Positions 1 to 64,000 of a stretch of DNA of 64,000 nt are shown piece after piece (within the stretch, counting starts at the first letter, position 1; each line of letters starts with the position of its first letter). The notes under the pieces were generated by a model that saw only the letters and a program-made list of their open reading frames with translations, did no database searches and was not told where the DNA came from. The stretch is from a virus. Made by a program: the position numbers and the translations under genes. The DNA lies in the IMG/VR virus record IMGVR_UViG_3300025141_000022, positions 62,001 through 126,000 of that record, one strand, 5' to 3'.

Positions 1-2544
1 TTATTAGAGACATGTAGCCCGTTTGAATGGAACTCTACTGAATCCCCTTCCTGGTTTTGGGGAAAGAAATTTGGCGAAGAACCCGTACCAGATCCAATGA
101 ACCCAGAAGAAAATCTCGAAATTGAACCAGATTACAAATATCCTTATGCGCCGTTATCGCAAAACAATGGTATGGTTGGGGTCGCATCAGTGTTCGTGCC
201 TCCATGGGACGCATGTAATCCACCTGGGCCAGACGTTATGCAGTGGGATGAGATGTGCGATATTATAGATGAGCTACAGAAAACTTTGCCAGAAGATGAA
301 AGGCTGGGCTACCTCCCAGATTGTCGTCAAGATCCACCCTTTGATCGAATCCAAGGAAAGTTTTGTCGCGGCGGAACTGAAGGTATGATTAAAGTGATTA
401 TGCGTATCCACATCGTAGAGATAATGATCAAGAGCCTACATACATTTTTAAGGTTTCAATCATCTTATTCAGGAACTCATGATGATCTATTTCTTTCGTA
501 TTTGGTTTCAAGAACTTCTTACAACCTTAAAGAAGATGGTAAGGGCTTTTGGGGGCAGGAGAACTGGTCATATTATTACGAATTCATTGAGCAATGTGCC
601 AGAATTTGCCGAAGAAAAGTCGAAGCTGGAGAGATCGAGAATCCTTCCGAAGAATTAGAACAGGCCCTATCTACAATTGCAGACGAAGTAGAAAAATGGA
701 AAACTGACCGAGTACAGCTAGAAATACCTCCCAAAATTTTAGATAGATTCATGGGAGTGTATAGAGAAAAGTGGGAAGAGGTCATTAGTAGAGCAGAGCC
801 CGCAGCCTTAGTTTGTGTAAAAGAACTTTACAAATTAGAGTTGGGCCCAATGATGGATAATCTGCACTCAGCAGTTCAAGGATATCCAATTATTAACGCT
901 AGTGAAGATTTTGGAACATTGCACAAATTATTGTTAGGATTGACAAACGATAACTGGGTTCCAACATTTGATGCCCCATCGCACTTAGCCCTTAAAGATG
1001 AAGAAGGGGAACTGTCAATAACCGAAGCTGATGATCGATTTGGAACGTTCTTGACTGAAGACAATGCCTTCAATGCGATCCAAACAGATCTTGAAGCTGA
1101 TGAAGAGGAGGGTAGAGCCGCTGTAAATGGACATGAAGCAACAGTCGATAGATTCGCAGATGGCTGGTTCTTCTTAGAGAGATATATTAGGGTTGATGAG
1201 AAGTGGACTACCGCAACAGAATATAGCGATGGTTGGATCGCCTCTGGAGAAAAATCCGTGTTTGATTTTAGTCTATCCGAGGCTATTTCATTTGGTATAG
1301 ATGAAACCACTGGAGAAAGTTCAGTTGTAGATGAGGAAACATTTGCCGTAGCCGCTGCTGAATTTTATGATGCTACCGGCCACACTGTTACTGCAGATTG
1401 GTCAGATGAGGGTGAAATGACGGCAATTTATGTCGATGGGGTATTAATTGAAAGCGCATCCACCATTAGCGACTTAATTGTGTATGAGCCTAATTCCAGA
1501 GATCCTAGGCTATATGGAATAATGAATATAGAAGCATGGAAAGATTTTATTCAGGCTTCGGGCTTAGAAGGCACCATCGCTGATTACTTTGAAAATTGGT
1601 ACTTTGGCTTAAGGTTATGTTATGTTCCATCATTAGCTGAAAGAACAGACTGGGGCGATGATTCTGTATCTATCCCTAGTCTAATTAAAACTTTAGTTGA
1701 TGATGAGTCTAACGCAGACTATGCTTACAATGCGATTACAAAAATGAAATCGATTGCAATTCCCGACGCTGGTAGATCACACGAAACAACCTCAACTAGT
1801 ACCAGCAGCACTAGTGATACTGTGGCGCGAGAAAGTCCTTATATCGGGTCGCCGCCGGATAGTTCAGCAGACTCATCTAAAAGGCTTTATGCAATCCCAC
1901 TTGTATCTGTAGAAGTAGCAATAGAGGAACAATATGTCCAAAACTATGCTGGTATGGATGATTATGACGAAGAGTGCATGCTCAGACTACTAAGGGCAAC
2001 ACCGGCATATAAAACACTATTTGAATATTGTTTTCCAATGGATAGGTTTTTGTCCCTTACAACAATCTATAATGCTCACAGCACGATTCCATCTATTGGG
2101 CAGCACGGAGAAGGCGCCGACGCTTCCAGCGGCTTTGACACCCGCACAGATGGCGAAGCTGATGCCGAAACCGACGAAAATTGGGCTGGAATAGATTTTC
2201 CACTAAATGCAATTTTTGGAGATGTTGGCCCCGGTGGAATATTTGGATTCCGAGGGTGGGACCAAGATGTTATGGATGAGACTCGACGCCGCTGTAAGCG
2301 AATTTTCCGTAGTTATTATAACAACGATGACGAAGGGTATGAAGATGAGGATGACGCCGATGAGGGCGGTCCTATGGGTCGCCTAAGAGATAGGATGCAG
2401 CCGGCCAACTTAAGTAGAAAAGGTCTGAGATGGTGGCAAAAACGGTGGTTTAAGAAACAGCATGGCCGAGGATGGGAGTACAAACCAGATGCCCTTCTTA
2501 TCGGAACCGATACATGCCCCGAAGAAGAGGAAGAGGACCTTTAA
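1..2544 (+). CDS. Large acidic virion protein, 5' end outside window (unidentified)
   Basis: The frame is open from base 1 without a stop, so the gene starts upstream of the window. The first ATG at 97 is only an internal methionine: the 32 codons before it are normal coding sequence. At least 847 residues are visible. I do not recognise the family. The chain is acidic, with a Ser/Thr-rich linker near 1790-1880, a basic Trp-rich patch near the end (2430-2500) and a run of Glu at the extreme C-terminus. No signal peptide or membrane segment is seen. It lies just upstream of baseplate genes gp25 and gp6, so a tail or baseplate structural role is the best guess from position. It ends 76 nt before the next gene, a gap that holds a promoter candidate. 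Confidence 0.85.
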   Translation, partial: LLETCSPFEWNSTESPSWFWGKKFGEEPVPDPMNPEENLEIEPDYKYPYAPLSQNNGMVGVASVFVPPWDACNPPGPDVMQWDEMCDIIDELQKTLPEDERLGYLPDCRQDPPFDRIQGKFCRGGTEGMIKVIMRIHIVEIMIKSLHTFLRFQSSYSGTHDDLFLSYLVSRTSYNLKEDGKGFWGQENWSYYYEFIEQCARICRRKVEAGEIENPSEELEQALSTIADEVEKWKTDRVQLEIPPKILDRFMGVYREKWEEVISRAEPAALVCVKELYKLELGPMMDNLHSAVQGYPIINASEDFGTLHKLLLGLTNDNWVPTFDAPSHLALKDEEGELSITEADDRFGTFLTEDNAFNAIQTDLEADEEEGRAAVNGHEATVDRFADGWFFLERYIRVDEKWTTATEYSDGWIASGEKSVFDFSLSEAISFGIDETTGESSVVDEETFAVAAAEFYDATGHTVTADWSDEGEMTAIYVDGVLIESASTISDLIVYEPNSRDPRLYGIMNIEAWKDFIQASGLEGTIADYFENWYFGLRLCYVPSLAERTDWGDDSVSIPSLIKTLVDDESNADYAYNAITKMKSIAIPDAGRSHETTSTSTSSTSDTVARESPYIGSPPDSSADSSKRLYAIPLVSVEVAIEEQYVQNYAGMDDYDEECMLRLLRATPAYKTLFEYCFPMDRFLSLTTIYNAHSTIPSIGQHGEGADASSGFDTRTDGEADAETDENWAGIDFPLNAIFGDVGPGGIFGFRGWDQDVMDETRRRCKRIFRSYYNNDDEGYEDEDDADEGGPMGRLRDRMQPANLSRKGLRWWQKRWFKKQHGRGWEYKPDALLIGTDTCPEEEEEDL

Positions 2545-2572
2545 TTGTCAGCAAAGAAAACTTGTATATAAT
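2545..2572 (+). promoter_or_regulatory. sigma70-like promoter upstream of gp25
   Basis: TTGTCA at 2545-2550, a 16-nt spacer and a perfect TATAAT at 2567-2572. The -10 box also forms the loop of a 6-bp inverted repeat (CTTGTA/TACAAG). It lies in the 76-nt gap before the baseplate genes. Confidence 0.5.
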
Positions 2573-2584
2573 TACAAGAAAACA

Positions 2585-2592
2585 ACTATTTA
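2585..2592 (+). promoter_or_regulatory. Recurrent ACTATTTA element
   Basis: ACTATTTA between the promoter candidate and the gp25 start. The same 8-mer occurs in the gaps at 28722, 56081 and 61884, each time before a structural or packaged-protein unit. Its role is unknown; a late-promoter or RNA-level element is possible. Confidence 0.35.
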
Positions 2593-2620
2593 TATTTTAG
2601 AGGAGCGATAAGACTAAGAA

Positions 2621-3013
2621 ATGGCCACAGGAAGATCCCCACGATTACCGCTATCCACTTCAGATGAAGATGGGTTCACAATGAACAAAACCATTTTACA
2701 GGTCTGTCACCAGAACCTGAAAATGTTATTGCTCACGAATCCAGGCGAGCGTGTAATGGATGCGAAATATGGAGTAGGGCTAAAAACATTCTTATTTGAG
2801 CAAAATGTAGCAGGCTCTCATACCAAAATTGATATGAGAATTAGAGAACAAGTTAGTAAATATATGCCCTATATAAGAATTGATAAGATTGGATATAATC
2901 AAACACTTGACACATGGGAAAGAGACGCTTTTCCAAATGTGCTATTCATAAAGATTACTTATACCGTATTATCTACTGCCCAAACCGCCACTATGGAACT
3001 TCCAGTAAGCTAA
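2621..3013 (+). CDS. 25: Baseplate wedge protein, gp25/GPW family
   Basis: A 130-residue protein of the GPW/gp25 family, the baseplate wedge component that forms the first disc of the contractile sheath and with gp6 builds the inner baseplate. The family core is clear: residues about 41-62 contain NPGERVMD, a GVGL turn and a Leu-Phe-Glu motif, followed by a helix with IREQ and a C-terminal beta strand (FIKITYTVL). T4 gp25 is of almost the same length. The ATG is preceded by AGGAG at 2601-2605, a long spacing of 15 nt. It lies directly upstream of the gp6-like gene. Confidence 0.9.
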   Translation: MATGRSPRLPLSTSDEDGFTMNKTILQVCHQNLKMLLLTNPGERVMDAKYGVGLKTFLFEQNVAGSHTKIDMRIREQVSKYMPYIRIDKIGYNQTLDTWERDAFPNVLFIKITYTVLSTAQTATMELPVS

Positions 3014-3046
3014 CGTCACAGAGACTAAAAAGGAGCCAATTTAAAA

Positions 3047-4864
3047 ATGCCACGCCGAGCAGCACCACAGATTGATTACACCGCAAGAGATTTCGTTACA
3101 ATTAAGAACGAATTGATGGAATACGCCAAAAGGTATTATTCTGACTCCTTTAAAGATTTTAGTGATTCTTCTTTCGGCGCTTTAATGCTAGATACGGTAG
3201 CATATGTGGGAGATAACCTATCATATTACATTGATTATCAGGCAAATGAGACATTTTTAGATTCTGCCCAAGAACGACGAAATATTATTCGAATAGGCCA
3301 ACAACGTGGCTATAAGTTCAGAGATACATATACGTCATACGGAACCTTATCGTTCTACATAATAGTCCCAACTAAAACTACTGGATTGGGTCCAGATATG
3401 GAATACGCACCAACATTAAGAGTGGGATCACTATTCGGAACCAATAGCGGCGGATATTTTCAATTAACTCAGGAAATAGACTTTTCCGAATCATCTAACG
3501 AAATTGTTGCGGCTAGAATGAACGACAGTACCGGCATTCCGACGCATTATGCCATAAAGGCTTTTGGAGCCGTCATGTCGGGCTACCCTAATCAGTTTAG
3601 CGTCAATATGGGAGCTTACATGAGATTTCCAAAAGTTTATTTAGACGTGCGCGATCAGATAGCTGAGATATTATCTGTCACAGATTCTTTTGGAAATATA
3701 TATTACGAGGTTCCCTACCTGTCACAAAACACTGTTTACCGTGTTAGATATAATGGTTCTAAAGAGGCGACCGATACAGCCGCTGCCCTAATGATGCCAC
3801 AAAGGGTTCCAAGGAGATTTACATTTAATTTTGATCCGCACAAGAGTCAGCATTATCTCCAGTTTGGTGCAGCAAACCCAGATCAAGAAACTATAAATGC
3901 TGCAAATGTTTCCGATCCAAGCAACGTTGTTATGGATTTGCACAACAGAGATTACACAAACGACACAGACTTTGATCCAGCAAGACTTTTAAGTACGGAG
4001 AAGATGGGGATTGCTCCTGCGAATACGACTCTGAGAATAATTTATAGAGCGCACAGATCTACGACTGCTAATGCAGCTGCCGGCGCAGTCACCAAAGTAA
4101 AAAATGCAAAATTAAGATTTAAAGTTCCTGGCTCATTAACAATGTCAAAGAAGCAGGCTGTTATTAAATCTTTAGAGTGTTATAACGAAGAGTCGATAAT
4201 TGGCTCTGTCAATGCTGCTTCGAATGATGAGATGAAGATGAGAATAAAAGATAATTATACAACCCAAAATAGAGCAGTGACACAATCTGATTATGTTTCT
4301 TCAGTATATAATATGCCAGCTAAATTTGGCCAAATTCATCGTTGTATGATTTTTAGAGATGATGATTCGTTTAAAAGAAATTTAAATTTATATGTAATCA
4401 ACAAAGGTGCGAATGGAAAGCTTAGAACTACACCATCACAACTTAAGCAGAACTTAAAGATTCATCTTGCTTCTGTTAAAATGATTAACGATACTATTGA
4501 TATAATGGATGCTAAGATAATTAACCTAGGAATAAATTTTACCGTGCAAGGGCTACCAAACATACCCACAGCACAAGTGTATCAACAATGCGTTAATATA
4601 TTAAAAAACTCCTTTGCTGCTGCCGATTACTATATTGGTGAGTCAGTTGGCATAGCCGAACTATATAAAAGACTCAATGCCGCAACATTAGTGCAGGATG
4701 TAAAAGACATATCGATTGTGAGAGCAAAGGGGCCAAGATATTCAGATATCAAATTCAACCCCAAAAAGCATATGTCCGCAGACGGCCGATGGCTCCTGTG
4801 TCCAAAGAACTGTATTTTTGAATTTAAGTTTCCGAATCGAGACTTCACAGGAACCGTTGAATAA
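3047..4864 (+). CDS. 6: Baseplate wedge protein, gp6/baseplate J-like
   Basis: A 605-residue homologue of T4 gp6 (baseplate J family), the dimeric wedge protein that forms the ring clamping the baseplate wedges together. The N-terminal region is typical: DYTARDFVTIK at residues 9-19, then a Phe-Ser-Asp-Ser segment with LMLDTVAYVGDNLSYYID and an Asn-Glu-Thr-Phe-Leu helix. A KMRIKDNYTTQNRAVTQSDY segment near residue 400 matches the conserved middle domain. Length is close to T4 gp6 (660). It follows gp25 as in many myoviruses, has AAGGAG upstream, and its stop overlaps the next ATG by one base (TAATG). Confidence 0.9.
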   Translation: MPRRAAPQIDYTARDFVTIKNELMEYAKRYYSDSFKDFSDSSFGALMLDTVAYVGDNLSYYIDYQANETFLDSAQERRNIIRIGQQRGYKFRDTYTSYGTLSFYIIVPTKTTGLGPDMEYAPTLRVGSLFGTNSGGYFQLTQEIDFSESSNEIVAARMNDSTGIPTHYAIKAFGAVMSGYPNQFSVNMGAYMRFPKVYLDVRDQIAEILSVTDSFGNIYYEVPYLSQNTVYRVRYNGSKEATDTAAALMMPQRVPRRFTFNFDPHKSQHYLQFGAANPDQETINAANVSDPSNVVMDLHNRDYTNDTDFDPARLLSTEKMGIAPANTTLRIIYRAHRSTTANAAAGAVTKVKNAKLRFKVPGSLTMSKKQAVIKSLECYNEESIIGSVNAASNDEMKMRIKDNYTTQNRAVTQSDYVSSVYNMPAKFGQIHRCMIFRDDDSFKRNLNLYVINKGANGKLRTTPSQLKQNLKIHLASVKMINDTIDIMDAKIINLGINFTVQGLPNIPTAQVYQQCVNILKNSFAAADYYIGESVGIAELYKRLNAATLVQDVKDISIVRAKGPRYSDIKFNPKKHMSADGRWLLCPKNCIFEFKFPNRDFTGTVE

Positions 4865-6354
4865 TGGCTATTAAGAGATATACTGCAGATGCAGACAATG
4901 TAATTACAAACGCTTATGAAGAAAATCTTTCTACCAGGGCTACCGGCTCTAATATGGGCTTGTCTGATGTTTTAGAAGTCTTCTCGGTATACGCTCAGGC
5001 TGACGCGACCTCTACTGAATATGCGAGATCGTTGGTAAAGTTCCCCATCTCCTCTATTTCCACAGATAGAACTGCAGGAACTATTCCGGCTACAGGGAGC
5101 GTTAGTTTTTATTTGAGAATGTTTAACGCCGAACACTCCGAGACATTGCCAAAAAACTTTAAACTAGTCGTAGAGGCAATCTCGTCTTCATGGGACGAGG
5201 GCCATGGCCTAGATATGGACACATATACACACTCAGGCACGTCAAACTGGATATCAGCTTCTAGCACTGCGGCCTGGACTTCTGCCGGCGGCGATTTTCA
5301 TTCAGAGCCATATTATACTGCTAGTTTCGATGACGGCACCGAGGATTTGGAATTAGATATTACAGCACTTGTTGAGCAATGGATAGCTGGAACCAAAAGT
5401 AATTATGGTCTTGGCGTCAAGTTGACCTCTAGTCATGAATCTGAAACCCGGTCATATTACACCAAAAAGTTTTTTGCACGAGGTTCGCAGTATCTCTTTA
5501 AGAGGCCAATCATCGAGGCACGCTGGAATTCAGCTAAGAAAGATGATCGAACAACGTTTTATTATAGTAGCTCGTTAGCCCCTGCAGCAGACAATTTAAA
5601 TACTCTTTATTTGTACAATTATGTTCGTGGTCGTCTGCGTAATATCCCTGGCGTTGGGACGGGAAATGTTTATGTAAGTTTATATTCTGGTTCTTCAAAC
5701 AACGTGTTGCCAGATGGAGATCCACTAACTTTGGTTGCCGATGGAACTTATGTTAGATCTGGTATTACTACCGTGGCCACAGGTGGATATGTAGAAACAG
5801 GAATTTATTCCGCTTCTTTAGCAATTACATCAGCAGCTACCCCGTTAACAAAAGTGTTTGATGTTTGGTTTAGTGGTGGAGATAGTATTAGCGGTGGAGG
5901 CGTCGGGGGTGGAACATTGTATCATACAGGCTCTATTGTACCAACTGTACTTACAGCTTCCGTGAACAATCCAAGCACAGATTATGTAACATCGATAACA
6001 AATCTTAAGCCAATTTATAAAGATAGTGAAACAGCAAGAATAAGAGTTTATACTCGTACAAAAGACTGGAATCCCAACATTTACAGTAAAGCCGTCGCGA
6101 CCGCCGAATCAAGAACTATAGAGAGTGGTTCATATCAGGTCTATAGACTTTCTGATGGAATGGTGGTGGTGCCATATGGAACAGGAAGTCTATTGCATAC
6201 ACAAATGTCTTATGATGTATCGGGTAATTATTTTGATTTTGATATGTCAATGCTACAGCAAGGGTACGCATACGCATTTCAGTTTGCCTATTACAATGGT
6301 GCAGTTGGAGACTGGCTGGAGCAGCCAGAATTTTTTAAATTTAGGGTCGAGTGA
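4864..6354 (+). CDS. Beta-sandwich tail protein (DNRLRE-like N-terminal domain)
   Basis: A 496-residue protein translated by TAATG overlap with gp6. The first ~215 residues resemble a DNRLRE-type carbohydrate-binding or collagen-adhesin beta-sandwich: paired beta strands, SSWDEGHGLDMD, a YTHSGTSNWISAS stretch, a WTSAGGDF loop and DITALVEQWIAG. This is recognition of a pattern, not a search result. The C-terminal half is rich in Ser, Thr, Gly and Tyr as in tail fibres. It sits between gp6 and the giant tail protein, where baseplate-associated proteins such as T4 gp7/gp8/gp53 are coded, but I see no similarity to those. Confidence 0.75.
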   Translation: MAIKRYTADADNVITNAYEENLSTRATGSNMGLSDVLEVFSVYAQADATSTEYARSLVKFPISSISTDRTAGTIPATGSVSFYLRMFNAEHSETLPKNFKLVVEAISSSWDEGHGLDMDTYTHSGTSNWISASSTAAWTSAGGDFHSEPYYTASFDDGTEDLELDITALVEQWIAGTKSNYGLGVKLTSSHESETRSYYTKKFFARGSQYLFKRPIIEARWNSAKKDDRTTFYYSSSLAPAADNLNTLYLYNYVRGRLRNIPGVGTGNVYVSLYSGSSNNVLPDGDPLTLVADGTYVRSGITTVATGGYVETGIYSASLAITSAATPLTKVFDVWFSGGDSISGGGVGGGTLYHTGSIVPTVLTASVNNPSTDYVTSITNLKPIYKDSETARIRVYTRTKDWNPNIYSKAVATAESRTIESGSYQVYRLSDGMVVVPYGTGSLLHTQMSYDVSGNYFDFDMSMLQQGYAYAFQFAYYNGAVGDWLEQPEFFKFRVE

Positions 6355-6361
6355 GTAACAA

Positions 6362-9300
6362 ATGAGTGTTAAAGATTTATTTGAAAAACAAAAATTAAAA
6401 GTTATAGCTAATCAATCTCCTGACAGCCAAGCTTCCGATGTTGAGTCGGCCGATTGGGTTGCCTCAAAGATGGCCAGTGATAAAACTGTTTATCCAAGAA
6501 TTGATTTTACAACCGCATCAAACTTTGCTCGTTGGGGCTCTGCAGAACAGTATTATAAAGACGCCTGGACTAGAATTGCAGATCAGTATCCTTATGATGG
6601 CTCTAAAACTGAAAAGCAACAGTGGATCCAAAACTCGTCACAATTTGATTTATTCATATTCGACACAGAATATCCCAGGACCACTGGATATGTTACCCTA
6701 TCGTATAACGGCGGTTCAGGATGGGGAAATACATCTTCTTCTGGAATTAGTGCCGCACCATCTGGCGGTTATGGATTCCCTTCTGATGTAGAGTATATTG
6801 AAATCTTAGGTGGACCGCATACCTCCTCTGGTGGAATGGTAGGCAAATCCCTACATTCAGTCTTTACTAGTTCCAATAAGTTTCATGACGATCTGACAGC
6901 TTCATATGATTTTAGATATGGAACAAGAGAATCAAACTTAAAATATGATCTTAATTATGTCAGTGGCGGTGTAACTTTAGAATTTTGGTTCAAAAAAGAA
7001 TCTTTCGATGCTACCAAGACACGAAAAGAAATTATATTTGACTTATGGAATGGCAAGGCATCATCGAGCACAGACTATGGTCGCCTCACGGTTGAGTTAA
7101 CTTCATCACATGAAGCAGGGACGCCGTTTAGATTAACCTGTATGTCGGGCACAACTGGTGTCAACTTCGGATTGTTGGGCTCGGATGTTACAACTGGTTC
7201 ACTAGAAAGTTGGCAACACTACGCTATTTCTGTAGGTAACACCGGAAATGGCCATCTACAAGCAAAATTGTATATTTCTGGTACACTTAATGACGAAAGA
7301 GTATTCAACAATCAAGCATTCACGACTCCAGTTACAGGAGCACTAAACGCTTATATCGGAGCACTGAGGACAGCCCCATCAGGCGCTACAGATGTTTCTT
7401 TAACTAGTTCATGGAAAGGTGCTGGTAAATTATCAGCTTCTATGGATGAGTTTAGATACTGGAAAGGACTTCGTACAGCTAAAGATATAGGAAGAAACTG
7501 GTGGACACAATATGCCGGCGGCTCCAATACAGATCTTTCTAATACATCACTGGGTGTGTATTATAAATTTAATGAAGGCGTTTGCGAAATTGAAAAGCAT
7601 GATACTGTGCTTTTGGACTATTCTGGACGAATTACAAATGGATCTTGGGTTGGATACACACTGGGCGCAAGAAATACAGGATCTGCAATTGTTTCCTCTA
7701 GTTATACATCGGCCTCAGCCGAATTTCATGATCCAATTATCTATAGAAACCATCCTACAGTAGCTGCTACATGTGATAGACTTTTAGTGTCTGGCTCCGA
7801 GTGGGATTTATACAACAACGCAACGATTTTTGGAAGTATACCAGAATGGATTACAACTGACGACGATCCAAGCACCGGCACAGGCGCAAATCAATTATTG
7901 CAGCTAACACAGATAATGGGTAGCTATTTTGATACAGTGCATGCACAAATTGATTTCTTAAATCAGATCAAAGATCCAGCATATATGAGTGGCAGTACTT
8001 TAAGTTCTAGAGCTTTTGAGCATTCTAAAAGGCTTCTTGAAGATCAAGGATTGCTAGTGCCAGAGCTGTTTATAGATGCAGACATTATAAGTCAAATTGA
8101 TCAAAGAGACGAAACGCGTGAATACGAGATGGATCTTGTTGATGTCAAAAACATGATTTATCAAAACATATATAATAATTTGACTTACATGTTTAAGTCC
8201 AAAGGTACAGAAAAGAGCCTTAGAAACATGCTCCGATGTTTTGGTGTGGATGACGAACTTATTAAGATTAATCTGTACGCCGATTCAGTTAAATACAAAT
8301 TTCTAGATAACTATCGCACTATCTCAGTAAGAAAGAACTATGCTGATTTTAATGATCCAGATCGATTCGACTCATCTGTGTATCAACAGACTGCTAGTAA
8401 TAATGCAGATAGCGTATCATTTATTTCGGGTTCTGGAGATGACGCCAAAGAGCCATCATTGGGGATGACCACGACATGTGAAGTTTATTTCCCAAATAAA
8501 TTGCCAGAAGATCATGAAGCATATTTTGATACACCATTTACAACGGCTTCCGTTTGGGGTATGCATACAGCAGATGGAGATAATCCAACTGACTTTGCCT
8601 ATACAACAGCCACCAACTACGCTAATTTCCATGTATATGCGATCAGGGATGAATTAGAATCACCACACGTTTCTTTCATGCTTTCTTCTTCGGCGCCCTA
8701 TTATATGCCAACGCTGACGAGTAGTTTGTTTTACGATGTATATGATGGGGATAGATGGCACCTATCGGTAAGGGTCAAGCCTCAGCCGGTTGACTTAGTG
8801 GCAAGTGGAAGTAGTGGTAGTTATGATGTAGAGTTCCATGGCGTGCAGATGATAATGGGAACTGCACTCAATGAGTTTTTAGCTACAGGTTCGATGACAA
8901 ACGCACAAGGTAAAGCATTCCTGAAATCAGGAAAGAGGCTCTATGCCGGCGCCCAAAGAACAAATGTTACAAGCTCTGCCGTAGTGAAATATAGTGATGT
9001 AAGACTCTCTTCTGTGAGATATTGGGCCGATTATCTTGAATTAGATGCCTTACATGCCCATGCAAAAGATTCTAAAAATGTTGGCGTACTGTATCCTGAT
9101 AGGAGCATTAGTGCAGCCAACACAACATTAAACAATAGAAAAATTCACAAAGCAAACACATTGGCTCTTCATTGGAGCTTCAATAATCTTTCTAGCTCCG
9201 ATGATGGTGGAGATGCAGTTGGCACCGCTGGCTCCAGTGATGCAGGGTTTTGGATAGAGGATGATACATCTGGCTCTGTTACACTTAAAAGTAGAGATGG

Positions 9301-12300
9301 CTGGATGGGCGGAATCACGGGCCCACAACACACCGCCCGAGGCAGCTACTACATGGCTAGTGATACAGGCAGTATTTCACAGCAGCACATTTCTACGATG
9401 AAGCAAAACATACCTGAAGCTATGAGTATGACCGATCAGATTGAGATTCGTTCACAAGATGATTTGACGTTCACAAAGGATTCGCGGCCAATAAACATGT
9501 TCTATGCAATCGAGAAGAGTATGTATCAGACGATCTCTGAAGAAATGCTCAACATGTTTGCTACAATTGTTGAATTTAATAATCTTATTGGCGAGCCAGT
9601 ACATAGATATCGACAAGAATATAAAGATTTGTCTGTACTGCGACAAATGTTTTTTGAAAAGGTAAAAAATACACCAGATTTAGATAAGTATATTCAATTT
9701 TATAAGTGGCTTGATAGTGCATTGTCAATATTACTAATGCAACTAATGCCAGCTTCAGCAAATTCATCTAATGGTATTAGAACACTAGTAGAAAGCCACG
9801 TCTTAGAAAGAAACAAATATTGGAATAAATTTCCAACATTAGAAATGAAAGTGGATGATCCTGAATCCGGCGCCGAAGGTATCAATAAGCACCTGTATAA
9901 TTGGAGATTTGGGCACGCTCCAATAAGCAAAAGTGAAAGAGATAATGTTTTTTGGTGGAACCAAAGAGCGGAAAGGGATGAGGATATTTCTACCCTTGCT
10001 GGTGCAGCCATTTCATCTTCTGTTGCCGATGTCAACACAGACAGAGCAAGGATGTTATCGTCAAGTGTACAGGTATTGACTAGAAAATACACCACACCAT
10101 TTAGATTTGCCGTAGATGAATCAAAAGAATATCGTGGTGGAGTTAATGCAGAGAAGAACAAGAAGCGCGATCTGGTTTACACCATGACCACTCCAGCCGG
10201 CCATATTAATGTTCCAACAGAGATTCCAAAGAATATTATGATTGTTGATGATATTGATGTTGGTACAATGGATCGCGGCCCAACTCGGCCTGGCAATAAT
10301 GATTTGGACATTCTTGAGCCAAACAGAAAATACAAGTACAATTTTAAGCTTCGCACATTTAAAGACGATCAGGATCCCAAAGACTCATACGTTTCAATAA
10401 TGAAGGGTTCCTTTGCGGTACCATTCGTCATTGTCAGTTCTTCAGTTACCTCTGGATATAACGCAGACTTTATTGATAAATTTATGTCTGGAGCACAAAT
10501 TACTAACTTACATCATGACGCGTATGGACCGGATTACGAAGTGCCGATGCAAGGCCCGTTCACTAACAAATATGTTGGAGGACATCAGAGCCGTCATATT
10601 GAATTGAATTCATATGCTTCCCGCGCAGCAGGTTCTGCATCAGCACATGCCGGCTTAGATAGTCATCTGACACGTCCTGAAGCTTGGAAATTGCTCTTTG
10701 GACCGACAGTATGGGAAGCTGCAGCGCATGATACTGTAGCGCTCGTCTCTGCCTCTATGTTGGGTTTTGTGGGTGCAGACTATCCTCACCCTGTCGGAAA
10801 CCCCGGCGAGCCCTCATACCCCGTTACAGCGGCTTTAAAGGCAACTCGATATAGAGAAGAGCACGCTAAGCGCCCGGTAAATATTCGGAATATCATGCTT
10901 ACAACCGGCTCTTACACTTTAGGTGCCGGCCACGAATTGTTGCGACACGCGGCTCAAACAAAGGCCCCTACGGTTCTTGGCAACTATAGAAAGCCTTACA
11001 ATTATGTGCATACTGCTGGACGGATAACACAGAGAAGGTATCTAAGAGACTTTTCAGGCTCTTCTGTCTTGCCGGAAATTTTAACTGGCTCTGGCCTACA
11101 TGCAACGACTAACCCGCATGCCTTGATTGGAATTTATAATCCCAGATATGGTGGAGTTGGTGTTGTGTTTGGCAGGGATCAATCACAACTATTTAGGAAT
11201 AGAAAGTCCGACGATTCAGCATACGAGGATGGCCGAAGTGTCTTTGAAATGCCGAGAAGGCAAAAACAAGAAGTTGTATTTGTAAATAGATTTTCCGCTC
11301 CTGGCTCTTGGGAAACCAGTCACGGGTTCTTAGATGTACACTCTGGAGAATACTCAGTATATAATAGCTTAAACTATAGAAATATGTTTGTCCGTGGTTC
11401 CTCGTCAGGCGAGGGTAATGCATCAATTTATAGAGTTTCAAACCATATGACTAGAGACATGTCTCACCTTACAAGAGAAACTAGAGATGGTCTTGCGGCA
11501 TTATTACAGCGTCCTGCTGGTCGATTCGGAATTGACTCTGTATATGGTGCCGTAACGGCTGAAGATTATGATGCCTCAGCATCATTCCACAAAGTTCCTA
11601 GAAATCTTCTTAGAAGGCTAGAGTTTAATAAGACTGGCTCATATGATCTCTCATCGGAAGGTGGCCCATCGGTTGGAGCAAGCCTTAATAGTGAAACGTT
11701 CACAACGGCTTCGAAGTACGATAACTTCTACATTCAGCACCCTATTCCAAGATCAGATTTCCAATATAAGTGGATTCATGATTCTGCAGGTCGCTCTATG
11801 AGAACGGGTAGCCATTGGAGTAAAAAGTGGCAGCAAGGCGACTTATGGTTTGGGTATGCTCCGGTTGACGGACTACTCTCAGGTTCTGATCCCGATAGTC
11901 CTGAAATGTGGGCCTCGGCTTTCACATGGCCGACCAGCAGTGATTACGGATTTGTTACTGCATTATCAGGTGGTGGAGTAGCAGAAGGTAAATTAATAAA
12001 CTCTGCTAGTTACGCCGGCCATGCTAACAGCGGATCCGCCAAGTTCCTTTTTGCTCTTAATGAAAGAATACATACCGGGTCCGACAAGGGATACAACAAC
12101 AAAGCAGACACAAACCTCAACACCGACGCGCTTGGCCGCCAAGCATATAGAAGCTATAGATTCAATTGGGCAATGAAAAACTTCCCAATTGTAGATCCAG
12201 TTGTGGCAGAGTCTAACTCACTGGGCCATTTTGCTTCAGGAGCACACTCGCCCCCAGGAATCAGTGTAGGTATTAATAGTGACGGCGGTGCGATTGATCC

Positions 12301-15300
12301 CGACCTTCGCACGACCCCGGAGAAACGCGAAGGAAGAGCCGGTATTGGTATTTATCCAATAGATGGCGCCACTGACGTGTTCGATAGTTACAGGTGGATT
12401 ACAGCTTCTTATTGGGCCGGCCAAGGTGGTGATGAAACCCTCGGCCGCAATCCGCATGTGGCCTTTGAGGCCATGGTGATAGCCGCTGATGGACCCAAAG
12501 AGTTTGGAGGAGTGTGGAACAACGTCAAGACCGGTTCTGGTGATGATAAATGGCATCGCTGGATAACTCTTGCCGATGATAATGATATGGAAGAACATTT
12601 CGCTCCCCCTGATGGTGCAGCCATTTCTCACCGCGATTTGGTTACAAATGTTGAATTGACAAACGCTTTGATTCTACAAAGAAACCGTGGACCCCATGGG
12701 TGGCCATCATGGAAACAAATTAGAGGCTCAGAGCATCCAGTTGTGATAGCTCAAAGAAAAACAAATACGATTTCTGTACTAGATGAGCCAGTTACTATAA
12801 CGTTGCCAATGACAGCTAGCAGTACAACACTGTCCTTGAGCCCGTATGTTAAATCATGGCGAGGCCACAGGTTTACAAATTATGTGGAACCCGTTGTATC
12901 AAGAAACCACCCAATGGTCACAATTGTTGGAGATGCAGCGGTAACACACACATACAACAATAATCTAGAAATGTTTTCAAACCCTGTACTAAACGAGAGG
13001 TTAGGCACATTTAGCTCTAATGAAGAAGGCAATCAGATGTATGATTCTCTATTGCCGACATACGCGACAGCCACAGGTATTACTCGTGTAGGAGGCTTAC
13101 AGCGACCTTCATTCGGCCTCAAGTACACCGAAACAGTTTTCCCACGCAAAGAGAATGCCTATCAGCGCAAGTCTTATTATAGAGAAAACTGGAATACAAT
13201 GTATTGGAAGAATAAGAGATGGGAAAGAATGGAAGGTCGCGGTGCGCTATTTGGAATCCCCTTCGGCTTGCCAATTAGTCACTCCAATCATCCTTCTGCC
13301 GGCGGCTTTGTTGAAGGCCGACATGGGCTGTCCCAGTCATATTGGCCATTTGCTGCCACCAATCATGGCGTTGTACAGGACGCTTCGAATACGCCGGGGC
13401 TTGCATTTGTAAGAGTTGCCTCCGCTAGCGTTTGGCCCCTGGACGCAAGGCAAAACTTTGCTTATGCCCCAATTGCACCGGTCCTTGGATGGGATTATAC
13501 GAGCAGCGTTGACTACGGATATGGCACAACGAATGATGGAAACCCCTTCGGAAATGGGATTAACCCAGAACAATTAGGAGAGGATTTTCAACTGCATGCA
13601 ACAGGTACTTTTCGAACTCTAAGTTCTGATGGTGGCCTTCGTGCAGCTATTGCCGGGCACCCGACAATGAGCTATTTCGGTTACAGCCCCGGCTCACGAA
13701 TACCAGATCCTGCGATTAATGGTTCTAACTCTTCATGGTTTTATGTTCGTGGAGCCCCTTGTGGCATTCTGCAAAATAGTTTTACACAATTTTCCTGTTC
13801 GTGGAATGAAGAACTTGAGCGCCAATGGGAACAGTCCACTGGATTAAGTGCCGCCGAGATAAGCACTCAACGCCAATACGTTTTAGGCAAAGGGCCAAAA
13901 AGCCGGCCAATGTTTATGGCAGGTCCGATTTATGCGAGAAGGCATACACTTCCGACAGCATCTTCGCTATATTCTCCTTCTCATGGCTTTGCCTCCATCG
14001 AAATCATGGCCGACACGACCGCAACCCCTGGAGGTACAAACCATTGGAGACTGTCTGGCTCAAATACCATAAATACAGATCAAATGTTTGGAGGCGACAC
14101 TCTGTGGGAAGCCGGCGATCAGGCCGCAGCCCAGGGTTCTTGCTCCTTGGATGCCCCGTTCTATGAATCTTATGAGGATTATGCTAAAGATCTAAAATCA
14201 AGAGGAAAAGGGTACGGCCTGATCCCAGAGTTTAGGATTTCCGATCATATGGAAGATTATATTGTCAATCATGACGGTAATTTCATGACAGAAAACTTAG
14301 ATTACTTTAATGTTACTGGGGCTTCTGGAGTTTCAGGGTCTAGTGAAGACGACTTCTTTAAAATATACAGCAATACAGACTTTATGAAGCACTTTGAAAA
14401 GATTAATAATGATCATGATTTTACTGGCGGCCCAGCGTCTATCTCGTTAAAAATGAAGGCGATAAAGAAATTCGTTCCATATAGTAGTTTTTATCCTGCT
14501 CTTCACACTGTGGAAATGTCAAAATTGTTTGCTAAGTGTTATGGCGAGTATGTTATAAATCCTGCCCGACCCGCAGATAACGAAGCCGGGGATACCTTTA
14601 AGTGGGGTGCTATGAACAATGAACAAGCGGCATTTTGTAAACCCTTCTTTGGCCCTGGAGTGTTGTTTAATGCGATAAAATCAGGAATTGCAGTAGACTA
14701 CCCATTTACTACTGGTTCTACCACAACATTTGCGGCTCATGAAGCTGTCGCAGCACCGTATTGGCCTGTCCTTGCTGGCTGGTCCGGTCTTCCCGTGTCG
14801 GCTTCTACGCTGGCCGGCGGCGCAGGACACAACTGGGGCGCGATCCCTTGGCTAGTAGAAGATAAAACTGGACATACAGCCAATAGCTCACTGAGTATGA
14901 GTTATGACTATTCCTCTCAAAAGATGCTGGGCGTCAAACATGGAAACGCAGATGGTCCAGGCTATCGCGGCTTTCTGGAATCCACCGCCGAGTTGTTGGC
15001 ATTTTGTGCTCAAAATAACAATATGTTAAATTGGAGCAGCTATTCAAGCAACGTAGATCATGGATCAGCCCGTCTGCTATATACCGCTGAAAGTACTGTT
15101 TATAATCCGCAGGCGTCTTATTACAAACGCTTGCCATTTGAGGCTCTAGTGGAGCCAGAAAAATATGTTAAGGATCAGTGGATCACATGGGATGAGCCAC
15201 ATCCATCGTGCTCGTTTACAAGAAGCTACGCCGGCGGAGGCCACATGCCTGAAGACGGAACATGGTCAGCGACCTTTACGCCCTCTATGGGTACTGCCTC

Positions 15301-17518
15301 ATGGAATGGCGACGGGGATATGCGATATAAACTGGCTATGAACAACTTCTTAGCAGAGGTGCCCACATTCTTCTTAAAGGGTGCAGGGATGTCAACTATG
15401 GTATCGCGCCCAGAATCCGATCCGCAATTCGGTGTTGCTGAGCGAGGCAAAGTATATGCTGCTATGGTTAAACTTAGAAAAAGTCGCTCAAAGACCGGGC
15501 AAGGCCGCACCGTGTATGATGTATCTGGTACTTTACAACAGGATGGTTTAGGTTATGAGCGCCCATCTGAGCCATATCCAGAAACAATTACAATGTACAG
15601 CAGACCTTCAGCTTTTGGACCACCAACTTATTATTCTTTCATGGGTTTTTATCCACAGTATACGCCTCCTTATTATGATGGAGAGGCTTGGGCCATCTTA
15701 AGGTTTACCGGCTCGGATGAAGGAATTACGCCCAACGGCTTTGGGGGTCAGTTCAATAAATTTACCCTAGATGAGATTTTACAACACACTCAGGTGGAAT
15801 ATGTTAGGGTATCACACACTGGATCTGTCTGGGCTGTAGTGCCGCATCAGTCGGGATCGGGACTAGCTTATCGGGATGGGCTGTGTTTACACGAAAAAGT
15901 TAACGATCAGGCAATGCAAGTGTCCGCATCATTAAATCTTTTCCAGAAAGCAGAAATTAAATCTGTTGAATATGATGCAATTACCGGTCTACCATTATCA
16001 GTCACTGATGATCCAACAGCGAACTATCAAGTTTGGGCAATTCAGCCTAAATGGGAAACGCCAATTCTTAACTTTAAGGGCGTTGATGTCACTATGCCAA
16101 AATACGGCTCAGGTTCGTGCGCCCGAGGGATGTGGCATCAATATGGAAGAACTCCGACAGGCTCCGAGGGAATTTATATGGAAATTGTAGATGTGCCAGA
16201 ATCATATATTCTTAATGGGCCCACTGGCCTAGGTCAATTTGATACTCACAACGGCCATGCACCAATTCACCATATTGATAGTAGACAATATGTTGATTAT
16301 TATACTGGTACCGACTCGTCGGTTTCGGGCATCGGTGCGCTTATATATGGAAACGCCCCCGCCACCGCCGTCAGTGATACACAAGCCGCCCGAGAAGCTG
16401 GTTTAAACAAGACTGGCTCTTTGGCAGATTTAGTAGGATTCAGTCAGCAGCCAGTCAAGTTGGGCCAGACCGCACAGTCAAAGACGGTTTCTGAAGCAGT
16501 CATCGCCGTACCATTTATGGAGAGAAATGGCGAACGAGTGCTGTTCAACATTAGCAGAGACACGATCAATGAAGCACAATACAAGCTCATTGGTGGAGCC
16601 CGCCGCGAATTGGGACTCTCTTCGGACGGGTATGATATAAATCCAGGCGATACTATTATGTCAATGGTTGAAAAAATGGGAAGATATGTATTCCCACCAA
16701 AGATGGACTTTATTACAAATGAAGATGTTGAGCCGTATGCGATGTATATATTTGAATTTCAACACACCTTCGATCAAACAGATTTGATAAATATGTGGCA
16801 AAACTTGCCGCCAAAATCCGCCACAAAGGTGGAGACACAAACAGTAACTATTACGCATGAATTATTAGCCTCAGAATTGCTTGGCTTGCAGCAACAAGAG
16901 AGCGGCAAGAAGCTTCCAAATGAGCTTCAATGGATGGTGTTTAAGGTGAAGCAAAAGGCAAATAAAGATTATTTCAGTAAAATCTTTGGCTCAAACTCTA
17001 AACAAGATACAGCGAATCGGACAGCATTCTCAGCAGTGAACACAAATACGTTTAGATTTAATTTTGGCGAGTTGACCAATGATACTGTTTCGAGTCAAGA
17101 GCAGGCGCCAGATTATAGTTATAACTGGCCGTATGACTACTTCTCACTTGTAGAGTTGGCTCAGCTGGATGTATCTGTGACATGGGGAGATGTGCCATTA
17201 CCGGGAACTACCGCGATATCAGTACCACAATATTCAGCAGCAGGAACAAATATGCAAGCATCTAGACTGCAAGTTGGCCAAGAACCTCTCATCGCGGCCC
17301 CAGGACTTGTAACTCAATTGGACTTTTCGAATCCCCGCACCGGTGGCACCCGCGCTACGGCATCTCCCGTCACGACAGCTAATGCAGATATTTTAGCCTC
17401 AGCAGTAGAATTTTCAGCTACTGCATCACCAGTCGCAGCTGCAGCCACTGCAGTAACTTCTACAATTACGGCCACTGCTGGTAGTGCTAAGTTGGATGCT
17501 ATTGTGAAGAAAATATAA
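6362..17518 (+). CDS. Giant virion protein, 3718 residues, LamG-like domains
   Basis: One uninterrupted frame of 11.2 kb. Residues about 155-400 form a concanavalin/LamG-like fold (EFWFKKES near 204, WQHYAISVG near 288, MDEFRYWKGL near 360). Residues about 590-645 hold a helical segment with KSKGTEKSLRNMLRCFGV, a motif I associate with large baseplate or fibre proteins of marine phages. Residues about 697-903 look like a second LamG-like domain (WHLSVRVKP, VRYWADYLELD). The middle 2400 residues are Gly/Ser/Tyr/Trp-rich with no recognised domain. The chain ends in a helical region (about 3390-3570) and an Ala/Thr-rich tail. The position after gp6 suggests a baseplate-anchored fibre or baseplate periphery protein; function is inferred only. 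Confidence 0.85.
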   Translation: MSVKDLFEKQKLKVIANQSPDSQASDVESADWVASKMASDKTVYPRIDFTTASNFARWGSAEQYYKDAWTRIADQYPYDGSKTEKQQWIQNSSQFDLFIFDTEYPRTTGYVTLSYNGGSGWGNTSSSGISAAPSGGYGFPSDVEYIEILGGPHTSSGGMVGKSLHSVFTSSNKFHDDLTASYDFRYGTRESNLKYDLNYVSGGVTLEFWFKKESFDATKTRKEIIFDLWNGKASSSTDYGRLTVELTSSHEAGTPFRLTCMSGTTGVNFGLLGSDVTTGSLESWQHYAISVGNTGNGHLQAKLYISGTLNDERVFNNQAFTTPVTGALNAYIGALRTAPSGATDVSLTSSWKGAGKLSASMDEFRYWKGLRTAKDIGRNWWTQYAGGSNTDLSNTSLGVYYKFNEGVCEIEKHDTVLLDYSGRITNGSWVGYTLGARNTGSAIVSSSYTSASAEFHDPIIYRNHPTVAATCDRLLVSGSEWDLYNNATIFGSIPEWITTDDDPSTGTGANQLLQLTQIMGSYFDTVHAQIDFLNQIKDPAYMSGSTLSSRAFEHSKRLLEDQGLLVPELFIDADIISQIDQRDETREYEMDLVDVKNMIYQNIYNNLTYMFKSKGTEKSLRNMLRCFGVDDELIKINLYADSVKYKFLDNYRTISVRKNYADFNDPDRFDSSVYQQTASNNADSVSFISGSGDDAKEPSLGMTTTCEVYFPNKLPEDHEAYFDTPFTTASVWGMHTADGDNPTDFAYTTATNYANFHVYAIRDELESPHVSFMLSSSAPYYMPTLTSSLFYDVYDGDRWHLSVRVKPQPVDLVASGSSGSYDVEFHGVQMIMGTALNEFLATGSMTNAQGKAFLKSGKRLYAGAQRTNVTSSAVVKYSDVRLSSVRYWADYLELDALHAHAKDSKNVGVLYPDRSISAANTTLNNRKIHKANTLALHWSFNNLSSSDDGGDAVGTAGSSDAGFWIEDDTSGSVTLKSRDGWMGGITGPQHTARGSYYMASDTGSISQQHISTMKQNIPEAMSMTDQIEIRSQDDLTFTKDSRPINMFYAIEKSMYQTISEEMLNMFATIVEFNNLIGEPVHRYRQEYKDLSVLRQMFFEKVKNTPDLDKYIQFYKWLDSALSILLMQLMPASANSSNGIRTLVESHVLERNKYWNKFPTLEMKVDDPESGAEGINKHLYNWRFGHAPISKSERDNVFWWNQRAERDEDISTLAGAAISSSVADVNTDRARMLSSSVQVLTRKYTTPFRFAVDESKEYRGGVNAEKNKKRDLVYTMTTPAGHINVPTEIPKNIMIVDDIDVGTMDRGPTRPGNNDLDILEPNRKYKYNFKLRTFKDDQDPKDSYVSIMKGSFAVPFVIVSSSVTSGYNADFIDKFMSGAQITNLHHDAYGPDYEVPMQGPFTNKYVGGHQSRHIELNSYASRAAGSASAHAGLDSHLTRPEAWKLLFGPTVWEAAAHDTVALVSASMLGFVGADYPHPVGNPGEPSYPVTAALKATRYREEHAKRPVNIRNIMLTTGSYTLGAGHELLRHAAQTKAPTVLGNYRKPYNYVHTAGRITQRRYLRDFSGSSVLPEILTGSGLHATTNPHALIGIYNPRYGGVGVVFGRDQSQLFRNRKSDDSAYEDGRSVFEMPRRQKQEVVFVNRFSAPGSWETSHGFLDVHSGEYSVYNSLNYRNMFVRGSSSGEGNASIYRVSNHMTRDMSHLTRETRDGLAALLQRPAGRFGIDSVYGAVTAEDYDASASFHKVPRNLLRRLEFNKTGSYDLSSEGGPSVGASLNSETFTTASKYDNFYIQHPIPRSDFQYKWIHDSAGRSMRTGSHWSKKWQQGDLWFGYAPVDGLLSGSDPDSPEMWASAFTWPTSSDYGFVTALSGGGVAEGKLINSASYAGHANSGSAKFLFALNERIHTGSDKGYNNKADTNLNTDALGRQAYRSYRFNWAMKNFPIVDPVVAESNSLGHFASGAHSPPGISVGINSDGGAIDPDLRTTPEKREGRAGIGIYPIDGATDVFDSYRWITASYWAGQGGDETLGRNPHVAFEAMVIAADGPKEFGGVWNNVKTGSGDDKWHRWITLADDNDMEEHFAPPDGAAISHRDLVTNVELTNALILQRNRGPHGWPSWKQIRGSEHPVVIAQRKTNTISVLDEPVTITLPMTASSTTLSLSPYVKSWRGHRFTNYVEPVVSRNHPMVTIVGDAAVTHTYNNNLEMFSNPVLNERLGTFSSNEEGNQMYDSLLPTYATATGITRVGGLQRPSFGLKYTETVFPRKENAYQRKSYYRENWNTMYWKNKRWERMEGRGALFGIPFGLPISHSNHPSAGGFVEGRHGLSQSYWPFAATNHGVVQDASNTPGLAFVRVASASVWPLDARQNFAYAPIAPVLGWDYTSSVDYGYGTTNDGNPFGNGINPEQLGEDFQLHATGTFRTLSSDGGLRAAIAGHPTMSYFGYSPGSRIPDPAINGSNSSWFYVRGAPCGILQNSFTQFSCSWNEELERQWEQSTGLSAAEISTQRQYVLGKGPKSRPMFMAGPIYARRHTLPTASSLYSPSHGFASIEIMADTTATPGGTNHWRLSGSNTINTDQMFGGDTLWEAGDQAAAQGSCSLDAPFYESYEDYAKDLKSRGKGYGLIPEFRISDHMEDYIVNHDGNFMTENLDYFNVTGASGVSGSSEDDFFKIYSNTDFMKHFEKINNDHDFTGGPASISLKMKAIKKFVPYSSFYPALHTVEMSKLFAKCYGEYVINPARPADNEAGDTFKWGAMNNEQAAFCKPFFGPGVLFNAIKSGIAVDYPFTTGSTTTFAAHEAVAAPYWPVLAGWSGLPVSASTLAGGAGHNWGAIPWLVEDKTGHTANSSLSMSYDYSSQKMLGVKHGNADGPGYRGFLESTAELLAFCAQNNNMLNWSSYSSNVDHGSARLLYTAESTVYNPQASYYKRLPFEALVEPEKYVKDQWITWDEPHPSCSFTRSYAGGGHMPEDGTWSATFTPSMGTASWNGDGDMRYKLAMNNFLAEVPTFFLKGAGMSTMVSRPESDPQFGVAERGKVYAAMVKLRKSRSKTGQGRTVYDVSGTLQQDGLGYERPSEPYPETITMYSRPSAFGPPTYYSFMGFYPQYTPPYYDGEAWAILRFTGSDEGITPNGFGGQFNKFTLDEILQHTQVEYVRVSHTGSVWAVVPHQSGSGLAYRDGLCLHEKVNDQAMQVSASLNLFQKAEIKSVEYDAITGLPLSVTDDPTANYQVWAIQPKWETPILNFKGVDVTMPKYGSGSCARGMWHQYGRTPTGSEGIYMEIVDVPESYILNGPTGLGQFDTHNGHAPIHHIDSRQYVDYYTGTDSSVSGIGALIYGNAPATAVSDTQAAREAGLNKTGSLADLVGFSQQPVKLGQTAQSKTVSEAVIAVPFMERNGERVLFNISRDTINEAQYKLIGGARRELGLSSDGYDINPGDTIMSMVEKMGRYVFPPKMDFITNEDVEPYAMYIFEFQHTFDQTDLINMWQNLPPKSATKVETQTVTITHELLASELLGLQQQESGKKLPNELQWMVFKVKQKANKDYFSKIFGSNSKQDTANRTAFSAVNTNTFRFNFGELTNDTVSSQEQAPDYSYNWPYDYFSLVELAQLDVSVTWGDVPLPGTTAISVPQYSAAGTNMQASRLQVGQEPLIAAPGLVTQLDFSNPRTGGTRATASPVTTANADILASAVEFSATASPVAAAATAVTSTITATAGSAKLDAIVKKI

Positions 17519-17537
17519 GGAATACTAGTTAGTAACG

Positions 17538-18677
17538 ATGACATTTTTTAATAAAAAAGAAGAAGTAATTGACATACAGCTAACCCAGTATGGCAAGTAC
17601 TTATTGTCTAAGGGCAAATTTAGACCTCACATGTATGCGTTTTATGACGATAATGTCCTATATGACAATGAATACTCTGGCTTGCCTTCCGGCTCTCAAA
17701 ACGATATCGAGGGCAGAATTCAAGAAGACACCCCTTCCTTAAAAACACAGCATGTATTTTCCGGTATCGAAACCAATATTACAAGAATAAATGAATTGGT
17801 CCGATCAGGAAAGGAACACATAGGCTCAGAAAATATTCTACCAGTAGGAGAAAAACATTTTTCACTAGCCCTTCCCCTTGGGACTACCAAGTTAGGTTCA
17901 GAGTATGCTCCTTCTATAAATGTTAATTTTTTAAATAATGAGATTACTAGTTCGATCTCGTATATGACAGGTGCTCACCCTACAATGCTAATACCACAGA
18001 TCGAGTCGCGGGCAACATATGAAACCAGTATTGGTGATACAAATAACGGAGAAGAAGCCGGCGGCTACTATTCAAAGTCATTCGATGATGGAACTTTCAT
18101 TCAGGTTGATGATGATTACTTACTGTTAGAGTTATATGAAAATGAATCTTTTTATGGAACAGAAAATTTTGACATTGAGGTATTCTTGGTAGAAGAGGAT
18201 GATGTATCTGGTTCAATATATACACCGGGATTAGATTCTGAAAAGCAATATAAGCAAGAAAAACTTATACCGCTACACTTTAGAAGACCACCAGTAGAGA
18301 TGAAAGATGGATTCCTGATGGACGACAAAAGTAGTTTTTCCCAAGAGGCGATTGAACTTACTCCAGCCTTTGTTGGATACTGGTTTGATGTTCTCGTTGA
18401 TTATGAAATAGATACAGATGTTCTTTGTGCGGCATTCCAAAGCAACGAAGTTAAATCTCTAATAGGAGATCCACAATTCTATTGCCCAGAGGCATCTCTA
18501 GATGATGCTTCTCAGGTCACATCAATTAAAGACACAACATCGCTGTACGATTCAAACACAGTTTACGAAGATCCAGAATGCCGTATTGAAGAGATATCAG
18601 ACTCCACTACATCATGGTATTGGAAAGCACCTAAATCGGGCGTCAGCGCCAATGAAGATGAGGATTCAGAGACATAA
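17538..18677 (+). CDS. Tail structural protein with DIxLTxxGKxLLxKG N-terminal domain
   Basis: A 379-residue acidic protein. The first ~55 residues (FNKKEEVIDIQLTQYGKYLL, then SKGKF and FYDDN) form a compact domain also present at the N-terminus of the protein at 24900-25805, so the two appear to attach to the same or equivalent partners. The remainder is unrecognised and ends in an acidic tail. The start has AAGGAA upstream, and the stop overlaps the next ATG by one base (TAATGG), implying coupled translation with the 1248-residue protein. A tail or baseplate role is inferred from location. Confidence 0.75.
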   Translation: MTFFNKKEEVIDIQLTQYGKYLLSKGKFRPHMYAFYDDNVLYDNEYSGLPSGSQNDIEGRIQEDTPSLKTQHVFSGIETNITRINELVRSGKEHIGSENILPVGEKHFSLALPLGTTKLGSEYAPSINVNFLNNEITSSISYMTGAHPTMLIPQIESRATYETSIGDTNNGEEAGGYYSKSFDDGTFIQVDDDYLLLELYENESFYGTENFDIEVFLVEEDDVSGSIYTPGLDSEKQYKQEKLIPLHFRRPPVEMKDGFLMDDKSSFSQEAIELTPAFVGYWFDVLVDYEIDTDVLCAAFQSNEVKSLIGDPQFYCPEASLDDASQVTSIKDTTSLYDSNTVYEDPECRIEEISDSTTSWYWKAPKSGVSANEDEDSET

Positions 18678-21600
18678 TGGCTTTAATTAATCAAGAAAAT
18701 CTAATTGGCGATCAGTTACCGAATGTCTTCATAAGTTTTATTACGCTAGAAGTATCTGGTGGAGATACCATTGTACAACGTAACCCTCATATTGAAACTG
18801 GAGTTGCCCCGTTCAGAGGAAGGGATCGTACCGGCAAGACCGTTACAATATCTTCATCACCTTTGTATAGTAGCAAGACTACATCAACCAGCACCTTGTT
18901 AGTTAAAGTGCAATTGCTGTTGAAAGAAAAATATGATAGCGATCAAAAGGGTGCATGGACTACAGATGAAGAGTTTTTAAAATATTTGAAAATACGAGTG
19001 ACACAAAGTAGGGATAAAAGATTAACACAATCATTTGAAAATGGAGAATTCACCATTGATCCTGAAAGTTATGCCTCTTCTTCTATGGCTTCATACGCTG
19101 ATACCGTATCGTTGGCTCTAAAAGATTATCTTAAAGAGATTACTGAGTACACATATACGATTGATTCGGCCGGAAATAAAATCTATGATGTTCCGTTTGA
19201 AACGACATTCGCGCACAGCGACACAAATCCAACACATTTGTCTTATTTCGCTGCAGTGTATTTTGATACACAACAGATGATAGATGATTACACTTTAAAC
19301 TTGCCTAGCGAACTGAAAAAGAATGTTTTTGGTAAAATAGTTGGTGAAAAGGTCATCGCCAGATCGGCCAAGGTTGAAAATGCTACGGCGCTTTTCTTGC
19401 CAGATAAAACTGTATATGCAGGACCAACGCACAAGGACTCTCGCGGCCGACTGCGCAAAGGAGCCCAAGCGGTCACTTCTCACAATTCAGGTCACCATCA
19501 CGAATATGTTATGTATATACAAAATTCTGGTCTTGCCATGGCAGTCGTTTCTGGAGGTCACACACATAGTATCGTAAATGGAGTTGTCCAGCCCGGCGGT
19601 GGCGCCGCAAATCTACATACGCATACTTTGCCACCACCACTTAGTAAGAAGACAGTCCCTAACAGCACAGTTAAAGATCTGAGGGACGCCCAAGAAACCG
19701 AAAGGGTACAAATAGATTTTTCTTTGATTGAAGAGGCAATATTAGGAATCCAATCGACTATTGGTAAAGTATCAGTTACGGATAAACTATATGTGCCAAA
19801 TATGTACGCCGATGAAACCTATTTTTCGGATTCGTATATGTCTCGCGACAAAGACGGTAACTGCAGGTTTCTATTCACACTTGACTTTTATAAAGCTCTC
19901 CGAGAAAAAACTCATTATGGAGCACTGCTTTCCACTACCGACGATAGAGTAAAAGATGAATTATTAAATTCCTGTATTATCAAAGAGGTAAAAGTATTCA
20001 GAAGGCGAGTTAAAAGTGTCCAAAAAATGAATCGATTAGGTTCAATAGTTACTGCCCGTGAACCGTACTCCACCATAAGCGAACCAGAACTTATAGGTAT
20101 AAATAGTAGGGCCACTGCCGGCACCTTTGATTCTAAAACTTTATATAGAAACGAATATGGAGGATTTACTGTTAATTCATCTGCAGAGACTTCTATAATT
20201 GGCGTTCTTGGAGAAGTAGAATTAGCTTCTGTAAACTCGCAACTTGGCCTACGCCATTTTATGGTTATGGACGATTCAATGTCAGAAGTCACTGATGGAC
20301 TCTATCAGTATGGAGTTGAATTCACTATTCAAGACTCTACTAAAGAATATCTTAAGAAGCAGTTAGACTCTTTATCTAAAGTTCGCGATTCAATGTTGGC
20401 ATATTATGCAGAAGCTAGCGATCCTAAATATTTTGATGTAAAGACAAATCGGTTTACACAAAAATTTATAGAATTAAAAGATAGGCAATATCCAATACTA
20501 AGATCGCGTTCTGAAGGGGTCGTCACGGCTATTAAAAATCAGACACTCTCGCCTAAAACTGAAGTAATGGTTAGAAACTCAAATAGGCAAAATATTGAAC
20601 ATGCGCCTTACATAAGAGCAACATCGGAATATTTAAAAGTGCTAAATACTATGACAATGAATGCACAATATGGAAGAATCAAAAGCTTTACTAGGGCACT
20701 GTATTCAATGTGTTCTCCAAAGTTGGGCACGCCAGATGGAATATTAACCTTTTTGCAATTAATTGAGAATTTGATGTTGCAAGTACAAAGGACAATTGGC
20801 GAAAACAATACACAAGATAGATCTAGAAGCAAAGCATATACTGGCAAAGCTCTACCAAAGTTTACTGTTACAAGATATTTCGATGAAACATTTGATAGTA
20901 ACGTGTTGAAAGAGACTGGTTATGATTATCTATCTGGACAAGACCAGAATAACCTGGGCCTCCGAGTTGTCAATGGGCAAGAATATATTCAACGAGCCAC
21001 CTCAGAAACAGAACAGTATTTTACCACAACGGATTTAACTCTTAATCTAGGCTCTTATCTTCCAGCAGCTTCAACAAATGACACTGAACTTACATTTTTA
21101 ACACCAGCGTCTGTACAAGTTGGTGGAGTCACTTTAGACATAATAGACCAGGGTTCCTCAGCACTGGTAGCGGAAAGTTACCAAGCAATGGAGTCTCTAA
21201 TAACAATGTATAACTCTTCAGATTCTGGAGCCCCTGCACCGCTAACTACCGCTTTGGACACAACAATTAACTATACACCAGTTGTGGCAGATACAGGCAC
21301 GACTATGACCACGCTTCAGGGCCTTACAGACGCCGTGAATAGAATTAGTGCTGAAGAAGAAATGGTTGTGTATTCTGATATTAGGCCATACTTAGGAGAA
21401 GGTTCAAATCAGGTCAGTGCCTCGCTAGATTCTTCTATACTCTCAAAGTTTGGCTCTAGTACGTTGGCCAGTATAATTTTTCCATCATCAGCACCGTCGC
21501 TATTAACAAGTGTTTTGGCTAGTTCTAAAATAACAGGATACGGGGTTAACAGAACAACTACTACGACCTCTAATATTGGCACATTGGCTGCAGTGCCAAC

Positions 21601-22423
21601 TAATACGAGCACAACAATTCCTACAATACAGACATACAATCTGTCAGCAGTAACAAATGGATTAGAATTGATGCGCAATTCTCCAATTGATAAATCATCG
21701 GTAGCCGCTTTGCCAAACCAAGTCTTATCACTGTTCGCTGCCAGTCTGGGAAGTACAAAAGTTGCAACAAATGTATTCAGTGCAAGCACTGATATTGCTG
21801 CCGACCCAGACACTGAAGGATACTTTAGGTTCAACTATTCAATGATTAATCAGGTTGAATGTTTTATTGGATATGGAGAGTCAACTGGCGGAGACATTGA
21901 AACAAAAGAGTCTGTATGGGTGCCACTTGATTATAGTATTCTTAATGGAAACGTTGGCGGAAATATCCTGTGTAGAATTCGTGAATATGAAAATCCCGCA
22001 TTAGATATATACTGTTCTAATGGATTGGAACTTCCCACTTACGATGAGCATTTTATTTTAAAACCAACTGAAGAGGTTCAGCGTCAAGGTTCTACATATT
22101 ATAATCCTTTTGGCAGCACTGCGGTCCTAAGAACTACATCGCTTTTGAACAGTGCCTCTCCCGCAGACATGACTAAAACTAATTTAACTTCGCCTATATC
22201 GATTACAAGTGACTGGGCACCCATTGTGGTAAGAGATTTGGGATTGACGGCTACAAAATCAGAAGAAATTAAAATTCCTACTGAATATATATCTACAATG
22301 CATATCAAGCCATCCACAAGCTTGGTCGAAACAATGGCGGTAGCCACAGCAGAATCAACGCTCGATGCGGACGTAATAGCCGCAGGCATGGGTAGCGCTC
22401 AAACACCAGGGAGTCGATACTAA
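18677..22423 (+). CDS. Large tail structural protein with His-rich metal-site candidate
   Basis: A 1248-residue protein, unidentified as a whole. Around residues 265-318 it carries three closely spaced histidine groups (SGHHHEY, GGHTHS, LHTHTLP), reminiscent of paired-histidine metal sites in trimeric fibres such as T4 gp12, but here inside a long protein. Downstream are alternating beta-rich and helical stretches (residues 560-730 are helical and charged). The C-terminal ~450 residues are Thr/Ser/Ala-rich. It is coupled to its upstream neighbour by a one-base overlap and to the next gene by a one-base gap, so the three are probably made together. Likely a tail or baseplate component. Confidence 0.75.
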   Translation: MALINQENLIGDQLPNVFISFITLEVSGGDTIVQRNPHIETGVAPFRGRDRTGKTVTISSSPLYSSKTTSTSTLLVKVQLLLKEKYDSDQKGAWTTDEEFLKYLKIRVTQSRDKRLTQSFENGEFTIDPESYASSSMASYADTVSLALKDYLKEITEYTYTIDSAGNKIYDVPFETTFAHSDTNPTHLSYFAAVYFDTQQMIDDYTLNLPSELKKNVFGKIVGEKVIARSAKVENATALFLPDKTVYAGPTHKDSRGRLRKGAQAVTSHNSGHHHEYVMYIQNSGLAMAVVSGGHTHSIVNGVVQPGGGAANLHTHTLPPPLSKKTVPNSTVKDLRDAQETERVQIDFSLIEEAILGIQSTIGKVSVTDKLYVPNMYADETYFSDSYMSRDKDGNCRFLFTLDFYKALREKTHYGALLSTTDDRVKDELLNSCIIKEVKVFRRRVKSVQKMNRLGSIVTAREPYSTISEPELIGINSRATAGTFDSKTLYRNEYGGFTVNSSAETSIIGVLGEVELASVNSQLGLRHFMVMDDSMSEVTDGLYQYGVEFTIQDSTKEYLKKQLDSLSKVRDSMLAYYAEASDPKYFDVKTNRFTQKFIELKDRQYPILRSRSEGVVTAIKNQTLSPKTEVMVRNSNRQNIEHAPYIRATSEYLKVLNTMTMNAQYGRIKSFTRALYSMCSPKLGTPDGILTFLQLIENLMLQVQRTIGENNTQDRSRSKAYTGKALPKFTVTRYFDETFDSNVLKETGYDYLSGQDQNNLGLRVVNGQEYIQRATSETEQYFTTTDLTLNLGSYLPAASTNDTELTFLTPASVQVGGVTLDIIDQGSSALVAESYQAMESLITMYNSSDSGAPAPLTTALDTTINYTPVVADTGTTMTTLQGLTDAVNRISAEEEMVVYSDIRPYLGEGSNQVSASLDSSILSKFGSSTLASIIFPSSAPSLLTSVLASSKITGYGVNRTTTTTSNIGTLAAVPTNTSTTIPTIQTYNLSAVTNGLELMRNSPIDKSSVAALPNQVLSLFAASLGSTKVATNVFSASTDIAADPDTEGYFRFNYSMINQVECFIGYGESTGGDIETKESVWVPLDYSILNGNVGGNILCRIREYENPALDIYCSNGLELPTYDEHFILKPTEEVQRQGSTYYNPFGSTAVLRTTSLLNSASPADMTKTNLTSPISITSDWAPIVVRDLGLTATKSEEIKIPTEYISTMHIKPSTSLVETMAVATAESTLDADVIAAGMGSAQTPGSRY

Positions 22424-22424
22424 A

Positions 22425-24818
22425 ATGGCAGTTAGTAAAACAAGATATTTTATTGGTTCCGCGCATGCCGATGGCTCAACAGATCCTTTAAGAGAAGGTC
22501 AGGGCAAATATTGGGTAACGCCAGGAAACGCCCGCGCTTCCGCACCCGAGGATTTGTTATCACAGCCGGAAATGGAATACTCTGGAGAAGACGCGTCTTG
22601 GAGCGATAACGTAAGTTTTCATATGTCTGTTGGAGATGCAGAATATGATTCTGAAACAATGTTTTATAAAATAAAACATAAAATAAAATTAATGGGAAGA
22701 TCAGATGCTTTCGCAGATAATGATAATTGGGCTTCCTATGTTACAGGCACTATAGTAAACACTACAGATGTGTTCGAAGATTGTGTATTTGATTTAGAAT
22801 CTCCATTTTCTAAACAAGAGTTAGAATCATTTGCCGAAATTGGAAACCCTCTTCAGGCCGATATTGAGCCGTCTTATAATTTTTACATTGAATCTTATGA
22901 AAACAAGCTAAACACTAGAAGAGTTCCAGAGCAATTGCTACCAAATTTATATGCATTCATGTTCGAAAAGGAAGGAGTAAACCTAGATTCAGAAAACACA
23001 GCTTTTAACCAGCTTATTACATTAAACGGTAATATACCAGATGTTTATGTTGATGTAACCAATCAAAAGGGTGAAAAGATTGGAGAAAAAGATGAAGGTG
23101 AGTATTATCAAAAATATGCATATTATTATGATCAAGCATCTAGCGGAAGTTCCTTGACCGAGTTAAAAGATAAATATTCACGCATTGGCATACCAATAAG
23201 CGATGTAGGCAAAATAAATGAGTATAATCAGAAAGCAGAGTTGTTTCCGATGTATTCAAATATTGTATTTTCTACAGACAAGTTAACAACTTTTGCACAA
23301 ATTTTATCTGACGCTAAATTAAGCACAGCACTAATAAGAGAGTTATTAGAGAGTAAATTATCTAGTTCTGGCACAATGAGCTTTAAAGAAGCGGTTGAGG
23401 TACTACATCAGCATACTCTAGAAACAGGAGAAACGAAGGTTACTAGAACGGTATCTACCGAAATTGGGCAACGAAAAGTTTACGATTTATTATCGTGGTG
23501 GTCAAACTATAACTCCGTAACTCCCACTGCAATGTCTGATGAGGTAGTTATGCTAACGAATGACGACAATCAAGTGAGAGCCCATAGTGAAACAGAATAC
23601 TCCTTTGAAAAAAATATGGGTCTGCTTATATTTGCCGGAAAGCTAAGAACCTTTATCAAAAACAGTCTCAGGACTTATGGTGATATTACTGCCGGCACAA
23701 AGGCTCACTCTGAAACAGTGATGTATAGAATAGAAAAGCGTCTAGGGCATGCATCTGGGCCTGTATTACAAAACTTTTTTATTCCAAATTCAAATGATAT
23801 TGACATTTTTACATATATCGACACACAGGTAGGGTATGCTAGACGATATACATATAACATTTATGCATACCAATTAGTTGTAGGTTCGCAGTACCGGTAC
23901 TCAAATGTTAATATTACTGAAATAGCGGAGAGTAGAGGCCGAGGCGGAGACATAGAAGATCCTTTAGACATTGAATATACGGCAAACCTTGAGGTTGAAG
24001 TGACGCCCACGTTAAAATTAGTTGAAACTCCGTACTTCACTGAATCAGAAGTTATAATGGACGATCCGCCTCTTGCTCCTGATATTCAATTAATACCGTA
24101 TAAGGGTATTAATAATCGCATTCTGCTTACATTTAATAATAATGTAGGAGAATATTACTTCCATCCTATTATGCTAGATCAGCATGAAGAGCAAATAATC
24201 AACACTGTTAGACAGGCTCAAAAGATTCCCGATACAGGAAAGCCAATCAGGTACAAAGGTGATGATCACGCACAGTACTTTGAAGTACTCAGGTTGAGGC
24301 AGAAGCCAAAGAAGTGGGCAGATTTTTTGCACTCCAACAGAAGACTGGTGGCCACTGATATTTCTAAGAAAACCAAACTCAAAGCTGGCTCAGCAGCTAT
24401 GATAGATAAAATTTTGCCAAATCAAAAATATTATTATATATTTAGAACTTGGGACATTCATAACAAAATTTCTAATCCATCACCTATTTATGAATTAGAG
24501 ATAGTAGATGATGGCGGAGTAATCTTTCCTGTAGTTAAGGTCGTAGAATTTGCCGAGCCCATTCCAAAGATGCCTGCCAAGACAATGAAAAGGTATGTGA
24601 TGATACAGCCAAAAATAGCACACGCAATAATTAATGAGTCGAAATCTAATGTTCAGAACTCGACAACTGCATTAGATTCTAACGGTGAGGTTTACCTGGG
24701 CACCAAAGACGAGGATATTTGGGATAAAAAATTCAAGATTAGATTTACTTCGAAAGACACAGGTAAGAAGTATGATGTAAATGTTCAATTTAACTATGAA
24801 CATGTTGCGAAAGAATGA
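22425..24818 (+). CDS. Tail structural protein with possible FN3-like domain
   Basis: A 797-residue protein starting one base after the preceding stop. I do not recognise the family. The middle is helical and charged; residues about 545-720 read like an immunoglobulin or fibronectin-III-like sandwich (paired Tyr-rich strands, NQKYYYIFRTWD, then NPSPIYELEIVDD), a common building block of tail proteins. The C-terminal 80 residues are basic. No membrane segment or enzymatic motif was seen. Function as a tail or baseplate component is inferred from the block it belongs to. Confidence 0.7.
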   Translation: MAVSKTRYFIGSAHADGSTDPLREGQGKYWVTPGNARASAPEDLLSQPEMEYSGEDASWSDNVSFHMSVGDAEYDSETMFYKIKHKIKLMGRSDAFADNDNWASYVTGTIVNTTDVFEDCVFDLESPFSKQELESFAEIGNPLQADIEPSYNFYIESYENKLNTRRVPEQLLPNLYAFMFEKEGVNLDSENTAFNQLITLNGNIPDVYVDVTNQKGEKIGEKDEGEYYQKYAYYYDQASSGSSLTELKDKYSRIGIPISDVGKINEYNQKAELFPMYSNIVFSTDKLTTFAQILSDAKLSTALIRELLESKLSSSGTMSFKEAVEVLHQHTLETGETKVTRTVSTEIGQRKVYDLLSWWSNYNSVTPTAMSDEVVMLTNDDNQVRAHSETEYSFEKNMGLLIFAGKLRTFIKNSLRTYGDITAGTKAHSETVMYRIEKRLGHASGPVLQNFFIPNSNDIDIFTYIDTQVGYARRYTYNIYAYQLVVGSQYRYSNVNITEIAESRGRGGDIEDPLDIEYTANLEVEVTPTLKLVETPYFTESEVIMDDPPLAPDIQLIPYKGINNRILLTFNNNVGEYYFHPIMLDQHEEQIINTVRQAQKIPDTGKPIRYKGDDHAQYFEVLRLRQKPKKWADFLHSNRRLVATDISKKTKLKAGSAAMIDKILPNQKYYYIFRTWDIHNKISNPSPIYELEIVDDGGVIFPVVKVVEFAEPIPKMPAKTMKRYVMIQPKIAHAIINESKSNVQNSTTALDSNGEVYLGTKDEDIWDKKFKIRFTSKDTGKKYDVNVQFNYEHVAKE

Positions 24819-24899
24819 TATAATAACAATTAAGAGAGATAATAAAAAAAGGTGAATTCTAGATTCAAATACTAATTATTTTACTATGAGGAACACAAT

Positions 24900-25805
24900 A
24901 TGGCATTTTTAGATAATTCTGGTGATATTATTTTAGATGCTGTCCTAACTGACACCGGTCGAATGAGATTGGCAAAGGGCGACGGCAGCTTTAAGATAAC
25001 AAAATTCGCACTCGGTGATGACGAGATCAACTACTCGCTTTACGATAAAAACCACACAAGCGGAAGCGCGTATTACGACTTAGAGATTTTACAAACACCA
25101 GTACTAGAGGCTTTTACCAATAATACGTCTACTATGAAAACAAAGCTGGTTTCAATCCCAAGGACAAACCTGTTATATATGCCAGTCGTACAATTGAATG
25201 AATTGAAAGACGGTGCGGCTAGACACTCCAGTGGCTCGTTCATGGTCGCTGTTGACAGCGATACAGAGACTAGATGGGGCACAGTAGCTGGTATCATGTA
25301 CGGTGAAAACCCAAATGACGGAGGCTCTTATGTCCGATGTGATCAGGGCCTCGACACTACGGAGATTTCTCCAACTTTTACAATTGATGCAGATTTGGTT
25401 GAAACACAATATATTGTAGAAATAGATAATCGATTTGGAAGCATTGTTAGTGCCAAAGATGGTTCACAGGCATCTGTTTCGTTCATTGATGACGATAATG
25501 TCGCTACCTATTTTTTCTCGCTAGGAACAGATTTGCAATATGTGTCTGAAAATACAAATCGAAAAGCCTCCGCAGCACAAGAAACAATTAGCGGCCCAAG
25601 AGGAACAATATTCCAGTTTAAGATTTTGTCCTCCTTGGATCTTAATACAAGCACTCACTTATTTACATTGTTGGGATCCACAGCGGCCATGCCGGATTCG
25701 GGCTCTACAGTGACTTCATATAAGTATATTGACACCAACGTAAGAGTCCAAGGGGCAACAACAGGGTATAGAATGGATATTCCTGTTAGATTTATTAAGC
25801 TATAA
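24900..25805 (+). CDS. Tail structural protein, N-terminal domain shared with 17538-18677
   Basis: A 301-residue protein. Its first ~50 residues (FLDNSGDIILDAVLTDTGR, then LAKGDGSFKITKFALGDDE) match the N-terminal domain of the protein at 17538-18677: both read M-[T/A]-F, an acidic turn, I-x-D-x-x-L-T-x-x-G-[K/R], L-[S/A]-K-G and an aromatic-D-D strand. The remainder is beta-rich and unrecognised. GAGGA lies 9 nt before the ATG. The 81-nt gap upstream is AT-rich without a clear promoter or terminator. Probably a tail-associated structural protein. Confidence 0.75.
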   Translation: MAFLDNSGDIILDAVLTDTGRMRLAKGDGSFKITKFALGDDEINYSLYDKNHTSGSAYYDLEILQTPVLEAFTNNTSTMKTKLVSIPRTNLLYMPVVQLNELKDGAARHSSGSFMVAVDSDTETRWGTVAGIMYGENPNDGGSYVRCDQGLDTTEISPTFTIDADLVETQYIVEIDNRFGSIVSAKDGSQASVSFIDDDNVATYFFSLGTDLQYVSENTNRKASAAQETISGPRGTIFQFKILSSLDLNTSTHLFTLLGSTAAMPDSGSTVTSYKYIDTNVRVQGATTGYRMDIPVRFIKL

Positions 25806-25823
25806 TAAAAAAGGATAACAAGA

Positions 25824-26927
25824 ATGGCAACAACCTATAAAACATTTTTAAGTAATGATGTAGTCTCAACGAGGACTTTATTGCACGAAGCGATCCCGGT
25901 AACGGGCACAATCGTTTCTGGAGTTTACGGAGATTTCCAATCAGAGGCGAACGTTAAGAACTATTCACATGGAATGTTCCAATCAGTATATGATTATCCT
26001 TATTTGAGTTCTTCAGCAAACCATATCTTCGATTTAGGTGTGTGCTATTCGGCCAACTCGTCATTCTCAGGCGCCTCAAATACACAAAATTCAAAGAAGA
26101 TTAATGTGTATAATCAGTTGACCCAGGTTCTGATGGGCTATGATGCCACTGGTTCAATTTTAGAGTTTGATGAAGATGGAGACATCCTCGCCGGCGGAAC
26201 AAAGCTTAGAGAGTGTTTTTATATGAACTTTGCAAGACTCTTGAATAAGGATGAAATTAAAAAGGGAACATTTGCGCTGACTTTGGGCGTACACAGCAAC
26301 TTTGACAATCCTCATTCCGGTACTATCAAGATTAGTGATGCTGGGGCCACAACTGATTACAGGGTAAACTCGCCTGCAGGAGAGTATGCTATTCTTTACG
26401 CAAACGGCCTCTCTGGTTCTCACATAACCTCGCAGACGGCATGTGGGCTACTGTTTTACCAAGCAGGCATTGCGATTGTTACAGGTTCTGTTTTTACAGA
26501 TGCGACACTTGGCGGCAAGCTGACAGATGCATATGGCCATGCTGAGATGTCTCCGACCATGGGGGGCACCGCAGCTTCAAGCGCAAGCTTCGATCATGTG
26601 TTAACTGGTTCATCTATCTCGGCTTCTTGCGATTATCTTCGCCACAGAATTAAGAATGTTGAGTTCAACAACACAACAGAACTTAATTCAACAATCTACT
26701 TTGCTCGTATCAATCACAACGACTACAACTACAGTGCTAATCCAACATACTTGTCCGCAAGCAAGATCAGAGTAAAAAACAGCACAACTGATTCCCCAGT
26801 ATCGTACATCACCACTGTTGGATTATATTCCGCAGACAATGAATTACTTGCTGTAGCAAAACTAAGTGAGCCGCTTAAAAAGGATCCAACAACTGAATTC
26901 ACATTAAGAGTTCGCCTGGATTACTAA
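25824..26927 (+). CDS. Tail structural protein, paralogue of the next gene
   Basis: A 367-residue protein rich in Ser, Thr, Gly and Asn. It shares layout and motifs with the following gene product: an IKKGTF strand motif, a glycine/aromatic hairpin ending in a TGS turn, NYSANPTYLS, and a C-terminal domain with SYITTVGLYSADNELLAVAK and a final RVRLDY. The pair therefore arose by duplication. The C-terminal pattern resembles domains of phage tail proteins that end in a long beta hairpin. The exact role is unknown; a minor tail or fibre component is likely from context. AAGGA precedes the ATG. Confidence 0.75.
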   Translation: MATTYKTFLSNDVVSTRTLLHEAIPVTGTIVSGVYGDFQSEANVKNYSHGMFQSVYDYPYLSSSANHIFDLGVCYSANSSFSGASNTQNSKKINVYNQLTQVLMGYDATGSILEFDEDGDILAGGTKLRECFYMNFARLLNKDEIKKGTFALTLGVHSNFDNPHSGTIKISDAGATTDYRVNSPAGEYAILYANGLSGSHITSQTACGLLFYQAGIAIVTGSVFTDATLGGKLTDAYGHAEMSPTMGGTAASSASFDHVLTGSSISASCDYLRHRIKNVEFNNTTELNSTIYFARINHNDYNYSANPTYLSASKIRVKNSTTDSPVSYITTVGLYSADNELLAVAKLSEPLKKDPTTEFTLRVRLDY

Positions 26928-26957
26928 ATTAAAAAAGTGGCGACTAATTAAATTAGC

Positions 26958-28196
26958 ATGCCATATTACGAATTCGATAAAAACGATTTATTCTATAATA
27001 CGATTGAGGCTCATCCTAAATTTGAGTTCTTGGTGTATGATGGAAAGACCTACTACAACAGAAGGCCAGAAGTTGCTGGGCAATTTACAGGCAGCACACC
27101 AAATGCGCCTGTAGGGCACATTAACTTATATGAACTTAATGTAGATAGAGTATCAGCCTCAACGGGACTTATCTACCCTTTTGTGACAAAGGCCGGAAGT
27201 CTCACATCGTTCAAAACTACCAGTACCAGCAATTTCAATAATGATTTTGCCTATGGCGATAAGATGACTGGCAGCTATCCTTTGACAGCATCTTTGCATA
27301 GGCATTATTATTCTGAAGGCGGCACTGCATCTACAAGGCTCTCTTGTAGTGCGCTTCTGAACACGCTTAATTATTATAAATATTTATCCCCACATTATGC
27401 TTATTCTTCATCTACAGCAGTAGGTGATGGCTGGGACAAAGTATCACAAGAAATGTCCGTAATAAGTATACCATCAATTTTTTATGGCTCTTATATTAAA
27501 AAGGGAACCCTAGACTTAAAATTTTACATAACAGGTACACTAGTTGGGCACCTTAACGATATCCACAAGAACGGAGAATTGATTCAGGTTGGTCCTACGG
27601 GGAGTCAAGGTTCTGGCTCTGTAGCCGGCGTTGTTTTGTATAATGAGGGCTTTCTTTTTCTAACAGGAAGTTGGGATTTAACAAGTCCGTCTTTAGACAT
27701 AGATTATCTTAATGACACGACAAATCTGCAAAAATCGAAATGGATCTTTTGGGGCGTAGGCATGGGAGGCTATGAAACCGCAGCAGGCACATCAATAGGC
27801 TCCTCAGATACTGGAGGTTCAAACAGTACCAGAGCCTCAGCTAGTTTTGAAATGTCATATAAGGGAACTACTAATATTCAAACGGTTACAATGTTGGCCC
27901 ATGCACGAAGGGCACAGCTAAACTATTCTAATAATCCAACATACGTTCAGTATGGACAGCCTCGAAACCCTGTTACCAACTCAATGCAATATATTGAGCC
28001 AACAAATCTAAAAATTAAAAACACAGTAACATCAATATACGCGGAACCTTCAGCTAGTTTTGAAAAACACACTTACATAACTAAGATTGGTGTATACGAT
28101 GAAAATAGAAATTTAATTGCTATAGCCAATTTGGCTACACCAGTTAAGAAGACAGAAGATAGAGAATTGACTTTTAAATTAAAGTTAGATATATAA
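26958..28196 (+). CDS. Tail structural protein, paralogue of the preceding gene
   Basis: A 412-residue relative of the upstream protein. Matching landmarks in the same order are an IKKGTL strand, VVLYNEGFLFLTGS, NYSNNPTYV, YITKIGVYDENRNLIAIANL and a terminal KLKLDI. It is longer mainly through an insertion before the C-terminal domain (residues about 330-375). No enzymatic motif. The next gene, a resolvase, begins one base after its stop, so the resolvase is probably translated from the same message. Confidence 0.75.
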   Translation: MPYYEFDKNDLFYNTIEAHPKFEFLVYDGKTYYNRRPEVAGQFTGSTPNAPVGHINLYELNVDRVSASTGLIYPFVTKAGSLTSFKTTSTSNFNNDFAYGDKMTGSYPLTASLHRHYYSEGGTASTRLSCSALLNTLNYYKYLSPHYAYSSSTAVGDGWDKVSQEMSVISIPSIFYGSYIKKGTLDLKFYITGTLVGHLNDIHKNGELIQVGPTGSQGSGSVAGVVLYNEGFLFLTGSWDLTSPSLDIDYLNDTTNLQKSKWIFWGVGMGGYETAAGTSIGSSDTGGSNSTRASASFEMSYKGTTNIQTVTMLAHARRAQLNYSNNPTYVQYGQPRNPVTNSMQYIEPTNLKIKNTVTSIYAEPSASFEKHTYITKIGVYDENRNLIAIANLATPVKKTEDRELTFKLKLDI

Positions 28197-28197
28197 T

Positions 28198-28719
28198 ATG
28201 TACATTTTGGGACTTGATATAAGTTCCTCCAAGATCGGAATCGCACTCTTAAAAGACGACAACATTGTTATAAGTGAGTCGATTAAGTTTAAGAGCGGAT
28301 TGTCTTTGGAGGAACGTGCAATTAATTTTGAAAAACGCATGCGCGAGATAGATCGTAAGTATGTTGTCTTTTCTACATACGTTGAACAGCCAGCTATGAT
28401 GTTTAAGGGTGGCAAGACCACAGCATTCACAATGGCTACCTTGCAGCGATTTAACGGTATGTGCTCGTACATCGTAAGAAAAGTATTTGATGACGATCCG
28501 ATTCTTATAAATCCCAGATCTGCCAGAGCCAAGCTTGGCATAAAGACGCCCCGAGGACGCCCAAGTAGAGAAGTCAAAAGGTGTATAATTGAACATGTCG
28601 AAAAAAGGTTTGAGGGTCAATTCAAATACAATCTCACGCACAAGGGAAATCCACAACCGGGAACGGATGACCGGGCCGATGCATTAGTGATCGCTTTAGC
28701 TGGCCCTTTACTTAAGTGA
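28198..28719 (+). CDS. ruvC: RuvC-like Holliday junction resolvase
   Basis: A 173-residue RNase H-fold nuclease. The four acidic residues expected of RuvC are visible: Asp7 in LGLDISSS, Glu63 in TYVEQPA, and Asp158/Asp161 in GTDDRADALVIAL. Length matches bacterial RuvC (about 173). In phages such enzymes resolve branched recombination intermediates before packaging, the task of gp49 (endonuclease VII, a different fold) in T4. It is squeezed between tail genes and the tagged-protein block, with one base between it and the preceding stop and no promoter of its own. Confidence 0.85.
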   Translation: MYILGLDISSSKIGIALLKDDNIVISESIKFKSGLSLEERAINFEKRMREIDRKYVVFSTYVEQPAMMFKGGKTTAFTMATLQRFNGMCSYIVRKVFDDDPILINPRSARAKLGIKTPRGRPSREVKRCIIEHVEKRFEGQFKYNLTHKGNPQPGTDDRADALVIALAGPLLK

Positions 28720-28721
28720 TA

Positions 28722-28729
28722 ACTATTTA
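28722..28729 (+). promoter_or_regulatory. Recurrent ACTATTTA element
   Basis: Copy of the ACTATTTA 8-mer in the 18-nt gap between the resolvase stop and the first tagged gene. No recognisable Shine-Dalgarno site lies in this gap. Confidence 0.35.
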
Positions 28730-28737
28730 TTAGTACT

Positions 28738-29739
28738 ATGCGATCACACAAGCTTATTTTAGAGAATTGGCGAAAGTTTTTAAAAGAAGTAGACGCGGGC
28801 CCAACGGCTGCGATGCCTGCTCATTTAGATCCTAAAGTAAAGACACAGGCCGACTATGATACCCTGGACCAGATGGGCTATCAAGTTCTTAAGGAGCTTG
28901 GTCGTGGGCTATTTGGTATAGTATACCAAGTGGAAAATAAGCAAAGCGGAAAAAGGTTAGCCGCCAAGGTTGTTAAAGCAGACAATCGAGAGGCAGAAAA
29001 TTACCAGTTCGCCATGGACAACAAAGCCTCCATGCCAGAAGAGTTTGGTAAATACCTACCAGAAGTATATGAGGTGGCCCCCGGCCACGATGGTTATAAT
29101 ATTATCCTCATGGAAGAGTTAGTACCTTTGGATCCCCAAGTTGCTCAAGAATTGTTTGCAGTGGAAACAGATGATGCAAATCAGGAAACTCCCGATTCTA
29201 AGAAACATGAAAAGATCTTCAGAGATCCAGAAGCTCTAGCTGAATTGGTTGGTGAATCTGTATACGCAAACAGAATATTACATCAATTAAATCTTGGTTT
29301 TAAGGAGATGAGAAGGCTTAGAATGGTAGCAAGAAAAGCAGTTACCAAAAAAGTTCACAACGATCTTGACTCCCTTGTGATGACCGTGTATGGTACTATA
29401 GTAAGAGAGATAGATGATCAGAGCGCAGCAATATATAAAGCTTTCGAAAAAGACTTGAAAGAAACTATGTCATATTATCTCAACAAGCAAATTGTACCAG
29501 TCCACCAGCCAGAGCCAGATGAGGAGTATTTGGAAACATGGACCTCTGGAGGTCTTGAAGGGACAAGAGCTTTGTTTCCAGAAGCTAAAGGTTTAGCACG
29601 AGCTATGAAATATTTTATGCAAGATAAGAATTGGCGACCAAAAGACGTGCATTGGAAAAATGTAATGGCAAGACCATCAACTAAAGATATGGTTATTGTT
29701 GATTTAGGATTATTTGAAAAAGGAATATTTGTATTATGA
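28738..29739 (+). CDS. Protein-kinase-like protein with putative capsid-targeting peptide
   Basis: A 333-residue protein with two parts. Residues 1-17 end in LENWRKFLKE, the type-A N-terminal peptide shared with the next four genes; cleavage after LKE17 would fit a T4-type prohead protease. The rest is a kinase-like fold: Gly-rich loop GRGLFGIVY (55-63), ATP-binding Lys77 in RLAAKVV, hinge-like IILMEEL (122-128), catalytic-loop equivalent D303-VHWK-N308 and DFG equivalent D322-L-G. All key catalytic residues are present, but the chain stops nine residues after DLG, so there is no normal activation segment or lower C-lobe. Packaging and injection as an early host-modifying kinase is inferred. 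It overlaps the next gene by 4 nt. Confidence 0.8.
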   Translation: MRSHKLILENWRKFLKEVDAGPTAAMPAHLDPKVKTQADYDTLDQMGYQVLKELGRGLFGIVYQVENKQSGKRLAAKVVKADNREAENYQFAMDNKASMPEEFGKYLPEVYEVAPGHDGYNIILMEELVPLDPQVAQELFAVETDDANQETPDSKKHEKIFRDPEALAELVGESVYANRILHQLNLGFKEMRRLRMVARKAVTKKVHNDLDSLVMTVYGTIVREIDDQSAAIYKAFEKDLKETMSYYLNKQIVPVHQPEPDEEYLETWTSGGLEGTRALFPEAKGLARAMKYFMQDKNWRPKDVHWKNVMARPSTKDMVIVDLGLFEKGIFVL

Positions 29740-30350
29740 AAATTATAATTGAAAATTGGAGAAGATATTTAAAAGAAGAGGTTGATCTTCAGGCTGCACA
29801 ACAGCTTATTGATGCGAACCCATATTTAAAAGGTAAATTAATGGCAACACCAGAGAGTATTATTGAAGGAGAGGGTTATGTTCTTGCCGTATCGGAAGAA
29901 TCACTGGGGCATATTAAAGATCGCCATATGGACGCTAGCGCCCCAGGCTCGCTGTTTCTTCCCGAAGTTGATTTAGGAGAGGTGATGAGAAGCTTGTTGT
30001 CTATGCCCCCAAGCGAAGAGTCAGGAGGCAGAGTGAAGTGGTTAGGCGTGGACGCCGGCATGCCAGTTGGAAAAATGGGCGTTAAACTTGGCGATCCAGA
30101 GGAAGTGGCAAAAATGCAAGATTATAAAATGCCCGGCGGAAGAAACGAAATGGTTAAATTAACTTCTGGTGAACGAGAGCCAACAAATGAAATTAGTCTA
30201 ATCACTGCGGAGCTTGGCGATCTGGGTGGTAAGAAATTATTATCTTTGATCACTGCCTTCCCCGGCGGCATAGAGGTTAATGGAAAAGAGATGCCCATGG
30301 ATAGAAACGATTTTGCTGCACAGGGTTTTTACTTTGTTGTATCACAATGA
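29736..30350 (+). CDS. Putative packaged protein with HIKDRH motif
   Basis: A 204-residue protein beginning with type-A peptide IIENWRRYLKE; cleavage after LKE14 is predicted by analogy. The body has SEESLGHIKDRHMD (54-67) followed by PGSLF, and ends with beta strands (LLSLITAFPGG, GFYFVVSQ). A His-x-x-x-Arg-His motif followed by PGS-aromatic recalls nuclease or toxin domains of the phage-associated barnase/EndoU/colicin/RelE-like (BECR) group; this is tentative and based on motif shape only. ATGA overlaps join it to both neighbours. If packaged, it would enter the host with the DNA. Confidence 0.7.
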   Translation: MKIIIENWRRYLKEEVDLQAAQQLIDANPYLKGKLMATPESIIEGEGYVLAVSEESLGHIKDRHMDASAPGSLFLPEVDLGEVMRSLLSMPPSEESGGRVKWLGVDAGMPVGKMGVKLGDPEEVAKMQDYKMPGGRNEMVKLTSGEREPTNEISLITAELGDLGGKKLLSLITAFPGGIEVNGKEMPMDRNDFAAQGFYFVVSQ

Positions 30351-31138
30351 AACTCCTACTTGAAAATTGGCGACTGTATTTGAACGAGATTACAACCCTT
30401 GATTCTGAACTAAAGCAGGGTTTTGCCGAAGCAATAGAAGATTCGCAATTCTGGACGCTACCCAATGCCGAAGATGATGTTGACATTGGCAACCACCCTG
30501 ACGAGATGGAAACCCCAGCCAGCGAGGCATTGAGAATTGCGCTAAACGAAAAAGCACAAGAGCTTGACACTGATTTATATTTTATTGTAACTGTTTCAAA
30601 TGTACATGTGTTATCTAAAGATGATCCGCATGGAGGGTATCCAAGTAATTGGATGTCGCATGGTATGTATCAGGGCCCTCAATCCGGCCATCATGTGATA
30701 TGGATAGAGCTTCGACCATTGGGAGATGATTATGAAATTTCTGAACTGAATCCTTCTGAATTGATAAAGAAGATCTCAAGAACCATTAACCATGAAATGG
30801 TACATTACAAACAACTAAAAAAGCAAGCTGAATCAAAGGGGATTAGTGAAGAAGACGCATGGCAGCAAATGATAGATGACCCGGCCCAACTACCACAAAC
30901 CAGCGATAGAACAGACTATCTGTCAAGGCATCCAGAAGTTGACGCTTACGCTCATGAAGCCGCCGAAGAATTAATAGATAAATATGGCGGTCGAAGGGCT
31001 CTACAACTAATTAAACAAAGAGACTCTGATGTTGTTGGAGTTTTGGCAGACTACAGAGAAGTTTTCAAAGACGACCGAGAAACAATGAAAAAGTTTTTAA
31101 AAAAGCTGTATTCACAAATTATGAGCAAGGAACAATAG
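30347..31138 (+). CDS. Zincin metalloprotease with putative capsid-targeting peptide
   Basis: A 263-residue protein. Residues 1-14 carry the type-A peptide (LLENWRLYLNE); LNE14 is a T4-type protease site. The body has a zincin motif, H149-E-M-V-H153 in TINHEMVHYKQ, and 44 residues later RHPEVDAYAHEA (Glu197/His203), which would supply the third zinc ligand as in related HExxH proteases with an E-x-[D/E]-A-x-A helix. No signal peptide. The substrate is unknown; packaging would deliver a protease into the host at injection. It overlaps the previous gene by 4 nt (ATGA) and is followed after one base by the next tagged gene. Confidence 0.8.
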   Translation: MKLLLENWRLYLNEITTLDSELKQGFAEAIEDSQFWTLPNAEDDVDIGNHPDEMETPASEALRIALNEKAQELDTDLYFIVTVSNVHVLSKDDPHGGYPSNWMSHGMYQGPQSGHHVIWIELRPLGDDYEISELNPSELIKKISRTINHEMVHYKQLKKQAESKGISEEDAWQQMIDDPAQLPQTSDRTDYLSRHPEVDAYAHEAAEELIDKYGGRRALQLIKQRDSDVVGVLADYREVFKDDRETMKKFLKKLYSQIMSKEQ

Positions 31139-31139
31139 A

Positions 31140-31703
31140 ATGAAACACGAATTGATAATGGAAAATTGGCGACAGTTCTTAAATGAAGAAGATGAAGAGC
31201 AGCTTGAAGAAGGCTGGAAAGAAAAAGTAGCCGGCTTAGCAGCAGTCGGGTCCATAGGGCTTGGGGCGCCTAATATGGCACACGCTGGACCTGGAGATAA
31301 TATAAGAGATAAATATCAATCAACTTTGCAAATGGCAAAAGAAAAAGGACAACAAGTTATCGATAAATTACCGGCGCCAATTGATCGCACATCTGGTGCA
31401 GGAGCTGAAGCAGAAAGTGGAACGTCTACTTCTGATGGCTATCAACAAAATGCTGATGGAACTCACGAATTTAGAGTTAAATTGCCTATTGAGAAATATG
31501 AAACACACGGCGGCAAGACTTTTGGCGAGATGAAGGCTCGAAACGGCCTTATGCAGGCGTTGCAGCAGTCGGGGATTGTAACCGGTGATACGATATCCGG
31601 TATATCGCTGTCTTATGATCGAGCTAATGGTCAAGTAGTTGCTAATTGGAGCCCAACATCATCGGCGACGGCTTCTGCTATTTATAAAGCTATGGGCAAC
31701 TGA
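31140..31703 (+). CDS. Putative packaged protein with export-signal-like segment
   Basis: A 187-residue protein starting with type-A peptide LIMENWRQFLNE (predicted cleavage after LNE16). Residues 27-49 then look like a signal sequence: a WKEK basic start, an Ala/Gly/Val-rich core and an Ala-His-Ala ending before GPGD, as for signal peptidase I. Removal of the first tag in the prohead would leave this signal near the new N-terminus. The remainder (about 100-187) is a small alpha/beta domain that I do not recognise. Part of the five-gene operon. Confidence 0.7.
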   Translation: MKHELIMENWRQFLNEEDEEQLEEGWKEKVAGLAAVGSIGLGAPNMAHAGPGDNIRDKYQSTLQMAKEKGQQVIDKLPAPIDRTSGAGAEAESGTSTSDGYQQNADGTHEFRVKLPIEKYETHGGKTFGEMKARNGLMQALQQSGIVTGDTISGISLSYDRANGQVVANWSPTSSATASAIYKAMGN

Positions 31704-31711
31704 AAATACTT

Positions 31712-32548
31712 ATGAAGCTCTTAATGGAAAACTGGCGGTATTACTTAACCGAAGAACAACAACTATCGGATGAGTTTTTAGAGTTTCTGTTTTCCGACAG
31801 AATAAGTGCTTTTATGAGCGATTCCACACTAAATGAGGTGGAGAGTTTAGAAACCAAAGCTAAAAGGCTAGCCAAGAAATATGGCGTCCCGTTTGCTATA
31901 GCTATGGGCATACTTACTGGTGCAGCAGGAAGCAAAGTAGTTGGAGACATGCAAAGTCCCGCTAACGACCCAGAAATTGTACAACAGATAGAGAAGCCCT
32001 CTCCGCGCTCCTCATTGCCGCCAGGGTATTCTGATCTGACTAATCTGCAGGCTATGGAAAAAGCATGGGAGACTATTGATGGTAAGCAACATCAAGCCGC
32101 CCCCGTTTCTGGCGGATATCCAACAGCGCAAGGTATGATGCCATTTACATATGTGCCTGCTGTAGAGTTATCTGGTGGCGACATTCTACCTATGTCACTA
32201 ATGACCGCCGATGAGTACAGGGCATTCATACTGGATAAACTAGAGAGTGGAAACCCACAGGAGGTTATTTACCTTAAGAATATGGTTTATGGGGATACCG
32301 CAAAATGGCTTTCAGGAACGGGAGAGTCAGACTTCAGGGTCACTAATGGGCTACCAGTTTTGCCACCAGAGTGGTCGATTGCACATGATGTATTCGCTAG
32401 CGAAGTAGAAGAACGAATAAATAAAGTAGTAGAATATTTGCAGGAAAATCCAGATCATAGAGAAGCCGTTGCTGTGGAGCTTAATCTTGCTAGCGTAGAT
32501 GATTTAGAACCTTTCATAAACAGTCAGTATGCAAAATTGGCTAGATGA
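31712..32548 (+). CDS. Putative packaged protein with hydrophobic segment
   Basis: A 278-residue protein with type-A peptide LLMENWRYYLTE (predicted cleavage after LTE14). Residues 58-77 (GVPFAIAMGILTGAAGSKVV) form one hydrophobic segment flanked by basic residues (KAKRLAKK), consistent with a single membrane span. The rest is soluble, mixed helical and unrecognised. It is the last gene of the block; a promoter lies 10 nt after its stop. Whether it acts in the virion or in the host membrane after injection cannot be told. Confidence 0.7.
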   Translation: MKLLMENWRYYLTEEQQLSDEFLEFLFSDRISAFMSDSTLNEVESLETKAKRLAKKYGVPFAIAMGILTGAAGSKVVGDMQSPANDPEIVQQIEKPSPRSSLPPGYSDLTNLQAMEKAWETIDGKQHQAAPVSGGYPTAQGMMPFTYVPAVELSGGDILPMSLMTADEYRAFILDKLESGNPQEVIYLKNMVYGDTAKWLSGTGESDFRVTNGLPVLPPEWSIAHDVFASEVEERINKVVEYLQENPDHREAVAVELNLASVDDLEPFINSQYAKLAR

Positions 32549-32558
32549 TTAAAAACGC

Positions 32559-32587
32559 TTGACGCCATAGATCAACTGTGTTATATT
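32559..32587 (+). promoter_or_regulatory. sigma70-like promoter for the primase unit
   Basis: TTGACG (32559-32564), 17-nt spacer, TATATT (32582-32587), with an extended -10 TG one base upstream. The spacer ends in AACTGTGT; together with the first two bases of the -10 it gives the 10-mer AACTGTGTTA, present at the same distance in the promoter at 35710-35738. Confidence 0.75.
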
Positions 32588-32603
32588 ATATGCAGGAGGA
32601 AAT

Positions 32604-32762
32604 ATGAAAACTTTTAGAGCGTTTGTTGCTGGAGTTATTTTCGCATTTGTTATTGCTGGGACCGTTGTGGCGGTATGTGGCACCGAAACAAACTATATTG
32701 ATCAGGTCATGTACGAGGATGAAGAAATAGAAAGACTCATCCTACTTGATGTTTCAGAATAA
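32604..32762 (+). CDS. Small single-span membrane protein
   Basis: A 52-residue frame starting at an ATG 5 nt after a strong AGGAGG. The product has a short basic N-terminus (MKTFR), a hydrophobic segment of about 20 residues (AFVAGVIFAFVIAGTVVAVC) and an acidic tail (YEDEEIERLILLDVSE). It could be a membrane peptide or a lipoprotein-like peptide, although no proper lipobox is seen. It is the first gene behind the promoter at 32559-32587 and is followed 11 nt later by the primase. Confidence 0.7.
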   Translation: MKTFRAFVAGVIFAFVIAGTVVAVCGTETNYIDQVMYEDEEIERLILLDVSE

Positions 32763-32773
32763 GAAGTTATAAT

Positions 32774-33709
32774 ATGACTTCAAAATATAAAATTATTTCA
32801 GATATTCTGGGCGATAGTTATCAGGTCAGCGGTGAGCGCCTGTTTCATTGCCCGTACTGCAAACACCATAAAAGAAAATTATCAATTAATATTGATAAGA
32901 ATGTATACAAATGCTGGATTTGTGATACGAATGGTCGTAATTTAAGACGCATTGTCCGCCGCTTTGGGACGTTTAAGCACCTTCAAGAGTGGGACACTAT
33001 CTCAGGTCGAATTGATATCAACGACTTTGATAATCTGTTTCGTGAAGAAGAGAAATCAACAGAGATAGAGCAGATAATAAAACTACCCGAAGATTTTATA
33101 TCCTTGGCCAACAACGATTTGCCTAAATCATCCAGATGGCCACTGAGGTATCTAAAGCATAGGGGTGTTACCAAGAAAGATGTACTAAAATGGAAGATAG
33201 GCTATTGTGATTCTGGGCCCTATGCGGGTAGAATTATTATACCATCGTTTAATATGGACGGGCATGTAAATTATTATATCGCTAGAACGTATGATAATTC
33301 TTGGCCAAGATACAAAAATCCGCCAGCATCAAGAAATGTTGCATTTAACGAACTCTATATTGATTGGAATAAAGATTTAGTAATTGTAGAGGGTGTTTTT
33401 GATGCTATTATAGCCGGAAACAGTGTGCCTATTTTGGGCTCAACTCTTCGACCAAGTTCTCAACTAGTACGAAAAATTATCTACAATGATACGCCGGTTT
33501 ATTTAGCTCTTGACCAAGATGCCCAGCAAAAAGAAAACAAGATTATCAAAACACTTTTGCAATATGACATCGAGCTTTACAAAATTGATGTGTCTGGTTA
33601 TGAAGATGTCGGAGAGATGAGTAAAGAAGAGTTTTCTAAACGTAAGGAAAATGCGTACTTTATCTCTCAAGAAGACTATTTATTGACAGCGGCTATAAAT
33701 ACTATCTAA
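32774..33709 (+). CDS. Short DNA primase (zinc ribbon plus TOPRIM)
   Basis: A 311-residue primase of the DnaG/T4 gp61 type. The N-terminal zinc ribbon is FHCPYC (Cys26, Cys29) with CWIC (Cys47, Cys50) on a beta hairpin. The TOPRIM part contains GRIIIPSFNMDG, the conserved acidic strand LVIVEGVFDAI and the D-x-D motif LALDQDA. It lacks a fused helicase and a long C-terminal domain, as in T4, where gp61 works with helicase gp41. It makes RNA primers for lagging-strand synthesis. Its placement behind its own promoter inside the structural region is unusual. Confidence 0.85.
   Translation: MTSKYKIISDILGDSYQVSGERLFHCPYCKHHKRKLSINIDKNVYKCWICDTNGRNLRRIVRRFGTFKHLQEWDTISGRIDINDFDNLFREEEKSTEIEQIIKLPEDFISLANNDLPKSSRWPLRYLKHRGVTKKDVLKWKIGYCDSGPYAGRIIIPSFNMDGHVNYYIARTYDNSWPRYKNPPASRNVAFNELYIDWNKDLVIVEGVFDAIIAGNSVPILGSTLRPSSQLVRKIIYNDTPVYLALDQDAQQKENKIIKTLLQYDIELYKIDVSGYEDVGEMSKEEFSKRKENAYFISQEDYLLTAAINTI
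33694..33701 (+). promoter_or_regulatory. T4-type late promoter sequence TATAAATA
   Basis: An exact match to the T4 late promoter core, inside the last codons of the primase gene and 23 nt before the GTG of the next gene. It is the only exact copy I noticed near a gene start, so it may be chance. Confidence 0.3.
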
Positions 33710-33723
33710 ATGAGGAGCTTTTT

Positions 33724-33912
33724 GTGGACGAAAGAGAACAAAAGATAAGATATGCCATTCAAAAGGCTATCAAAGAAATGAACTCTAAGCCAAGCGAAGA
33801 GTCAGTAGATTTGTTTGAAAAGGTTACTACGCTAATAAAAGAGCAGAAACTCAATCATGAACAACAGGCCGTTTTAATTGGAAAATTACTCGACTGGGAC
33901 TTAAACAAATGA
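33724..33912 (+). CDS. Small helical protein, unidentified
   Basis: A 62-residue charged, probably all-helical protein. The start is GTG, preceded by GAGGAG. It contains IRYAIQKAIKEMN and an LFEKVTTLIKEQKLNHEQQAVLIGKL stretch (read in two parts). Its stop overlaps the next gene's ATG (ATGA). No family recognised; it lacks the tag peptides of its neighbours. Confidence 0.7.
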   Translation: MDEREQKIRYAIQKAIKEMNSKPSEESVDLFEKVTTLIKEQKLNHEQQAVLIGKLLDWDLNK

Positions 33913-34172
33913 AGATTGACATGAAAACATTAAGAGAGGTAGTTAAGCAAGAGCTTACAGAGGTGTGTGGAGCAGAAGCCGAAAACGCTCAGCAAGCTGT
34001 TGCGGGCGCACAAAGTGTTTCTTTAAGCAAGTTGCCTTTTGAGCAGTGGGCAGATCAGGTAGTTCAGATGTCGGGTAGAATGTCAGTTAATGAATTGCCA
34101 AAATATATTAATTATTATGATGCCTGGATGGCTGGTGTGGCTCCAGAATCTATCATTGATACAATAAAATAA
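33909..34172 (+). CDS. Small protein with type-B N-terminal peptide
   Basis: An 87-residue protein. Its start (MKIDMKTLREVVKQELTE) is a divergent copy of the type-B peptide MKITKxxLKxIIxEE found at 34187, 34991, 35339 and 40311. The nearest protease-type site is LTE18. The remainder is a short helical domain (KLPFEQWADQVVQMSGRM, YYDAWMAGV) that I do not recognise. It is joined to the previous gene by ATGA overlap. Packaging into the capsid is an inference from the tag. Confidence 0.7.
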   Translation: MKIDMKTLREVVKQELTEVCGAEAENAQQAVAGAQSVSLSKLPFEQWADQVVQMSGRMSVNELPKYINYYDAWMAGVAPESIIDTIK

Positions 34173-34186
34173 AAAGGAATAATATT

Positions 34187-34513
34187 ATGAAAATTACAAA
34201 AGCACAACTTAAGCGAATAATTTTAGAAGAACTTAAAGCCGTGACAGAACTTGACAAACTTGATGATCAGGATCCGACTGCAGAAAGGCCCCCGGAGTCC
34301 ACCATGGATACATCAAAGATTGATCGAACTGGTGCCAAAGCTGGTGAAGAGATGCGTGACGTACAACTGGCAACAAAGTATTTGAAGAAAATCGACAACC
34401 ATAAAGAATTCGGACAACTACTCGCAGCCGTTCTAAAGCATGCCGAACAAGATCCACAGATGCAGGCTGTTCTTAAAAGAATGTTTCAACGCCGTCGAGA
34501 TGTGGGAGTATAG
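34187..34513 (+). CDS. Small protein with type-B N-terminal peptide
   Basis: A 108-residue protein that begins MKITKAQLKRIILEEL, a clear type-B peptide; the ILE14 site fits T4-type prohead proteases. The central part is charged and probably disordered (DQDPTAERPPEST); the C-terminal third is helical (LLAAVLKHAEQDPQMQAVLKR is the predicted helix region, residues about 80-100) and basic at the end. AAGGA lies before the ATG. Function unknown. Confidence 0.7.
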   Translation: MKITKAQLKRIILEELKAVTELDKLDDQDPTAERPPESTMDTSKIDRTGAKAGEEMRDVQLATKYLKKIDNHKEFGQLLAAVLKHAEQDPQMQAVLKRMFQRRRDVGV

Positions 34514-34523
34514 GGAGAACACA

Positions 34524-34994
34524 GTGGCTAAAAGAAAAAATGTAAAGAGAATTGACCCGAGATACTTTTTGGATGAAACAGTGCATAGAGGGCTGGATGA
34601 AGGTGTCGTAAAAAAGCCCTTTGGAGACACCATGATCACGCACGACGATTATGAGCAGTCTGACGAGCCTCCTCGCGATGACACTGGTGAGCCGCCCCTC
34701 ACACAACGCTCGCAACGTAAACTTAGCCACGATCATATGCTGGCAAGAATTAACGATGCAAAGCTATACCTCCAACAACAAGAGGACCCAGTTGCGTCAG
34801 AACTCTCGCAGGAGCTTGATGGCGTAATACACACTATGGAGTTGCTAAATGATTATTTTATGGGTGATATGCCCGCAGACGCGAATCCATTGAGCCGAAG
34901 ACCTCCCGGTGGAGGACTCGGTGGTCCGGGTAAAGGCCCCAGGCATATGCGCGGAGACTCGGGAGGCGGCTACCCAGAAGAGGAGATGTCGTGA
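34524..34994 (+). CDS. Protein with type-C N-terminal peptide (DPRYFLDE)
   Basis: A 156-residue protein. I chose GTG 34524, which follows AGGGAGA at proper distance; the ATG at 34440 in the same frame would lie inside the previous gene. The N-terminus KRKNVKRIDPRYFLDE closely matches NNKRRDPRYFLNE at the start of the protein coded at 47199-47747, and both end at an L-x-E site. The middle contains a helical segment (MLARINDAKLYLQQQ) and the end is Gly/Pro/Arg-rich, probably disordered. Its stop overlaps the GTG of the next gene. Likely another packaged protein, by inference. Confidence 0.7.
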   Translation: MAKRKNVKRIDPRYFLDETVHRGLDEGVVKKPFGDTMITHDDYEQSDEPPRDDTGEPPLTQRSQRKLSHDHMLARINDAKLYLQQQEDPVASELSQELDGVIHTMELLNDYFMGDMPADANPLSRRPPGGGLGGPGKGPRHMRGDSGGGYPEEEMS

Positions 34995-35704
34995 AAATCA
35001 CAAAAGCAAAATTAAAAGAAATCATTATGGAAGAGATCGTTAAAGAGTCTCTAGATGATTATCATTTCGGTTTTGACCCAACACACAATCAGCCAAAAAT
35101 TAGTTCTGCTCAGGCAGCAGAAGAGGCGCTGTGGCACTGGTATGAAGAAGCGTTTATGAATAATGCGATGCCTCTTCTATTAGAATCATACCCCGAGGTT
35201 GCAGGTTATAGTCCATCTAATCCATCAGAGCTTCTTGATGTGCTATCAGATCTTAATCGACAATTTAAAGAAAATACAGTGGGCAGACACTCTCAGGAAG
35301 ACGATCCTATGATGAATGCACCAATGATGGAGAACAAAATGAAGATTACAAAAAAAGAATTTAGACAGATTGTCTTGGAAGAGTTGAGAGAGTGCATGTG
35401 TGATTCTGCACCTATTGTTGAGTACGAGACAGAAGAAGGCGAGATCGAAAGAATAGTAAACAAGTTACGTCAAGCTATGATGCACAAGTCAGAGCAAGAG
35501 GTAGGCCCGGCAGTTCAGGCCCTCAGAATGTTTATTGATTCTCTTGAAATGGCACAATCCGAGGAAGAGCTTGACCAGTTGGTACAAGACCTATCTGGCT
35601 CATCAGTACCAGAGTTTGAGGCGTCCCCAATAGTCGAAAGTACGATGCCGCTTGCGATGCTAAAAGAGGTCTTAAAGAGGCATTTTAGCACGCTTTTGAA
35701 ATAA
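34991..35704 (+). CDS. Double-tagged protein: two type-B peptides in one frame
   Basis: A 237-residue frame from GTG 34991. It begins MKITKAKLKEIIMEE (IME14 site) and carries a second complete peptide, MKITKKEFRQIVLEELRE, at residues 117-134. The second Met (ATG 35339) has GGAG about 7 nt upstream, so internal initiation could make a separate 121-residue protein. Alternatively the full chain could be cut twice by the prohead protease. Both halves are helical and acidic, with no recognised domain. It looks like a fusion of two tagged genes. Confidence 0.7.
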   Translation: MKITKAKLKEIIMEEIVKESLDDYHFGFDPTHNQPKISSAQAAEEALWHWYEEAFMNNAMPLLLESYPEVAGYSPSNPSELLDVLSDLNRQFKENTVGRHSQEDDPMMNAPMMENKMKITKKEFRQIVLEELRECMCDSAPIVEYETEEGEIERIVNKLRQAMMHKSEQEVGPAVQALRMFIDSLEMAQSEEELDQLVQDLSGSSVPEFEASPIVESTMPLAMLKEVLKRHFSTLLK

Positions 35705-35709
35705 AAATA

Positions 35710-35738
35710 TTGACATTATAACGTAACTGTGTTAATAT
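35710..35738 (+). promoter_or_regulatory. sigma70-like promoter for the gp47-gp46 unit
   Basis: TTGACA (35710-35715), exactly 17 nt, TAATAT (35733-35738), with an extended -10 TG. It shares the 10-mer AACTGTGTTA at the same position with the promoter at 32559-32587. A start site near 35745 is expected. Confidence 0.8.
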
Positions 35739-35762
35739 TTAGTTGTGAATTGCATCGAGGCC

Positions 35763-35855
35763 ATGCCGGCCAGCGCCCTGCTGGCTATTATTTGTAGTTA
35801 CCTAGCTATGTTTGCGCTAGGGTGGCTTATTGGCGTGTCCACTAAGGAGAGTTAA
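35763..35855 (+). CDS. Possible 30-residue membrane peptide
   Basis: A short frame behind the promoter. From ATG 35763 it encodes a peptide with one hydrophobic segment (ALLAIICSYLAMFALGWLIG) and a polar end (VSTKES). An in-frame GTG at 35745 would coincide with the expected transcription start and so be leaderless. The only Shine-Dalgarno-like bases (GAGG) are 2 nt from the ATG. Its stop lies one base before the TTG of the next gene, suggesting coupling. Coding status is uncertain. Confidence 0.4.
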   Translation: MPASALLAIICSYLAMFALGWLIGVSTKES

Positions 35856-35856
35856 A

Positions 35857-38800
35857 TTGAAGTTCGCACACATTGCTGATACGCATATTAAAAATTTAAA
35901 ATATCATTATGAGTATAAGGTTGTTTTTGAACAACTCTATAAAAGACTAAAAGAAGAAAAAGTTGATTGCATCGTCCACTGTGGTGATATTGCACACACA
36001 AAGACACAGATTTCACCAGAGTTTGTGGAGTTGTGCTCTGACTTTTTTCGAAACCTTGAGTCAATCGCACCCACATATATTATTTTGGGAAACCACGATG
36101 GCAATCTAAAGAATAGTAGTCGCCAAGACGCACTTACGCCTATTGTGGAGGCTCTTGAATTGCCAAATCTTCATTTGCTGAAGAATTCTGGCGAGACACA
36201 TATCAACAATGATGTCTGCTTGAATGTTCTATCAGTATTTGACGAAGACAATTGGATGGCACCTACGGAGTCTGATAAAATTAATATTGCCCTTTACCAT
36301 GGTTCTATTTCTGGCGTAAAAACAGATATTGGATGGGTCATGGAACACGGAGAGCACGACATATCCATTTTCGATAAATTTGATTTTGCTTTTCTGGGAG
36401 ATATCCATAAAACAAATCAAGCCATAGATCGAGAAGGGAGGATACGCTATCCCGGTAGTACAATTCAGCAAAACCATGGAGAAACAAATGATAAGGGTAT
36501 TCTTATTTGGGACATCCACAACAAGCAAGACTGGGATGTATACCATATCGCATTTGAAAATCCAAAGCCGTTTGTCACAATTGAATTAACGCCAAAAGGA
36601 AGACTTAGAAAAAACAAAAAGATCCCCACCGGCGCACGTCTAAGACTAGTATCTAATAATAACCTGCCTTTAGATAAAATGAAGAAGGCCGTTGAAGTTG
36701 CAAAGCATAGATACAATCCAGAATCTATTACTTTTTTAAATCGCGCCGCAGGCTCAAGGGGAAATGTTGATGATTTGACTGGCAATATGATGAAGACCAA
36801 TCTTCGTGATATGGCTGTACAAGAAAAGTTTATTCGCGAATATCTGAAAGATTATGAACTTGAGGAAGGTGCCATACAAAAGGTGTTCGATCTGAACAAG
36901 AAGTATAATAAGCTTGTCGAAGACGGAGAAGAAGTTTCCAGAAATATTAATTGGAAATTGCAGTCGTTAGAGTGGGACAATCTATTTAACTACGGAAAGG
37001 GGAACCGAATTGGGTTTGATAAGTTAAATGGAATTGTTGGTATCTTTGGCAAAAATTATTCTGGTAAATCTTCTATCATTGATAGTGTATTGTATACCTT
37101 ATTCAATTCTACCTCAAAGAATGAACGTAAGAATCTTAATATTATTAACCAAAATTGCGATGTGGGGCGAGGAAGATTACGAATTAAAATCGGAGACGAA
37201 GAATACCAAATCGAGAGAACATCTGAAAAGTACATTAGAAAGCTTAAAGGAGAGACAACGCAGGAGGCAAAAACGGACCTAGAGTTTACAAGCACGAATA
37301 GAATTCTTGGCGAAGACAAGGTTCACAACGGCTTGACAAGAAACGAAACAGACAAGAATATTCGCAAAATGTTTGGAACACTAGATGACTTCTTGCTGAC
37401 TTCGATGGCCAGTCAAAATGAGTCCTTGGCCTTTATTAAAGAGGGTTCAACTCGACGCAAGGAAATTCTTGCTAAATTTTTAGATCTTGAAATATTTGAT
37501 AAGAAGTTCAAGATGGCCAAGGAGGACGTTGCAGATCTTCGCGGAGCTATCCGCCGCCTTCAAGGTCGCGATTTTGATGAAGACATCGATGTTGCATCGC
37601 AAGAACTGCTCATGGCCGAAGAAGAGATCGAGGTCCACAAGAAAGAGTGCCAAGACTGTGAGGTTACGATTGAGCAGCTAAAAGAAACGCTAAAGCTGGT
37701 TGAAGAAAAGATTTCTTCTATCCCGCAAGAAGTTATCGATATCGTTCAGGTAAAAGATGATTTTAATGCCAAACAAGAACAAACCACCTCGTTGAAGTCT
37801 AAAATTGAGGTACTATACGCTGATCGAAAGATCAAGCAAGAACTGTTCTCTAAAATTAATGATTTCACCAGCAAATATGATATCGATGAACTGAAAGATA
37901 AAAAGCAAAAAATTGATGAGATAGAGGAGTCGATAGAAAATGTCTTGGTCAGCTTACATCGAGAACAGCAAGAGCAGAGCCGTAATAAGAAAAAGGAACA
38001 GCTACTGAAAGAGCATGAATATGATCCCGACTGTACATATTGTTGTGAAAATAAGTTTGTCAAAGAGGCTCATGTTGCTGTAGCCAACATTGTGCTTAAT
38101 GAAAGGAAAATAAAGTCTTTCACGTTGAGTGTTGATTCTTACCGCGATGACCTTGAGGCAATGAAGCCGCAACAAGTTAGTGACCGAATTGACAAATATA
38201 ATCATATACTAGAAAGTAGAGCAGAGTTATCAAACGAAATAGCAAATTTGAATATTTCAATTGAGAGAAACAAGCTAGCTGCAGAAAGGACACAAAGGGA
38301 ATCAGCCGAACTACAAGAAAAGTTGGATTTATACGAAAAAAATAAAGAAGCCATCGAAAGTATGCAAAAGTTGATCAAACTCAGACAGGGCACGATGAAG
38401 AAGATAGATATTAATGCAGCTTCTTTAAAGGTTTGCCAAGAAGAATTGGCAGATTTGTATATGGCGCAAGGCTCGTGTGAGCAGAAGCTACAACACTTAG
38501 AGGATCTGAAGGAAGAGTTTGAGAACTTGCAAGAAGAGTATTCTGCCTATGACTTGTTCATGCGCAGCATGCACACTAGCGGAATTTCTTATGATATTAT
38601 CAAAAAGAAGTTGCCCGCAATTAATAATGAGATTGCTAAAGTATTAGCCAATGTTGTAAATTTTGAAGTCTTTTTTGAAGACGATGGCAAAAGACTCAAC
38701 ATCTTTATTAAACATCCACAATATGAGCCGCGCCCATTAGAGATGGGATCAGGTGCAGAAAAGTCTATCGCAGCTATGGCAATTCGACTGTCTTTACTTT

Positions 38801-39018
38801 CTGTGTCTAATTTACCAAAGGGCGATCTATTTATATTAGATGAACCCGGCACTGCCTTAGATGCCGACAACATGGAAGGATTTGTTAGAATTTTAGATAT
38901 GGTTAAGAATTACTACAAGACAGTGTTGTTGATTTCGCACATGGATACGCTAAAGGACGTGGCAGATGTTGTAATTGCAATAGAAAAGAAAGACGGATTT
39001 GCCAATGTCAACGTCTAA
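35857..39018 (+). CDS. 46/47: Fused recombination nuclease-ATPase (gp47-gp46, SbcD-SbcC/Mre11-Rad50 type)
   Basis: A 1053-residue single chain joining two normally separate proteins. The start chosen is TTG 35857, 7 nt after AAGGAGA, giving MKFAHIADTH; the upstream TTG at 35830 lies before that site. The nuclease part (about 1-330) has the metallophosphatase motifs IADTH, HCGDIAH, LGNHDG, ALYHGS and LGDIHK. The ATPase part has Walker A GKNYSGKSS (about 398-406), long coiled coils with a zinc hook DCTYCC (Cys726/Cys729), signature GSGAEKS and Walker B FILDEPGTALD (about 990). T4 gp46/gp47 process DNA ends for recombination-dependent replication. It is preceded by a promoter. Confidence 0.92.
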   Translation: MKFAHIADTHIKNLKYHYEYKVVFEQLYKRLKEEKVDCIVHCGDIAHTKTQISPEFVELCSDFFRNLESIAPTYIILGNHDGNLKNSSRQDALTPIVEALELPNLHLLKNSGETHINNDVCLNVLSVFDEDNWMAPTESDKINIALYHGSISGVKTDIGWVMEHGEHDISIFDKFDFAFLGDIHKTNQAIDREGRIRYPGSTIQQNHGETNDKGILIWDIHNKQDWDVYHIAFENPKPFVTIELTPKGRLRKNKKIPTGARLRLVSNNNLPLDKMKKAVEVAKHRYNPESITFLNRAAGSRGNVDDLTGNMMKTNLRDMAVQEKFIREYLKDYELEEGAIQKVFDLNKKYNKLVEDGEEVSRNINWKLQSLEWDNLFNYGKGNRIGFDKLNGIVGIFGKNYSGKSSIIDSVLYTLFNSTSKNERKNLNIINQNCDVGRGRLRIKIGDEEYQIERTSEKYIRKLKGETTQEAKTDLEFTSTNRILGEDKVHNGLTRNETDKNIRKMFGTLDDFLLTSMASQNESLAFIKEGSTRRKEILAKFLDLEIFDKKFKMAKEDVADLRGAIRRLQGRDFDEDIDVASQELLMAEEEIEVHKKECQDCEVTIEQLKETLKLVEEKISSIPQEVIDIVQVKDDFNAKQEQTTSLKSKIEVLYADRKIKQELFSKINDFTSKYDIDELKDKKQKIDEIEESIENVLVSLHREQQEQSRNKKKEQLLKEHEYDPDCTYCCENKFVKEAHVAVANIVLNERKIKSFTLSVDSYRDDLEAMKPQQVSDRIDKYNHILESRAELSNEIANLNISIERNKLAAERTQRESAELQEKLDLYEKNKEAIESMQKLIKLRQGTMKKIDINAASLKVCQEELADLYMAQGSCEQKLQHLEDLKEEFENLQEEYSAYDLFMRSMHTSGISYDIIKKKLPAINNEIAKVLANVVNFEVFFEDDGKRLNIFIKHPQYEPRPLEMGSGAEKSIAAMAIRLSLLSVSNLPKGDLFILDEPGTALDADNMEGFVRILDMVKNYYKTVLLISHMDTLKDVADVVIAIEKKDGFANVNV

Positions 39019-39256
39019 GAAGTATATTATCTTACCGTATGATGGAAATGAACAGAGATTAAGCTTAGAAAACGTTGAAACAAAATTAACAACTCACGTT
39101 AAGATGGATGACATCCATAAATTTTTAAGATATGTCCACTCGCTTGAGGATCTTGCGTTCGCTGTAAAAGATTTAGAATACGAAAAATATAAAAAATACT
39201 TCAATAAAATCGAGAATGTTAATTTTTGTTATGCAATACCCGCCGAGAAGGACTAA
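39005..39256 (+). CDS. Small hypothetical protein overlapping gp46
   Basis: An 83-residue protein starting at ATG 39005, 14 nt inside the end of the preceding gene in another frame. Sequence is mixed: KYIILPYDGNEQRLSLE, a short linker and a C-terminal Tyr/Lys-rich helix (YEKYKKYFNKI). Not recognised. Overlap suggests translational coupling with the recombination protein. Confidence 0.65.
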   Translation: MSTSKKYIILPYDGNEQRLSLENVETKLTTHVKMDDIHKFLRYVHSLEDLAFAVKDLEYEKYKKYFNKIENVNFCYAIPAEKD

Positions 39257-39283
39257 TTATAGTATACTTTTGGAGGTATAGTG

Positions 39284-39472
39284 ATGAAAAAAGGATATTT
39301 AGATAAAATAATGGAGAGAGTAATCTCTCGTAAATTATTCACATTCTTAACCGCAACTGGACTTATGTTGTGGTCTGATTTGGCATCAGAAACCTGGGGT
39401 ATGATTGCGATGGTGTACATCGGAACTCAGGGTGCGATTGACGCTATGAAGGCGTATAGGCACGGAGAATAG
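39284..39472 (+). CDS. Small membrane protein, holin-like candidate
   Basis: A 62-residue protein. ATG 39284 is chosen because GGAGG (39272-39276) lies 7 nt before it; GTG 39281 is possible. It has a basic N-terminus (VISRKLFTF), one or two hydrophobic stretches (LTATGLMLWSDLAS and WGMIAMVYIGTQGAIDA) and a charged tail (YRHGE). The Ser-Arg-Lys start and YIGxQGxxDA ending recall small phage holins. It is followed at once by an Rz-like protein, which supports a lysis cassette, but no endolysin is next to it. Assignment tentative. Confidence 0.65.
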   Translation: MKKGYLDKIMERVISRKLFTFLTATGLMLWSDLASETWGMIAMVYIGTQGAIDAMKAYRHGE

Positions 39473-39473
39473 A

Positions 39474-39878
39474 ATGACTTGGCTAGCATTTACAGTTGCT
39501 ATGAAAAAGGCATGGGTTTGGTGCAAGCACCATTGGAAGATTGTAGCCATTGGTATTTGGACCTTGGTTGTGTATTTGATTGCGCGTGGAAACGTGCGTA
39601 ATTATAAAAAAGTTCTTGAGCAAACGATTAAAAGCTATGAGGCTGAGCGGGATGCAGTAGACAAAACATATCAAGAAGAACTTGATAGAAGAAATCAGGC
39701 GCTTAAAAAACACAATGAGGCGCTGAGACTTTTAGAAGAAAAATACAGCAACGCTGAGGAAGAGCTATCTTATGAAAAAAGAGCGAGGTTTACAGAATTG
39801 ATGAAAATGCACGATGAAGATCCGCAAACAATTAATGAATTGCTTCAGAGGGAGTTTGGGTTTACTTATGTGGAATAA
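39474..39878 (+). CDS. Membrane-anchored coiled-coil protein, i-spanin (Rz)-like
   Basis: A 134-residue protein with one N-terminal membrane segment (KIVAIGIWTLVVYLIA, residues about 22-38) followed by about 80 residues of charged coiled coil (KSYEAERDAVDKTYQEELDR and on). This is the layout of inner-membrane spanins such as lambda Rz. It starts one base after the holin-like gene and overlaps the next gene by 11 nt. Spanins join inner and outer membranes at lysis in Gram-negative hosts, so a true assignment would imply such a host. Topology supports it; sequence identity to Rz was not tested. Confidence 0.65.
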   Translation: MTWLAFTVAMKKAWVWCKHHWKIVAIGIWTLVVYLIARGNVRNYKKVLEQTIKSYEAERDAVDKTYQEELDRRNQALKKHNEALRLLEEKYSNAEEELSYEKRARFTELMKMHDEDPQTINELLQREFGFTYVE

Positions 39879-40314
39879 ATTTTTAGCAATATTTCTAAGC
39901 TTTAATCTTGCAGTACCGATGACAGCGTTTGCAGAAGATCCTCAATTTACCAATTTGGAAATAGGAGAGGCGGCGCCTTTTGCTGGAACTTTGTTCAACC
40001 CAGCGGCTGTATCTGAGTTGATAGTTGATAGTCAATTTTCTATGGATGAGTGTGATTTACGCATACAATTTGAAAAAGATCGGATCGCAGCACAATACCA
40101 ACTGCAGTTGGACATTTTACAAGCTAGTTATGATGGTTTACAAGAAAGGCACACTCTTTTGATGGACATCAAGCAAGAAGAAATTGATACTTATAGGGAT
40201 ATGGCCCTAGAGAGGCCAAATCGGAACAACCATTGGTGGCTAGCCGGTGGCGTCCTATCGGGTATTGGATTAACAATAGGAGTCCTTTGGGCCACACAGG
40301 AGATACAACAATGA
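39868..40314 (+). CDS. Exported coiled-coil protein with C-terminal membrane span
   Basis: A 148-residue protein starting in another frame inside the end of the Rz-like gene. Residues 1-24 form a clear signal peptide (MWNKFLAIFLSF, then PMTAFA before ED). The middle is helical and acidic to mixed (IQFEKDRIAAQYQLQLDILQ), and residues about 122-143 (WWLAGGVLSGIGLTIGVLWA) form a membrane segment. There is no lipobox cysteine, so it is not a standard o-spanin; it could be a periplasm-facing partner of the Rz-like protein. Its stop overlaps the next ATG (ATGA). Confidence 0.65.
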   Translation: MWNKFLAIFLSFNLAVPMTAFAEDPQFTNLEIGEAAPFAGTLFNPAAVSELIVDSQFSMDECDLRIQFEKDRIAAQYQLQLDILQASYDGLQERHTLLMDIKQEEIDTYRDMALERPNRNNHWWLAGGVLSGIGLTIGVLWATQEIQQ

Positions 40315-40631
40315 AAATATCAAAAGGTAGATTAAAGCAACTTATCATGGAAGAGATGAGCTATATAGAAGAGGGCGGAGAAGCCGGCCACTTAGAGCCC
40401 GTGCGCTCATTTGATAGACTCTTTGAAAAAGGCGCCGCTGGTGACGTTTTTGCAGAAGCTGTAGCAAATGAGTTAATGCTAGATGAAGAAGAAGATTTTC
40501 TGGCTATGCGAGGTAGCATTCAACGTGCGTTGGTAGATTGGTATAGACGCCATCAAAGTCAGAGATATCCAACCGGCGCCACCCCTGGTGCCCCGATGCA
40601 AGAAACTAACAAGAAAAAGCGTGGGAAATGA
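40311..40631 (+). CDS. Small protein with type-B N-terminal peptide
   Basis: A 106-residue protein starting at ATG 40311, which overlaps the preceding stop by 4 nt. The N-terminus MKISKGRLKQLIMEEM is a type-B peptide with an IME14 site. The rest has an acidic helix (AVANELMLDEEEDFLAM), an RxxxxDWYRRH helix and a basic disordered tail. Function unknown; a packaged internal protein is inferred. Confidence 0.7.
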   Translation: MKISKGRLKQLIMEEMSYIEEGGEAGHLEPVRSFDRLFEKGAAGDVFAEAVANELMLDEEEDFLAMRGSIQRALVDWYRRHQSQRYPTGATPGAPMQETNKKKRGK

Positions 40632-41023
40632 AAAAGAAGGATGGTCGTTACATAGCTAATATGGAAAAAGCCATTGCAAAAAAATATGGCATGGAAGCAA
40701 CTATCAATCCTAAGTTTTATTGGAATTCGGACAAAGAAAAAGACTATCTGGAGCAGCTAAAGGAGGCGGTCGAACTCGACCGTGAACAGGAGCACAAAAC
40801 AGAAAAGGTCGAAATAAACGGTGTTTTAATTTCTAAAAAACTACTTAATAAAGAGACAGAACGCAAGTGTCCTGTTTGCAGTATCTATTCATTTGATGTT
40901 AGAGATGATGTTTATATGAGTAAATACGATTGTTGCTGGAAGTGCTACATACAACATGTAGAAGACAGAGAGGAACGATGGCAATCAGGATGGCGCCCAG
41001 AGTCAACAAAAAAGGAAGTTTAA
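40628..41023 (+). CDS. Zinc-ribbon protein upstream of terminase
   Basis: A 131-residue protein joined to the previous gene by ATGA overlap. The N-terminal half is helical and charged; the C-terminal half has two cysteine pairs, Cys81/Cys84 (CPVC) and Cys103/Cys106 (CWKC, preceded by Cys102), on a beta scaffold that should bind one zinc, followed by EDREERWQSGWRP. I do not recognise the family by name, though I believe similar proteins occur in other marine phages. It may bind nucleic acid or another protein; its place two genes before the Hc1-like/terminase pair hints at packaging. Confidence 0.7.
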   Translation: MKKKDGRYIANMEKAIAKKYGMEATINPKFYWNSDKEKDYLEQLKEAVELDREQEHKTEKVEINGVLISKKLLNKETERKCPVCSIYSFDVRDDVYMSKYDCCWKCYIQHVEDREERWQSGWRPESTKKEV

Positions 41024-41026
41024 ATA

Positions 41027-41581
41027 ATGGCGGATACATTAGAAATCATAAGAGCAATTTCACAAGCCCAAGCAGCTTCATATGACGGTGCCCATGATGA
41101 AAGATATTCATGGGACGGTGAAGCACATAAGGTTGGCCTAAGAAGGGAAGAAGGAGACATCATCCTAGATTCCAGAGTCAATGACGGTTATGCAATTAAA
41201 TATCATGGAGATCGACTTTGTATCCACTACCATGCAGAACCCCCGCTAAAAGAAGTACATGGAAGCCAATTTGAAGCAGATGTTGAAAGTACCATCTCTT
41301 CAATCGCCTCCTTCTTAAAAAAGGAATATAAGGCTGCAACCGGAAATTCATTGTCCTTAACAGCCGAAGGAGAAGTTGATATACTAGTACAAAATACCTC
41401 TAGAGTTCGTACAATTGTGCAGGCTCATAGGTATTATAAAATCGGAGGCTTAAGTGATGTCGAGTCAGTCCCAACAGTCGAAAGACCTGATGAGAGAAAA
41501 ATTGACAAAGCCTTTAAAGATTGGTTGGCGCTAGGGGACGGCCCAAAGCCTAAAAATGTAACAAGAAAGGGGAAACAATAG
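41027..41581 (+). CDS. Hypothetical protein of the terminase region
   Basis: A 184-residue protein. Features: an N-terminal helix (DTLEIIRAISQAQAAS), a beta-rich middle (KVGLRREEGDIILDSRVNDG, IKYHGDRLCIHYH), a helix (VESTISSIASFLKKEYKAA), then EGEVDILVQNTSRVRTIVQ and a basic disordered tail. A terminase small subunit would be expected near here, but I see no helix-turn-helix or similarity that supports this. The next ATG begins directly after its stop. Confidence 0.7.
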   Translation: MADTLEIIRAISQAQAASYDGAHDERYSWDGEAHKVGLRREEGDIILDSRVNDGYAIKYHGDRLCIHYHAEPPLKEVHGSQFEADVESTISSIASFLKKEYKAATGNSLSLTAEGEVDILVQNTSRVRTIVQAHRYYKIGGLSDVESVPTVERPDERKIDKAFKDWLALGDGPKPKNVTRKGKQ

Positions 41582-41779
41582 ATGGTCTTAGAAGAGTTGC
41601 AAGAAATTATCAATGCTCTCTCAAAAGCCGCCGGTGATGCAGATAAGTTTGACAATAAGAACAATGCATCTGCAGGCCGCCGCGTTCGAAAAGCCGCAAT
41701 GGAAGCAATTAAAGATTTGCGAGCATTAAGAAAGAGTGTTATTGAGGAATTAAACGAAAGAAAAGAAGACAAAGAATAG
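41582..41779 (+). CDS. Histone H1/Hc1-like small protein
   Basis: A 65-residue helical protein. DADKFDNKNNASAGRRVRKA followed by MEAIKDLRALRKSVIEELNERK resembles the N-terminal helical domain of chlamydial histone-like Hc1 (a Lys/Asn-rich turn, A-x-x-R-V-R, then a basic helix) and similar small proteins in Bacteroidetes and phages. It lacks the long Lys/Ala/Pro-rich tail of bacterial Hc1. It might bind DNA or a packaging partner; its placement directly before the large terminase is notable. Assignment by pattern only. Confidence 0.65.
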   Translation: MVLEELQEIINALSKAAGDADKFDNKNNASAGRRVRKAAMEAIKDLRALRKSVIEELNERKEDKE

Positions 41780-41789
41780 TTAGTGTACA

Positions 41790-43379
41790 ATGTCTTTTGA
41801 ACTTTCAAAAAAAGAAATATTATCTGAAATCGTTAAAGCCGGCAAAAGTCCGAAGTACTTCTTAAACAGTTATGCTAAGATATCCCATCCTATGCATGGG
41901 CTTATTAGTTTTAAGACTTACGATTTTCAAGATCAGTTATTAGAAGATTTCAATGATTATAGATTCAATGTAATCTTGAAAGCTCGCCAGCTTGGCATAT
42001 CCACGATTACAGCAGGGTACATTGCGTGGATGATGATGTTTCATCGCGATAAGAACATCCTTGTAATTGCTACAAAGTTTACAACCGCCGCGAATTTGGT
42101 TAAAAAGGTAAAGGCAATAATTAAGTATTTGCCAGAATGGATGCAAATCGCAAATATAAGTATAGATAATAGAACATCATTTGAGCTTTCAAACGGCTCA
42201 CAGATTAAAGCCTCTTCGACATCGGGTGATGCTGGTCGTTCAGAGGCTCTTTCTTTGTTGGTAGTTGATGAGGCCGCTCACGTTGAAGGATTAGAAGAGT
42301 TGTGGACTGGCCTGTATCCTACACTATCAACTGGTGGCCGCTGTATCGCACTATCGACTCCCAATGGGGTGGGTAACTGGTTTCACAAAACGTATATTGA
42401 GGCAGAAGAAGGCTCAAATGACTTTCATTGTTCTCTTTTGCGATGGGATGTTCATCCTGATCGTGGTATGGGCTGGTTTGAAAAAGAAACTAGAAACATG
42501 TCCCGAAGAGAAATTGCACAGGAGTTAGAGTGCAACTTTAATACATCTGGCGAAACCGTAATACACCCCGAAGATATACAAAGATTAATGGAGGCAACAT
42601 ATGAGCCAAAACACAGAACAGGGTTTGACAGGAATTATTGGATCTGGGAAGAATATGATCCAGAATTTAGTTACTTATTGGTGGCAGATGTTGCCCGAGG
42701 AGACGGCGCAGATTACTCTGTGTTTCATGTACTTAAATTGGAGACAATGGAGTTTATAGCAGAATACCAAGGAAAGCCAAATCTTGATATGTATGCCAAT
42801 ATTCTCAATCAGGTAGGTCGAGAATACGGAAACTGCTTACTGGTTGTCGAAAATAACAGTCTAGGAATCTCAATTTTAGAAAAGCTCAAAGATTTAGAAT
42901 ATCCAAATATCTATTTTTCGATTAAGTCTACTCATGAATATGTGGAGCAATATCAAGCCGAGGGTATGAGCAATTCTGTGCCGGGATTTACTACGTCATC
43001 GAAGACTAGACCATTAATAATTGCAAAATTAGAGGAATTCATTCGAAATAAACTAATTACTATATATTCTTCCAGAACTCTGAATGAAATGACCACTTTT
43101 ATTTGGAACAATGGAAAGCCACAATCTATGAGAGGTTATAATGATGATCTGATAATTGCGTTGGCTATTGCTTGTTGGGTTAAAGATACAGCTTTAGAAG
43201 TTAACCAAAAAGATGTACAATATAAGAAAGCATTTTTAGGCTCTCTTTCTAAGGCAAATTCGCAGCTTAACACCACTATACCCGGCATGCACGGATATAA
43301 AGGCAAATCCGCTACCGACAGGGCAAGAAAGCAGCACGAAAAAATAGTTCACCAATTTCCATGGATATTCAAAGGTTAA
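41790..43379 (+). CDS. 17: Terminase large subunit (gp17-like)
   Basis: A 529-residue packaging ATPase-nuclease. ATPase: Walker A-like KARQLGIST (64-72, of the T4 type lacking the classic GKT), Walker B LLVVDEAAH (156-164) and coupling motif STPNGVGNW (189-197). Nuclease (RNase H fold): Asp300 in LLVADVARGDGADYS, Glu354 in LLVVENNSLG and Asp452/Asp453 in GYNDDLIIALAI. Length is a little less than T4 gp17 (610). It docks on the portal encoded next and pumps DNA into the prohead. Confidence 0.95.
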   Translation: MSFELSKKEILSEIVKAGKSPKYFLNSYAKISHPMHGLISFKTYDFQDQLLEDFNDYRFNVILKARQLGISTITAGYIAWMMMFHRDKNILVIATKFTTAANLVKKVKAIIKYLPEWMQIANISIDNRTSFELSNGSQIKASSTSGDAGRSEALSLLVVDEAAHVEGLEELWTGLYPTLSTGGRCIALSTPNGVGNWFHKTYIEAEEGSNDFHCSLLRWDVHPDRGMGWFEKETRNMSRREIAQELECNFNTSGETVIHPEDIQRLMEATYEPKHRTGFDRNYWIWEEYDPEFSYLLVADVARGDGADYSVFHVLKLETMEFIAEYQGKPNLDMYANILNQVGREYGNCLLVVENNSLGISILEKLKDLEYPNIYFSIKSTHEYVEQYQAEGMSNSVPGFTTSSKTRPLIIAKLEEFIRNKLITIYSSRTLNEMTTFIWNNGKPQSMRGYNDDLIIALAIACWVKDTALEVNQKDVQYKKAFLGSLSKANSQLNTTIPGMHGYKGKSATDRARKQHEKIVHQFPWIFKG

Positions 43380-43387
43380 AATAAAAA

Positions 43388-45376
43388 ATGGCAGATAGAA
43401 GAAGAAACCCAAGAAACCCGAGTTCAGAATTATTCGGCAGACTCACTAGACTATTTTCTGGTCCGCTGGTTAATTATCGGGCACAAGACATCAGAAGGTA
43501 CAGGCGCCGCCACCTAGATAAATTTAATTTTAAGTCTAGCAGCGGCCAAGAATTTAGAAAATCATCTTATAATCCATATGCTTCCTTGCAAACGGAGCTT
43601 ATGGTTAACCAAGATCGTGCGCTAAGATATGTTGATTTTGATCAGATGGAGTATACTCCAGAAATTGCTTCTGCGCTAGATATATACGCTGACGAAATGA
43701 CAACATACTCTGATTTGCAGAGAATGTTGTCTATCGATTGTCCAAACGAAGAGATCAAGGTTGTTCTTGATAGTTTATATCAGAGCGTAATGAACCTAGA
43801 GTTTAATTTGTTCGGCTGGTGTCGGACCATGTGTAAGTACGGAGACTTTTTTCTTTATCTCGATATCGATGAGGGAATGGGCGTCCGCGCCACAATTGGA
43901 TTGCCAGCTAACGAAGTAGAAAGGTTAGAGGGAGAAGACAAAACAAATCCAAATTATGTACAATATCAGTGGAACTCTGGCGGGCTAACATTCGAGAACT
44001 GGCAGATTGCCCACTTTAGGATTCTTGGAAATGATAAATATGCTCCATATGGAACATCTGTTCTAGAACCGGCACGAAGAATTTGGAGACAACTTACATT
44101 ACTAGAAGACGCCATGATGGCATATCGAATTGTTCGTTCTCCTGAGAGAAGGGTGTTTTACATTGATGTTGGCAACATTTCTCCACAAGATGTCGAAACT
44201 TATATGCAGAAAGCCATTACTCAGCTAAAGAGAAATCAAGTGGTTGATACAGAATCCGGCCGCGTTGACTTACGTTATAATCCAATGAGTATCGAAGAGG
44301 ATTATTTTATCCCCGTCAGGGGCCAAACAAGTTCGCGAATTGAAAATCTTCCAGGCGGGACATATACGGGTGATATTGAGGACGTTAAGTATTTGCGCGA
44401 AAAGCTGTTCTCGGCACTGAAGATCCCAATGTCATATTTGGCTCAGGGCGAGGGTGCCGCAGAGGATAAAACAACATTAGCACAAAAGGATATTCGATTT
44501 GCTAGAACTATTCAGAGGCTTCAGCGTGTTATAATTAGCGAATTGGAAAAAATTGGTATCGTCCACCTTTATACCCTAGGGTATCGTGGTGATGACTTGA
44601 TTTCTTTCAAACTTCGCCTAAATAACCCTTCTAAGATTGCTGAATTACAAGAATTGGAACACTGGAGGACAAAGTTCGAAGTTGCCGGCGGAGCCACAGA
44701 AGGATTCTTTTCTCGTCGCTGGGTCGCTAAAAAGTTATTCAATATGACTGACGAAGAATTCATCAGAAACCAGAGAGAAATGTTCTTTGATAGAAGATTT
44801 GATGCTCAACTTGAAGCTGAGTCTGAAGCTGTTGCGGCAGAAGCTACAGCCGCCGCCGGCGGTGGTGAAGACCTTGGCCTAGGCGATGAGGAGGGCGGAG
44901 ACGAAGATCTCGGCCTAGGCGGCGAAGAGGATCTTGGCGGCGAAGAGGATCTTGGCGGCGAAGAAGAAGGTGGAGAAGAAGATGTCCTATTGGCCGAGCC
45001 TGCTAAGAGAAAAGATGATATCGATGGTGATATTGTTAGGACCAGAACTGGCAGAAAAGCATATAAGCCAAAGGGTTCTAACAAGGTGTACACACGCGGC
45101 TCCAAAGGCAAAGGGTATGTGCCCGAGACATCTCCAGACTACGCCGGGAGTGCTCGCCAGCGCAGTATTCAAGGCCAATATGGCAGAGAGGTGGCGAGAG
45201 CCACCCTAAGAAACACTCATAAGGGCGCTCAAGACATGTTTAGTCTTGGAAAAGGGATTTACGAAGGATATGAAACTAATTATAGTTCGGAAGAAGAGAA
45301 GATATTTGAAGCCAGTAAAACGGTGAAAGATCTAATCATAGAATTGGAGCTTAAACAGAATGAAGACAAAACATAA
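43388..45376 (+). CDS. 20: Portal vertex protein (gp20-like) with acidic C-terminal extension
   Basis: A 662-residue portal protein. Typical parts: DFDQMEYTPEIASALDIYADE (residues ~80-100), LFGWCRTMCKYGDFFLYLDI, the stem/crown region with FRILGNDKYAPYGTSVLEPARR, and IPMSYLAQGEGAAEDKTTLAQ. T4 gp20 is 524 residues. Here about 140 extra residues follow residue ~490: a Gly/Glu/Asp/Leu repeat tract (GEEDLG units, 44866-44999), then a basic segment and a helical end. The repeat tract is coded by near-exact 18-nt units. The end overlaps the next gene by 17 nt. Confidence 0.93.
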   Translation: MADRRRNPRNPSSELFGRLTRLFSGPLVNYRAQDIRRYRRRHLDKFNFKSSSGQEFRKSSYNPYASLQTELMVNQDRALRYVDFDQMEYTPEIASALDIYADEMTTYSDLQRMLSIDCPNEEIKVVLDSLYQSVMNLEFNLFGWCRTMCKYGDFFLYLDIDEGMGVRATIGLPANEVERLEGEDKTNPNYVQYQWNSGGLTFENWQIAHFRILGNDKYAPYGTSVLEPARRIWRQLTLLEDAMMAYRIVRSPERRVFYIDVGNISPQDVETYMQKAITQLKRNQVVDTESGRVDLRYNPMSIEEDYFIPVRGQTSSRIENLPGGTYTGDIEDVKYLREKLFSALKIPMSYLAQGEGAAEDKTTLAQKDIRFARTIQRLQRVIISELEKIGIVHLYTLGYRGDDLISFKLRLNNPSKIAELQELEHWRTKFEVAGGATEGFFSRRWVAKKLFNMTDEEFIRNQREMFFDRRFDAQLEAESEAVAAEATAAAGGGEDLGLGDEEGGDEDLGLGGEEDLGGEEDLGGEEEGGEEDVLLAEPAKRKDDIDGDIVRTRTGRKAYKPKGSNKVYTRGSKGKGYVPETSPDYAGSARQRSIQGQYGREVARATLRNTHKGAQDMFSLGKGIYEGYETNYSSEEEKIFEASKTVKDLIIELELKQNEDKT

Positions 45377-46184
45377 CAAGAAACGTAATACAGCTTTTTT
45401 ATATGAAGCATTGGTAAAAGAGTTGACCAAAACGTTCATTTCTAATGAATTGGATAGGAGAGATAAGGTGTTGGACATCCTTAAGGAGCACTTTAGAAAG
45501 GGTTCGGTCCTACACAAAGAGTTAGAACTGTATAAAGCACTAACCGATTCTCACAATCTGAGTCCCAGAGTTGCGGAAAGGATGCTCTCTGAGGTGAAAA
45601 AAGTATATTTTTCATTTAGTAAAGAAGAGATCTTTGATGAGCAAACAGAAGTTATAAATAAAACAAACAAGACGCTTGGGAAAAATGTCTTTTCTAATTT
45701 TGTTCCAAATTATAAGAGTCTAGCAACAATATCTCAGATATTCAGCGATGCAGTTCCTGTGAAAAAGCGCGTAGTTCTAGAGGAAGGCTTGATTCAGAAC
45801 ATAACGGCACCCAAGCGTGTTAAGAAAAAGGAAAATTTAGTGCCTATAGACAACCTAGTTTATAAAACTTTTGTTGATAAATTTAACAAAGAATATACTG
45901 GTGTTTTGCACGAAGAACAGAAGACTTTATTGAATAATTATATTGTATCTTTTAAAGATAATAGTTTAGAATTAAAAGTTTATCTCAACGAGGAACTTGG
46001 AAGACTGAAAGAAGAAGTGACAAAGTGCGCCTTAGCACCAGAAGTTAAATCAGATAATTCTATGGCCAACTCCGTGTCTTCTGTTCTTGAAATGATTGAG
46101 GAATTCCGCACTCAGCCAGTAAATGATAAAATGGTGGAAAGAATTTTAAAGATTCAACAACTGGTTCGTGAGGTACAAAGCTAA
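45360..46184 (+). CDS. Conserved-looking protein between portal and protease
   Basis: A 274-residue, mostly helical basic protein. It starts inside the end of the portal gene (17-nt overlap) and its stop overlaps the next ATG by one base. Sequence begins KHNKKRNTAFLYEALVKELT; a LPRVAERMLSEV-like helix and several Lys/Glu-rich helices follow. In T4 the genes between portal and protease code for prohead core proteins (gp67, gp68), so a prohead core or portal-associated role is plausible from position. No direct similarity seen. Confidence 0.7.
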   Translation: MKTKHNKKRNTAFLYEALVKELTKTFISNELDRRDKVLDILKEHFRKGSVLHKELELYKALTDSHNLSPRVAERMLSEVKKVYFSFSKEEIFDEQTEVINKTNKTLGKNVFSNFVPNYKSLATISQIFSDAVPVKKRVVLEEGLIQNITAPKRVKKKENLVPIDNLVYKTFVDKFNKEYTGVLHEEQKTLLNNYIVSFKDNSLELKVYLNEELGRLKEEVTKCALAPEVKSDNSMANSVSSVLEMIEEFRTQPVNDKMVERILKIQQLVREVQS

Positions 46185-46753
46185 TGGCAGTTACAATTAA
46201 AGTCGGAGCCGAAGCGAACGCTCCCGAAGCCGCCGCAGCAGAAGCTCTCCCAGTGCAGGCCACAATGGAGTTGAATATGCGTAAGTCACTTAATGGTGAT
46301 GTTATGATATTCGATCATCCAGATATAGATATTGTAATTTTGACAGAAAAAAGAAAAGTGTTGGCCTTAGCAAAAGATTTGATGTCTGATACTGTATACG
46401 AAACACAAGATCATCTTTTTAAGTATCTGTATAAAAAGGGCATAGTTGTTATAGATAGCGTCAAAGGCGGTAACGTATATGGTTCGATTGAAGGAATCAT
46501 CCAAGAATCAATACAAGAAGGAGTTGACGCAGTTCAGAGCGCTATTTTTACAATTGGTAAATTCATAGAAGAAGAGCGCCCATACTTCGAATATGAACAG
46601 AAATACAAGCAGCAAGAAGATGAATATCTTGTAGATCCAGATGCTGAACACTCTACAGAGCTTGGTGAGATTCCGCATTCTGATAAGAAGGGATCGATTA
46701 GGCCAGGATGGGTACGAGGCCCATATGGAATGTACGATCTGTATAGGGCGTAA
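46184..46753 (+). CDS. Hypothetical protein of the prohead region
   Basis: A 189-residue protein with an Ala/Glu-rich N-terminus (EANAPEAAAAEALPVQ), a central alpha/beta region (NGDVMIFDHPDIDIVILTEK, KGIVVIDSVKGGNVYGSIEG), a helix (QEGVDAVQSAIFTIGKFIEE) and an acidic to polar tail ending GWVRGPYGMYDLYRA. Not recognised. Tight coupling to its neighbour suggests co-assembly in the prohead core. Confidence 0.7.
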   Translation: MAVTIKVGAEANAPEAAAAEALPVQATMELNMRKSLNGDVMIFDHPDIDIVILTEKRKVLALAKDLMSDTVYETQDHLFKYLYKKGIVVIDSVKGGNVYGSIEGIIQESIQEGVDAVQSAIFTIGKFIEEERPYFEYEQKYKQQEDEYLVDPDAEHSTELGEIPHSDKKGSIRPGWVRGPYGMYDLYRA

Positions 46754-46763
46754 CGGAGTGTAG

Positions 46764-47078
46764 ATGGAATTAATTTGGTTTGTCCTCGCGGCATACGGAC
46801 TAACTCAAATATTGATTTATGGCTCTATATTCGACAAGATTAGACCAACAACTGGAAGGCTTGGCGAGCTATTTAGCTGTCCTATGTGCCTAGGCTTTTG
46901 GGTTGGTGCATTTTTGTTTGGCATTAATGGATATACAGAACTATTTACGTTTGAGTATACTATTGCTAATTTATTTATTTTAGGCTGGCTTTCTTCGGGT
47001 ACCTCATATACCCTCAATATGCTCATCGGAGATCAAGGATTTAGACATGAAAAGACAAACGTGGACAGGAGGATTTAG
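46764..47078 (+). CDS. DUF1360-like membrane protein, C-terminus altered by a 34-bp duplication
   Basis: A 104-residue membrane protein with three hydrophobic stretches and the motif ELFSCPMCLGFWVGAF, the Cys-Pro-x-Cys...Phe-Trp signature I associate with DUF1360 (YjcL-type) proteins. The last residues are coded by the first copy of a 33-bp direct repeat (47036-47068, 47070-47102); because the repeat period is 34 nt, it shifts the frame and replaces a tail SEVDASTS by RRI. Without the duplication the gene would end at 47129-47131 instead. A membrane protein in the head block is unusual. Confidence 0.7.
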   Translation: MELIWFVLAAYGLTQILIYGSIFDKIRPTTGRLGELFSCPMCLGFWVGAFLFGINGYTELFTFEYTIANLFILGWLSSGTSYTLNMLIGDQGFRHEKTNVDRRI

Positions 47079-47102
47079 ACATGAAAAGACAAACGTGGAC
47101 AG
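47036..47102 (+). repeat. 33-bp tandem duplication, period 34
   Basis: Bases 47036-47068 are repeated exactly at 47070-47102 with one base between them. The copies begin AGGATTTAGACATG and end GTGGACAG. The duplication spans the end of the DUF1360-like gene and shifts its frame. Confidence 0.95.
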
Positions 47103-47154
47103 CGAAGTGGATGCTTCAACCAGTTAGACACTGTTGCAAAGGCAAGATAATCAC

Positions 47155-47180
47155 GCGGGTAGCGCCCGCACATTTTTTTA
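47155..47180 (+). terminator. Intrinsic terminator before gene 47199
   Basis: Stem GCGGG (47155-47159) with CCCGC (47165-47169), five-base loop TAGCG, followed after three bases by a run of seven T. It lies between the DUF1360-like gene and the type-C tagged gene. Confidence 0.7.
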
Positions 47181-47198
47181 ATAAACGGAGATACAGTA

Positions 47199-47747
47199 AT
47201 GAGTAGATGGGGAAAACCAACCAAAAATAACAAGAGAAGAGATCCAAGATACTTCTTGAACGAACAAGAGGAAAAGGAAGCACAGCGCGATCCATCAGGT
47301 GGCGCCCCAGCTGCCCAATTGGATGAAAAAGAAGTTCTACCACTAATCCAAAGCTTCTATAAGGCTATGCGCGCAGCCCGCGATGGGGTGCAATCTTCCC
47401 GTAAAGCTTTAGGCGATGACTGGGTTAAAAAACAAGCCCAAAAATATTCCCAAAGAGCCGGCGATCAAGAACAAAATCTTAAGATGTGGTTTCAAACCAC
47501 GGTGGGCGACGGCATGTGGCGCGCCGCTCGTGCCATGGCTCCTGTTTATGCTGACATTAGAAAAGGCGCCCGAGGATCTGCTAACTCGATAGATATCATC
47601 GCACACCATGCTGGCGACATGGCAGAGAAATTTTTGCAACAAACAAAGGGCATGAAAGCCAAAATGGCATTTCTAGAACAATTTGACGAGTTAACCAAAG
47701 AGTATTTTGAAAACACTGAGAGATTTGGAAAGGGACACATACTGTGA
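47199..47747 (+). CDS. Protein with type-C N-terminal peptide (DPRYFLNE), next to protease
   Basis: A 182-residue protein. The N-terminus KNNKRRDPRYFLNE matches the start of the protein at 34524 and ends at an L-N-E site. The body is helical: VLPLIQSFYKAMRAARDGVQ, an AQKYSQRAGDQEQN stretch, MAPVYADIRKGARGSANSID and AKMAFLEQFDELTKEYF. It is not recognised as a T4 core protein, but is placed directly before the protease, where T4 has gp67/gp68, both cut by that protease. CGGAG precedes the ATG, and the stop overlaps the GTG of the protease gene. Confidence 0.7.
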   Translation: MSRWGKPTKNNKRRDPRYFLNEQEEKEAQRDPSGGAPAAQLDEKEVLPLIQSFYKAMRAARDGVQSSRKALGDDWVKKQAQKYSQRAGDQEQNLKMWFQTTVGDGMWRAARAMAPVYADIRKGARGSANSIDIIAHHAGDMAEKFLQQTKGMKAKMAFLEQFDELTKEYFENTERFGKGHIL

Positions 47748-48352
47748 AAGTACTTTTACGAGAATACTATGAATTATGTGAAGGCGGTGTTTGCCAAGAT
47801 CTTTTAACTGAAGATGAAAAGAGATATGTGGCAAACGGCGGCTTAATTTTGACTGGAAAACTACAAGAAGCAGATGTGCAAAACGGGAACGGCCGTGTGT
47901 ATCCGCAAAGAGTATTACAGAGAGAAATGCAAAATTACCAAAAACTTGTAAAAGAAAGAAGAGCCCTTGGAGAGTTAGATCATCCTGAAGATTCAGTTAT
48001 TAACCTTAAGAACGCATCTCATATGGTTACAGAGGTGTGGTGGGATGGTTCTGCGGTTATGGGTAAAGTTAAAGTTTTAAATACGCCATCTGGCAAAATA
48101 TTACAAGAATTAGTGAGTGATGGTGTTAAGCTGGGAATTTCGTCCCGTGGCTTGGGATCTGTTAGCGAATCACAAGGGAGAACAATTGTCGAAGACGATT
48201 TCACATTAATCTGTTTTGACTTCGTATCAGAACCATCAACGCCAAATGCATTTATGCTTAAAGAAAATAAGAATGCGCCAAATATTTTTACCAAAGCAGA
48301 CAAAATCAATCGCGCATTAAACGACATATTGGGAGATTATGACAATGAGTAA
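47744..48352 (+). CDS. 21: Prohead core protease (gp21-like)
   Basis: A 202-residue protease of the T4 gp21/herpes assemblin-like fold. Conserved elements: ALGELDHPEDS with catalytic His80, NLKNASHMVTEVWWDG, and VKLGISSRGLGSV with the catalytic Ser at 133/134. In T4 this enzyme, inside the prohead, cuts scaffold, capsid and internal proteins after [L/I]-x-E and then itself. Its own start, VLLREYYELCE13, resembles the type-A peptides and ends in L-C-E. GTG start, overlapping the preceding stop. This gene is the main support for reading the tags as cleavage sites. Confidence 0.92.
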   Translation: MKVLLREYYELCEGGVCQDLLTEDEKRYVANGGLILTGKLQEADVQNGNGRVYPQRVLQREMQNYQKLVKERRALGELDHPEDSVINLKNASHMVTEVWWDGSAVMGKVKVLNTPSGKILQELVSDGVKLGISSRGLGSVSESQGRTIVEDDFTLICFDFVSEPSTPNAFMLKENKNAPNIFTKADKINRALNDILGDYDNE

Positions 48353-49361
48353 AAAGAACTTTTCTTCATATGATGATATTCATAGGCTACATGAAGGATT
48401 TAGAAAATGGATAGGTGAGGAACGTGGACCCCCCTCCCCGCTTGGATCCGAAGAAGATGATTCGGGGATTGCTGCCGATGTTGAGCAGGCATATAAATCC
48501 GGCCCAGCATCCGTCCGCGCTTTCATGAACACACCAGAAGGTTCAGATCCGAAAGTTAGACAATTCTTGCATCGAGCACAAGCTGAATATGACGGTTCGG
48601 CATCGGACGACGATATTTCAATCTCGCAGGATGGTGCTAAATCTTTGATGGATATGGTTCCGACTCAAAAATATATTGACCTTATGCAGTCGGTATCCTT
48701 TCCTTTGGGAAGTGTCGGCACTCTTAAAAAGGCAATCGAATCTAAGAAGGGTTTTGGCCCAATTTCGGTTTCGGACCAGTACGTCCTAGATGGACACCAT
48801 CGTTGGTCGGGCCAGTTTGCAATTACGCCAGACGGAACGATCTCGGCTACTAACATCTCGCTCCCTGGAGATGCCCAGCAAAAATTAGCTTCGCTGCAGC
48901 TAGCAATTGCAGCTATTGATCCAAATGCGAAAGATCCGCACCCATCTAAAGGCGGCAGCGCTGCAACGAATATATTAGGAAAAGGCGCCAAAGAGATTTA
49001 CAAAAAGATTTTGGCCAACGTTAACAACCAGACTGATAAAAAGGCCCCCGGCCCACTCCTGAATGATGCCATGATTTCTGAAATTGCACAGTCTCAGGAT
49101 CCAGTTATTTTACAATGGGCGGGCTTGAAGCCTGGACAGGCGACTGAGCCCCAGCAGATCAGAGACGCAATTGCTCAAAGGGTAGCTAATAATCTAGCAC
49201 AGCTTCCCAATTTTGCTGCCGGTGCCCCTGATCGCCCCGACATGCCTCAGCTAGATCATGATTCGATTGGTGGTGCAAAAGGATACCAAAAGATTAAAAG
49301 CCGCCTCGCAACAGGCGATCTAAATGTTGTACCTCCGTTTGATAAAGGAAAGACAGGATAG
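48345..49361 (+). CDS. Tagged protein with ParB/sulfiredoxin-like motif
   Basis: A 338-residue protein; ATG 48345 is preferred over 48339 because GGGAG lies 9 nt before it. The start has LHEGFRKWIGE (15-25), which aligns with type-A LLENWRKFLNE, including the terminal I-x-E. Residues 138-155 hold GPISVSDQYVLDGHHRWSG, the D-G-H-H-R motif of ParB/Srx-like domains. The rest is Ala/Gln/Pro-rich helices with a probable disordered end. Known members of that fold bind nucleotides or cut DNA; the activity here is unknown. It overlaps the protease gene by 8 nt. Confidence 0.75.
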   Translation: MSKKNFSSYDDIHRLHEGFRKWIGEERGPPSPLGSEEDDSGIAADVEQAYKSGPASVRAFMNTPEGSDPKVRQFLHRAQAEYDGSASDDDISISQDGAKSLMDMVPTQKYIDLMQSVSFPLGSVGTLKKAIESKKGFGPISVSDQYVLDGHHRWSGQFAITPDGTISATNISLPGDAQQKLASLQLAIAAIDPNAKDPHPSKGGSAATNILGKGAKEIYKKILANVNNQTDKKAPGPLLNDAMISEIAQSQDPVILQWAGLKPGQATEPQQIRDAIAQRVANNLAQLPNFAAGAPDRPDMPQLDHDSIGGAKGYQKIKSRLATGDLNVVPPFDKGKTG

Positions 49362-49363
49362 TT

Positions 49364-49795
49364 ATGAACAAGACAGAATTAAAGAAGATGTTGAAGCCAC
49401 TAATTAAAGAGTGCATAAAAGAAGCAATATTTGAAGAAGGTGTTCTATCTGGCATTATAACAGAAGTTACGCAAGGACTAGGCTCGACTCAGCAAGTGGT
49501 TACAGCCTCTCCACCCGCACAAGAGCCAGTTGTGGATGAAGCACTTCTAGAAGCCGAGAGGTCAAGAAAGGCCAAACAACAAGAAACAAGAAAAAAGATG
49601 CTAGCCGCCATTGGAAAAAGCACAATGATGGACTCTGGCATGGACTTGTTTGAGGGCACCGAGCCACTACGCGAAGGTGGGGTGCCAAACGCTACTCCAT
49701 CTAAAGGGCCTTTGTCTGGCACCGCACCATCGGATGCAGGAGTTGATATTTCATCTTTGTTTAATAGCAATTGGAAGAAGTTGGCCCAAGGATAA
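49364..49795 (+). CDS. Head-region protein with a KLIKE-type N-terminus
   Basis: A 143-residue protein. The N-terminus MNKTELKKMLKPLIKECIKE and following AIFEEG is a distant relative of the type-B peptide (basic helix, then I-K-E and I-F-E sites). The middle is Ala/Pro/Glu-rich and probably disordered; the C-terminus ISSLFNSNWKKLAQG looks like a short docking peptide. I believe similar small proteins occur near capsid genes of other marine phages, but cannot name a function. It follows the tagged ParB-like gene by two bases. Confidence 0.65.
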   Translation: MNKTELKKMLKPLIKECIKEAIFEEGVLSGIITEVTQGLGSTQQVVTASPPAQEPVVDEALLEAERSRKAKQQETRKKMLAAIGKSTMMDSGMDLFEGTEPLREGGVPNATPSKGPLSGTAPSDAGVDISSLFNSNWKKLAQG

Positions 49796-49799
49796 TCAC

Positions 49800-50075
49800 A
49801 TGAAGAAGCACCACAATTTAAAAGTAACGCCCCGCAGAAACGAATCCCAAGAAAGGATGATCCGCCGGTTTACCAAAAAGGTTAAAAAAGCTGGAATTAT
49901 TGAAGAGGTAAGGGAACGCAGATTTTACAAGAAGCCTTCGCAGCGCAAGAGAGAAGAGGCTGAACGCCGCAGAAGAGTTCTTGAAAAAGCACAGAGAAAA
50001 GCGCGAGAAAAAGAGAAAAGAGCAACTAATTATAAGCACAGCCGTAAAAATAATAATAGAGGAAGGAGAAGATAA
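49800..50075 (+). CDS. rpsU: Ribosomal protein bS21 homologue
   Basis: A 91-residue very basic protein. After a short lead (KVTPRRNESQERM) the core reads IRRFTKKVKKAGIIEEVRER, then RFYKKPSQRKREEAERRRR, the bS21 pattern (R-R-F, K-x-x-x-x-x-G-[I/V]-x-x-E-[V/L]-R-x-R-x-[F/Y]-x-K-P-[S/T], then a basic helix). Bacterial bS21 is about 70 residues; the extra length is a basic C-terminal tail. bS21 sits near the mRNA exit site of the 30S subunit; phage copies are known and are thought to replace the host protein. It lies in the head block, so it may be made late. Confidence 0.88.
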   Translation: MKKHHNLKVTPRRNESQERMIRRFTKKVKKAGIIEEVRERRFYKKPSQRKREEAERRRRVLEKAQRKAREKEKRATNYKHSRKNNNRGRRR

Positions 50076-50501
50076 ATGGCATTCAATCGTCACGCAAAAA
50101 ATATGGTCGGAAATGTGTATGGGCCAGGAATTAGCCATGTTGGCTCTTATCAGGTTTCATGTCGCCCCTATATAACCGGCTCATCAGGTCTTGCCGCTGG
50201 ACAAGAAGCACAACACAAGTTTCCAGCAGTTTCAAGAAGTATTACAGTGATAAATCACGCAAATACCGCTCTTAGAGTACATTTTAATAATACGGGTTCC
50301 GGCCGCGTAGTTGATGGACTACACTATATAGAACTAGATAGCGATGAGGACTCTATCACAATGAATGTCCGCGCCAAAGAAATTTGGATTTCCTCTGCAG
50401 ACGACGGCGGCAGCAACAGAGTCTATAGAGTCGTCGCAGAACTAACTACAATTAGAACAGAAGAAATGTACGCCATGACTGGTTCAGGCTTAACAGATTA
50501 A
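50076..50501 (+). CDS. Head decoration protein candidate
   Basis: A 141-residue beta-rich protein starting directly after the bS21 stop. It reads MAFNRHAKNMVGNVYGPGIS, a GSYQVSCRPYITGSSG segment, then SITVINHANTALRVHFNNT and DSITMNVRAKEIWISS. This layout resembles small structural proteins I associate with marine myovirus head clusters. I propose a capsid-surface (decoration or fibre-anchor) role because the next three genes are fibre-like and the capsid gene follows; no direct homologue is recognised. Confidence 0.6.
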   Translation: MAFNRHAKNMVGNVYGPGISHVGSYQVSCRPYITGSSGLAAGQEAQHKFPAVSRSITVINHANTALRVHFNNTGSGRVVDGLHYIELDSDEDSITMNVRAKEIWISSADDGGSNRVYRVVAELTTIRTEEMYAMTGSGLTD

Positions 50502-50516
50502 AAGGAGATTTAGATA

Positions 50517-51233
50517 ATGGGATTTGGAAGCGGAGGCGGCTTTAAGGGCGGCGGAACAAACTTATCAGACTTAGATGTAGATTCTGGTACTATAAGCGTA
50601 GATACAGACAATAACAGGGTGGGCATTGGAACAACATCTCCGAGCCATACACTTGTTGTGGACTCCAATAGCGGCGAAGAAGGATTGCAGGTCAATGGAG
50701 CGCGGAATCAATATGCCGCAAGCATCCGTTCAAGCACGCGGACTGGAGAGGGCTACGGCCCCTACTTTCGCGGTGGAACCAACTCGTCTGATGCGGCATT
50801 GACAATCGATAGTGCAGACGGCACATCCAACTACCTGAAGATTCGCGGTGATGGCAACGTAGGGATTGGAACGGCAAGTCCTGACTGCACACTTCATGTC
50901 GCAGGAGCAGCAGCGTTCTCTGGACCAAGTGAGACGTTTGCCACGTTCAGTGCATCAGACACCACTCCATCAGTTTCGTCTGCTAACTTATTCAAGACGC
51001 ACGCTAGCACGCAGACTTTAACAATGTTTGATGATGGCATCACCGGCCAAACAATCACGATCATTTCAACAGCCGCTGTTACATATGATGTGACAAGCAC
51101 CAACTTAAAAGGCGGCTCGACAAACATAACAACTGCTAATGGTGATGTCACTCAATGGATTTTTGACGGAACGAACTGGTATCTATTATCTTGGATGGAC
51201 GTTAGTGCAAATTTATCTAGCGGCGGATTTTAA
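50517..51233 (+). CDS. Short fibre protein with VGIGTxSPSHTL module
   Basis: A 238-residue protein. A Gly-rich start is followed by a module VGIGTTSPSHTLVVDSNSGE and on through GLQVNGARNQY, GPYFRGGTNSSDAAL and NVGIGTASPD, repeated with about 65 percent identity inside the 1056-residue fibre coded next. The C-terminal domain (TITIISTAAVTYDV ... WIFDGTNWYLLSW) resembles the terminal domain of the two following fibres. VGIGTxxPxxxL motifs are common in trimeric beta fibres. Probably a head or tail fibre subunit. AAGGAG before the ATG. Confidence 0.7.
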   Translation: MGFGSGGGFKGGGTNLSDLDVDSGTISVDTDNNRVGIGTTSPSHTLVVDSNSGEEGLQVNGARNQYAASIRSSTRTGEGYGPYFRGGTNSSDAALTIDSADGTSNYLKIRGDGNVGIGTASPDCTLHVAGAAAFSGPSETFATFSASDTTPSVSSANLFKTHASTQTLTMFDDGITGQTITIISTAAVTYDVTSTNLKGGSTNITTANGDVTQWIFDGTNWYLLSWMDVSANLSSGGF

Positions 51234-51251
51234 TAGATTAAGGAGTAACCA

Positions 51252-54200
51252 ATGTCGAAATATGGATGGGCGTATATATCACTTGATACACTGCAATCTA
51301 ACGGTTCCCCGACCGGCTCATTGCAGTTTTATGTTAACAAGACTACAACTTCAGGAAGCCAAAAGCTGCTATGGCTTACGGCATCAAACACTTTTGTTGT
51401 TGGTGCTCCCCATACATATGATATTGGCGCAACTAACCCAAGTGGTCCAGGCTGCGCTATGCAGGTTATTGGTGATGTTCATGTCACCGGAGCAATTAGA
51501 GCAACAGAATATTACGTTCAAACAGTATCTTCTAGCGTAACATATGCGGCCGGCTCACATAAATTTGGTGATGATTCCAACGATATACATCAAGTTACTG
51601 GTAGTTTAAGATTAGCAGCGGCTAGTGCGCTCATGGTCAGTGGGAGCACCACTTTGGGCGATGCCGCATCCGATGTTACCACCTTAACCGGCCAAGTTAC
51701 TGCCTCTGCCGGCGTTCTTCTTAATAGTACTTTAGATGTTGCCGGAAACACAACTTTGGGCAACGCGAATACTGATGTAGTAACATCGACGGCGCAACTA
51801 ACAGCATCTTCAGGATTAGTTGTGCTTGGGTCTGACGGATTGGTTGTTGCCAATGCGATCCCGGCACAATTCTTAGGAAACACAACCTTGGGGAACGCTG
51901 CCTCCGACGTTATTACTATGACAGGCCAACTGACGGCCTCAGCACCAGTTCTTCTTTCTGGTGAAGAAATTAAACTTGGAAATGCTGCCGCCGATGTTGT
52001 TACGCTGGTTGGTCAGATGACCGCATCGGCCGGAACTCAATTTGTCGGTCCTGCAGAATTTCAAGGCAACGTATCTCTCGGTAATGCTGCAGCCGATAAA
52101 ATCACGTTAACAGGCCAGATGACCGCATCGGCCGGAACTCAATTTGGCGGACCTGCAGATTTTCAAGGTAATGTAACCCTAGGTAACGCTGTTTCTGATG
52201 TTATCACTGTAACAGGTCAAGTCACTTCTTCACATGAAGCTTTGTGGAGTTCAAACTTTATAATGAACGACGACAAAAAGCTTTATTTTGGAATCGGAAA
52301 AGATGCCCACATTGAATATGACGAAGACGGCGCAGACATCTTAAGAATCTCTGGACCAACCGTGGGAACCGCAATTAGCGGCTCAGTGGCTCTAAATGCT
52401 AGCCAGTACTTAAACTTTGGAGCCCTATTCGGAACAAATGGATATGGAATCAGAGATAACAGTGGTGTAATTGAATTTAAGAGTTCTGGCGGAACTTGGG
52501 AGACAATCGCTGATACGGACAATTCAGGCTCTGCCTTGGTTCACTCTACTGCACTCATGGTGACTGAGGGAGACTTAAGAGTTTCTGGTTCAGCCACTCT
52601 TGGTAACGCCGCCGCAGATGTTATTACGATGGTGGGTCAACTAACTGCCTCCAATGGAGTTTCTTTCACCGGGCCAGATATTAATTTTGGAAATGCGGCC
52701 TCAGATGTTATTACACTAACAGGCCAAATGACAGCCTCTAATGGAGTTCAATTCACGGGCCCTGTAGATTTTCAAGGTAATGCAACTCTTGGCAATGCTG
52801 CTTCAGATGTTGTTACAATAACTAGTCAGGTCACGGCATCAAATGGAGTTCAGTTTTCCGGGCCTACAGATTTCCAGGGCAATGTGACTCTTGGTAATGC
52901 TGTTTCTGATATCGTCACATTGACAAGCCAACTCACTGCATCTACCGGGATTCGTTTAAACGATGATGTAAGACTAGCTCTTGGTACAGATTCCGACGCC
53001 GACTTGAGGCATAATGGGACCAATCTTGTTTTTGATAACTCCACTGGACACTTTATTGTTGATAACAGAGCAGTTGATAAAGATATTAGACTTATTCTGG
53101 GTACCGATACCGCCGATACTAAGTTTGCAGTTAGGGATAATAGCGGCAACAACCTATTTGCTGTCGGCGGCAATGGCAATCATACTATCGGCAACACAGC
53201 AGCCGACGTTATTACTATAACGGGCCAAGTTACTGCTTCTAACGGTGTTCTCCTTAATAGCACTTTAGATGTTGCTGGCAATACAACCTTGGGTAATGCC
53301 GCATCCGATGTTATCACTCTAACGGGCCAAGTTACCTCTTCAGCAGGGATGTTGTTAAATTCCCACATCTCAGCCAGCTTTGTTACAGCGTCATACTTTA
53401 AGGGAGATGGTTCCCAGCTTACAAATGTTAGTGCTGTTGGTACTTCTGGCTCTGCTTTATTGCATTCTACTACTCATATGGTGACTGAAGGTGCCCTAGG
53501 CGTATCTGGTTCTTCTGTTCTTATGGGGTCAGTGGGGATTGGGACGGACAGCCCTTCTCACACTTTACAAGTTGATTCGAATTCTGGGGTAGAGGGCCTG
53601 CAAGTTAATGGCGCCCAGAACCAATATGTTGCCAGTTTTAGGGCGAATACAACCACAGGAAAATCCTATGGCCCTTATGTGCGCGGAGGTACGAACTCTT
53701 CCGATGCTGCATTGATAGTAGAAAATGCCACTGGAACAACATCATTCCTCAAAATAACTGGTGAGGGCAAACTCGGTATCGGTGTTTCAGATCCAGATCA
53801 ACAGCTTGAAGTAGGGGGGAACATACATCTTTCCAGCGAAGTGACTGCTCCATCTGCTCCCTCCGCCGGCGATGGTGGTATTCTATATGTTAAGGCAAAC
53901 GGAAAACTGTATTGGATCTCTGATGATGTAGCGGAGACAGATCTCACGGCCGGCGGAGGAGGCTCAGCCTCTGGGTCCGCCGAAGTTCATTCTACCACAT
54001 TTATGGTGACCCAAGGGGCCTTGAGGTGTTCAGGTTCAGCCACATTGGGTGACGCTGCCTCAGACGTTGTTACACTAACCGGTCAAGTTACCGCTTCTGC
54101 AGGAACGTTCTTAAATGGTCATCAGATCATCAAAAGAGTCGCAAAAACATCAAATTATAGCGCCGGCGCCACTGATTATTTGATTGGAGTTAATTCCGCC

Positions 54201-54422
54201 GGCGGCACTGTGGATATTACAATCCCTTCTGCTGGTAGTACTGCTGCAGGACGAACTCTTGTAATTAAAGATGAGGGCGGATCGTCAGCATCCAATAGAA
54301 TTCGAATTACAGGCTCTAATGACGGAGACTTGATTGACGGCTCTCAGTATGTTGATTTAGAATCCGCATATGCGGCCTTGACGCTGTACTGTGACGGTTC
54401 TAATAAGTGGTATATTCTCTAA
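51252..54422 (+). CDS. Long repeat fibre with 13 TLGNAASDVITLTGQ units
   Basis: A 1056-residue protein with 13 copies of a 22-residue motif, consensus TLGNAASDVITLTGQVTASA, spaced by 5-40 residues; the pattern suggests a beta-helical or beta-prism trimeric shaft. Between copies lie short DNA-coded inserts with FQGN and SGPADF. Residues ~750-870 repeat the VGIGT module of the preceding gene; a FKGDGSQLTN motif recurs in the next gene. The C-terminus (TDYLIGVNSAGGTVDITIPS, GRTLVIKDEGG, YAALTLYCDGSNKWYIL) is a knob domain shared with the next fibre. Position in the capsid block suggests a head fibre, but a tail fibre is equally possible. Confidence 0.8.
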   Translation: MSKYGWAYISLDTLQSNGSPTGSLQFYVNKTTTSGSQKLLWLTASNTFVVGAPHTYDIGATNPSGPGCAMQVIGDVHVTGAIRATEYYVQTVSSSVTYAAGSHKFGDDSNDIHQVTGSLRLAAASALMVSGSTTLGDAASDVTTLTGQVTASAGVLLNSTLDVAGNTTLGNANTDVVTSTAQLTASSGLVVLGSDGLVVANAIPAQFLGNTTLGNAASDVITMTGQLTASAPVLLSGEEIKLGNAAADVVTLVGQMTASAGTQFVGPAEFQGNVSLGNAAADKITLTGQMTASAGTQFGGPADFQGNVTLGNAVSDVITVTGQVTSSHEALWSSNFIMNDDKKLYFGIGKDAHIEYDEDGADILRISGPTVGTAISGSVALNASQYLNFGALFGTNGYGIRDNSGVIEFKSSGGTWETIADTDNSGSALVHSTALMVTEGDLRVSGSATLGNAAADVITMVGQLTASNGVSFTGPDINFGNAASDVITLTGQMTASNGVQFTGPVDFQGNATLGNAASDVVTITSQVTASNGVQFSGPTDFQGNVTLGNAVSDIVTLTSQLTASTGIRLNDDVRLALGTDSDADLRHNGTNLVFDNSTGHFIVDNRAVDKDIRLILGTDTADTKFAVRDNSGNNLFAVGGNGNHTIGNTAADVITITGQVTASNGVLLNSTLDVAGNTTLGNAASDVITLTGQVTSSAGMLLNSHISASFVTASYFKGDGSQLTNVSAVGTSGSALLHSTTHMVTEGALGVSGSSVLMGSVGIGTDSPSHTLQVDSNSGVEGLQVNGAQNQYVASFRANTTTGKSYGPYVRGGTNSSDAALIVENATGTTSFLKITGEGKLGIGVSDPDQQLEVGGNIHLSSEVTAPSAPSAGDGGILYVKANGKLYWISDDVAETDLTAGGGGSASGSAEVHSTTFMVTQGALRCSGSATLGDAASDVVTLTGQVTASAGTFLNGHQIIKRVAKTSNYSAGATDYLIGVNSAGGTVDITIPSAGSTAAGRTLVIKDEGGSSASNRIRITGSNDGDLIDGSQYVDLESAYAALTLYCDGSNKWYIL
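51648..54105 (+). repeat. Thirteen-copy coding repeat of the fibre shaft
   Basis: Degenerate 66-nt units coding [T/K/S]LGNAA[S/A]DV[I/V]T[L/M][T/V]GQ[V/M/L]TAS[A/N]G. Spacing is irregular. Some adjacent units are nearly identical in DNA, for example around 52015 and 52108, which suggests recent duplication or gene conversion. Confidence 0.85.
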
Positions 54423-54542
54423 AAAATATTTTATTCAATTAATCGCTATATAGTGGCGACTCTTGGAATCTTTTTAAATTGTGTAAAAAAAGCTGAAAAG
54501 TAGATCGGATATTTCATAGAGATGCGACTAAATATAAGTGAA

Positions 54543-54591
54543 GAGAGTGGGGGTGCTTTCGCGAGTGCCGCTCGTTCATTCGGGTTTTTTA
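54543..54591 (+). terminator. Weak terminator candidate in the 195-nt gap
   Basis: In the longest gap of the window (54423-54617) CGAGTG can pair with CATTCG (one G-T pair, loop of nine), followed by GGG and six T. The rest of the gap is AT-rich, without clear gene or promoter. Confidence 0.35.
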
Positions 54592-54617
54592 TTTAAATAA
54601 TGGAGGGAAACAAATAA

Positions 54618-55997
54618 ATGGCTTATAAAGTAAATATAGGATCATTTGACAGTGTTGGGCAAATAACAGCTTCCGCTGGCATAATGATCGCAGACGATCA
54701 AAAGATTGTTCTCGGAGCAAACGAGGACTCTACGATTGAGTATGATGAAAATGGGGCTAATGCGGTTCGTTGGACTATTCCAACAGCCGGATTATGGCTT
54801 TCGGGGAATGTTAGTTTTGCAGATGGATCATTTGACGTTGATATTGCGTCTCACGATACTAGCAATGGTCTTAAGCTTGGCGGCGTGCTCGTCTCAGCGA
54901 CCGCTGCTGAACTAAACAAGCTTGACGGCTACAGTGGAACAACTGGCGAGCTTAACTATGTGGACACCGGTGTGTCTGTTGGTACTGTTGCTGCTTCTAA
55001 AGCAGTCGTAGTGGACGCCAACAAAGAAATTACTGGCTTCACAGCTATTACTGCATCGTTCTTTAAGGGCGACGGTTCTCAGCTTACAAATCTGCCTGCT
55101 GGCGGTGGTTCTGGTTCTGCCAATATTCACGCAGACGACTTCATGGTATCTGAAGGGGTTTTGAGATGTTCAGGATCGGCTATTTTTGGTAATGCCGCTG
55201 CTGATGTTGTTTCAGTGGTCGGACAGATGACAGCTTCTGCTGGCGTGTTGTTCACAGGCCCAGACATCAAGTTTGGTAATGCTGCTGCTGATGTTGTTTC
55301 AGTGGTCGGACAGATGACAGCTTCTGCTGGCGTGTTGTTCACAGGCCCAGACATCAAGTTTGGTAATGCTGCTGCTGATGTTGTTACGTTAACTGCACAG
55401 GTAACTGCTTCTGCTGGTGTCAAGTGTTCATCAACTTTTGAAGTTGCTGGAGCCGCAGAATTTGATGGTGATGTCGAACTAGGTAATGCTGGAGCAGACA
55501 CAATTGACATCAAGGGACAGGCATCAGCTTCTGCTGGTCTTTCTATCAAAGACGACATCAAGCTTGGGTTTGGTAGCAACGATGATGGTCAGATCTGGTA
55601 TGATGAAACCGGCGCAAACATTATGCGTTTTGCTATTCCAGCAGGCGGACTTGCTATGAGTGGTACCGTTGATATGGTTGAGAGTGCAATTATCTCTCAG
55701 GCAAAATTGCGTGGTGCTTCGGTTTCTGGCGATACAACAATTGCTGATAACAACTACTACACAATCTGGGTAGTCAACACATCTGGTGGATCACACACCA
55801 TCACTTTGCCAACTGCGGCTGATAACCTAGGTCGTGTTATTATCGTTAAAGATGGTAGTGGCCACGCCGCTAGCAACGCTCTGACAGTTGATGGAGAAAG
55901 TTCCGAAACCATCGATGGTCAAGCTAGCATCACTATTGATTCAGCCTATGGTGCTGTATCATTATGGTGTAATGGCTCTGCATGGCTTATCTGGTAA
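54618..55997 (+). CDS. Repeat fibre with 87-bp tandem units
   Basis: A 459-residue fibre related to its upstream neighbour. It has a FKGDGSQLTN motif, four copies of the GNAAADVV...GQMTASAG unit and the same type of C-terminal domain (TITLPTAADNLGRVIIVKDG, then DSAYGAVSLWCNGSAWLIW). Two shaft units are nearly exact tandem copies of 87 nt (29 residues). N-terminal residues 1-80 include DEDSTIEYDENGANAVRW, repeated again near residue 325 as DDGQIWYDETGANIMRF. A strong terminator follows. Probably a partner or variant of the long fibre. GGAGG precedes the ATG. Confidence 0.8.
   Translation: MAYKVNIGSFDSVGQITASAGIMIADDQKIVLGANEDSTIEYDENGANAVRWTIPTAGLWLSGNVSFADGSFDVDIASHDTSNGLKLGGVLVSATAAELNKLDGYSGTTGELNYVDTGVSVGTVAASKAVVVDANKEITGFTAITASFFKGDGSQLTNLPAGGGSGSANIHADDFMVSEGVLRCSGSAIFGNAAADVVSVVGQMTASAGVLFTGPDIKFGNAAADVVSVVGQMTASAGVLFTGPDIKFGNAAADVVTLTAQVTASAGVKCSSTFEVAGAAEFDGDVELGNAGADTIDIKGQASASAGLSIKDDIKLGFGSNDDGQIWYDETGANIMRFAIPAGGLAMSGTVDMVESAIISQAKLRGASVSGDTTIADNNYYTIWVVNTSGGSHTITLPTAADNLGRVIIVKDGSGHAASNALTVDGESSETIDGQASITIDSAYGAVSLWCNGSAWLIW
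55185..55385 (+). repeat. 87-bp tandem repeat within fibre gene
   Basis: Units at 55185-55271 and 55272-55358 differ at one base near their start; a third, partial unit runs to 55385. 87 nt is 29 codons, so unit number can change without frameshift. Confidence 0.95.
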
Positions 55998-56018
55998 ATC
56001 AAAGATAGATACACTTCT

Positions 56019-56050
56019 GAGGGCACCTTCTATGGGTGCCCTCTTTTTTA
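56019..56050 (+). terminator. Strong intrinsic terminator after the fibre genes
   Basis: Perfect 9-bp stem GAGGGCACC/GGTGCCCTC (56019-56027 and 56035-56043), seven-base loop, followed by six T. It separates the fibre genes from the scaffold/capsid unit. Confidence 0.9.
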
Positions 56051-56080
56051 CATCAAAAACGGCTTTAAAAGATTTAAGTT

Positions 56081-56088
56081 ACTATTTA
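56081..56088 (+). promoter_or_regulatory. Recurrent ACTATTTA element
   Basis: Copy of the ACTATTTA 8-mer, four bases before the TTGACA of the promoter candidate upstream of scaffold. Confidence 0.35.
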
Positions 56089-56091
56089 TTT

Positions 56092-56121
56092 TTGACAGAA
56101 AACCATTTTTTTGAGTAATAG
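56092..56121 (+). promoter_or_regulatory. Promoter candidate for scaffold and capsid genes
   Basis: Perfect TTGACA (56092-56097), 18-nt spacer, TAATAG (56116-56121), directly behind a terminator and 30 nt before the scaffold ATG. The -10 is imperfect; placement is the main support. Confidence 0.5.
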
Positions 56122-56150
56122 TGTTTTTTTTTATTTTTAGGAGATTATAG

Positions 56151-57254
56151 ATGTCATCAATGTTACAGCAGGCTATTATAGACGCATCGGCCTTAAGAGA
56201 GGCCGCCGTTAAAAACGCAGAAGCCGCTATTATTGAAAAGTACACACACGAAATTAAGAATGCCGTAGATTCCCTTTTGGAACAAGAGGAAGAATTAGGG
56301 CTAGAAGAAGATCCTTTGGCTATGGAAGAGCCTGGAGCCGAAGAAGCTCCTGCCGCAGTTCCCGAAGCCCCAGCGGCGCACACCGAGGGAGAAAATCTTT
56401 GCCCCTGCCCAGAAGATGAGGAGGAAGTGGAGATTGTTTTTGATGAGTTGGCAAGCCAATTTGCTGCAGAACAGGATGTTGGCAAGTCTCATGAAGAGTT
56501 AGCCGGCGGCATTCCACAAGCCGCGCCCCCTACACCTCTAGGAGAGGGCAATAAGAAGGAAGAAGAAGTTGTCGAAGAAGAATTAGTCGAAGAAGGCGAC
56601 GAAAATGTCGAAATCTCAGAGGAGCTATTAAAAAGTGTTATTTTTGAACTCACTGAAGACGAAAATGTTGAACTAGATGACGACAAGGTTAAAGAAATAG
56701 CAGAAAAGCTAGCTGTAGATATTAAAGTTGTGCCAAATGCACCAAATGCAGCCGCTCAGTTTACACCATCTGGCGAACAAGAGCATGCAGCCGACTTAGA
56801 ATTGGCCGCTCAGCAAGATGACGAGTTAGCTGAAGAAAACGACGAACTCAAGAAAGCTGTAAAAGAACTTGAGGAAAATATTAAAGATTTAAAAACTGAA
56901 AACAAGAGATATAAAGATACTGTTTTGCAATTAAAGGATAAATTTGACGAAGTGAATCTTTCAAATGCAAAACTACTATATACGAACCGAGTATTGGAAA
57001 GCACCTCCTTGAATGAGCGACAAAAAGAACAAATTGTCGAAACTCTTTCAAATGCCAGTTCGATTAGCGAGGCGAAGGTTATTTTTGAAACACTTCAAAG
57101 CACAGTGGGAGCTTCTACTAAGAAAACTCCACAATCACTGAGCGAAGCTGTGACAAGAGGAGCCTCAACCATGCTGCCTAGAAGGCAAAAAAGACAAAAT
57201 GTTAACGATCCAACAACGACTAGATGGAGACAACTAGCCGGGATCGAAAAATAA
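56151..57254 (+). CDS. 22: Prohead scaffold/core protein (gp22-like)
   Basis: A 367-residue acidic scaffold. The first ~60 residues are helical (MLQQAIIDASALREAAVK, EKYTHEIKNAVDSLLEQ), followed by a Glu/Pro/Ala-rich stretch. Residues ~224-300 are coiled coil and end in the segment NAKLLYTNRVLESTSLNERQ with QIVETLSNASSISEAKVIFE, the most conserved part of T4 gp22-type core proteins. Many L-x-E/I-x-E sites are present, as expected for a core that is digested by the gp21 protease. The C-terminus is basic (LPRRQKRQ). Located directly before the capsid gene as in T4. Confidence 0.85.
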   Translation: MSSMLQQAIIDASALREAAVKNAEAAIIEKYTHEIKNAVDSLLEQEEELGLEEDPLAMEEPGAEEAPAAVPEAPAAHTEGENLCPCPEDEEEVEIVFDELASQFAAEQDVGKSHEELAGGIPQAAPPTPLGEGNKKEEEVVEEELVEEGDENVEISEELLKSVIFELTEDENVELDDDKVKEIAEKLAVDIKVVPNAPNAAAQFTPSGEQEHAADLELAAQQDDELAEENDELKKAVKELEENIKDLKTENKRYKDTVLQLKDKFDEVNLSNAKLLYTNRVLESTSLNERQKEQIVETLSNASSISEAKVIFETLQSTVGASTKKTPQSLSEAVTRGASTMLPRRQKRQNVNDPTTTRWRQLAGIEK

Positions 57255-57271
57255 AAAGGAGAAAACAAAAT

Positions 57272-59131
57272 ATGTCTGTATTAGAACGTTTGACAGAAGG
57301 TATCGTTGAACGCAATCTTGGCCAGGAAGGTGCTGCTCTACTTAAGAAGTGGGAAAGAACCGGACTGCTTGAGGGTGTTCGTAACGATCATGAAAAACAA
57401 ACAATGGCTCGCTTGCTTGAAAATCAAGCTAGAGAGCTTCTACGCGAATCTTCTACCATGGCCGCTGGCGATGTTGAAGGTTTTGCAGCCGTTGCATTTC
57501 CGATTGTTCGGCGTGTATTCGGTGGCTTGATTGCTAACGATCTCGTTAGTGTTCAGCCAATGAGCCTCCCATCGGGACTTATCTTCTTCCTAGATTTTAA
57601 GTATTCCCCAGATGCTGGTGGCAACGCCAGTGGTGGTGATTTCCCCCGTGTCGGTGTCAATGAGGATACATCACTTTATGGTGGTGGCCGAGTTGGTGCT
57701 CAGATCACAGGTGGTGTTGATCTAACTCCATCTGGTTCAACAGTTGCAGGTGCTGGCGCTTCACGCGATCACAGTTTCTACAACTTAGGTTCAGGTTACT
57801 CTAGCCCAACGGCTTCGGTTGACTTGACCATCACTTGTATCGCATCCGGTACTCTCGGAGCAGTTACTTCTAGTAACATGGTGTCCTTGACACATGCTTC
57901 TATTGGTGCTAGCACCGTTACAACCTCTCTTGAGGAGCTTTGCCGATACGATCCAGATCTTTCTGGTTCCGTCGTCACAGTTTGTACAGCACCCGGTGTT
58001 GCTGGCTTAAGCCAGATGAACCGCCTCAACTTAATCGCAATGCAACCCGCTCAGGGTGATGAGATTGATGTTGGTAAGGCTAAGTTGGTTCGTCGTCTGA
58101 CTCACCTTCGTGGTAAGTCTGCTGCTGCAGCTACAACTTCACCTGAAGGTCTGTCTCTAATCAACGCAACCGACACATCTCTTGTGTTCGTTTTCGAAGG
58201 TGGAACAGGTCTGAACGAGGGCGCAGTTGCTGGTGAGACAACTGGTACCATGACGGTCGATTTCCCAATTGATGATGACTTCATTGCAGGTCCATCCGTT
58301 GGTTCGGTTGTTGGTGATGCTACATGGGGACTGGAAGCCAATCCAGACATCCCAGAGATTGACATCGACGTTAGTTCGGTGGCTATCACTGCGATGACCA
58401 AGAAGCTCAAGGCTAAGTGGTCACCAGAGTTGGGGCAGGATCTTAACGCCTACCACAACTTGGATGCAGAGGTTGAGCTAACTGGTATTCTTTCTGAGCA
58501 AGTTGCTCTTGAAATTGATCGTGAGATTCTCAACGATCTTGTTCAGGGTGCTGCTGCCGGAACTTATTACTGGTCACGCCGCCCCGGTCGATTCACCGAC
58601 CGTGTTACTGGTAGACACATTAATGTCCTAGGTGAAGGTACTTCAGCTACGGATGTCGGTGGACCTGAGTTCACTGGTAATGTGTCTGAGTGGTATGAGA
58701 CACTTGTTGAGACAATCAACGATGTTTCCGCTCAAATTCATCGTAAGACTCTACGCGGTGGAGCTAACTTCTTGGTGGTTTCCCCAGAAGTTGCTAACAT
58801 CCTTGAGTTCACAAGTGGATTCCGCGCTAGCGTAACCCATGATGATGATAAGGGCTCTGTTGGAGCAGTTAAGGCTGGCTCTATTTCTAAGAAGTGGGAC
58901 GTTTGGGTTGACCCATACTTCCCCCGCAATGTGATCCTTGTTGGTCGTCGCGGAAGCAGCTTCCTAGAAAGCGGCTATGTTTACGCTCCATATGTACCAC
59001 TACAGATGACTCCCACCATCTTTGGACCAGAGGACTTCGTGCCCCGTAAGGGCGTGATGACTCGCTATGCCAAGAAGATGGTACGTCCAGATATGTATGG
59101 TGTAGTCGTTGTCCAGAACTTGTTAGGCTAG
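57272..59131 (+). CDS. 23: Major capsid protein (gp23-like, HK97 fold)
   Basis: A 619-residue capsid protein. ATG 57272 lies 9 nt after AAGGAG. The N-terminal helical region (SVLERLTEGIVERNL to ENQARELLRE) precedes the conserved FAAVAFPIVRRVFGGLIAND and VSVQPMSLPSGLIFFLDF segments, which match gp23-type proteins. A likely maturation site is LRE59-S60, close to the known T4 gp23 cut after residue 65. The middle (about 130-350) is a Gly/Thr-rich insertion; the C-terminal part holds a VALEIDREILNDL helix and RPDMYGVVVVQNLLG. It is the most abundant virion protein; codons here look more uniform (many GTT/GCT/ATC) than in neighbours. Confidence 0.93.
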   Translation: MSVLERLTEGIVERNLGQEGAALLKKWERTGLLEGVRNDHEKQTMARLLENQARELLRESSTMAAGDVEGFAAVAFPIVRRVFGGLIANDLVSVQPMSLPSGLIFFLDFKYSPDAGGNASGGDFPRVGVNEDTSLYGGGRVGAQITGGVDLTPSGSTVAGAGASRDHSFYNLGSGYSSPTASVDLTITCIASGTLGAVTSSNMVSLTHASIGASTVTTSLEELCRYDPDLSGSVVTVCTAPGVAGLSQMNRLNLIAMQPAQGDEIDVGKAKLVRRLTHLRGKSAAAATTSPEGLSLINATDTSLVFVFEGGTGLNEGAVAGETTGTMTVDFPIDDDFIAGPSVGSVVGDATWGLEANPDIPEIDIDVSSVAITAMTKKLKAKWSPELGQDLNAYHNLDAEVELTGILSEQVALEIDREILNDLVQGAAAGTYYWSRRPGRFTDRVTGRHINVLGEGTSATDVGGPEFTGNVSEWYETLVETINDVSAQIHRKTLRGGANFLVVSPEVANILEFTSGFRASVTHDDDKGSVGAVKAGSISKKWDVWVDPYFPRNVILVGRRGSSFLESGYVYAPYVPLQMTPTIFGPEDFVPRKGVMTRYAKKMVRPDMYGVVVVQNLLG

Positions 59132-59162
59132 TCCGAAACACGATTTGAACAGCAAATCATTT

Positions 59163-59203
59163 AAGCCCCCACATTAGTTTTAATGTGGGGGCTTTCTGTT
59201 TAT
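59163..59203 (+). terminator. Strong intrinsic terminator after major capsid gene
   Basis: Perfect 13-bp stem AAGCCCCCACATT/AATGTGGGGGCTT (59163-59175, 59182-59194), six-base loop, T-rich tail. Sits 31 nt behind the capsid stop. Confidence 0.93.
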
Positions 59204-59235
59204 TGAAACTACTTAATGTAGGAGATTCTATATAA

Positions 59236-60522
59236 ATGCCAACAACCCTAAGCCCCTCAAGTGACACTAATACCATTGTTTTGCCCATTACGGGCTCTGT
59301 AACGGAAGTTGCTTCTGCTTGTCCGTTTGGAATCTACACAGGTTCTGCTGATTTTCTATCCGGTGCAACGGATCAGATTGCATACACATACAAGAAATTA
59401 GGCGGAGATGTATTAGATATAGAGTTGTCTTCTTCACAAGTTTATGCGGCATATGAAGAGGCCGTATTAGAATATTCATACATCGTAAACATACACCAGA
59501 CCAAAAACACTCTTTCCACTTATTTAGGCCACACAACAGGTACATTTAATCATAATGGAGAGCTTAAATCAGGAACTTTGTCTTCTAGCTTAAGTGGAAC
59601 CCACGCTGCACTTAAATATCCAAAATACGAGATATCGTATGCAAGAAGAGTTTCTGACGCATTCTCAGGAGAGGCCGCCGTTGGTGGAAGTCAGACAATG
59701 TATTCTGCCTCGTTCAGTATTACGGCCAGTCGTCAGGATTATGATCTACAGAATATCATTTCTGGCGCTGCTGAGTCCAATTATGACGATGGAACTGGCA
59801 AAACAGTGCCATACGCAGGAAAAGTGGGTTCCAAAAAGGTTAAAATTCACAAAGTCTATTATAAAACTCCAAATGTTATGTGGAGATTCTTCGGGTATTA
59901 TGGCGGCGTTAACACGGTTGGAAATCTTGGTAATTATGGTATGTTTTCGGACGACTCAACGTTCCAGATTATTCCGTCTTGGCAGAACAAGATGCAGGCG
60001 ATAACATATGAGGATAATATCTTCACTAGGGTGTCGCACTATTCGTATGAGATTGTCAATAACAAATTAAGGTTGTTTCCAACGCCCCAGGGGCCCACTG
60101 CTGATACATTTTGGGTGACGTTTACGATCCCCGAAGATCCTTTCGTAGATGATTCTGATGTAGATCATGGTATTAGCGGAATCAACAATATGAACACTAT
60201 GCCATTTGAAAATATACCTTATGGGAATATCAACTCAATCGGAAAGCAATGGATTAGGCGATTTGCTCTATCATTAACAAAGGAAATGTTAGGTCAAGTT
60301 AGAGGAAAATTTGCAACTATCCCCATACCCGGCGAATCCGTCACTCTCAATGCAGCAGAATTGTTATCTCAAGCAAAAGAGGAGCAAGAAAAGCTCCGAG
60401 AAGAGCTTAAGACAGTATTGGATGAACTTACTTATGCAAAGATTATGGAAACAGATGCCCAAATGATGGATTCTGCTGGAAAGATACAGGAAAAAGTGCC
60501 ATTGGCGATCTTTGTAGGATAG
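59236..60522 (+). CDS. 13: Neck protein, gp13-like
   Basis: A 428-residue protein. The N-terminal part has DVLDIELSSSQVYAAYEEAV and EYSYIVNIHQTKN; the C-terminal part reads GKQWIRRFALSLTKEMLGQV, then GKFATIPIPGESVTLNAAEL followed by KEEQEKLREELKTVLDEL, the pattern of neck or head-completion proteins that seal the portal (T4 gp13 type). Order after the capsid gene and before gp14-, gp15- and gp18-like genes supports this. T4 gp13 is shorter (309). GGAG precedes the ATG. Confidence 0.7.
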   Translation: MPTTLSPSSDTNTIVLPITGSVTEVASACPFGIYTGSADFLSGATDQIAYTYKKLGGDVLDIELSSSQVYAAYEEAVLEYSYIVNIHQTKNTLSTYLGHTTGTFNHNGELKSGTLSSSLSGTHAALKYPKYEISYARRVSDAFSGEAAVGGSQTMYSASFSITASRQDYDLQNIISGAAESNYDDGTGKTVPYAGKVGSKKVKIHKVYYKTPNVMWRFFGYYGGVNTVGNLGNYGMFSDDSTFQIIPSWQNKMQAITYEDNIFTRVSHYSYEIVNNKLRLFPTPQGPTADTFWVTFTIPEDPFVDDSDVDHGISGINNMNTMPFENIPYGNINSIGKQWIRRFALSLTKEMLGQVRGKFATIPIPGESVTLNAAELLSQAKEEQEKLREELKTVLDELTYAKIMETDAQMMDSAGKIQEKVPLAIFVG

Positions 60523-60535
60523 GGAGGGATAGAGC

Positions 60536-61036
60536 ATGTCACAAGACGACAATAATAAATGGTCCCAGCCCGCAGCGCCGCCGCCACCAATGTTTGTTGG
60601 CAAAAAAGAGCGTGATTTAGTAAAACAGGTCAATGATGAGCTAATAGAAAGAGTGATTGGCCAGCAGGTAATTTACTATCCTATTGATATGGGCAGCACC
60701 AACTTTCACTCAGTTTATGGTGAAGCTATTAATAAGAGCTTTTTGCCACCAGTTAGAGTATACGCCTTGATTGAATTTGATGGCATTAGCACCAAATACA
60801 GTAATAAGATAGGTTTGGACAAGGAAATGTCAATTACAGTGCATTTTCACAAGAGAAGATTAACCGAAGATCAAGATTTATTTGTCCGCGAGGGTGATTT
60901 TGTTCTTTACGGAGATACATATTATGAGATAGTAACATTAGCTGAACCAAAACAGATGTTCGGTCAAATAGACCACAGAATGGAAATATCGGCTAAGTGT
61001 ATTAGAGCTAGAGAGGGTCTTTTCAATGCCGGCTAA
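60536..61036 (+). CDS. 14: Neck protein, gp14-like
   Basis: A 166-residue protein. After a Pro-rich start it has FVGKKERDLVKQVNDELIER, QQVIYYPIDMGSTNFHSVYG and EAINKSFLPPVRVYALIEFD, the layout of T4 gp14-type neck proteins, followed by beta strands (MSITVHFHKRRLTED, FVLYGDTYYEIVTL). T4 gp14 (256 residues) forms a ring with gp13 and joins head to tail. It overlaps the next gene by 11 nt. Confidence 0.72.
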   Translation: MSQDDNNKWSQPAAPPPPMFVGKKERDLVKQVNDELIERVIGQQVIYYPIDMGSTNFHSVYGEAINKSFLPPVRVYALIEFDGISTKYSNKIGLDKEMSITVHFHKRRLTEDQDLFVREGDFVLYGDTYYEIVTLAEPKQMFGQIDHRMEISAKCIRAREGLFNAG

Positions 61037-61850
61037 AGAAATAGAACTTCAACCATCCTCGTTGCAAACGATTGATGAAGCTTTATTTGAACTAATTGAT
61101 GAGACAATGCGTATTTTCTCAACTACTAACGATGGATGGAAAAAAGTCCCTGTTTTATGGGCTTCAGCCGAGCGTGCATATCAAATTAAGCACAACAAAG
61201 AGCTTAGAGACTCCAAAGGGGTATTAAAGTTGCCTTTAATAACTGTTGAAAGAACAGCAGTTTCTAAAAGCTTAACCAGAAAGGGTGCCCTGTATGCGAA
61301 TGTGCCAGAATATGGCCCAGAGGGCGGCGCGATTACAATAGGTAGGAGAATAAAGCAGGACAAGACTGCTAATTTCCAAAATGCCGACGCAAAATATAAA
61401 AGAGGACAAATTAACTTTCCTAGAAAAAGCAAAAAGGTTGTATATGAGACATTATCAATACCATTGCCGAAATATATTGATTTGACGTATGAAGTCACGA
61501 TCCAGACTGAATATCAACAACAAATGAATGAGGTCTTAACACCATTTCTGACCAGAACAGGTTCAATTAATTATTTCACTCTTAGGAAGAACGGGCACCT
61601 TTATGAAGGGTTTATTGACGAGGATATCTCTCAAGACAACAACACATCGGATCTTGGTGAAGAAGAAAGGACTTACAAGTCAACGATTACTATCAAAGTT
61701 TTGGGCCATATTATTGGAGACGAAAACAACCAAGAGAAGCCAAAAATTGTTGTCAGAGAGAACGCAGTCCACGTTAGAATCCCCAGAGAACATGTACTTT
61801 TAGAGGACGAACACCCAGATGATTGGAAAGGCGGCTTTTATCGAGAGTAA
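61026..61850 (+). CDS. 15: Tail sheath terminator, gp15-like
   Basis: A 274-residue protein resembling T4 gp15 (272), the hexamer capping the tail. Matching features: VPVLWASAERAYQIK (T4: VPITYAS), LPLITVERT, LPKYIDLTYEVTIQTEYQQQ followed by MNEVLTPFL (T4: YELSIFTRYEDDMFQIVEQILPYF, compared in pieces), and a late FEVNG/VLGHI strand. It lies between the gp14-like gene and the sheath. The final residues (REHVLLEDEHPDDW) are acidic. Confidence 0.7.
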   Translation: MPAKEIELQPSSLQTIDEALFELIDETMRIFSTTNDGWKKVPVLWASAERAYQIKHNKELRDSKGVLKLPLITVERTAVSKSLTRKGALYANVPEYGPEGGAITIGRRIKQDKTANFQNADAKYKRGQINFPRKSKKVVYETLSIPLPKYIDLTYEVTIQTEYQQQMNEVLTPFLTRTGSINYFTLRKNGHLYEGFIDEDISQDNNTSDLGEEERTYKSTITIKVLGHIIGDENNQEKPKIVVRENAVHVRIPREHVLLEDEHPDDWKGGFYRE

Positions 61851-61883
61851 AAATAGTAATTTTGGATTTTTGACTTTCTATAG

Positions 61884-61891
61884 ACTATTTA
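61884..61891 (+). promoter_or_regulatory. Recurrent ACTATTTA element before sheath gene
   Basis: Copy of the ACTATTTA 8-mer in the 121-nt gap before the sheath gene. A TTGACT lies at 61870-61875 but has no good -10 at 17 nt (TATCGA). Confidence 0.35.
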
Positions 61892-61971
61892 CTATCGAAC
61901 AATATGTAAGTGTGTTTGCTAAAAAAACATATTATTTTTAGTTACTAGTATCAACGAGGAGAATACAAATA

Positions 61972-64000
61972 ATGTCAGTAAAGAAATTTCGCTTTGTATC
62001 ACCAGGAATTTTTATTAACGAAGTTGATAATTCCCAATTACCAGCGCCCGAAAGAGCTTTTGGACCGGTGATTATCGGAAGAACAACGAGAGGCCCAGGA
62101 ATGAGGCCAGTTAAAGTCAATTCCTTTTCGGAATTTGTGGAAACTTTTGGGACACCAGTCGGTGGCAAGGCCGGCGGTGATGTGTGGCGAGATGGAAACA
62201 GAGTTGGGCCCACATATGCTGCATACGCGGCTCAAGCGTGGCTTAGAGCCAATACAGGACCAGTTACCATGGTTCGTCTTCTTGGAACCGAAAATGCCGA
62301 TAAAACAAATAGTGGCCGTGCTGGCTGGGAAACTAGCGCCGGCGTTTCGCCAGATCAATCTGCTGGTGGAGCCTATGGACTCTGGGTTGTTAACTCTGGT
62401 TCGACCACAAACGGAGTTACTGGCTCTCTAGCTGCTGTTTGGTACTTAGATCAGGGCTCTATTGAACTTACAGGGACAATTCGCGGCCAAGCCGCAGGCC
62501 ATGGCTCCTCGACAATGGGTGGCACTAGCGTTCAAGGCACCGGTGTTCTAATCGAATCAATTGGGACTTCTAAAGAATTCAAGGCCATTATTAAGAATTC
62601 ATCCGGCGCAGTTGTACACACAACAGCGTTCAACTTCGACCCTGATTCTGACAAATACGTTCGTAAAAGATTCAATACAAATCCGCAACTTTGCAACTCT
62701 AGTATTGCTACAGATCAGAAGACTTATTGGCTTGGTGAAACTTTTGAAAGACACCTTGACGAATATGTTACTGGATCCGCCGCCGGCGAAAACTACGGTG
62801 TACTTCTCGGCCTCGAAAGCGGAAGTTATGAATGGAAGGACAACAGAGGTCCGTTTCAGAATGCAAGAACAGGCTATTTTATTAGTCAGGACATTACCAC
62901 AAATAGTGGCAGCTATAGCCCCGAAGCTATGCAGAAGCTGTTCTACTTTGTCGGACTTGATCATGGAGCATGGTTGCAAGACAACCTTAAAGTGTCGATT
63001 GAGGATATTAAAGCTTCTAGCAACTCCTCAACGCAATATGGCTCATTTTCAGTTGTACTTCGTAGAGTAAATGACCACGACGGCGCCGTCCAAATCGTAG
63101 AAAGATTTTCAAGCTGCAACTTAAACCCTAATTCGATTGATTATGTTGCAAGAAAGATCGGTGATCAGTATGCATCTTGGAGCGATACCGAGAATAGGTA
63201 TATCTGGCATGGAATTTACCAGAACCGCTCTAGATTCCTCAGAATCGTCATGAACCAAGATGTTGATAATGGAACAACGGACGCAACATACCTCCCATAT
63301 GGTATTTATGGCCCAGTTCGACCCACAGGATTCACGGTCCTCAGTGGCTCAGACAGCCTGTCTACTTATGGAAGCGACACAGCTAGTACAGCGTTAGGAA
63401 ACCATTGGGTCAGAGGTTCAGACGATATCGTGAACTCCCTAGGTGCCACAGAGACAGGAAGTATAGCTTCAGATGTGTTTGTGAACGTTGGCGGAGTAGG
63501 AACGGCCGCTGCACCAAGATTGTCCTTCACGGGCTCTTTTAGGTGGCCAGAGATTCCATTGCGCCAGACCGCTTCAGCTACAACTGAGTACTTTGGTGCC
63601 GATACAACCAAATACGGTGCAACCGTATCCCGACACGAAGAGAGTGTTTCAGATGTCGTCCGCCCGTTGCCAGTTAGTTTGGGAGAAACTTACAGCTTTA
63701 CTCCAGATAACTTGGCGACCGAGTACTCTTGGGTATTCTCTCTAGATGACGTTATTATTTCGGGAAGTCAGGCGCATTATAGCTCTGGATCCCGTGTTGC
63801 TGGAACATCAGCTACCGCTGTCAGTGGAACATATCAAGAAATTATTGATAATGATTATAACAGATTTACTTCTGTCTTCTTCGGCGGCTTCGACGGCTTG
63901 AACATTAAGGAAGCAGAACCTTTCGCCAACCGAGTGCTAGATGCATCTGAAAGTCAAGTTGACAACTATGCATTTCACACTTTGCGCCGCGCAATTTACG
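61972..64000 (+). CDS. 18: Tail sheath protein (gp18-like), 3' end outside window
   Basis: ATG 61972 follows GAGGAGA; the frame stays open to the right edge, giving 676 complete codons. The start KKFRFVSPGIFINEVDNSQL is typical of contractile sheath proteins, followed by PERAFGPVIIGRTTRGPG, SFSEFVETFG and AQAWLRANTGPVTMVRLLG. Near the edge come FFGGFDGLNIKEAEPFANRV and a HTLRRAIY segment. T4 gp18 is 659 residues, so this one is longer and the missing end carries the linker to the next subunit. Sheath contraction drives the tube through the host envelope. Confidence 0.93.
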   Translation, partial: MSVKKFRFVSPGIFINEVDNSQLPAPERAFGPVIIGRTTRGPGMRPVKVNSFSEFVETFGTPVGGKAGGDVWRDGNRVGPTYAAYAAQAWLRANTGPVTMVRLLGTENADKTNSGRAGWETSAGVSPDQSAGGAYGLWVVNSGSTTNGVTGSLAAVWYLDQGSIELTGTIRGQAAGHGSSTMGGTSVQGTGVLIESIGTSKEFKAIIKNSSGAVVHTTAFNFDPDSDKYVRKRFNTNPQLCNSSIATDQKTYWLGETFERHLDEYVTGSAAGENYGVLLGLESGSYEWKDNRGPFQNARTGYFISQDITTNSGSYSPEAMQKLFYFVGLDHGAWLQDNLKVSIEDIKASSNSSTQYGSFSVVLRRVNDHDGAVQIVERFSSCNLNPNSIDYVARKIGDQYASWSDTENRYIWHGIYQNRSRFLRIVMNQDVDNGTTDATYLPYGIYGPVRPTGFTVLSGSDSLSTYGSDTASTALGNHWVRGSDDIVNSLGATETGSIASDVFVNVGGVGTAAAPRLSFTGSFRWPEIPLRQTASATTEYFGADTTKYGATVSRHEESVSDVVRPLPVSLGETYSFTPDNLATEYSWVFSLDDVIISGSQAHYSSGSRVAGTSATAVSGTYQEIIDNDYNRFTSVFFGGFDGLNIKEAEPFANRVLDASESQVDNYAFHTLRRAIY

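Follow-up and report, generated by a model that had tools for sequence, protein, structure and literature searches.

The window, that is, the whole 64,000-nucleotide stretch analyzed here, is part of a 184,913-bp IMG/VR virus record (IMGVR_UViG_3300025141_000022) and holds, on its plus strand, five consecutive open reading frames (ORFs) that share an N-terminal peptide, M..[ILM]ENWRx[FY]LxE, hereafter the tag. Its positions and the starts of the ORFs are as a first, sequence-only reading had given them, and the translations bear out that LxE ends each of the five tags. The same reading had called the remainders of the proteins (the bodies) unrelated, and the five ORFs indeed fall into five different blastp clusters, the body of the first sharing only 13 to 22% with the other four in forced alignments.

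The first tag, MRSHKLILENWRKFLKE (28738 to 28788; predicted cut after E17), is in the register of the T4 capsid-targeting sequence (CTS) and heads a protein kinase-like protein of 333 amino acids (28738 to 29739). Its match to the Pkinase family (E = 6e-6) lies under the curated cutoff; a G-rich loop, AxK, KDVHxxNV, and DLGLF are conserved across four relatives, at least three of which are tagged. The second, MKIIIENWRRYLKE (29736 to 29777; predicted cut after E14), precedes a 204-amino-acid protein of unrecognized fold (29736 to 30350) with a conserved HxxxxH and PGS. All seven members of this family are tagged; in the relatives, E14 and a hydrophobic residue 12 are retained, while W8 and R9 drift. 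The family gave no fold match, its structure model being poor (pLDDT 51), and we make no claim that the HxxxxH...PGS arrangement resembles phage RNase-like domains. The third tag, MKLLLENWRLYLNE (30347 to 30388; predicted cut after E14), belongs to a zincin-like metalloprotease of 263 amino acids (30347 to 31138) with HE[ML]VH and, downstream, HxE[VI]DA. HExxH is conserved in L054 and L073, and E[VI]DA further along is common to all three relatives, which the pattern scan had missed and which turned up among the fetched loci; a search of the family library gave nothing above the cutoff. Tag MKHELIMENWRQFLNE (31140 to 31187; predicted cut after E16) is followed by a hydrophobic Ala/Gly-rich stretch in a 187-amino-acid protein (31140 to 31703) for which the family search again found nothing above the cutoff, and MKLLMENWRYYLTE (31712 to 31753; predicted cut after E14) begins a 278-amino-acid protein (31712 to 32548) with a single hydrophobic stretch and no match in the family search.

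Of the 222 N-terminal 22-mers in the record as a whole, 8 contain W[RK]x[FYV][LIV]xE, compared with 0 of 2348 other 22-mers (Fisher p = 2.8e-9). Besides the five there are three copies beyond the window, at record positions 145758 (MNKKWKNFINE), 146372 (MNINKWRNFLNE), and 175237 (MNDKWKKYLSE).

The genome is T4-like. It encodes a T4-type portal protein (gp20; 43388 to 45376; PF07230, E = 2.6e-76), a prohead protease (47744 to 48352), and the major capsid protein gp23 (57224 to 59131; PF07068, E = 4.7e-70), all on the plus strand and in the same genome as the tagged genes. The protease, predicted from the sequence alone, proved to be a peptidase S77 of the T4 gp21 type (PF03420, E = 1.6e-32; PHROG 207, E = 2e-54). 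An acidic protein with many [LI]xE sites, encoded upstream of gp23 on the same strand (56151 to 57254), is the probable core or scaffold protein; it has no family match and is a gp22-type candidate by position and composition only. In T4, the first 65 residues of gp23 are removed (PMC9958956), and LLRE75 of the gp23 found here aligns with the T4 cut FLTE65.

Other short N-terminal peptides were seen in the window. MKITKxxLKxIIxEEL is shared by short, otherwise different ORFs at 33909, 34187, 34991, and about 40311, and recurs as an internal repeat at 34991 as well; Flavobacterium phage immuto (L347) and L354 have similar peptides (MKKSQLRxIIxxEL). It is possibly another head or core signal. 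Two otherwise different ORFs (34440 to 34994 and 47199 to 47747) carry R[RI]DPRYFL[ND]E near the N terminus, which ends in FLxE and is a possible third type of tag.

Register, predicted cleavage site, and exchange of the tag

The N termini of T4 ipII and ipIII read MKTYQEFIAEA, and T4 cut sites include FIAE10, FLTE65, and LLRE10. In amber-suppressor work on the IPIII CTS, targeting depended mainly on residues 4 and 7 and processing on residues 8 and 10, and Asp at residue 10 prevented processing but left targeting intact (PMC9026906). When T4 and the tag are aligned at the cut, Y4-x-x-F7-I8-x-E10 coincides with W8-x-x-[FY]11-L12-x-E14, so that with equal spacing W8 and [FY]11 correspond to the targeting residues 4 and 7, and L12 and E14 to the processing residues 8 and 10. 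The likeness to the targeting peptide of T4 internal proteins, proposed in the sequence-only reading, is thus an in-register match with the mutated CTS positions. A cultured marine relative, phage Melnitz-2, has MQGFKTFLSEA in the same register.

Like the tag, the CTS of IPI, IPII, IPIII, and Alt occupies the N-terminal 10 to 20 residues, follows the pattern aromatic-x-x-aromatic-[LI]-x-E, and is found on unrelated proteins (Mullaney and Black 1996; reviewed in PMC9026906 and PMC9958956), and both kinds of genome encode a gp21-type protease. In T-even phages, variable internal proteins are already known to bear CTS-like sequences (PMC3012670, PMC9026906). The tag differs in being longer, with a nearly fixed ENWR, and location in the virion has been shown for the T4 proteins only. 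No description of the ENWR tag was found in the literature searched, from whose scope most subscription journals and preprints were absent. More distant parallels exist. The giant phages phiKZ and SPN3US eject head proteins that are cut after Glu by an S77-related protease, but several of their propeptides exceed 100 residues, the propeptides are not common to a wide range of unrelated cargoes, and in SPN3US the motif reads A-x-E, unlike the [LI]xE of the tag (PMC5694885). N-terminal residues of P1 DarB direct this antirestriction protein, and a reporter, into the head, although no short motif across many proteins has been reported and the head type differs (PMC9024508).

Since the patterns used for searching could have imposed the cleavage motif, a control scan fixed only MKLxxENWR and left [LI]xE free, and 100 distinct N termini in 80 loci were listed. 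Among these loci, 82 of the 100 N termini had [LI]xE at position 12/13, against 0 to 3 for other free positions; LxE is not a search artifact. The free positions that are conserved correspond, in the site cut by the T4 protease, to P4, P3, and P1. A clean [LIVM]xE is missing in about 12 to 18% of tag-like N termini. The position of the predicted cut is also marked by a natural comparison. Three tagged proteins (L009, L044, and L094) read LNE/LQE/LDE-GGN[VI]F, and their ortholog in Flavobacterium phage immuto, which has no tag and aligns with them from residue 15, starts M-GGNVF, that is, at the predicted cut, exactly after Glu.

One body may bear various tags: that encoded at record position 145758 has MNKKWKNFINE here and MKLLFESWRNFIKE, MKLLFEGWRKYLDE, and others elsewhere, and a HAD nucleotidase body has MNDKWKKYLSE, MKLLFENWRRFLIE, MKYSAFKAETLNLHLVQE, or MKKVMGNLADLLLEE. 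The shared 5' end might instead be a feature of the DNA, a recombination hot spot or translation enhancer serving gene shuffling, with a functionless peptide; cassettes with different bodies do stand in tandem, and the tag has some codon bias (GAA at position 6 and A-ending codons at position 4). However, third positions vary at codons 3, 7, 9, 11, 12, and 14 while the residues stay, nothing but a weak ribosome-binding signal is conserved in the 40 bases upstream, and the motif is found at C termini too, and we give a DNA-level origin hardly any credence. Selection on the tag, as far as these codons allow it to be judged, acts at the protein level.

We put the probability that the peptide serves as a T4-type capsid-targeting sequence at roughly 85%, an estimate resting on sequence comparison, with the loading, S77 trimming, and injection of the bodies being inferred. 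Those elements of the sequence-only interpretation that are open to a test by sequence all gave results in its favor.

Distribution, cargo, and the S77 protease

At least 120 stretches in IMG/VR match an ATG-anchored DNA pattern for the tag, whereas 257 Gb of genomes from bacteria and archaea gave only two matches, each of them in phage-like DNA of metagenome-assembled genomes. The IMG/VR proteins include at least 256 distinct complete tagged sequences, which blastp groups by body into 111 clusters (72 singletons), or about 110 given that one is a chance match. The portal protein of L188, considered as a tagged protein, was rejected as a chance match, its MKFIVENWRQIPFWRK being without LxE, and the short-tag pattern MKxKW also picked up a few chance ORFs of 28 to 76 amino acids. 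Strict copies of the core number 0 to 7 in each tagged record of at least 130 kb, and none was present in five control records. A tblastn search of cultured phages with a 20-amino-acid consensus tag gave no match, the query being too short to prove absence, and no cultured carrier of the tag was found. In the metagenome-assembled WOR-3 bin77 chromosome (L355, CP070664.1), tagged phage genes lie close to a GroEL-like fragment, in what may be a prophage or an assembly chimera; a GroEL-like protein, recognized by eye, is also encoded in the present phage at record positions 167511 to 169079, outside the window.

The sequence-only reading had suggested looking for co-occurrence with gp21-type proteases, and S77 was found in every one of the 17 tagged records that reach 130 kb. 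It was found in 6 of 39 tagged contigs below that length and in 3 of 50 control records drawn by a random 14-mer; only three of these controls reached 130 kb, one of them with S77. Most of the shorter tagged contigs are without gp23 too and therefore resemble fragments from which the head region is missing, although this was not shown one by one. The tagged region of a 108-kb contig corresponds to that of a 203-kb record with the protease at 123 kb, and a further contig (G009), with a partial gp23 and no S77 found, holds at one end a tagged block in the place of the protease. As T4-like phages have S77 among their core genes, the co-occurrence is confounded by lineage; the association is real but partly one of descent.

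The cargo is diverse. For the family of the body at record position 145758, the predicted fold is GNAT-like (pLDDT 77; best PDB E-value 8e-4, TM about 0.4 to 0.55), and other tagged bodies match Nudix, HAD, P-loop/polynucleotide kinase, Zeta-toxin-like, RNase T, M23 peptidase, ligase-phosphodiesterase, and GNAT families; most have no family match. T4, by comparison, tags only a few proteins, whereas about 110 body clusters, many of them enzymatic, were found here.

Conceivably, the tag does load proteins into the prohead, but ones that have a structural part or help the core to assemble and are not effectors for injection. Head assembly in T4 is influenced by IPIII (PMC9026906), and one family of about 840 amino acids, which has tags at both ends, is as common as a structural protein would be. 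Most bodies, however, are diverse and patchy in occurrence, and many have enzyme folds (kinase, Nudix, GNAT, P-loop, nuclease, and peptidase), for which reason effectors fit better than building parts and a helper role for the cargo at large seems unlikely, though not negligible.

C-terminal copies and a proposed route into the head

In 2390 proteins from the fetched loci, the frequency of W[KR]x[FY][LIV] per 1000 residues is 4.57 over the 25 N-terminal residues, 1.28 at the C terminus, and 0.052 between the two, the N-terminal figures, unlike the C-terminal ones, being inflated by the selection of the loci. The two ends differ in what follows the W[KR]x[FY]L core: Glu is present in 245 of 273 N-terminal cases and in 5 of 46 C-terminal ones. 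Because the C-terminal core is mostly without Glu, it seems that targeting can be separated from cleavage, as it was in the T4 mutants. Alt of T4 is itself cut at both ends (PMC9026906), and tagged phages depart from T4 in reaching seven strict copies per genome and in having C-terminal copies, mostly Glu-less.

The C-terminal cases come mostly from the family of about 840 amino acids, with single cases in L142, L035, and L044. The copy at record position 146372 ends in NSWRKFLNG, and many of its relatives in WKGFLNS or WKDYLRS. This family (L006:772-3291, equal to record positions 146372 to 148894) was seen in about 50 fetched loci, is very common near tagged genes, and has no Pfam match. Its N-terminal module is variable, being either the tag or MLNDEQILLKTAxLLDxLQE followed by EKCWDGYKQVGMKKKxGKxVPNCVP, and its C-terminal W[KR]x[FY]L is conserved.

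A core that seems to work at C termini without cleavage would also suit a peptide that docks proteins to some other phage structure, such as the tail, the baseplate, a membrane patch, or a replication complex, with [LI]xE merely part of a helix, and tagged genes are often distant from the head genes. Against such docking, conservation in the free scan falls on positions of the T4 protease site, Glu is retained where cutting would set a body free, the untagged ortholog begins just behind it, and the spacing is that of the mutated T4 CTS residues. We hold this explanation to be improbable and retain that of a head-targeting signal.

Because the tag closely matches a T4 signal that targets proteins to the head and is then removed, it probably marks proteins carried into the host. 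During assembly of the prohead core, W and the [FY] three residues on, with the preceding hydrophobic residues, would dock to a core protein, by which means unrelated proteins would be loaded. Once the shell has closed, S77 would cut after the Glu of [LI]xE, freeing a body that stays inside with the DNA; for this step the motif, the protease, and a substrate site in the capsid protein have been shown, the cleavage itself being inferred. A C-terminal tag could target its protein but mostly could not be cut. At infection, by inference from T4, the bodies would reach the host cell along with the DNA and act ahead of phage gene expression as inhibitors of defence or takeover enzymes, the tag serving as a swappable module on many enzymes. 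There are no virion proteomics or cleavage data, and encapsidation, cleavage, injection, docking to the core, presence in the virion, and effector roles are inference only.

The proposed mechanism belongs to a known kind, that of the T4 CTS; what is new is the unusually large cargo repertoire and the C-terminal copies of the core. Copies elsewhere in the genome, the exact coincidence with the CTS residues mutated in T4, the occurrence of the core at C termini, and the breadth of its distribution were out of reach of the sequence-only reading and come from the present analysis. On balance, though with less assurance than for the peptide as a targeting signal, we favor a two-part code for import into the head, in which W[KR]x[FY]L, as an aromatic core for docking, and [LI]xE, as a cleavage site separable from it, have been used at either protein end and swapped among at least 100 unrelated proteins across widespread uncultured T4-like phages, each virion with its own preloaded enzymes for host takeover or counterdefence.

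The T4 CTS is known to specialists from a handful of small proteins. The tag described here can be recognized from sequence alone and is found on a large, mostly uncharacterized set of proteins in widespread uncultured phages. If the proposal is true, the residues for docking and those for cleavage would offer a testable split, and the question of what T4-like phages inject would become one of sequence search, which names candidate counterdefence proteins.

Follow-up and report, generated by a model that had tools for sequence, protein, structure and literature searches.

Sequence divergence makes it hard to recognise the proteins that phages pack into their heads and inject. T4 has three internal proteins, each of which blocks a different restriction enzyme (PMC12373910), and for T-even internal proteins the capsid-targeting sequence (CTS) is already known to be the only common part (PMC3012670). 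On IPI, IPII, IPIII and Alt the T4 CTS is a short N-terminal leader that precedes otherwise unrelated proteins and ends at an L/I-x-E site; IPII and IPIII, for instance, have the identical leader MKTYQEFIAEA in front of different bodies. The gp21 prohead protease of T4 cuts after L/I-x-E, and the 10-residue N-terminal CTS suffices for the packaging of IPIII (PMC9026906). For giant phages, several cleavage sites per propeptide are known (PMC5694885). Head proteins of SPN3US and phiKZ carry targeting propeptides that are removed by a relative of gp21 at several sites each, and include diverged paralogues with identical N-termini.

A similar situation, with a short N-terminal leader on otherwise unrelated proteins, an L/I-x-E site at its end and a gp21-type protease in the phage, is found in the window analysed here, the whole 64,000-nucleotide stretch of DNA comprising bases 62,001-126,000 of the 184,913-bp record of an uncultured phage. 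The window carries a T4-type head module (terminase at 41790, portal at 43388, prohead protease at 47744 and major capsid protein at 57224) and two genes whose products begin with a leader that we refer to as DPRYF:

34524..34994, + strand: protein 1, 156 residues, a DPRYF leader followed by a body with two predicted helices
34524..34577, + strand: leader of protein 1, MAKRKNVKRIDPRYFLDE, with a predicted cleavage site, L-D-E, at its end
34578..34604, + strand: spacer of protein 1, TVHRGLDEG, in which L-D-E provides a second L-x-E site, as is typical for DPRYF leaders
43388..45376, + strand: T4-type portal (gp20)
47199..47747, + strand: protein 2, 182 residues, a DPRYF leader and an all-helical body, between portal and protease
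47199..47264, + strand: leader of protein 2, MSRWGKPTKNNKRRDPRYFLNE, with a predicted cleavage site, L-N-E, at its end
47744..48352, + strand: gp21-type prohead protease (Peptidase_S77), with an LLTE of its own near the N-terminus; proposed leader-removing enzyme
57224..59131, + strand: major capsid protein (gp23 type), whose propeptide ends at LLRE

The 34524 gene has a GTG start (upstream sequence TAGGGAGAACACA) and is surrounded by genes tagged with a second kind of leader, MKITK, between primase-like and gp46/47-like genes; homology in its body begins at VVKKPF. The 47199 gene has an ATG start (CGGAGATACAGTA) and overlaps by 4 bp the protease gene, which matches Peptidase_S77 in Pfam (E = 1.6e-32) and the head maturation protease of PHROG (E = 1.9e-54). 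The original prediction was that the two proteins have KRxDPRYFL[D/N]E in common within their first 22 residues and nothing else, and this is what we find: the motif lies within the first 18 residues of the 34524 protein and the first 22 of the 47199 protein, and BLASTP aligns 14 residues only (KN.KR.DPRYFL.E, 11/14 identical). Because the alignment is this short, the proteins are not full-length paralogues; full-length homology would have refuted the prediction. Both leaders do end in L-x-E as claimed (FLDE at 34524, FLNE at 47199), and one of the tagged genes is indeed beside the prohead protease, this being 47199 only; 34524 lies elsewhere. The back-translated pattern for DPRYFLxE has exactly two occurrences in the window, at 34554 and 47241, with 0.00 expected from 100 dinucleotide shuffles, which rules out chance as the origin of the pair. 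A search for further carriers in the rest of the genome was originally proposed, and over the open frames of the whole 184,913-bp record it gave no DPRYF besides these two.

In an AlphaFold model of the 47199 protein the leader (residues 1-24) has a pLDDT below 50, with a helical body behind it. A flexible leader would be expected to look like this, but little weight can be put on the model, which is based on 3 sequences and whose five versions disagree. A fold search of this 3-sequence model against viral structures gave no significant match (best E 0.22), and the gene has no match in PHROG.

We consider it probable, at roughly four in five, that DPRYF serves as a removable capsid-targeting sequence in the manner of the T4 CTS, though there are no proteomics or cleavage data. 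The protein would be synthesised with its leader, which would dock it to the prohead's scaffolding core during growth; the gp21-type protease would cut behind the E of [L/M]-x-E, behind that of a second L/I-x-E located 8-24 residues on, or behind both, and so free the body within the head. Unrelated bodies could thereby gain packaging through gain of a leader, and at least three unrelated, exchangeable leader types would serve one purpose. What can be read from the sequences themselves is the conservation, portability and exchange of the leader, the site motif, its avoidance in the bodies and the location of the genes; that the leader docks to the core and is cleaved, and that the body is packaged and injected, is inference from T4.

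DPRYF leaders were collected by two pattern scans over IMG/VR viral contigs and by two protein-based searches. The sample may be skewed, and abundances from the DPRYF and MKITK scans are lower bounds. The first DNA pattern required L and E, so conservation counts from it were not used; the second ended at the F codon. At least 182 copies were found, at least 159 of them distinct, and they open short genes (in fragments, ORFs were called mechanically). Aligning 125 carriers gives a consensus only in the leader, MARRKNxKRIDPRYFLxETxxR, or in summary MARRKNxKRIDPRYF[L/M]xE, and past about 35 residues hardly any position reaches 50%. Among the matches listed the bodies form at least about 80 unrelated families (78-88 by threshold), and searching Pfam with the 125 carriers gave 0 matches. 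At the invariant residues synonymous codons vary freely (among the matches listed D is GAT in 80 and GAC in 79, F is TTT in 80 and TTC in 79, P has four codons and R six), so selection holds the peptide, not the DNA, and the conservation cannot be put down to recent DNA copying. Two ORFs, L018:5426 (-) and L046:235 (+), are barely longer than the leader (about 25 and 40 residues), and one of them ends immediately before the protease gene; these could be cargo genes that have decayed, or leader peptides that stand alone.

The carriers belong to a poorly known group of bacterial viruses. No carrier was found by tblastn among 50,697 phage records with both proteins, the DPRYF leader and the MKITK leader, a weak search for queries of 21-27 residues. 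Judged by capsid or portal protein, the nearest cultured relatives are Microcystis phage Mel-JY01 and Flavobacterium phage immuto, both under 50% identical, and their head gene blocks lack a DPRYF leader. Bacterial and archaeal genomes searched with the leader pattern gave no match, and therefore no clue to a host or prophage, and neither DPRYFL nor LKQIIKEE was found in the open-access literature searched.

The second scan pattern left the region past F unconstrained. There, [L/M]-x-E is present in 126/126 distinct leaders among the matches listed; the residue after F is L in 118 and M in 8, x varies (N 54, H 52, D 10, others) and E is invariant. A second L/I-x-E lies at residues 8-24 after D in 93 of the 124 non-redundant leaders listed, compared to 30.4 +/- 4.6 in shuffles. 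For the same 124 there is no excess at residues 24-40 (14 vs 17.0 shuffled) and a deficit at residues 40-56 (4 vs 15.9). In about a fifth of leaders the first site reads M-x-E and so departs from the T4 consensus; among the matches listed, 21 of 24 such leaders have a later L/I-x-E. The 34524 protein matches the two-site pattern, with FLDE and then GLDE before G. The propeptide of the major capsid protein ends in LL[RK]E in 12/12 related phages, at a position corresponding to the T4 gp23 site, FLTE before A (sites matched by eye), which suggests that L-x-E specificity applies in this clade too. An S77 protease is encoded by all 13 of the large carrier contigs tested.

Compared to the T4 CTS, the DPRYF leader is basic, has about 18-22 residues and often a second site, occurs on at least about 80 families where roughly 10 T-even internal proteins have been reported, and can be swapped with two unrelated leader types. 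When aligned to MKTYQEFIAEA, the DPRYF, MKITK and ENWRK leaders score no better than shuffles. The propeptides of SPN3US and phiKZ are mostly over 100 residues long with A/S-x-E sites, whereas the leaders here have about 20-35 residues and L/I-x-E. As far as our searches reach, a putative CTS-like sequence unlike that of T4 and spread over dozens of families is new.

Bodies of the DPRYF type are also found with alternative leaders, MKITKxQLKQIIKEE or MKKLFENWRKHLNE, each of which has L/I-x-E. One body with DPRYF in some phages and MKITK or ENWRK in others is seen in at least about ten families, counting as one a large family chained via shared domains and leaving out L048, which has a tandem double leader (MKLTK+DPRYF). 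For instance, the 34524 body (VVKKPFGDTMITHDDYEQSDEP...) occurs elsewhere behind the MKITK-type leaders MKITKEQLRKIIAEE or MKITRTQLKQIIMEE, with 86-90% body identity, and sharp junctions between leader and body are seen in the pairs L019/L183, L119/L082 and L299/L285. Some leaders look like hybrids: DPRYFMDEKTDIIKEEIE has a DPRYF start and the IIKEEIE end of the MKITK type, and one in L018 reads ...ENWRKYFLHET. At the position left unfixed by the scans, E is found in 173/176 MKITK leaders (among the matches listed) and in 48/53 ENWRK leaders, in which the residue two before is mostly L or I. Judging from these comparisons there are at least three unrelated, interchangeable leader types, DPRYF, MKITKxQLKQIIKEE (type 1) and ENWRK (type 2), the latter two being set by simple patterns that may admit false members; at least about 350 families have one of the three. 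DPRYF was originally put forward as a third tag type, and its leader as having a function shared by distant genes. The shared function is supported by a leader that is invariant on at least about 80 unrelated bodies and is swapped for other L/I-x-E leaders. This exchange with two other leader types is also new within the reach of our searches. The window has several genes of the other types:

28738..29739, + strand: type 2 (ENWRK-type) leader gene, leader MRSHKLILENWRKFLKE
34187..34513, + strand: type 1 leader gene, leader MKITKAQLKRIILEE, interchangeable with DPRYF
34991..35704, + strand: double type 1 leader gene, the second of the two leaders, MKITKKEFRQIVLEE, starting in frame at 35339
40311..40631, + strand: type 1 leader gene, leader MKISKGRLKQLIMEE, upstream of the terminase
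48339..49361, + strand: gene with an ENWRK-like start, ...HRLHEGFRKWIGEE, after the protease; weak resemblance, tentative

The gene at 34991-35704 is a single 237-residue ORF in which one MKITK-type leader opens the protein and another follows residue 116. It looks like a fusion of two tagged genes, and cleavage could yield two bodies; similar double-leader ORFs occur in L243 and L275. An array of small tagged genes at L248:4408-7581 has six MKITK-type leaders in about 3.2 kb. One can speculate, though we are doubtful, that the three leaders are not redundant and form a sorting code, with a separate docking partner, or a separate layer of the prohead core, for each. If so, the choice of leader would set where a packaged protein goes, in how many copies or in what order it is released, and a leader swap would re-address a protein.

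The bodies behind the leaders tend to avoid the cleavage motif. We measured depletion as the count of L/I-x-E over that of the reversed motif, with one representative per family. For families among the matches listed the ratio is 0.54 (95% 0.40-0.71) in DPRYF bodies and 0.62 (95% 0.52-0.74) in MKITK bodies; it is 0.95 (0.86-1.04) in long untagged ORFs, 1.02 (0.95-1.10) in 684 small ORFs without a leader on the same contigs, and 1.10 (0.89-1.34) in such ORFs of the genome that the window belongs to. Six other motif pairs (E to D, K or Q; L/I to V/A; spacing of 0 or 2) gave no comparable asymmetry in DPRYF bodies, and the mature parts of T4 IPII and IPIII have zero L/I-x-E. The depletion is indirect evidence that the protease would spare the mature part of tagged proteins. 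It is no universal mark of protease exposure, since neither ENWRK bodies (0.91, 0.63-1.30) nor the folded mature major capsid protein is depleted. The possible use of motif avoidance as a genomic mark of such exposure is, within search reach, new.

Among the matches listed, 57 of 70 distinct carriers with a protease in view are 63-2,150 bp upstream of it and the remainder 6-12 kb upstream, ahead of the terminase; all 70 share its strand. This concentration beside the protease agrees with the proposed tie between the leader and the capsid core. Another leader-tagged gene adjoins 76 of the 161 carriers listed, on the same strand every time. The slot just upstream of the protease is that of T4 gp67/gp68, from portal to protease; these T4 proteins lack a DPRYF leader and are cut into fragments, whereas the tagged bodies avoid the cleavage motif. 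It is conceivable that the leader targets the prohead but that most carriers are parts of the core or scaffold, chopped and expelled like T4 gp67, gp68 and gp22, and are not cargo. The position of most DPRYF carriers listed with a protease in view would agree with this, as would the 47199 protein, which has a helical body and sits in that slot. We think it improbable, however, since L/I-x-E depletion is the opposite of what a protein destined for cutting up should have, and the slot is occupied by many unrelated bodies, as many as three in one phage, where a core protein would be conserved.

Less probable still, the leader might direct proteins to a different assembly or compartment, such as the tail, membrane or replication site, with L-x-E being incidental. 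Though some carriers do lie among replication genes (34524, and likewise one in L010) and direct localisation data are absent, an incidental motif would not account for an invariant E and hydrophobic P3 across the 126 leaders listed, nor for the enrichment of second sites, the avoidance of the motif in bodies and the location next to the protease. That carriers are merely fast-diverging paralogues with the leader as their most conserved part, as neighbouring carriers within one phage might suggest, is hardly credible given the 14 residues common to the 34524 and 47199 proteins, the at least about 80 carrier families and the unrelated leaders on the same body.

Taken as removable capsid-targeting sequences, the leaders provide a handle, from sequence alone, on proteins that these phages probably package and inject. 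They are also candidates for tagging foreign proteins that are to be loaded into phage heads, a use already made of the T4 CTS. Domains recognised among MKITK- and ENWRK-tagged proteins include thioredoxin, 2H phosphoesterase and peptidoglycan-binding. A thioredoxin domain (Pfam E = 1.1e-24) lies behind an ENWRK-type leader at L174:6467-7594 (+), possibly a packaged thioredoxin; single members match 2H phosphoesterase (2H-SAK), PGDYG, PG_binding_1, FliG_C, DUF3293 and DUF2608, and two match nucleotidyltransferase models. These are candidates for enzyme-like cargo.

Several genes of the window downstream of the protease are also worth mention. The protein at 49364-49795 starts with MNKTELKKMLKPLIKECIKEAIFEEGVLSGIITEV, possibly a further leader type, and has homologues behind the protease in many related contigs. 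Between the protease and major capsid genes lie 50517-51233, with weak matches to depolymerase-sandwich and tail-fibre proteins, and 51252-54422, encoding a 1056-residue protein without known function; the products of both are unusual neighbours for a T4 head module.

Follow-up and report, generated by a model that had tools for sequence, protein, structure and literature searches.

A predicted single-chain Mre11-Rad50 (SbcD-SbcC) type protein of a T4-like marine phage, and apparent remodelling of the chain among its relatives

The window, the whole stretch of 64,000 nucleotides analysed here, is part of a 184,913-base virus record from a T4-like marine phage. ORF translation gives an uninterrupted frame of 1053 codons for the fusion gene, and translation of the reverse strand over the same interval meets many stops. 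The features of the locus are collected in Table 1. The best start, judged from the spacing of the AAGGAG and from the same start position in relatives, is the TTG at 35857; an alternative TTG at 35830 would lengthen the ORF by nine residues that are absent from relatives, and was rejected. TTG initiation, noted in the preliminary description, is thus real but not conserved among relatives, and the controlled expression read from it finds no support: 79 relatives start with ATG (57), GTG (11) or TTG (11), without a conserved signal.

Table 1. Features of the fusion gene and its surroundings (window positions unless stated; the CDS includes the stop).
Feature	Position	Strand	Basis
ORFs sharing N-terminal tags	28738-29739, 29736-30350, 30347-31138, 31140-31703, 31712-32548, 34187-34513, 34991-35704, 40311-40631		
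DNA primase gene, upstream of the fusion	32774..33709	+	PHROG 47, 4.5e-39
Shine-Dalgarno-like AAGGAG, 7 nt 5' of the TTG start	35844..35849	+	sequence reading
CDS, Mre11-Rad50 (SbcD-SbcC) type fusion, 1053 aa, TTG start	35857..39018	+	translation, profile matches
Metallophosphoesterase (Mre11/SbcD) domain, ~residues 1-225; DTH, GDIAH, GNHD, H148, GDIH	35857..36531	+	Pfam PF00149, PHROG 100, motifs
Nuclease motifs	window protein residues: D8-T-H10; GDIAH 43-47; GNHDG 78-82; H148; GDIH 181-184		
Capping and Rad50-binding helix-loop-helix-sized region, ~residues 226-345	36532..36891	+	alignment A1; boundaries inferred from sequence
Fusion junction, residues 343-366, RNxxW signature at its end	36883..36954	+	homologue alignment
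Rad50 N-lobe, ~residues 363-560; Walker A 398-406, Q-loop Q520	36943..37536	+	Pfam AAA_23, motifs
Ascending coiled-coil arm, ~residues 561-722, fast-evolving	37537..38022	+	divergence comparison
Zinc-hook apex DPDCTYCCENKFVKEA, residues 723-738, Cx2C (C726-x-x-C729)	38023..38070	+	motif reading
Descending coiled-coil arm, ~residues 739-894	38071..38538	+	divergence comparison
Rad50 C-lobe, ~residues 895-1053	38539..39015	+	PDB profile matches to Rad50, motifs
C-lobe motifs	window protein residues: signature MGSGAEKS 963-970; Walker B FILDEPGTALD 992-1002; H-loop H1028		
Re-split relatives	loci L214, L244, L253, L215, L321-L349, L356, L365, L366, L392-L395, L083		

Profile searches divide the protein into two enzymes. 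Pfam places Metallophos at residues 1-184 (4e-12) and AAA_23 at 373-619 (3e-9), and PHROGs places SbcD at residues 1-281 (3e-37) and SbcC at 211-1051 (4e-53). NCBIfam and PDB profiles likewise show an N-terminal SbcD-type phosphoesterase followed by an SbcC/Rad50 ATPase, with scores under the NCBIfam equivalog and subfamily cut-offs. The proposal that one chain carries a Mre11-type nuclease followed by a Rad50-type ATPase without a break is borne out by the frame and by the Pfam and PHROGs domains, and since the two form one chain by construction, their stoichiometry is fixed at 1:1. Between them, residues ~226-345 are conserved in the sequence alignment and have the right length for the capping and Rad50-binding helix-loop-helix. 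The Rad50 set is complete (Walker A, Q-loop, signature, Walker B, H-loop and cysteine hook), and the phosphoesterase metal-site motifs known from Mimivirus R555 (DxH, GD, GNHD, H, GDxH) are present. The earlier statement that all motifs of both proteins are found holds for the nuclease and ATPase sets, with one exception: Mre11 motif V is GDIH and not GHxH. Its D182 is an Asp at the position of PfMre11 His206 and is invariant in 138/138 distinct homologues, nearly all of which also keep the catalytic and ATPase positions.

A single frame of this kind could in principle be an assembly or sequencing artefact that masks a frameshift or stop codon separating two genes, and the preliminary description had named such an error at residues 330-390 as its refuter. 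A scan of viral contigs yielded 405 encoded relatives, and the best 80 of these, retrieved at 53-62% identity, come from independent assemblies and all carry the nuclease and ATPase motifs within one long frame (80/80). Among the 138 distinct homologues used to count conservation, 137 share one length of the junction (residues 343-366) and 137 have the tryptophan W366; R362 and N363 are present in every one. Fusions are also found in named phages, including Microcystis phage Mel-JY01, Tenacibaculum phage pT24 and Xanthomonas phage XacN1. An artefact is therefore hardly credible: the named error is excluded, and the suggested look at related phages does find the same fusion. The suggestion that the fusion is unusual is not supported; such proteins have been reported since 2011 (PMC3175470), and the form is the rule among the best 80 relatives. 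Within this group of marine phages a single chain is the normal arrangement and no oddity.

Two relatives lie in records assigned to cellular organisms. A shortened copy of the phage fusion (L104:2995-5052) in the MAG record CP070664, labelled a candidate division WOR-3 chromosome, breaks off at a stretch of N, where a phage contig was joined into the scaffold; it was rejected as a chromosomal copy. A full-length relative of 34% identity (L105:1802-4924) lies on a 6.4-kb contig binned as "archaeon" (NZCT01000014.1), which is probably a viral contig inside a MAG. Elsewhere, a GIY-YIG-like homing endonuclease ORF (L195:6195-6950) immediately follows the fusion gene.

The 184,913-base record, whose completeness is unstated, contains one SbcC match and one SbcD match, and both are the fusion gene. 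It also carries UvsX (phrog_97), SSB, DnaB helicase, a DnaE-type DNA polymerase and a 5'-3' exonuclease, together with terminase and major capsid genes from phage families. Of the 111 relatives having more than 2 kb of upstream sequence, 106 show a primase match upstream of the fusion, and a large terminase lies downstream in 58/67; Mel-JY01 has the same order of primase then fusion. The polymerase (L090:11393-14848, genome G000) is of DnaE/PHP type in a T4-like phage, alongside UvsX and a phage SSB.

A separate observation concerns window ORFs that share one of two N-terminal tags, xENWRxFLxE or MKIxKxxLKxIIxEE, and are otherwise unrelated. The tags resemble T4 capsid-targeting sequences, and at least one further tagged ORF lies outside the window (L090:1372-3894). 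The tagged ORF at 28738 has a weak protein-kinase match and the one at 30347 a HEMVH motif. On the strength of the tags, these ORFs may form a set of head-packaged proteins.

Comparison across the family revealed two traits of the relatives, hook switching and re-splitting, which are of wider interest than the window gene itself and are not oddities of that gene. The window hook is a canonical Cx2C (DPDCTYC), which is the minority type in the family. At the same place in the relatives (L002-L199) both forms occur: DPxCxxC is seen in 22 of the 138 distinct homologues, Cx6C (PCGxxFxxC) in 98, Cx7C in 11 and other cysteine patterns in 7. Reviews describe the CXXC hook motif as conserved in all life, and no paper on Cx6C hooks was found in open-access literature text. 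We mapped the hook types onto a quick tree, built solely on the nuclease and ATPase regions, with SH-aLRT supports and no bootstrap. On this core tree the Cx2C versus Cx6-7C distribution needs 11 changes, 10 of which are forced by branches with SH-aLRT ≥95. The two hook forms would thus have interchanged at least ten times, which appears to be new to the literature. The sister relatives L005 and L013 match at 92% over the core but at 39% and 47% over the arms, where third-position identity is lower too, and the arms of L005 are closer to those of L004. The simplest reading, argued from this one pair, is that an arm-plus-hook cassette was exchanged. For pairs with core identities up to ~85%, arm divergence is about equal whether the two hooks are of the same or of different type, and for the arms in general the comparison points to fast evolution. 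The hook form may possibly set who pairs with whom, and its repeated switching offers a natural test of whether zinc hooks pair by type.

The search for the Cx6C hook DNA pattern uncovered relatives in which the gene is broken right after GDIHK, inside the Mre11 phosphoesterase domain; the window gene is not split. A search with the N-parts returned more; among loci L201-L398, 72 are fused and 39 split after GDIHK, counting the classifiable loci with some near-copies. The split N-part (~215-235 aa) keeps every metal ligand and matches Metallophos, and Rad50, the capping region and what remains of the nuclease fold lie in the C-part (~860-880 aa). In most pairs the two genes share 4 nt (ATGA, GTGA or TTGA) and others have a short spacer; in L215 and in the huge phage LR756508 another gene lies between the parts. 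The intervening ORF in LR756508 (L083:4665-5582) is endonuclease-like, with zinc-finger-like cysteines. An intron in the LR756508 gene was considered, gave no Rfam match and fits less well than a split gene. For the re-split set as a whole, a programmed frameshift or intron was rejected, since several members have a small gene or a stop-containing spacer and others a 4-nt overlap. Four long split-gene records and LR756508 yielded no further SbcD or SbcC match.

Split genes nest among fused ones on the tree, where at least three state changes are forced, and the C-part still starts with Mre11 sequence, so the split postdates the fusion. Re-splitting is seen in a single clade of relatives and in a huge phage, and it too appears new: no paper on a re-split Mre11-Rad50 gene was found in open-access literature text. 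Across 24 distinct split pairs the added N-tail carries a net charge of -4 to -7 and the added C-head one of 0 to +8 (mean +5), the lone value of 0 probably reflecting a mis-set start. The halves would have to reassemble, plausibly by pairing of these acidic and basic tails as beta-strands. Taken together, we consider it somewhat probable that the chain has undergone two kinds of remodelling, neither of which was found described: exchange of Cx2C and Cx6-7C hooks, and a second cut that makes it a natural split nuclease. If true, the re-split clade would reveal at which point a break in the Mre11 fold is tolerated, and how a pair of charged tails can make the fold whole again.

The window gene of this T4-like marine phage very probably encodes an Mre11-Rad50 (SbcD-SbcC) machine in a single chain, a function assigned from sequence. 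Two fusion chains would dimerise via their nuclease domains and ATP-engaged Rad50 heads, and the hook cysteines of two arm tips would be joined through zinc. ATP-driven opening and closing of the heads would gate a Mn-dependent nuclease that trims and resects double-strand ends, from which UvsX would start recombination-dependent replication and repair; the fused gene would stand in for the usual two-gene operon. Resecting and tethering DNA ends for recombination-dependent replication is most likely the role of the predicted machine. The primase neighbourhood and the UvsX, SSB and helicase genes make such a role fit that of gp46/gp47 in T4, which make 3' ends for recombination-dependent replication (PMC3175470). 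The short linker agrees with the 9-12 residues argued to be permitted between Mre11 and Rad50 in the T. maritima complex (PMC3175470).

Two other readings of the function were weighed. The nuclease half might be inactive, leaving an ATP-driven DNA tether only, and the Asp that replaces PfMre11 His206 throughout the 138 homologues is what would favour it. Asp can bind metal; the remaining ligands and GNHD are conserved, and so strict a conservation of the Asp itself speaks against decay. The same GDxH is found in LR756501, LR756508, pT24 and a D12-type protein of Vibrio phage PG07, and is reported for R555. With one metal-ligand His replaced by Asp in motif V, nuclease activity is a prediction, and the invariance of that Asp argues for function; we regard an inactive half as unlikely. 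It is also quite unlikely that the main role lies outside replication, for example in host DNA degradation or counter-defence. Fast-evolving arms and repeated hook switching, which suggest changing partners, speak for it, but the neighbourhood and gene set are replicative and the phage record holds no other SbcCD match. The single-chain machine serving replication remains our preferred reading.

Fusions of this kind are already known, and the window gene is one more example. In their 2011 paper (PMC3175470), Yoshida, Claverie and Ogata document Mre11/Rad50 fusions from Mimivirus (R555), Bacillus phage 0305phi8-36, plasmids, bacteria and eukaryotes; they also report that R555-like sequences abound in marine viral fractions, and they argue that fusion took place repeatedly. 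Compared by its published description, R555 shares with the window protein the order of Mre11 then Rad50, a short linker, the H in GDxxH and the Asp reported in place of His206; it differs in its 1351 aa and long arms (PMC3175470), against 1053 aa here in a T4-like phage. Mel-JY01 WWT39521.1 (PP395634) is likewise a full-length fusion with primase immediately upstream, GDIH and a CxxC hook. It is 31% identical to the window protein, and its annotation, "AAA domain containing protein", covers the AAA part only.

T4-type gp47/gp46 (S-CRM01, Sf-CH5, phiM7, Melnitz-2) likewise pair a nuclease with an ATPase and share the expected role in recombination-dependent replication, but they are two genes, with GHFH or GHYH in gp47, a shorter gp46 (569-574 aa) and, in the gp46s examined, a CPTC or CYTC hook. 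The similarity of the window protein to them is weak (E ~1e-13), its nearest relatives being GDIH fusions. GDIH is common to the window family, LR756501, LR756508 and pT24, and GDLH occurs in the separate PG07 protein. Calling the gene a gp47-gp46 fusion in the strict sense is therefore not sustained, given GDIH in the window protein and its 138 homologues versus GHFH/GHYH in four separate gp47s. XacN1 ORF305 is also a single-chain nuclease-ATPase fusion, but it is of GHFH type with both halves closest to gp47/gp46; it is apparently independent of the window family, which makes at least two fusion events likely. SbcD/SbcC and archaeal Mre11/Rad50 share the fold families and motifs by profile and differ in being separate chains. 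The window protein is a compact, complete candidate for Mre11-Rad50 structural work.
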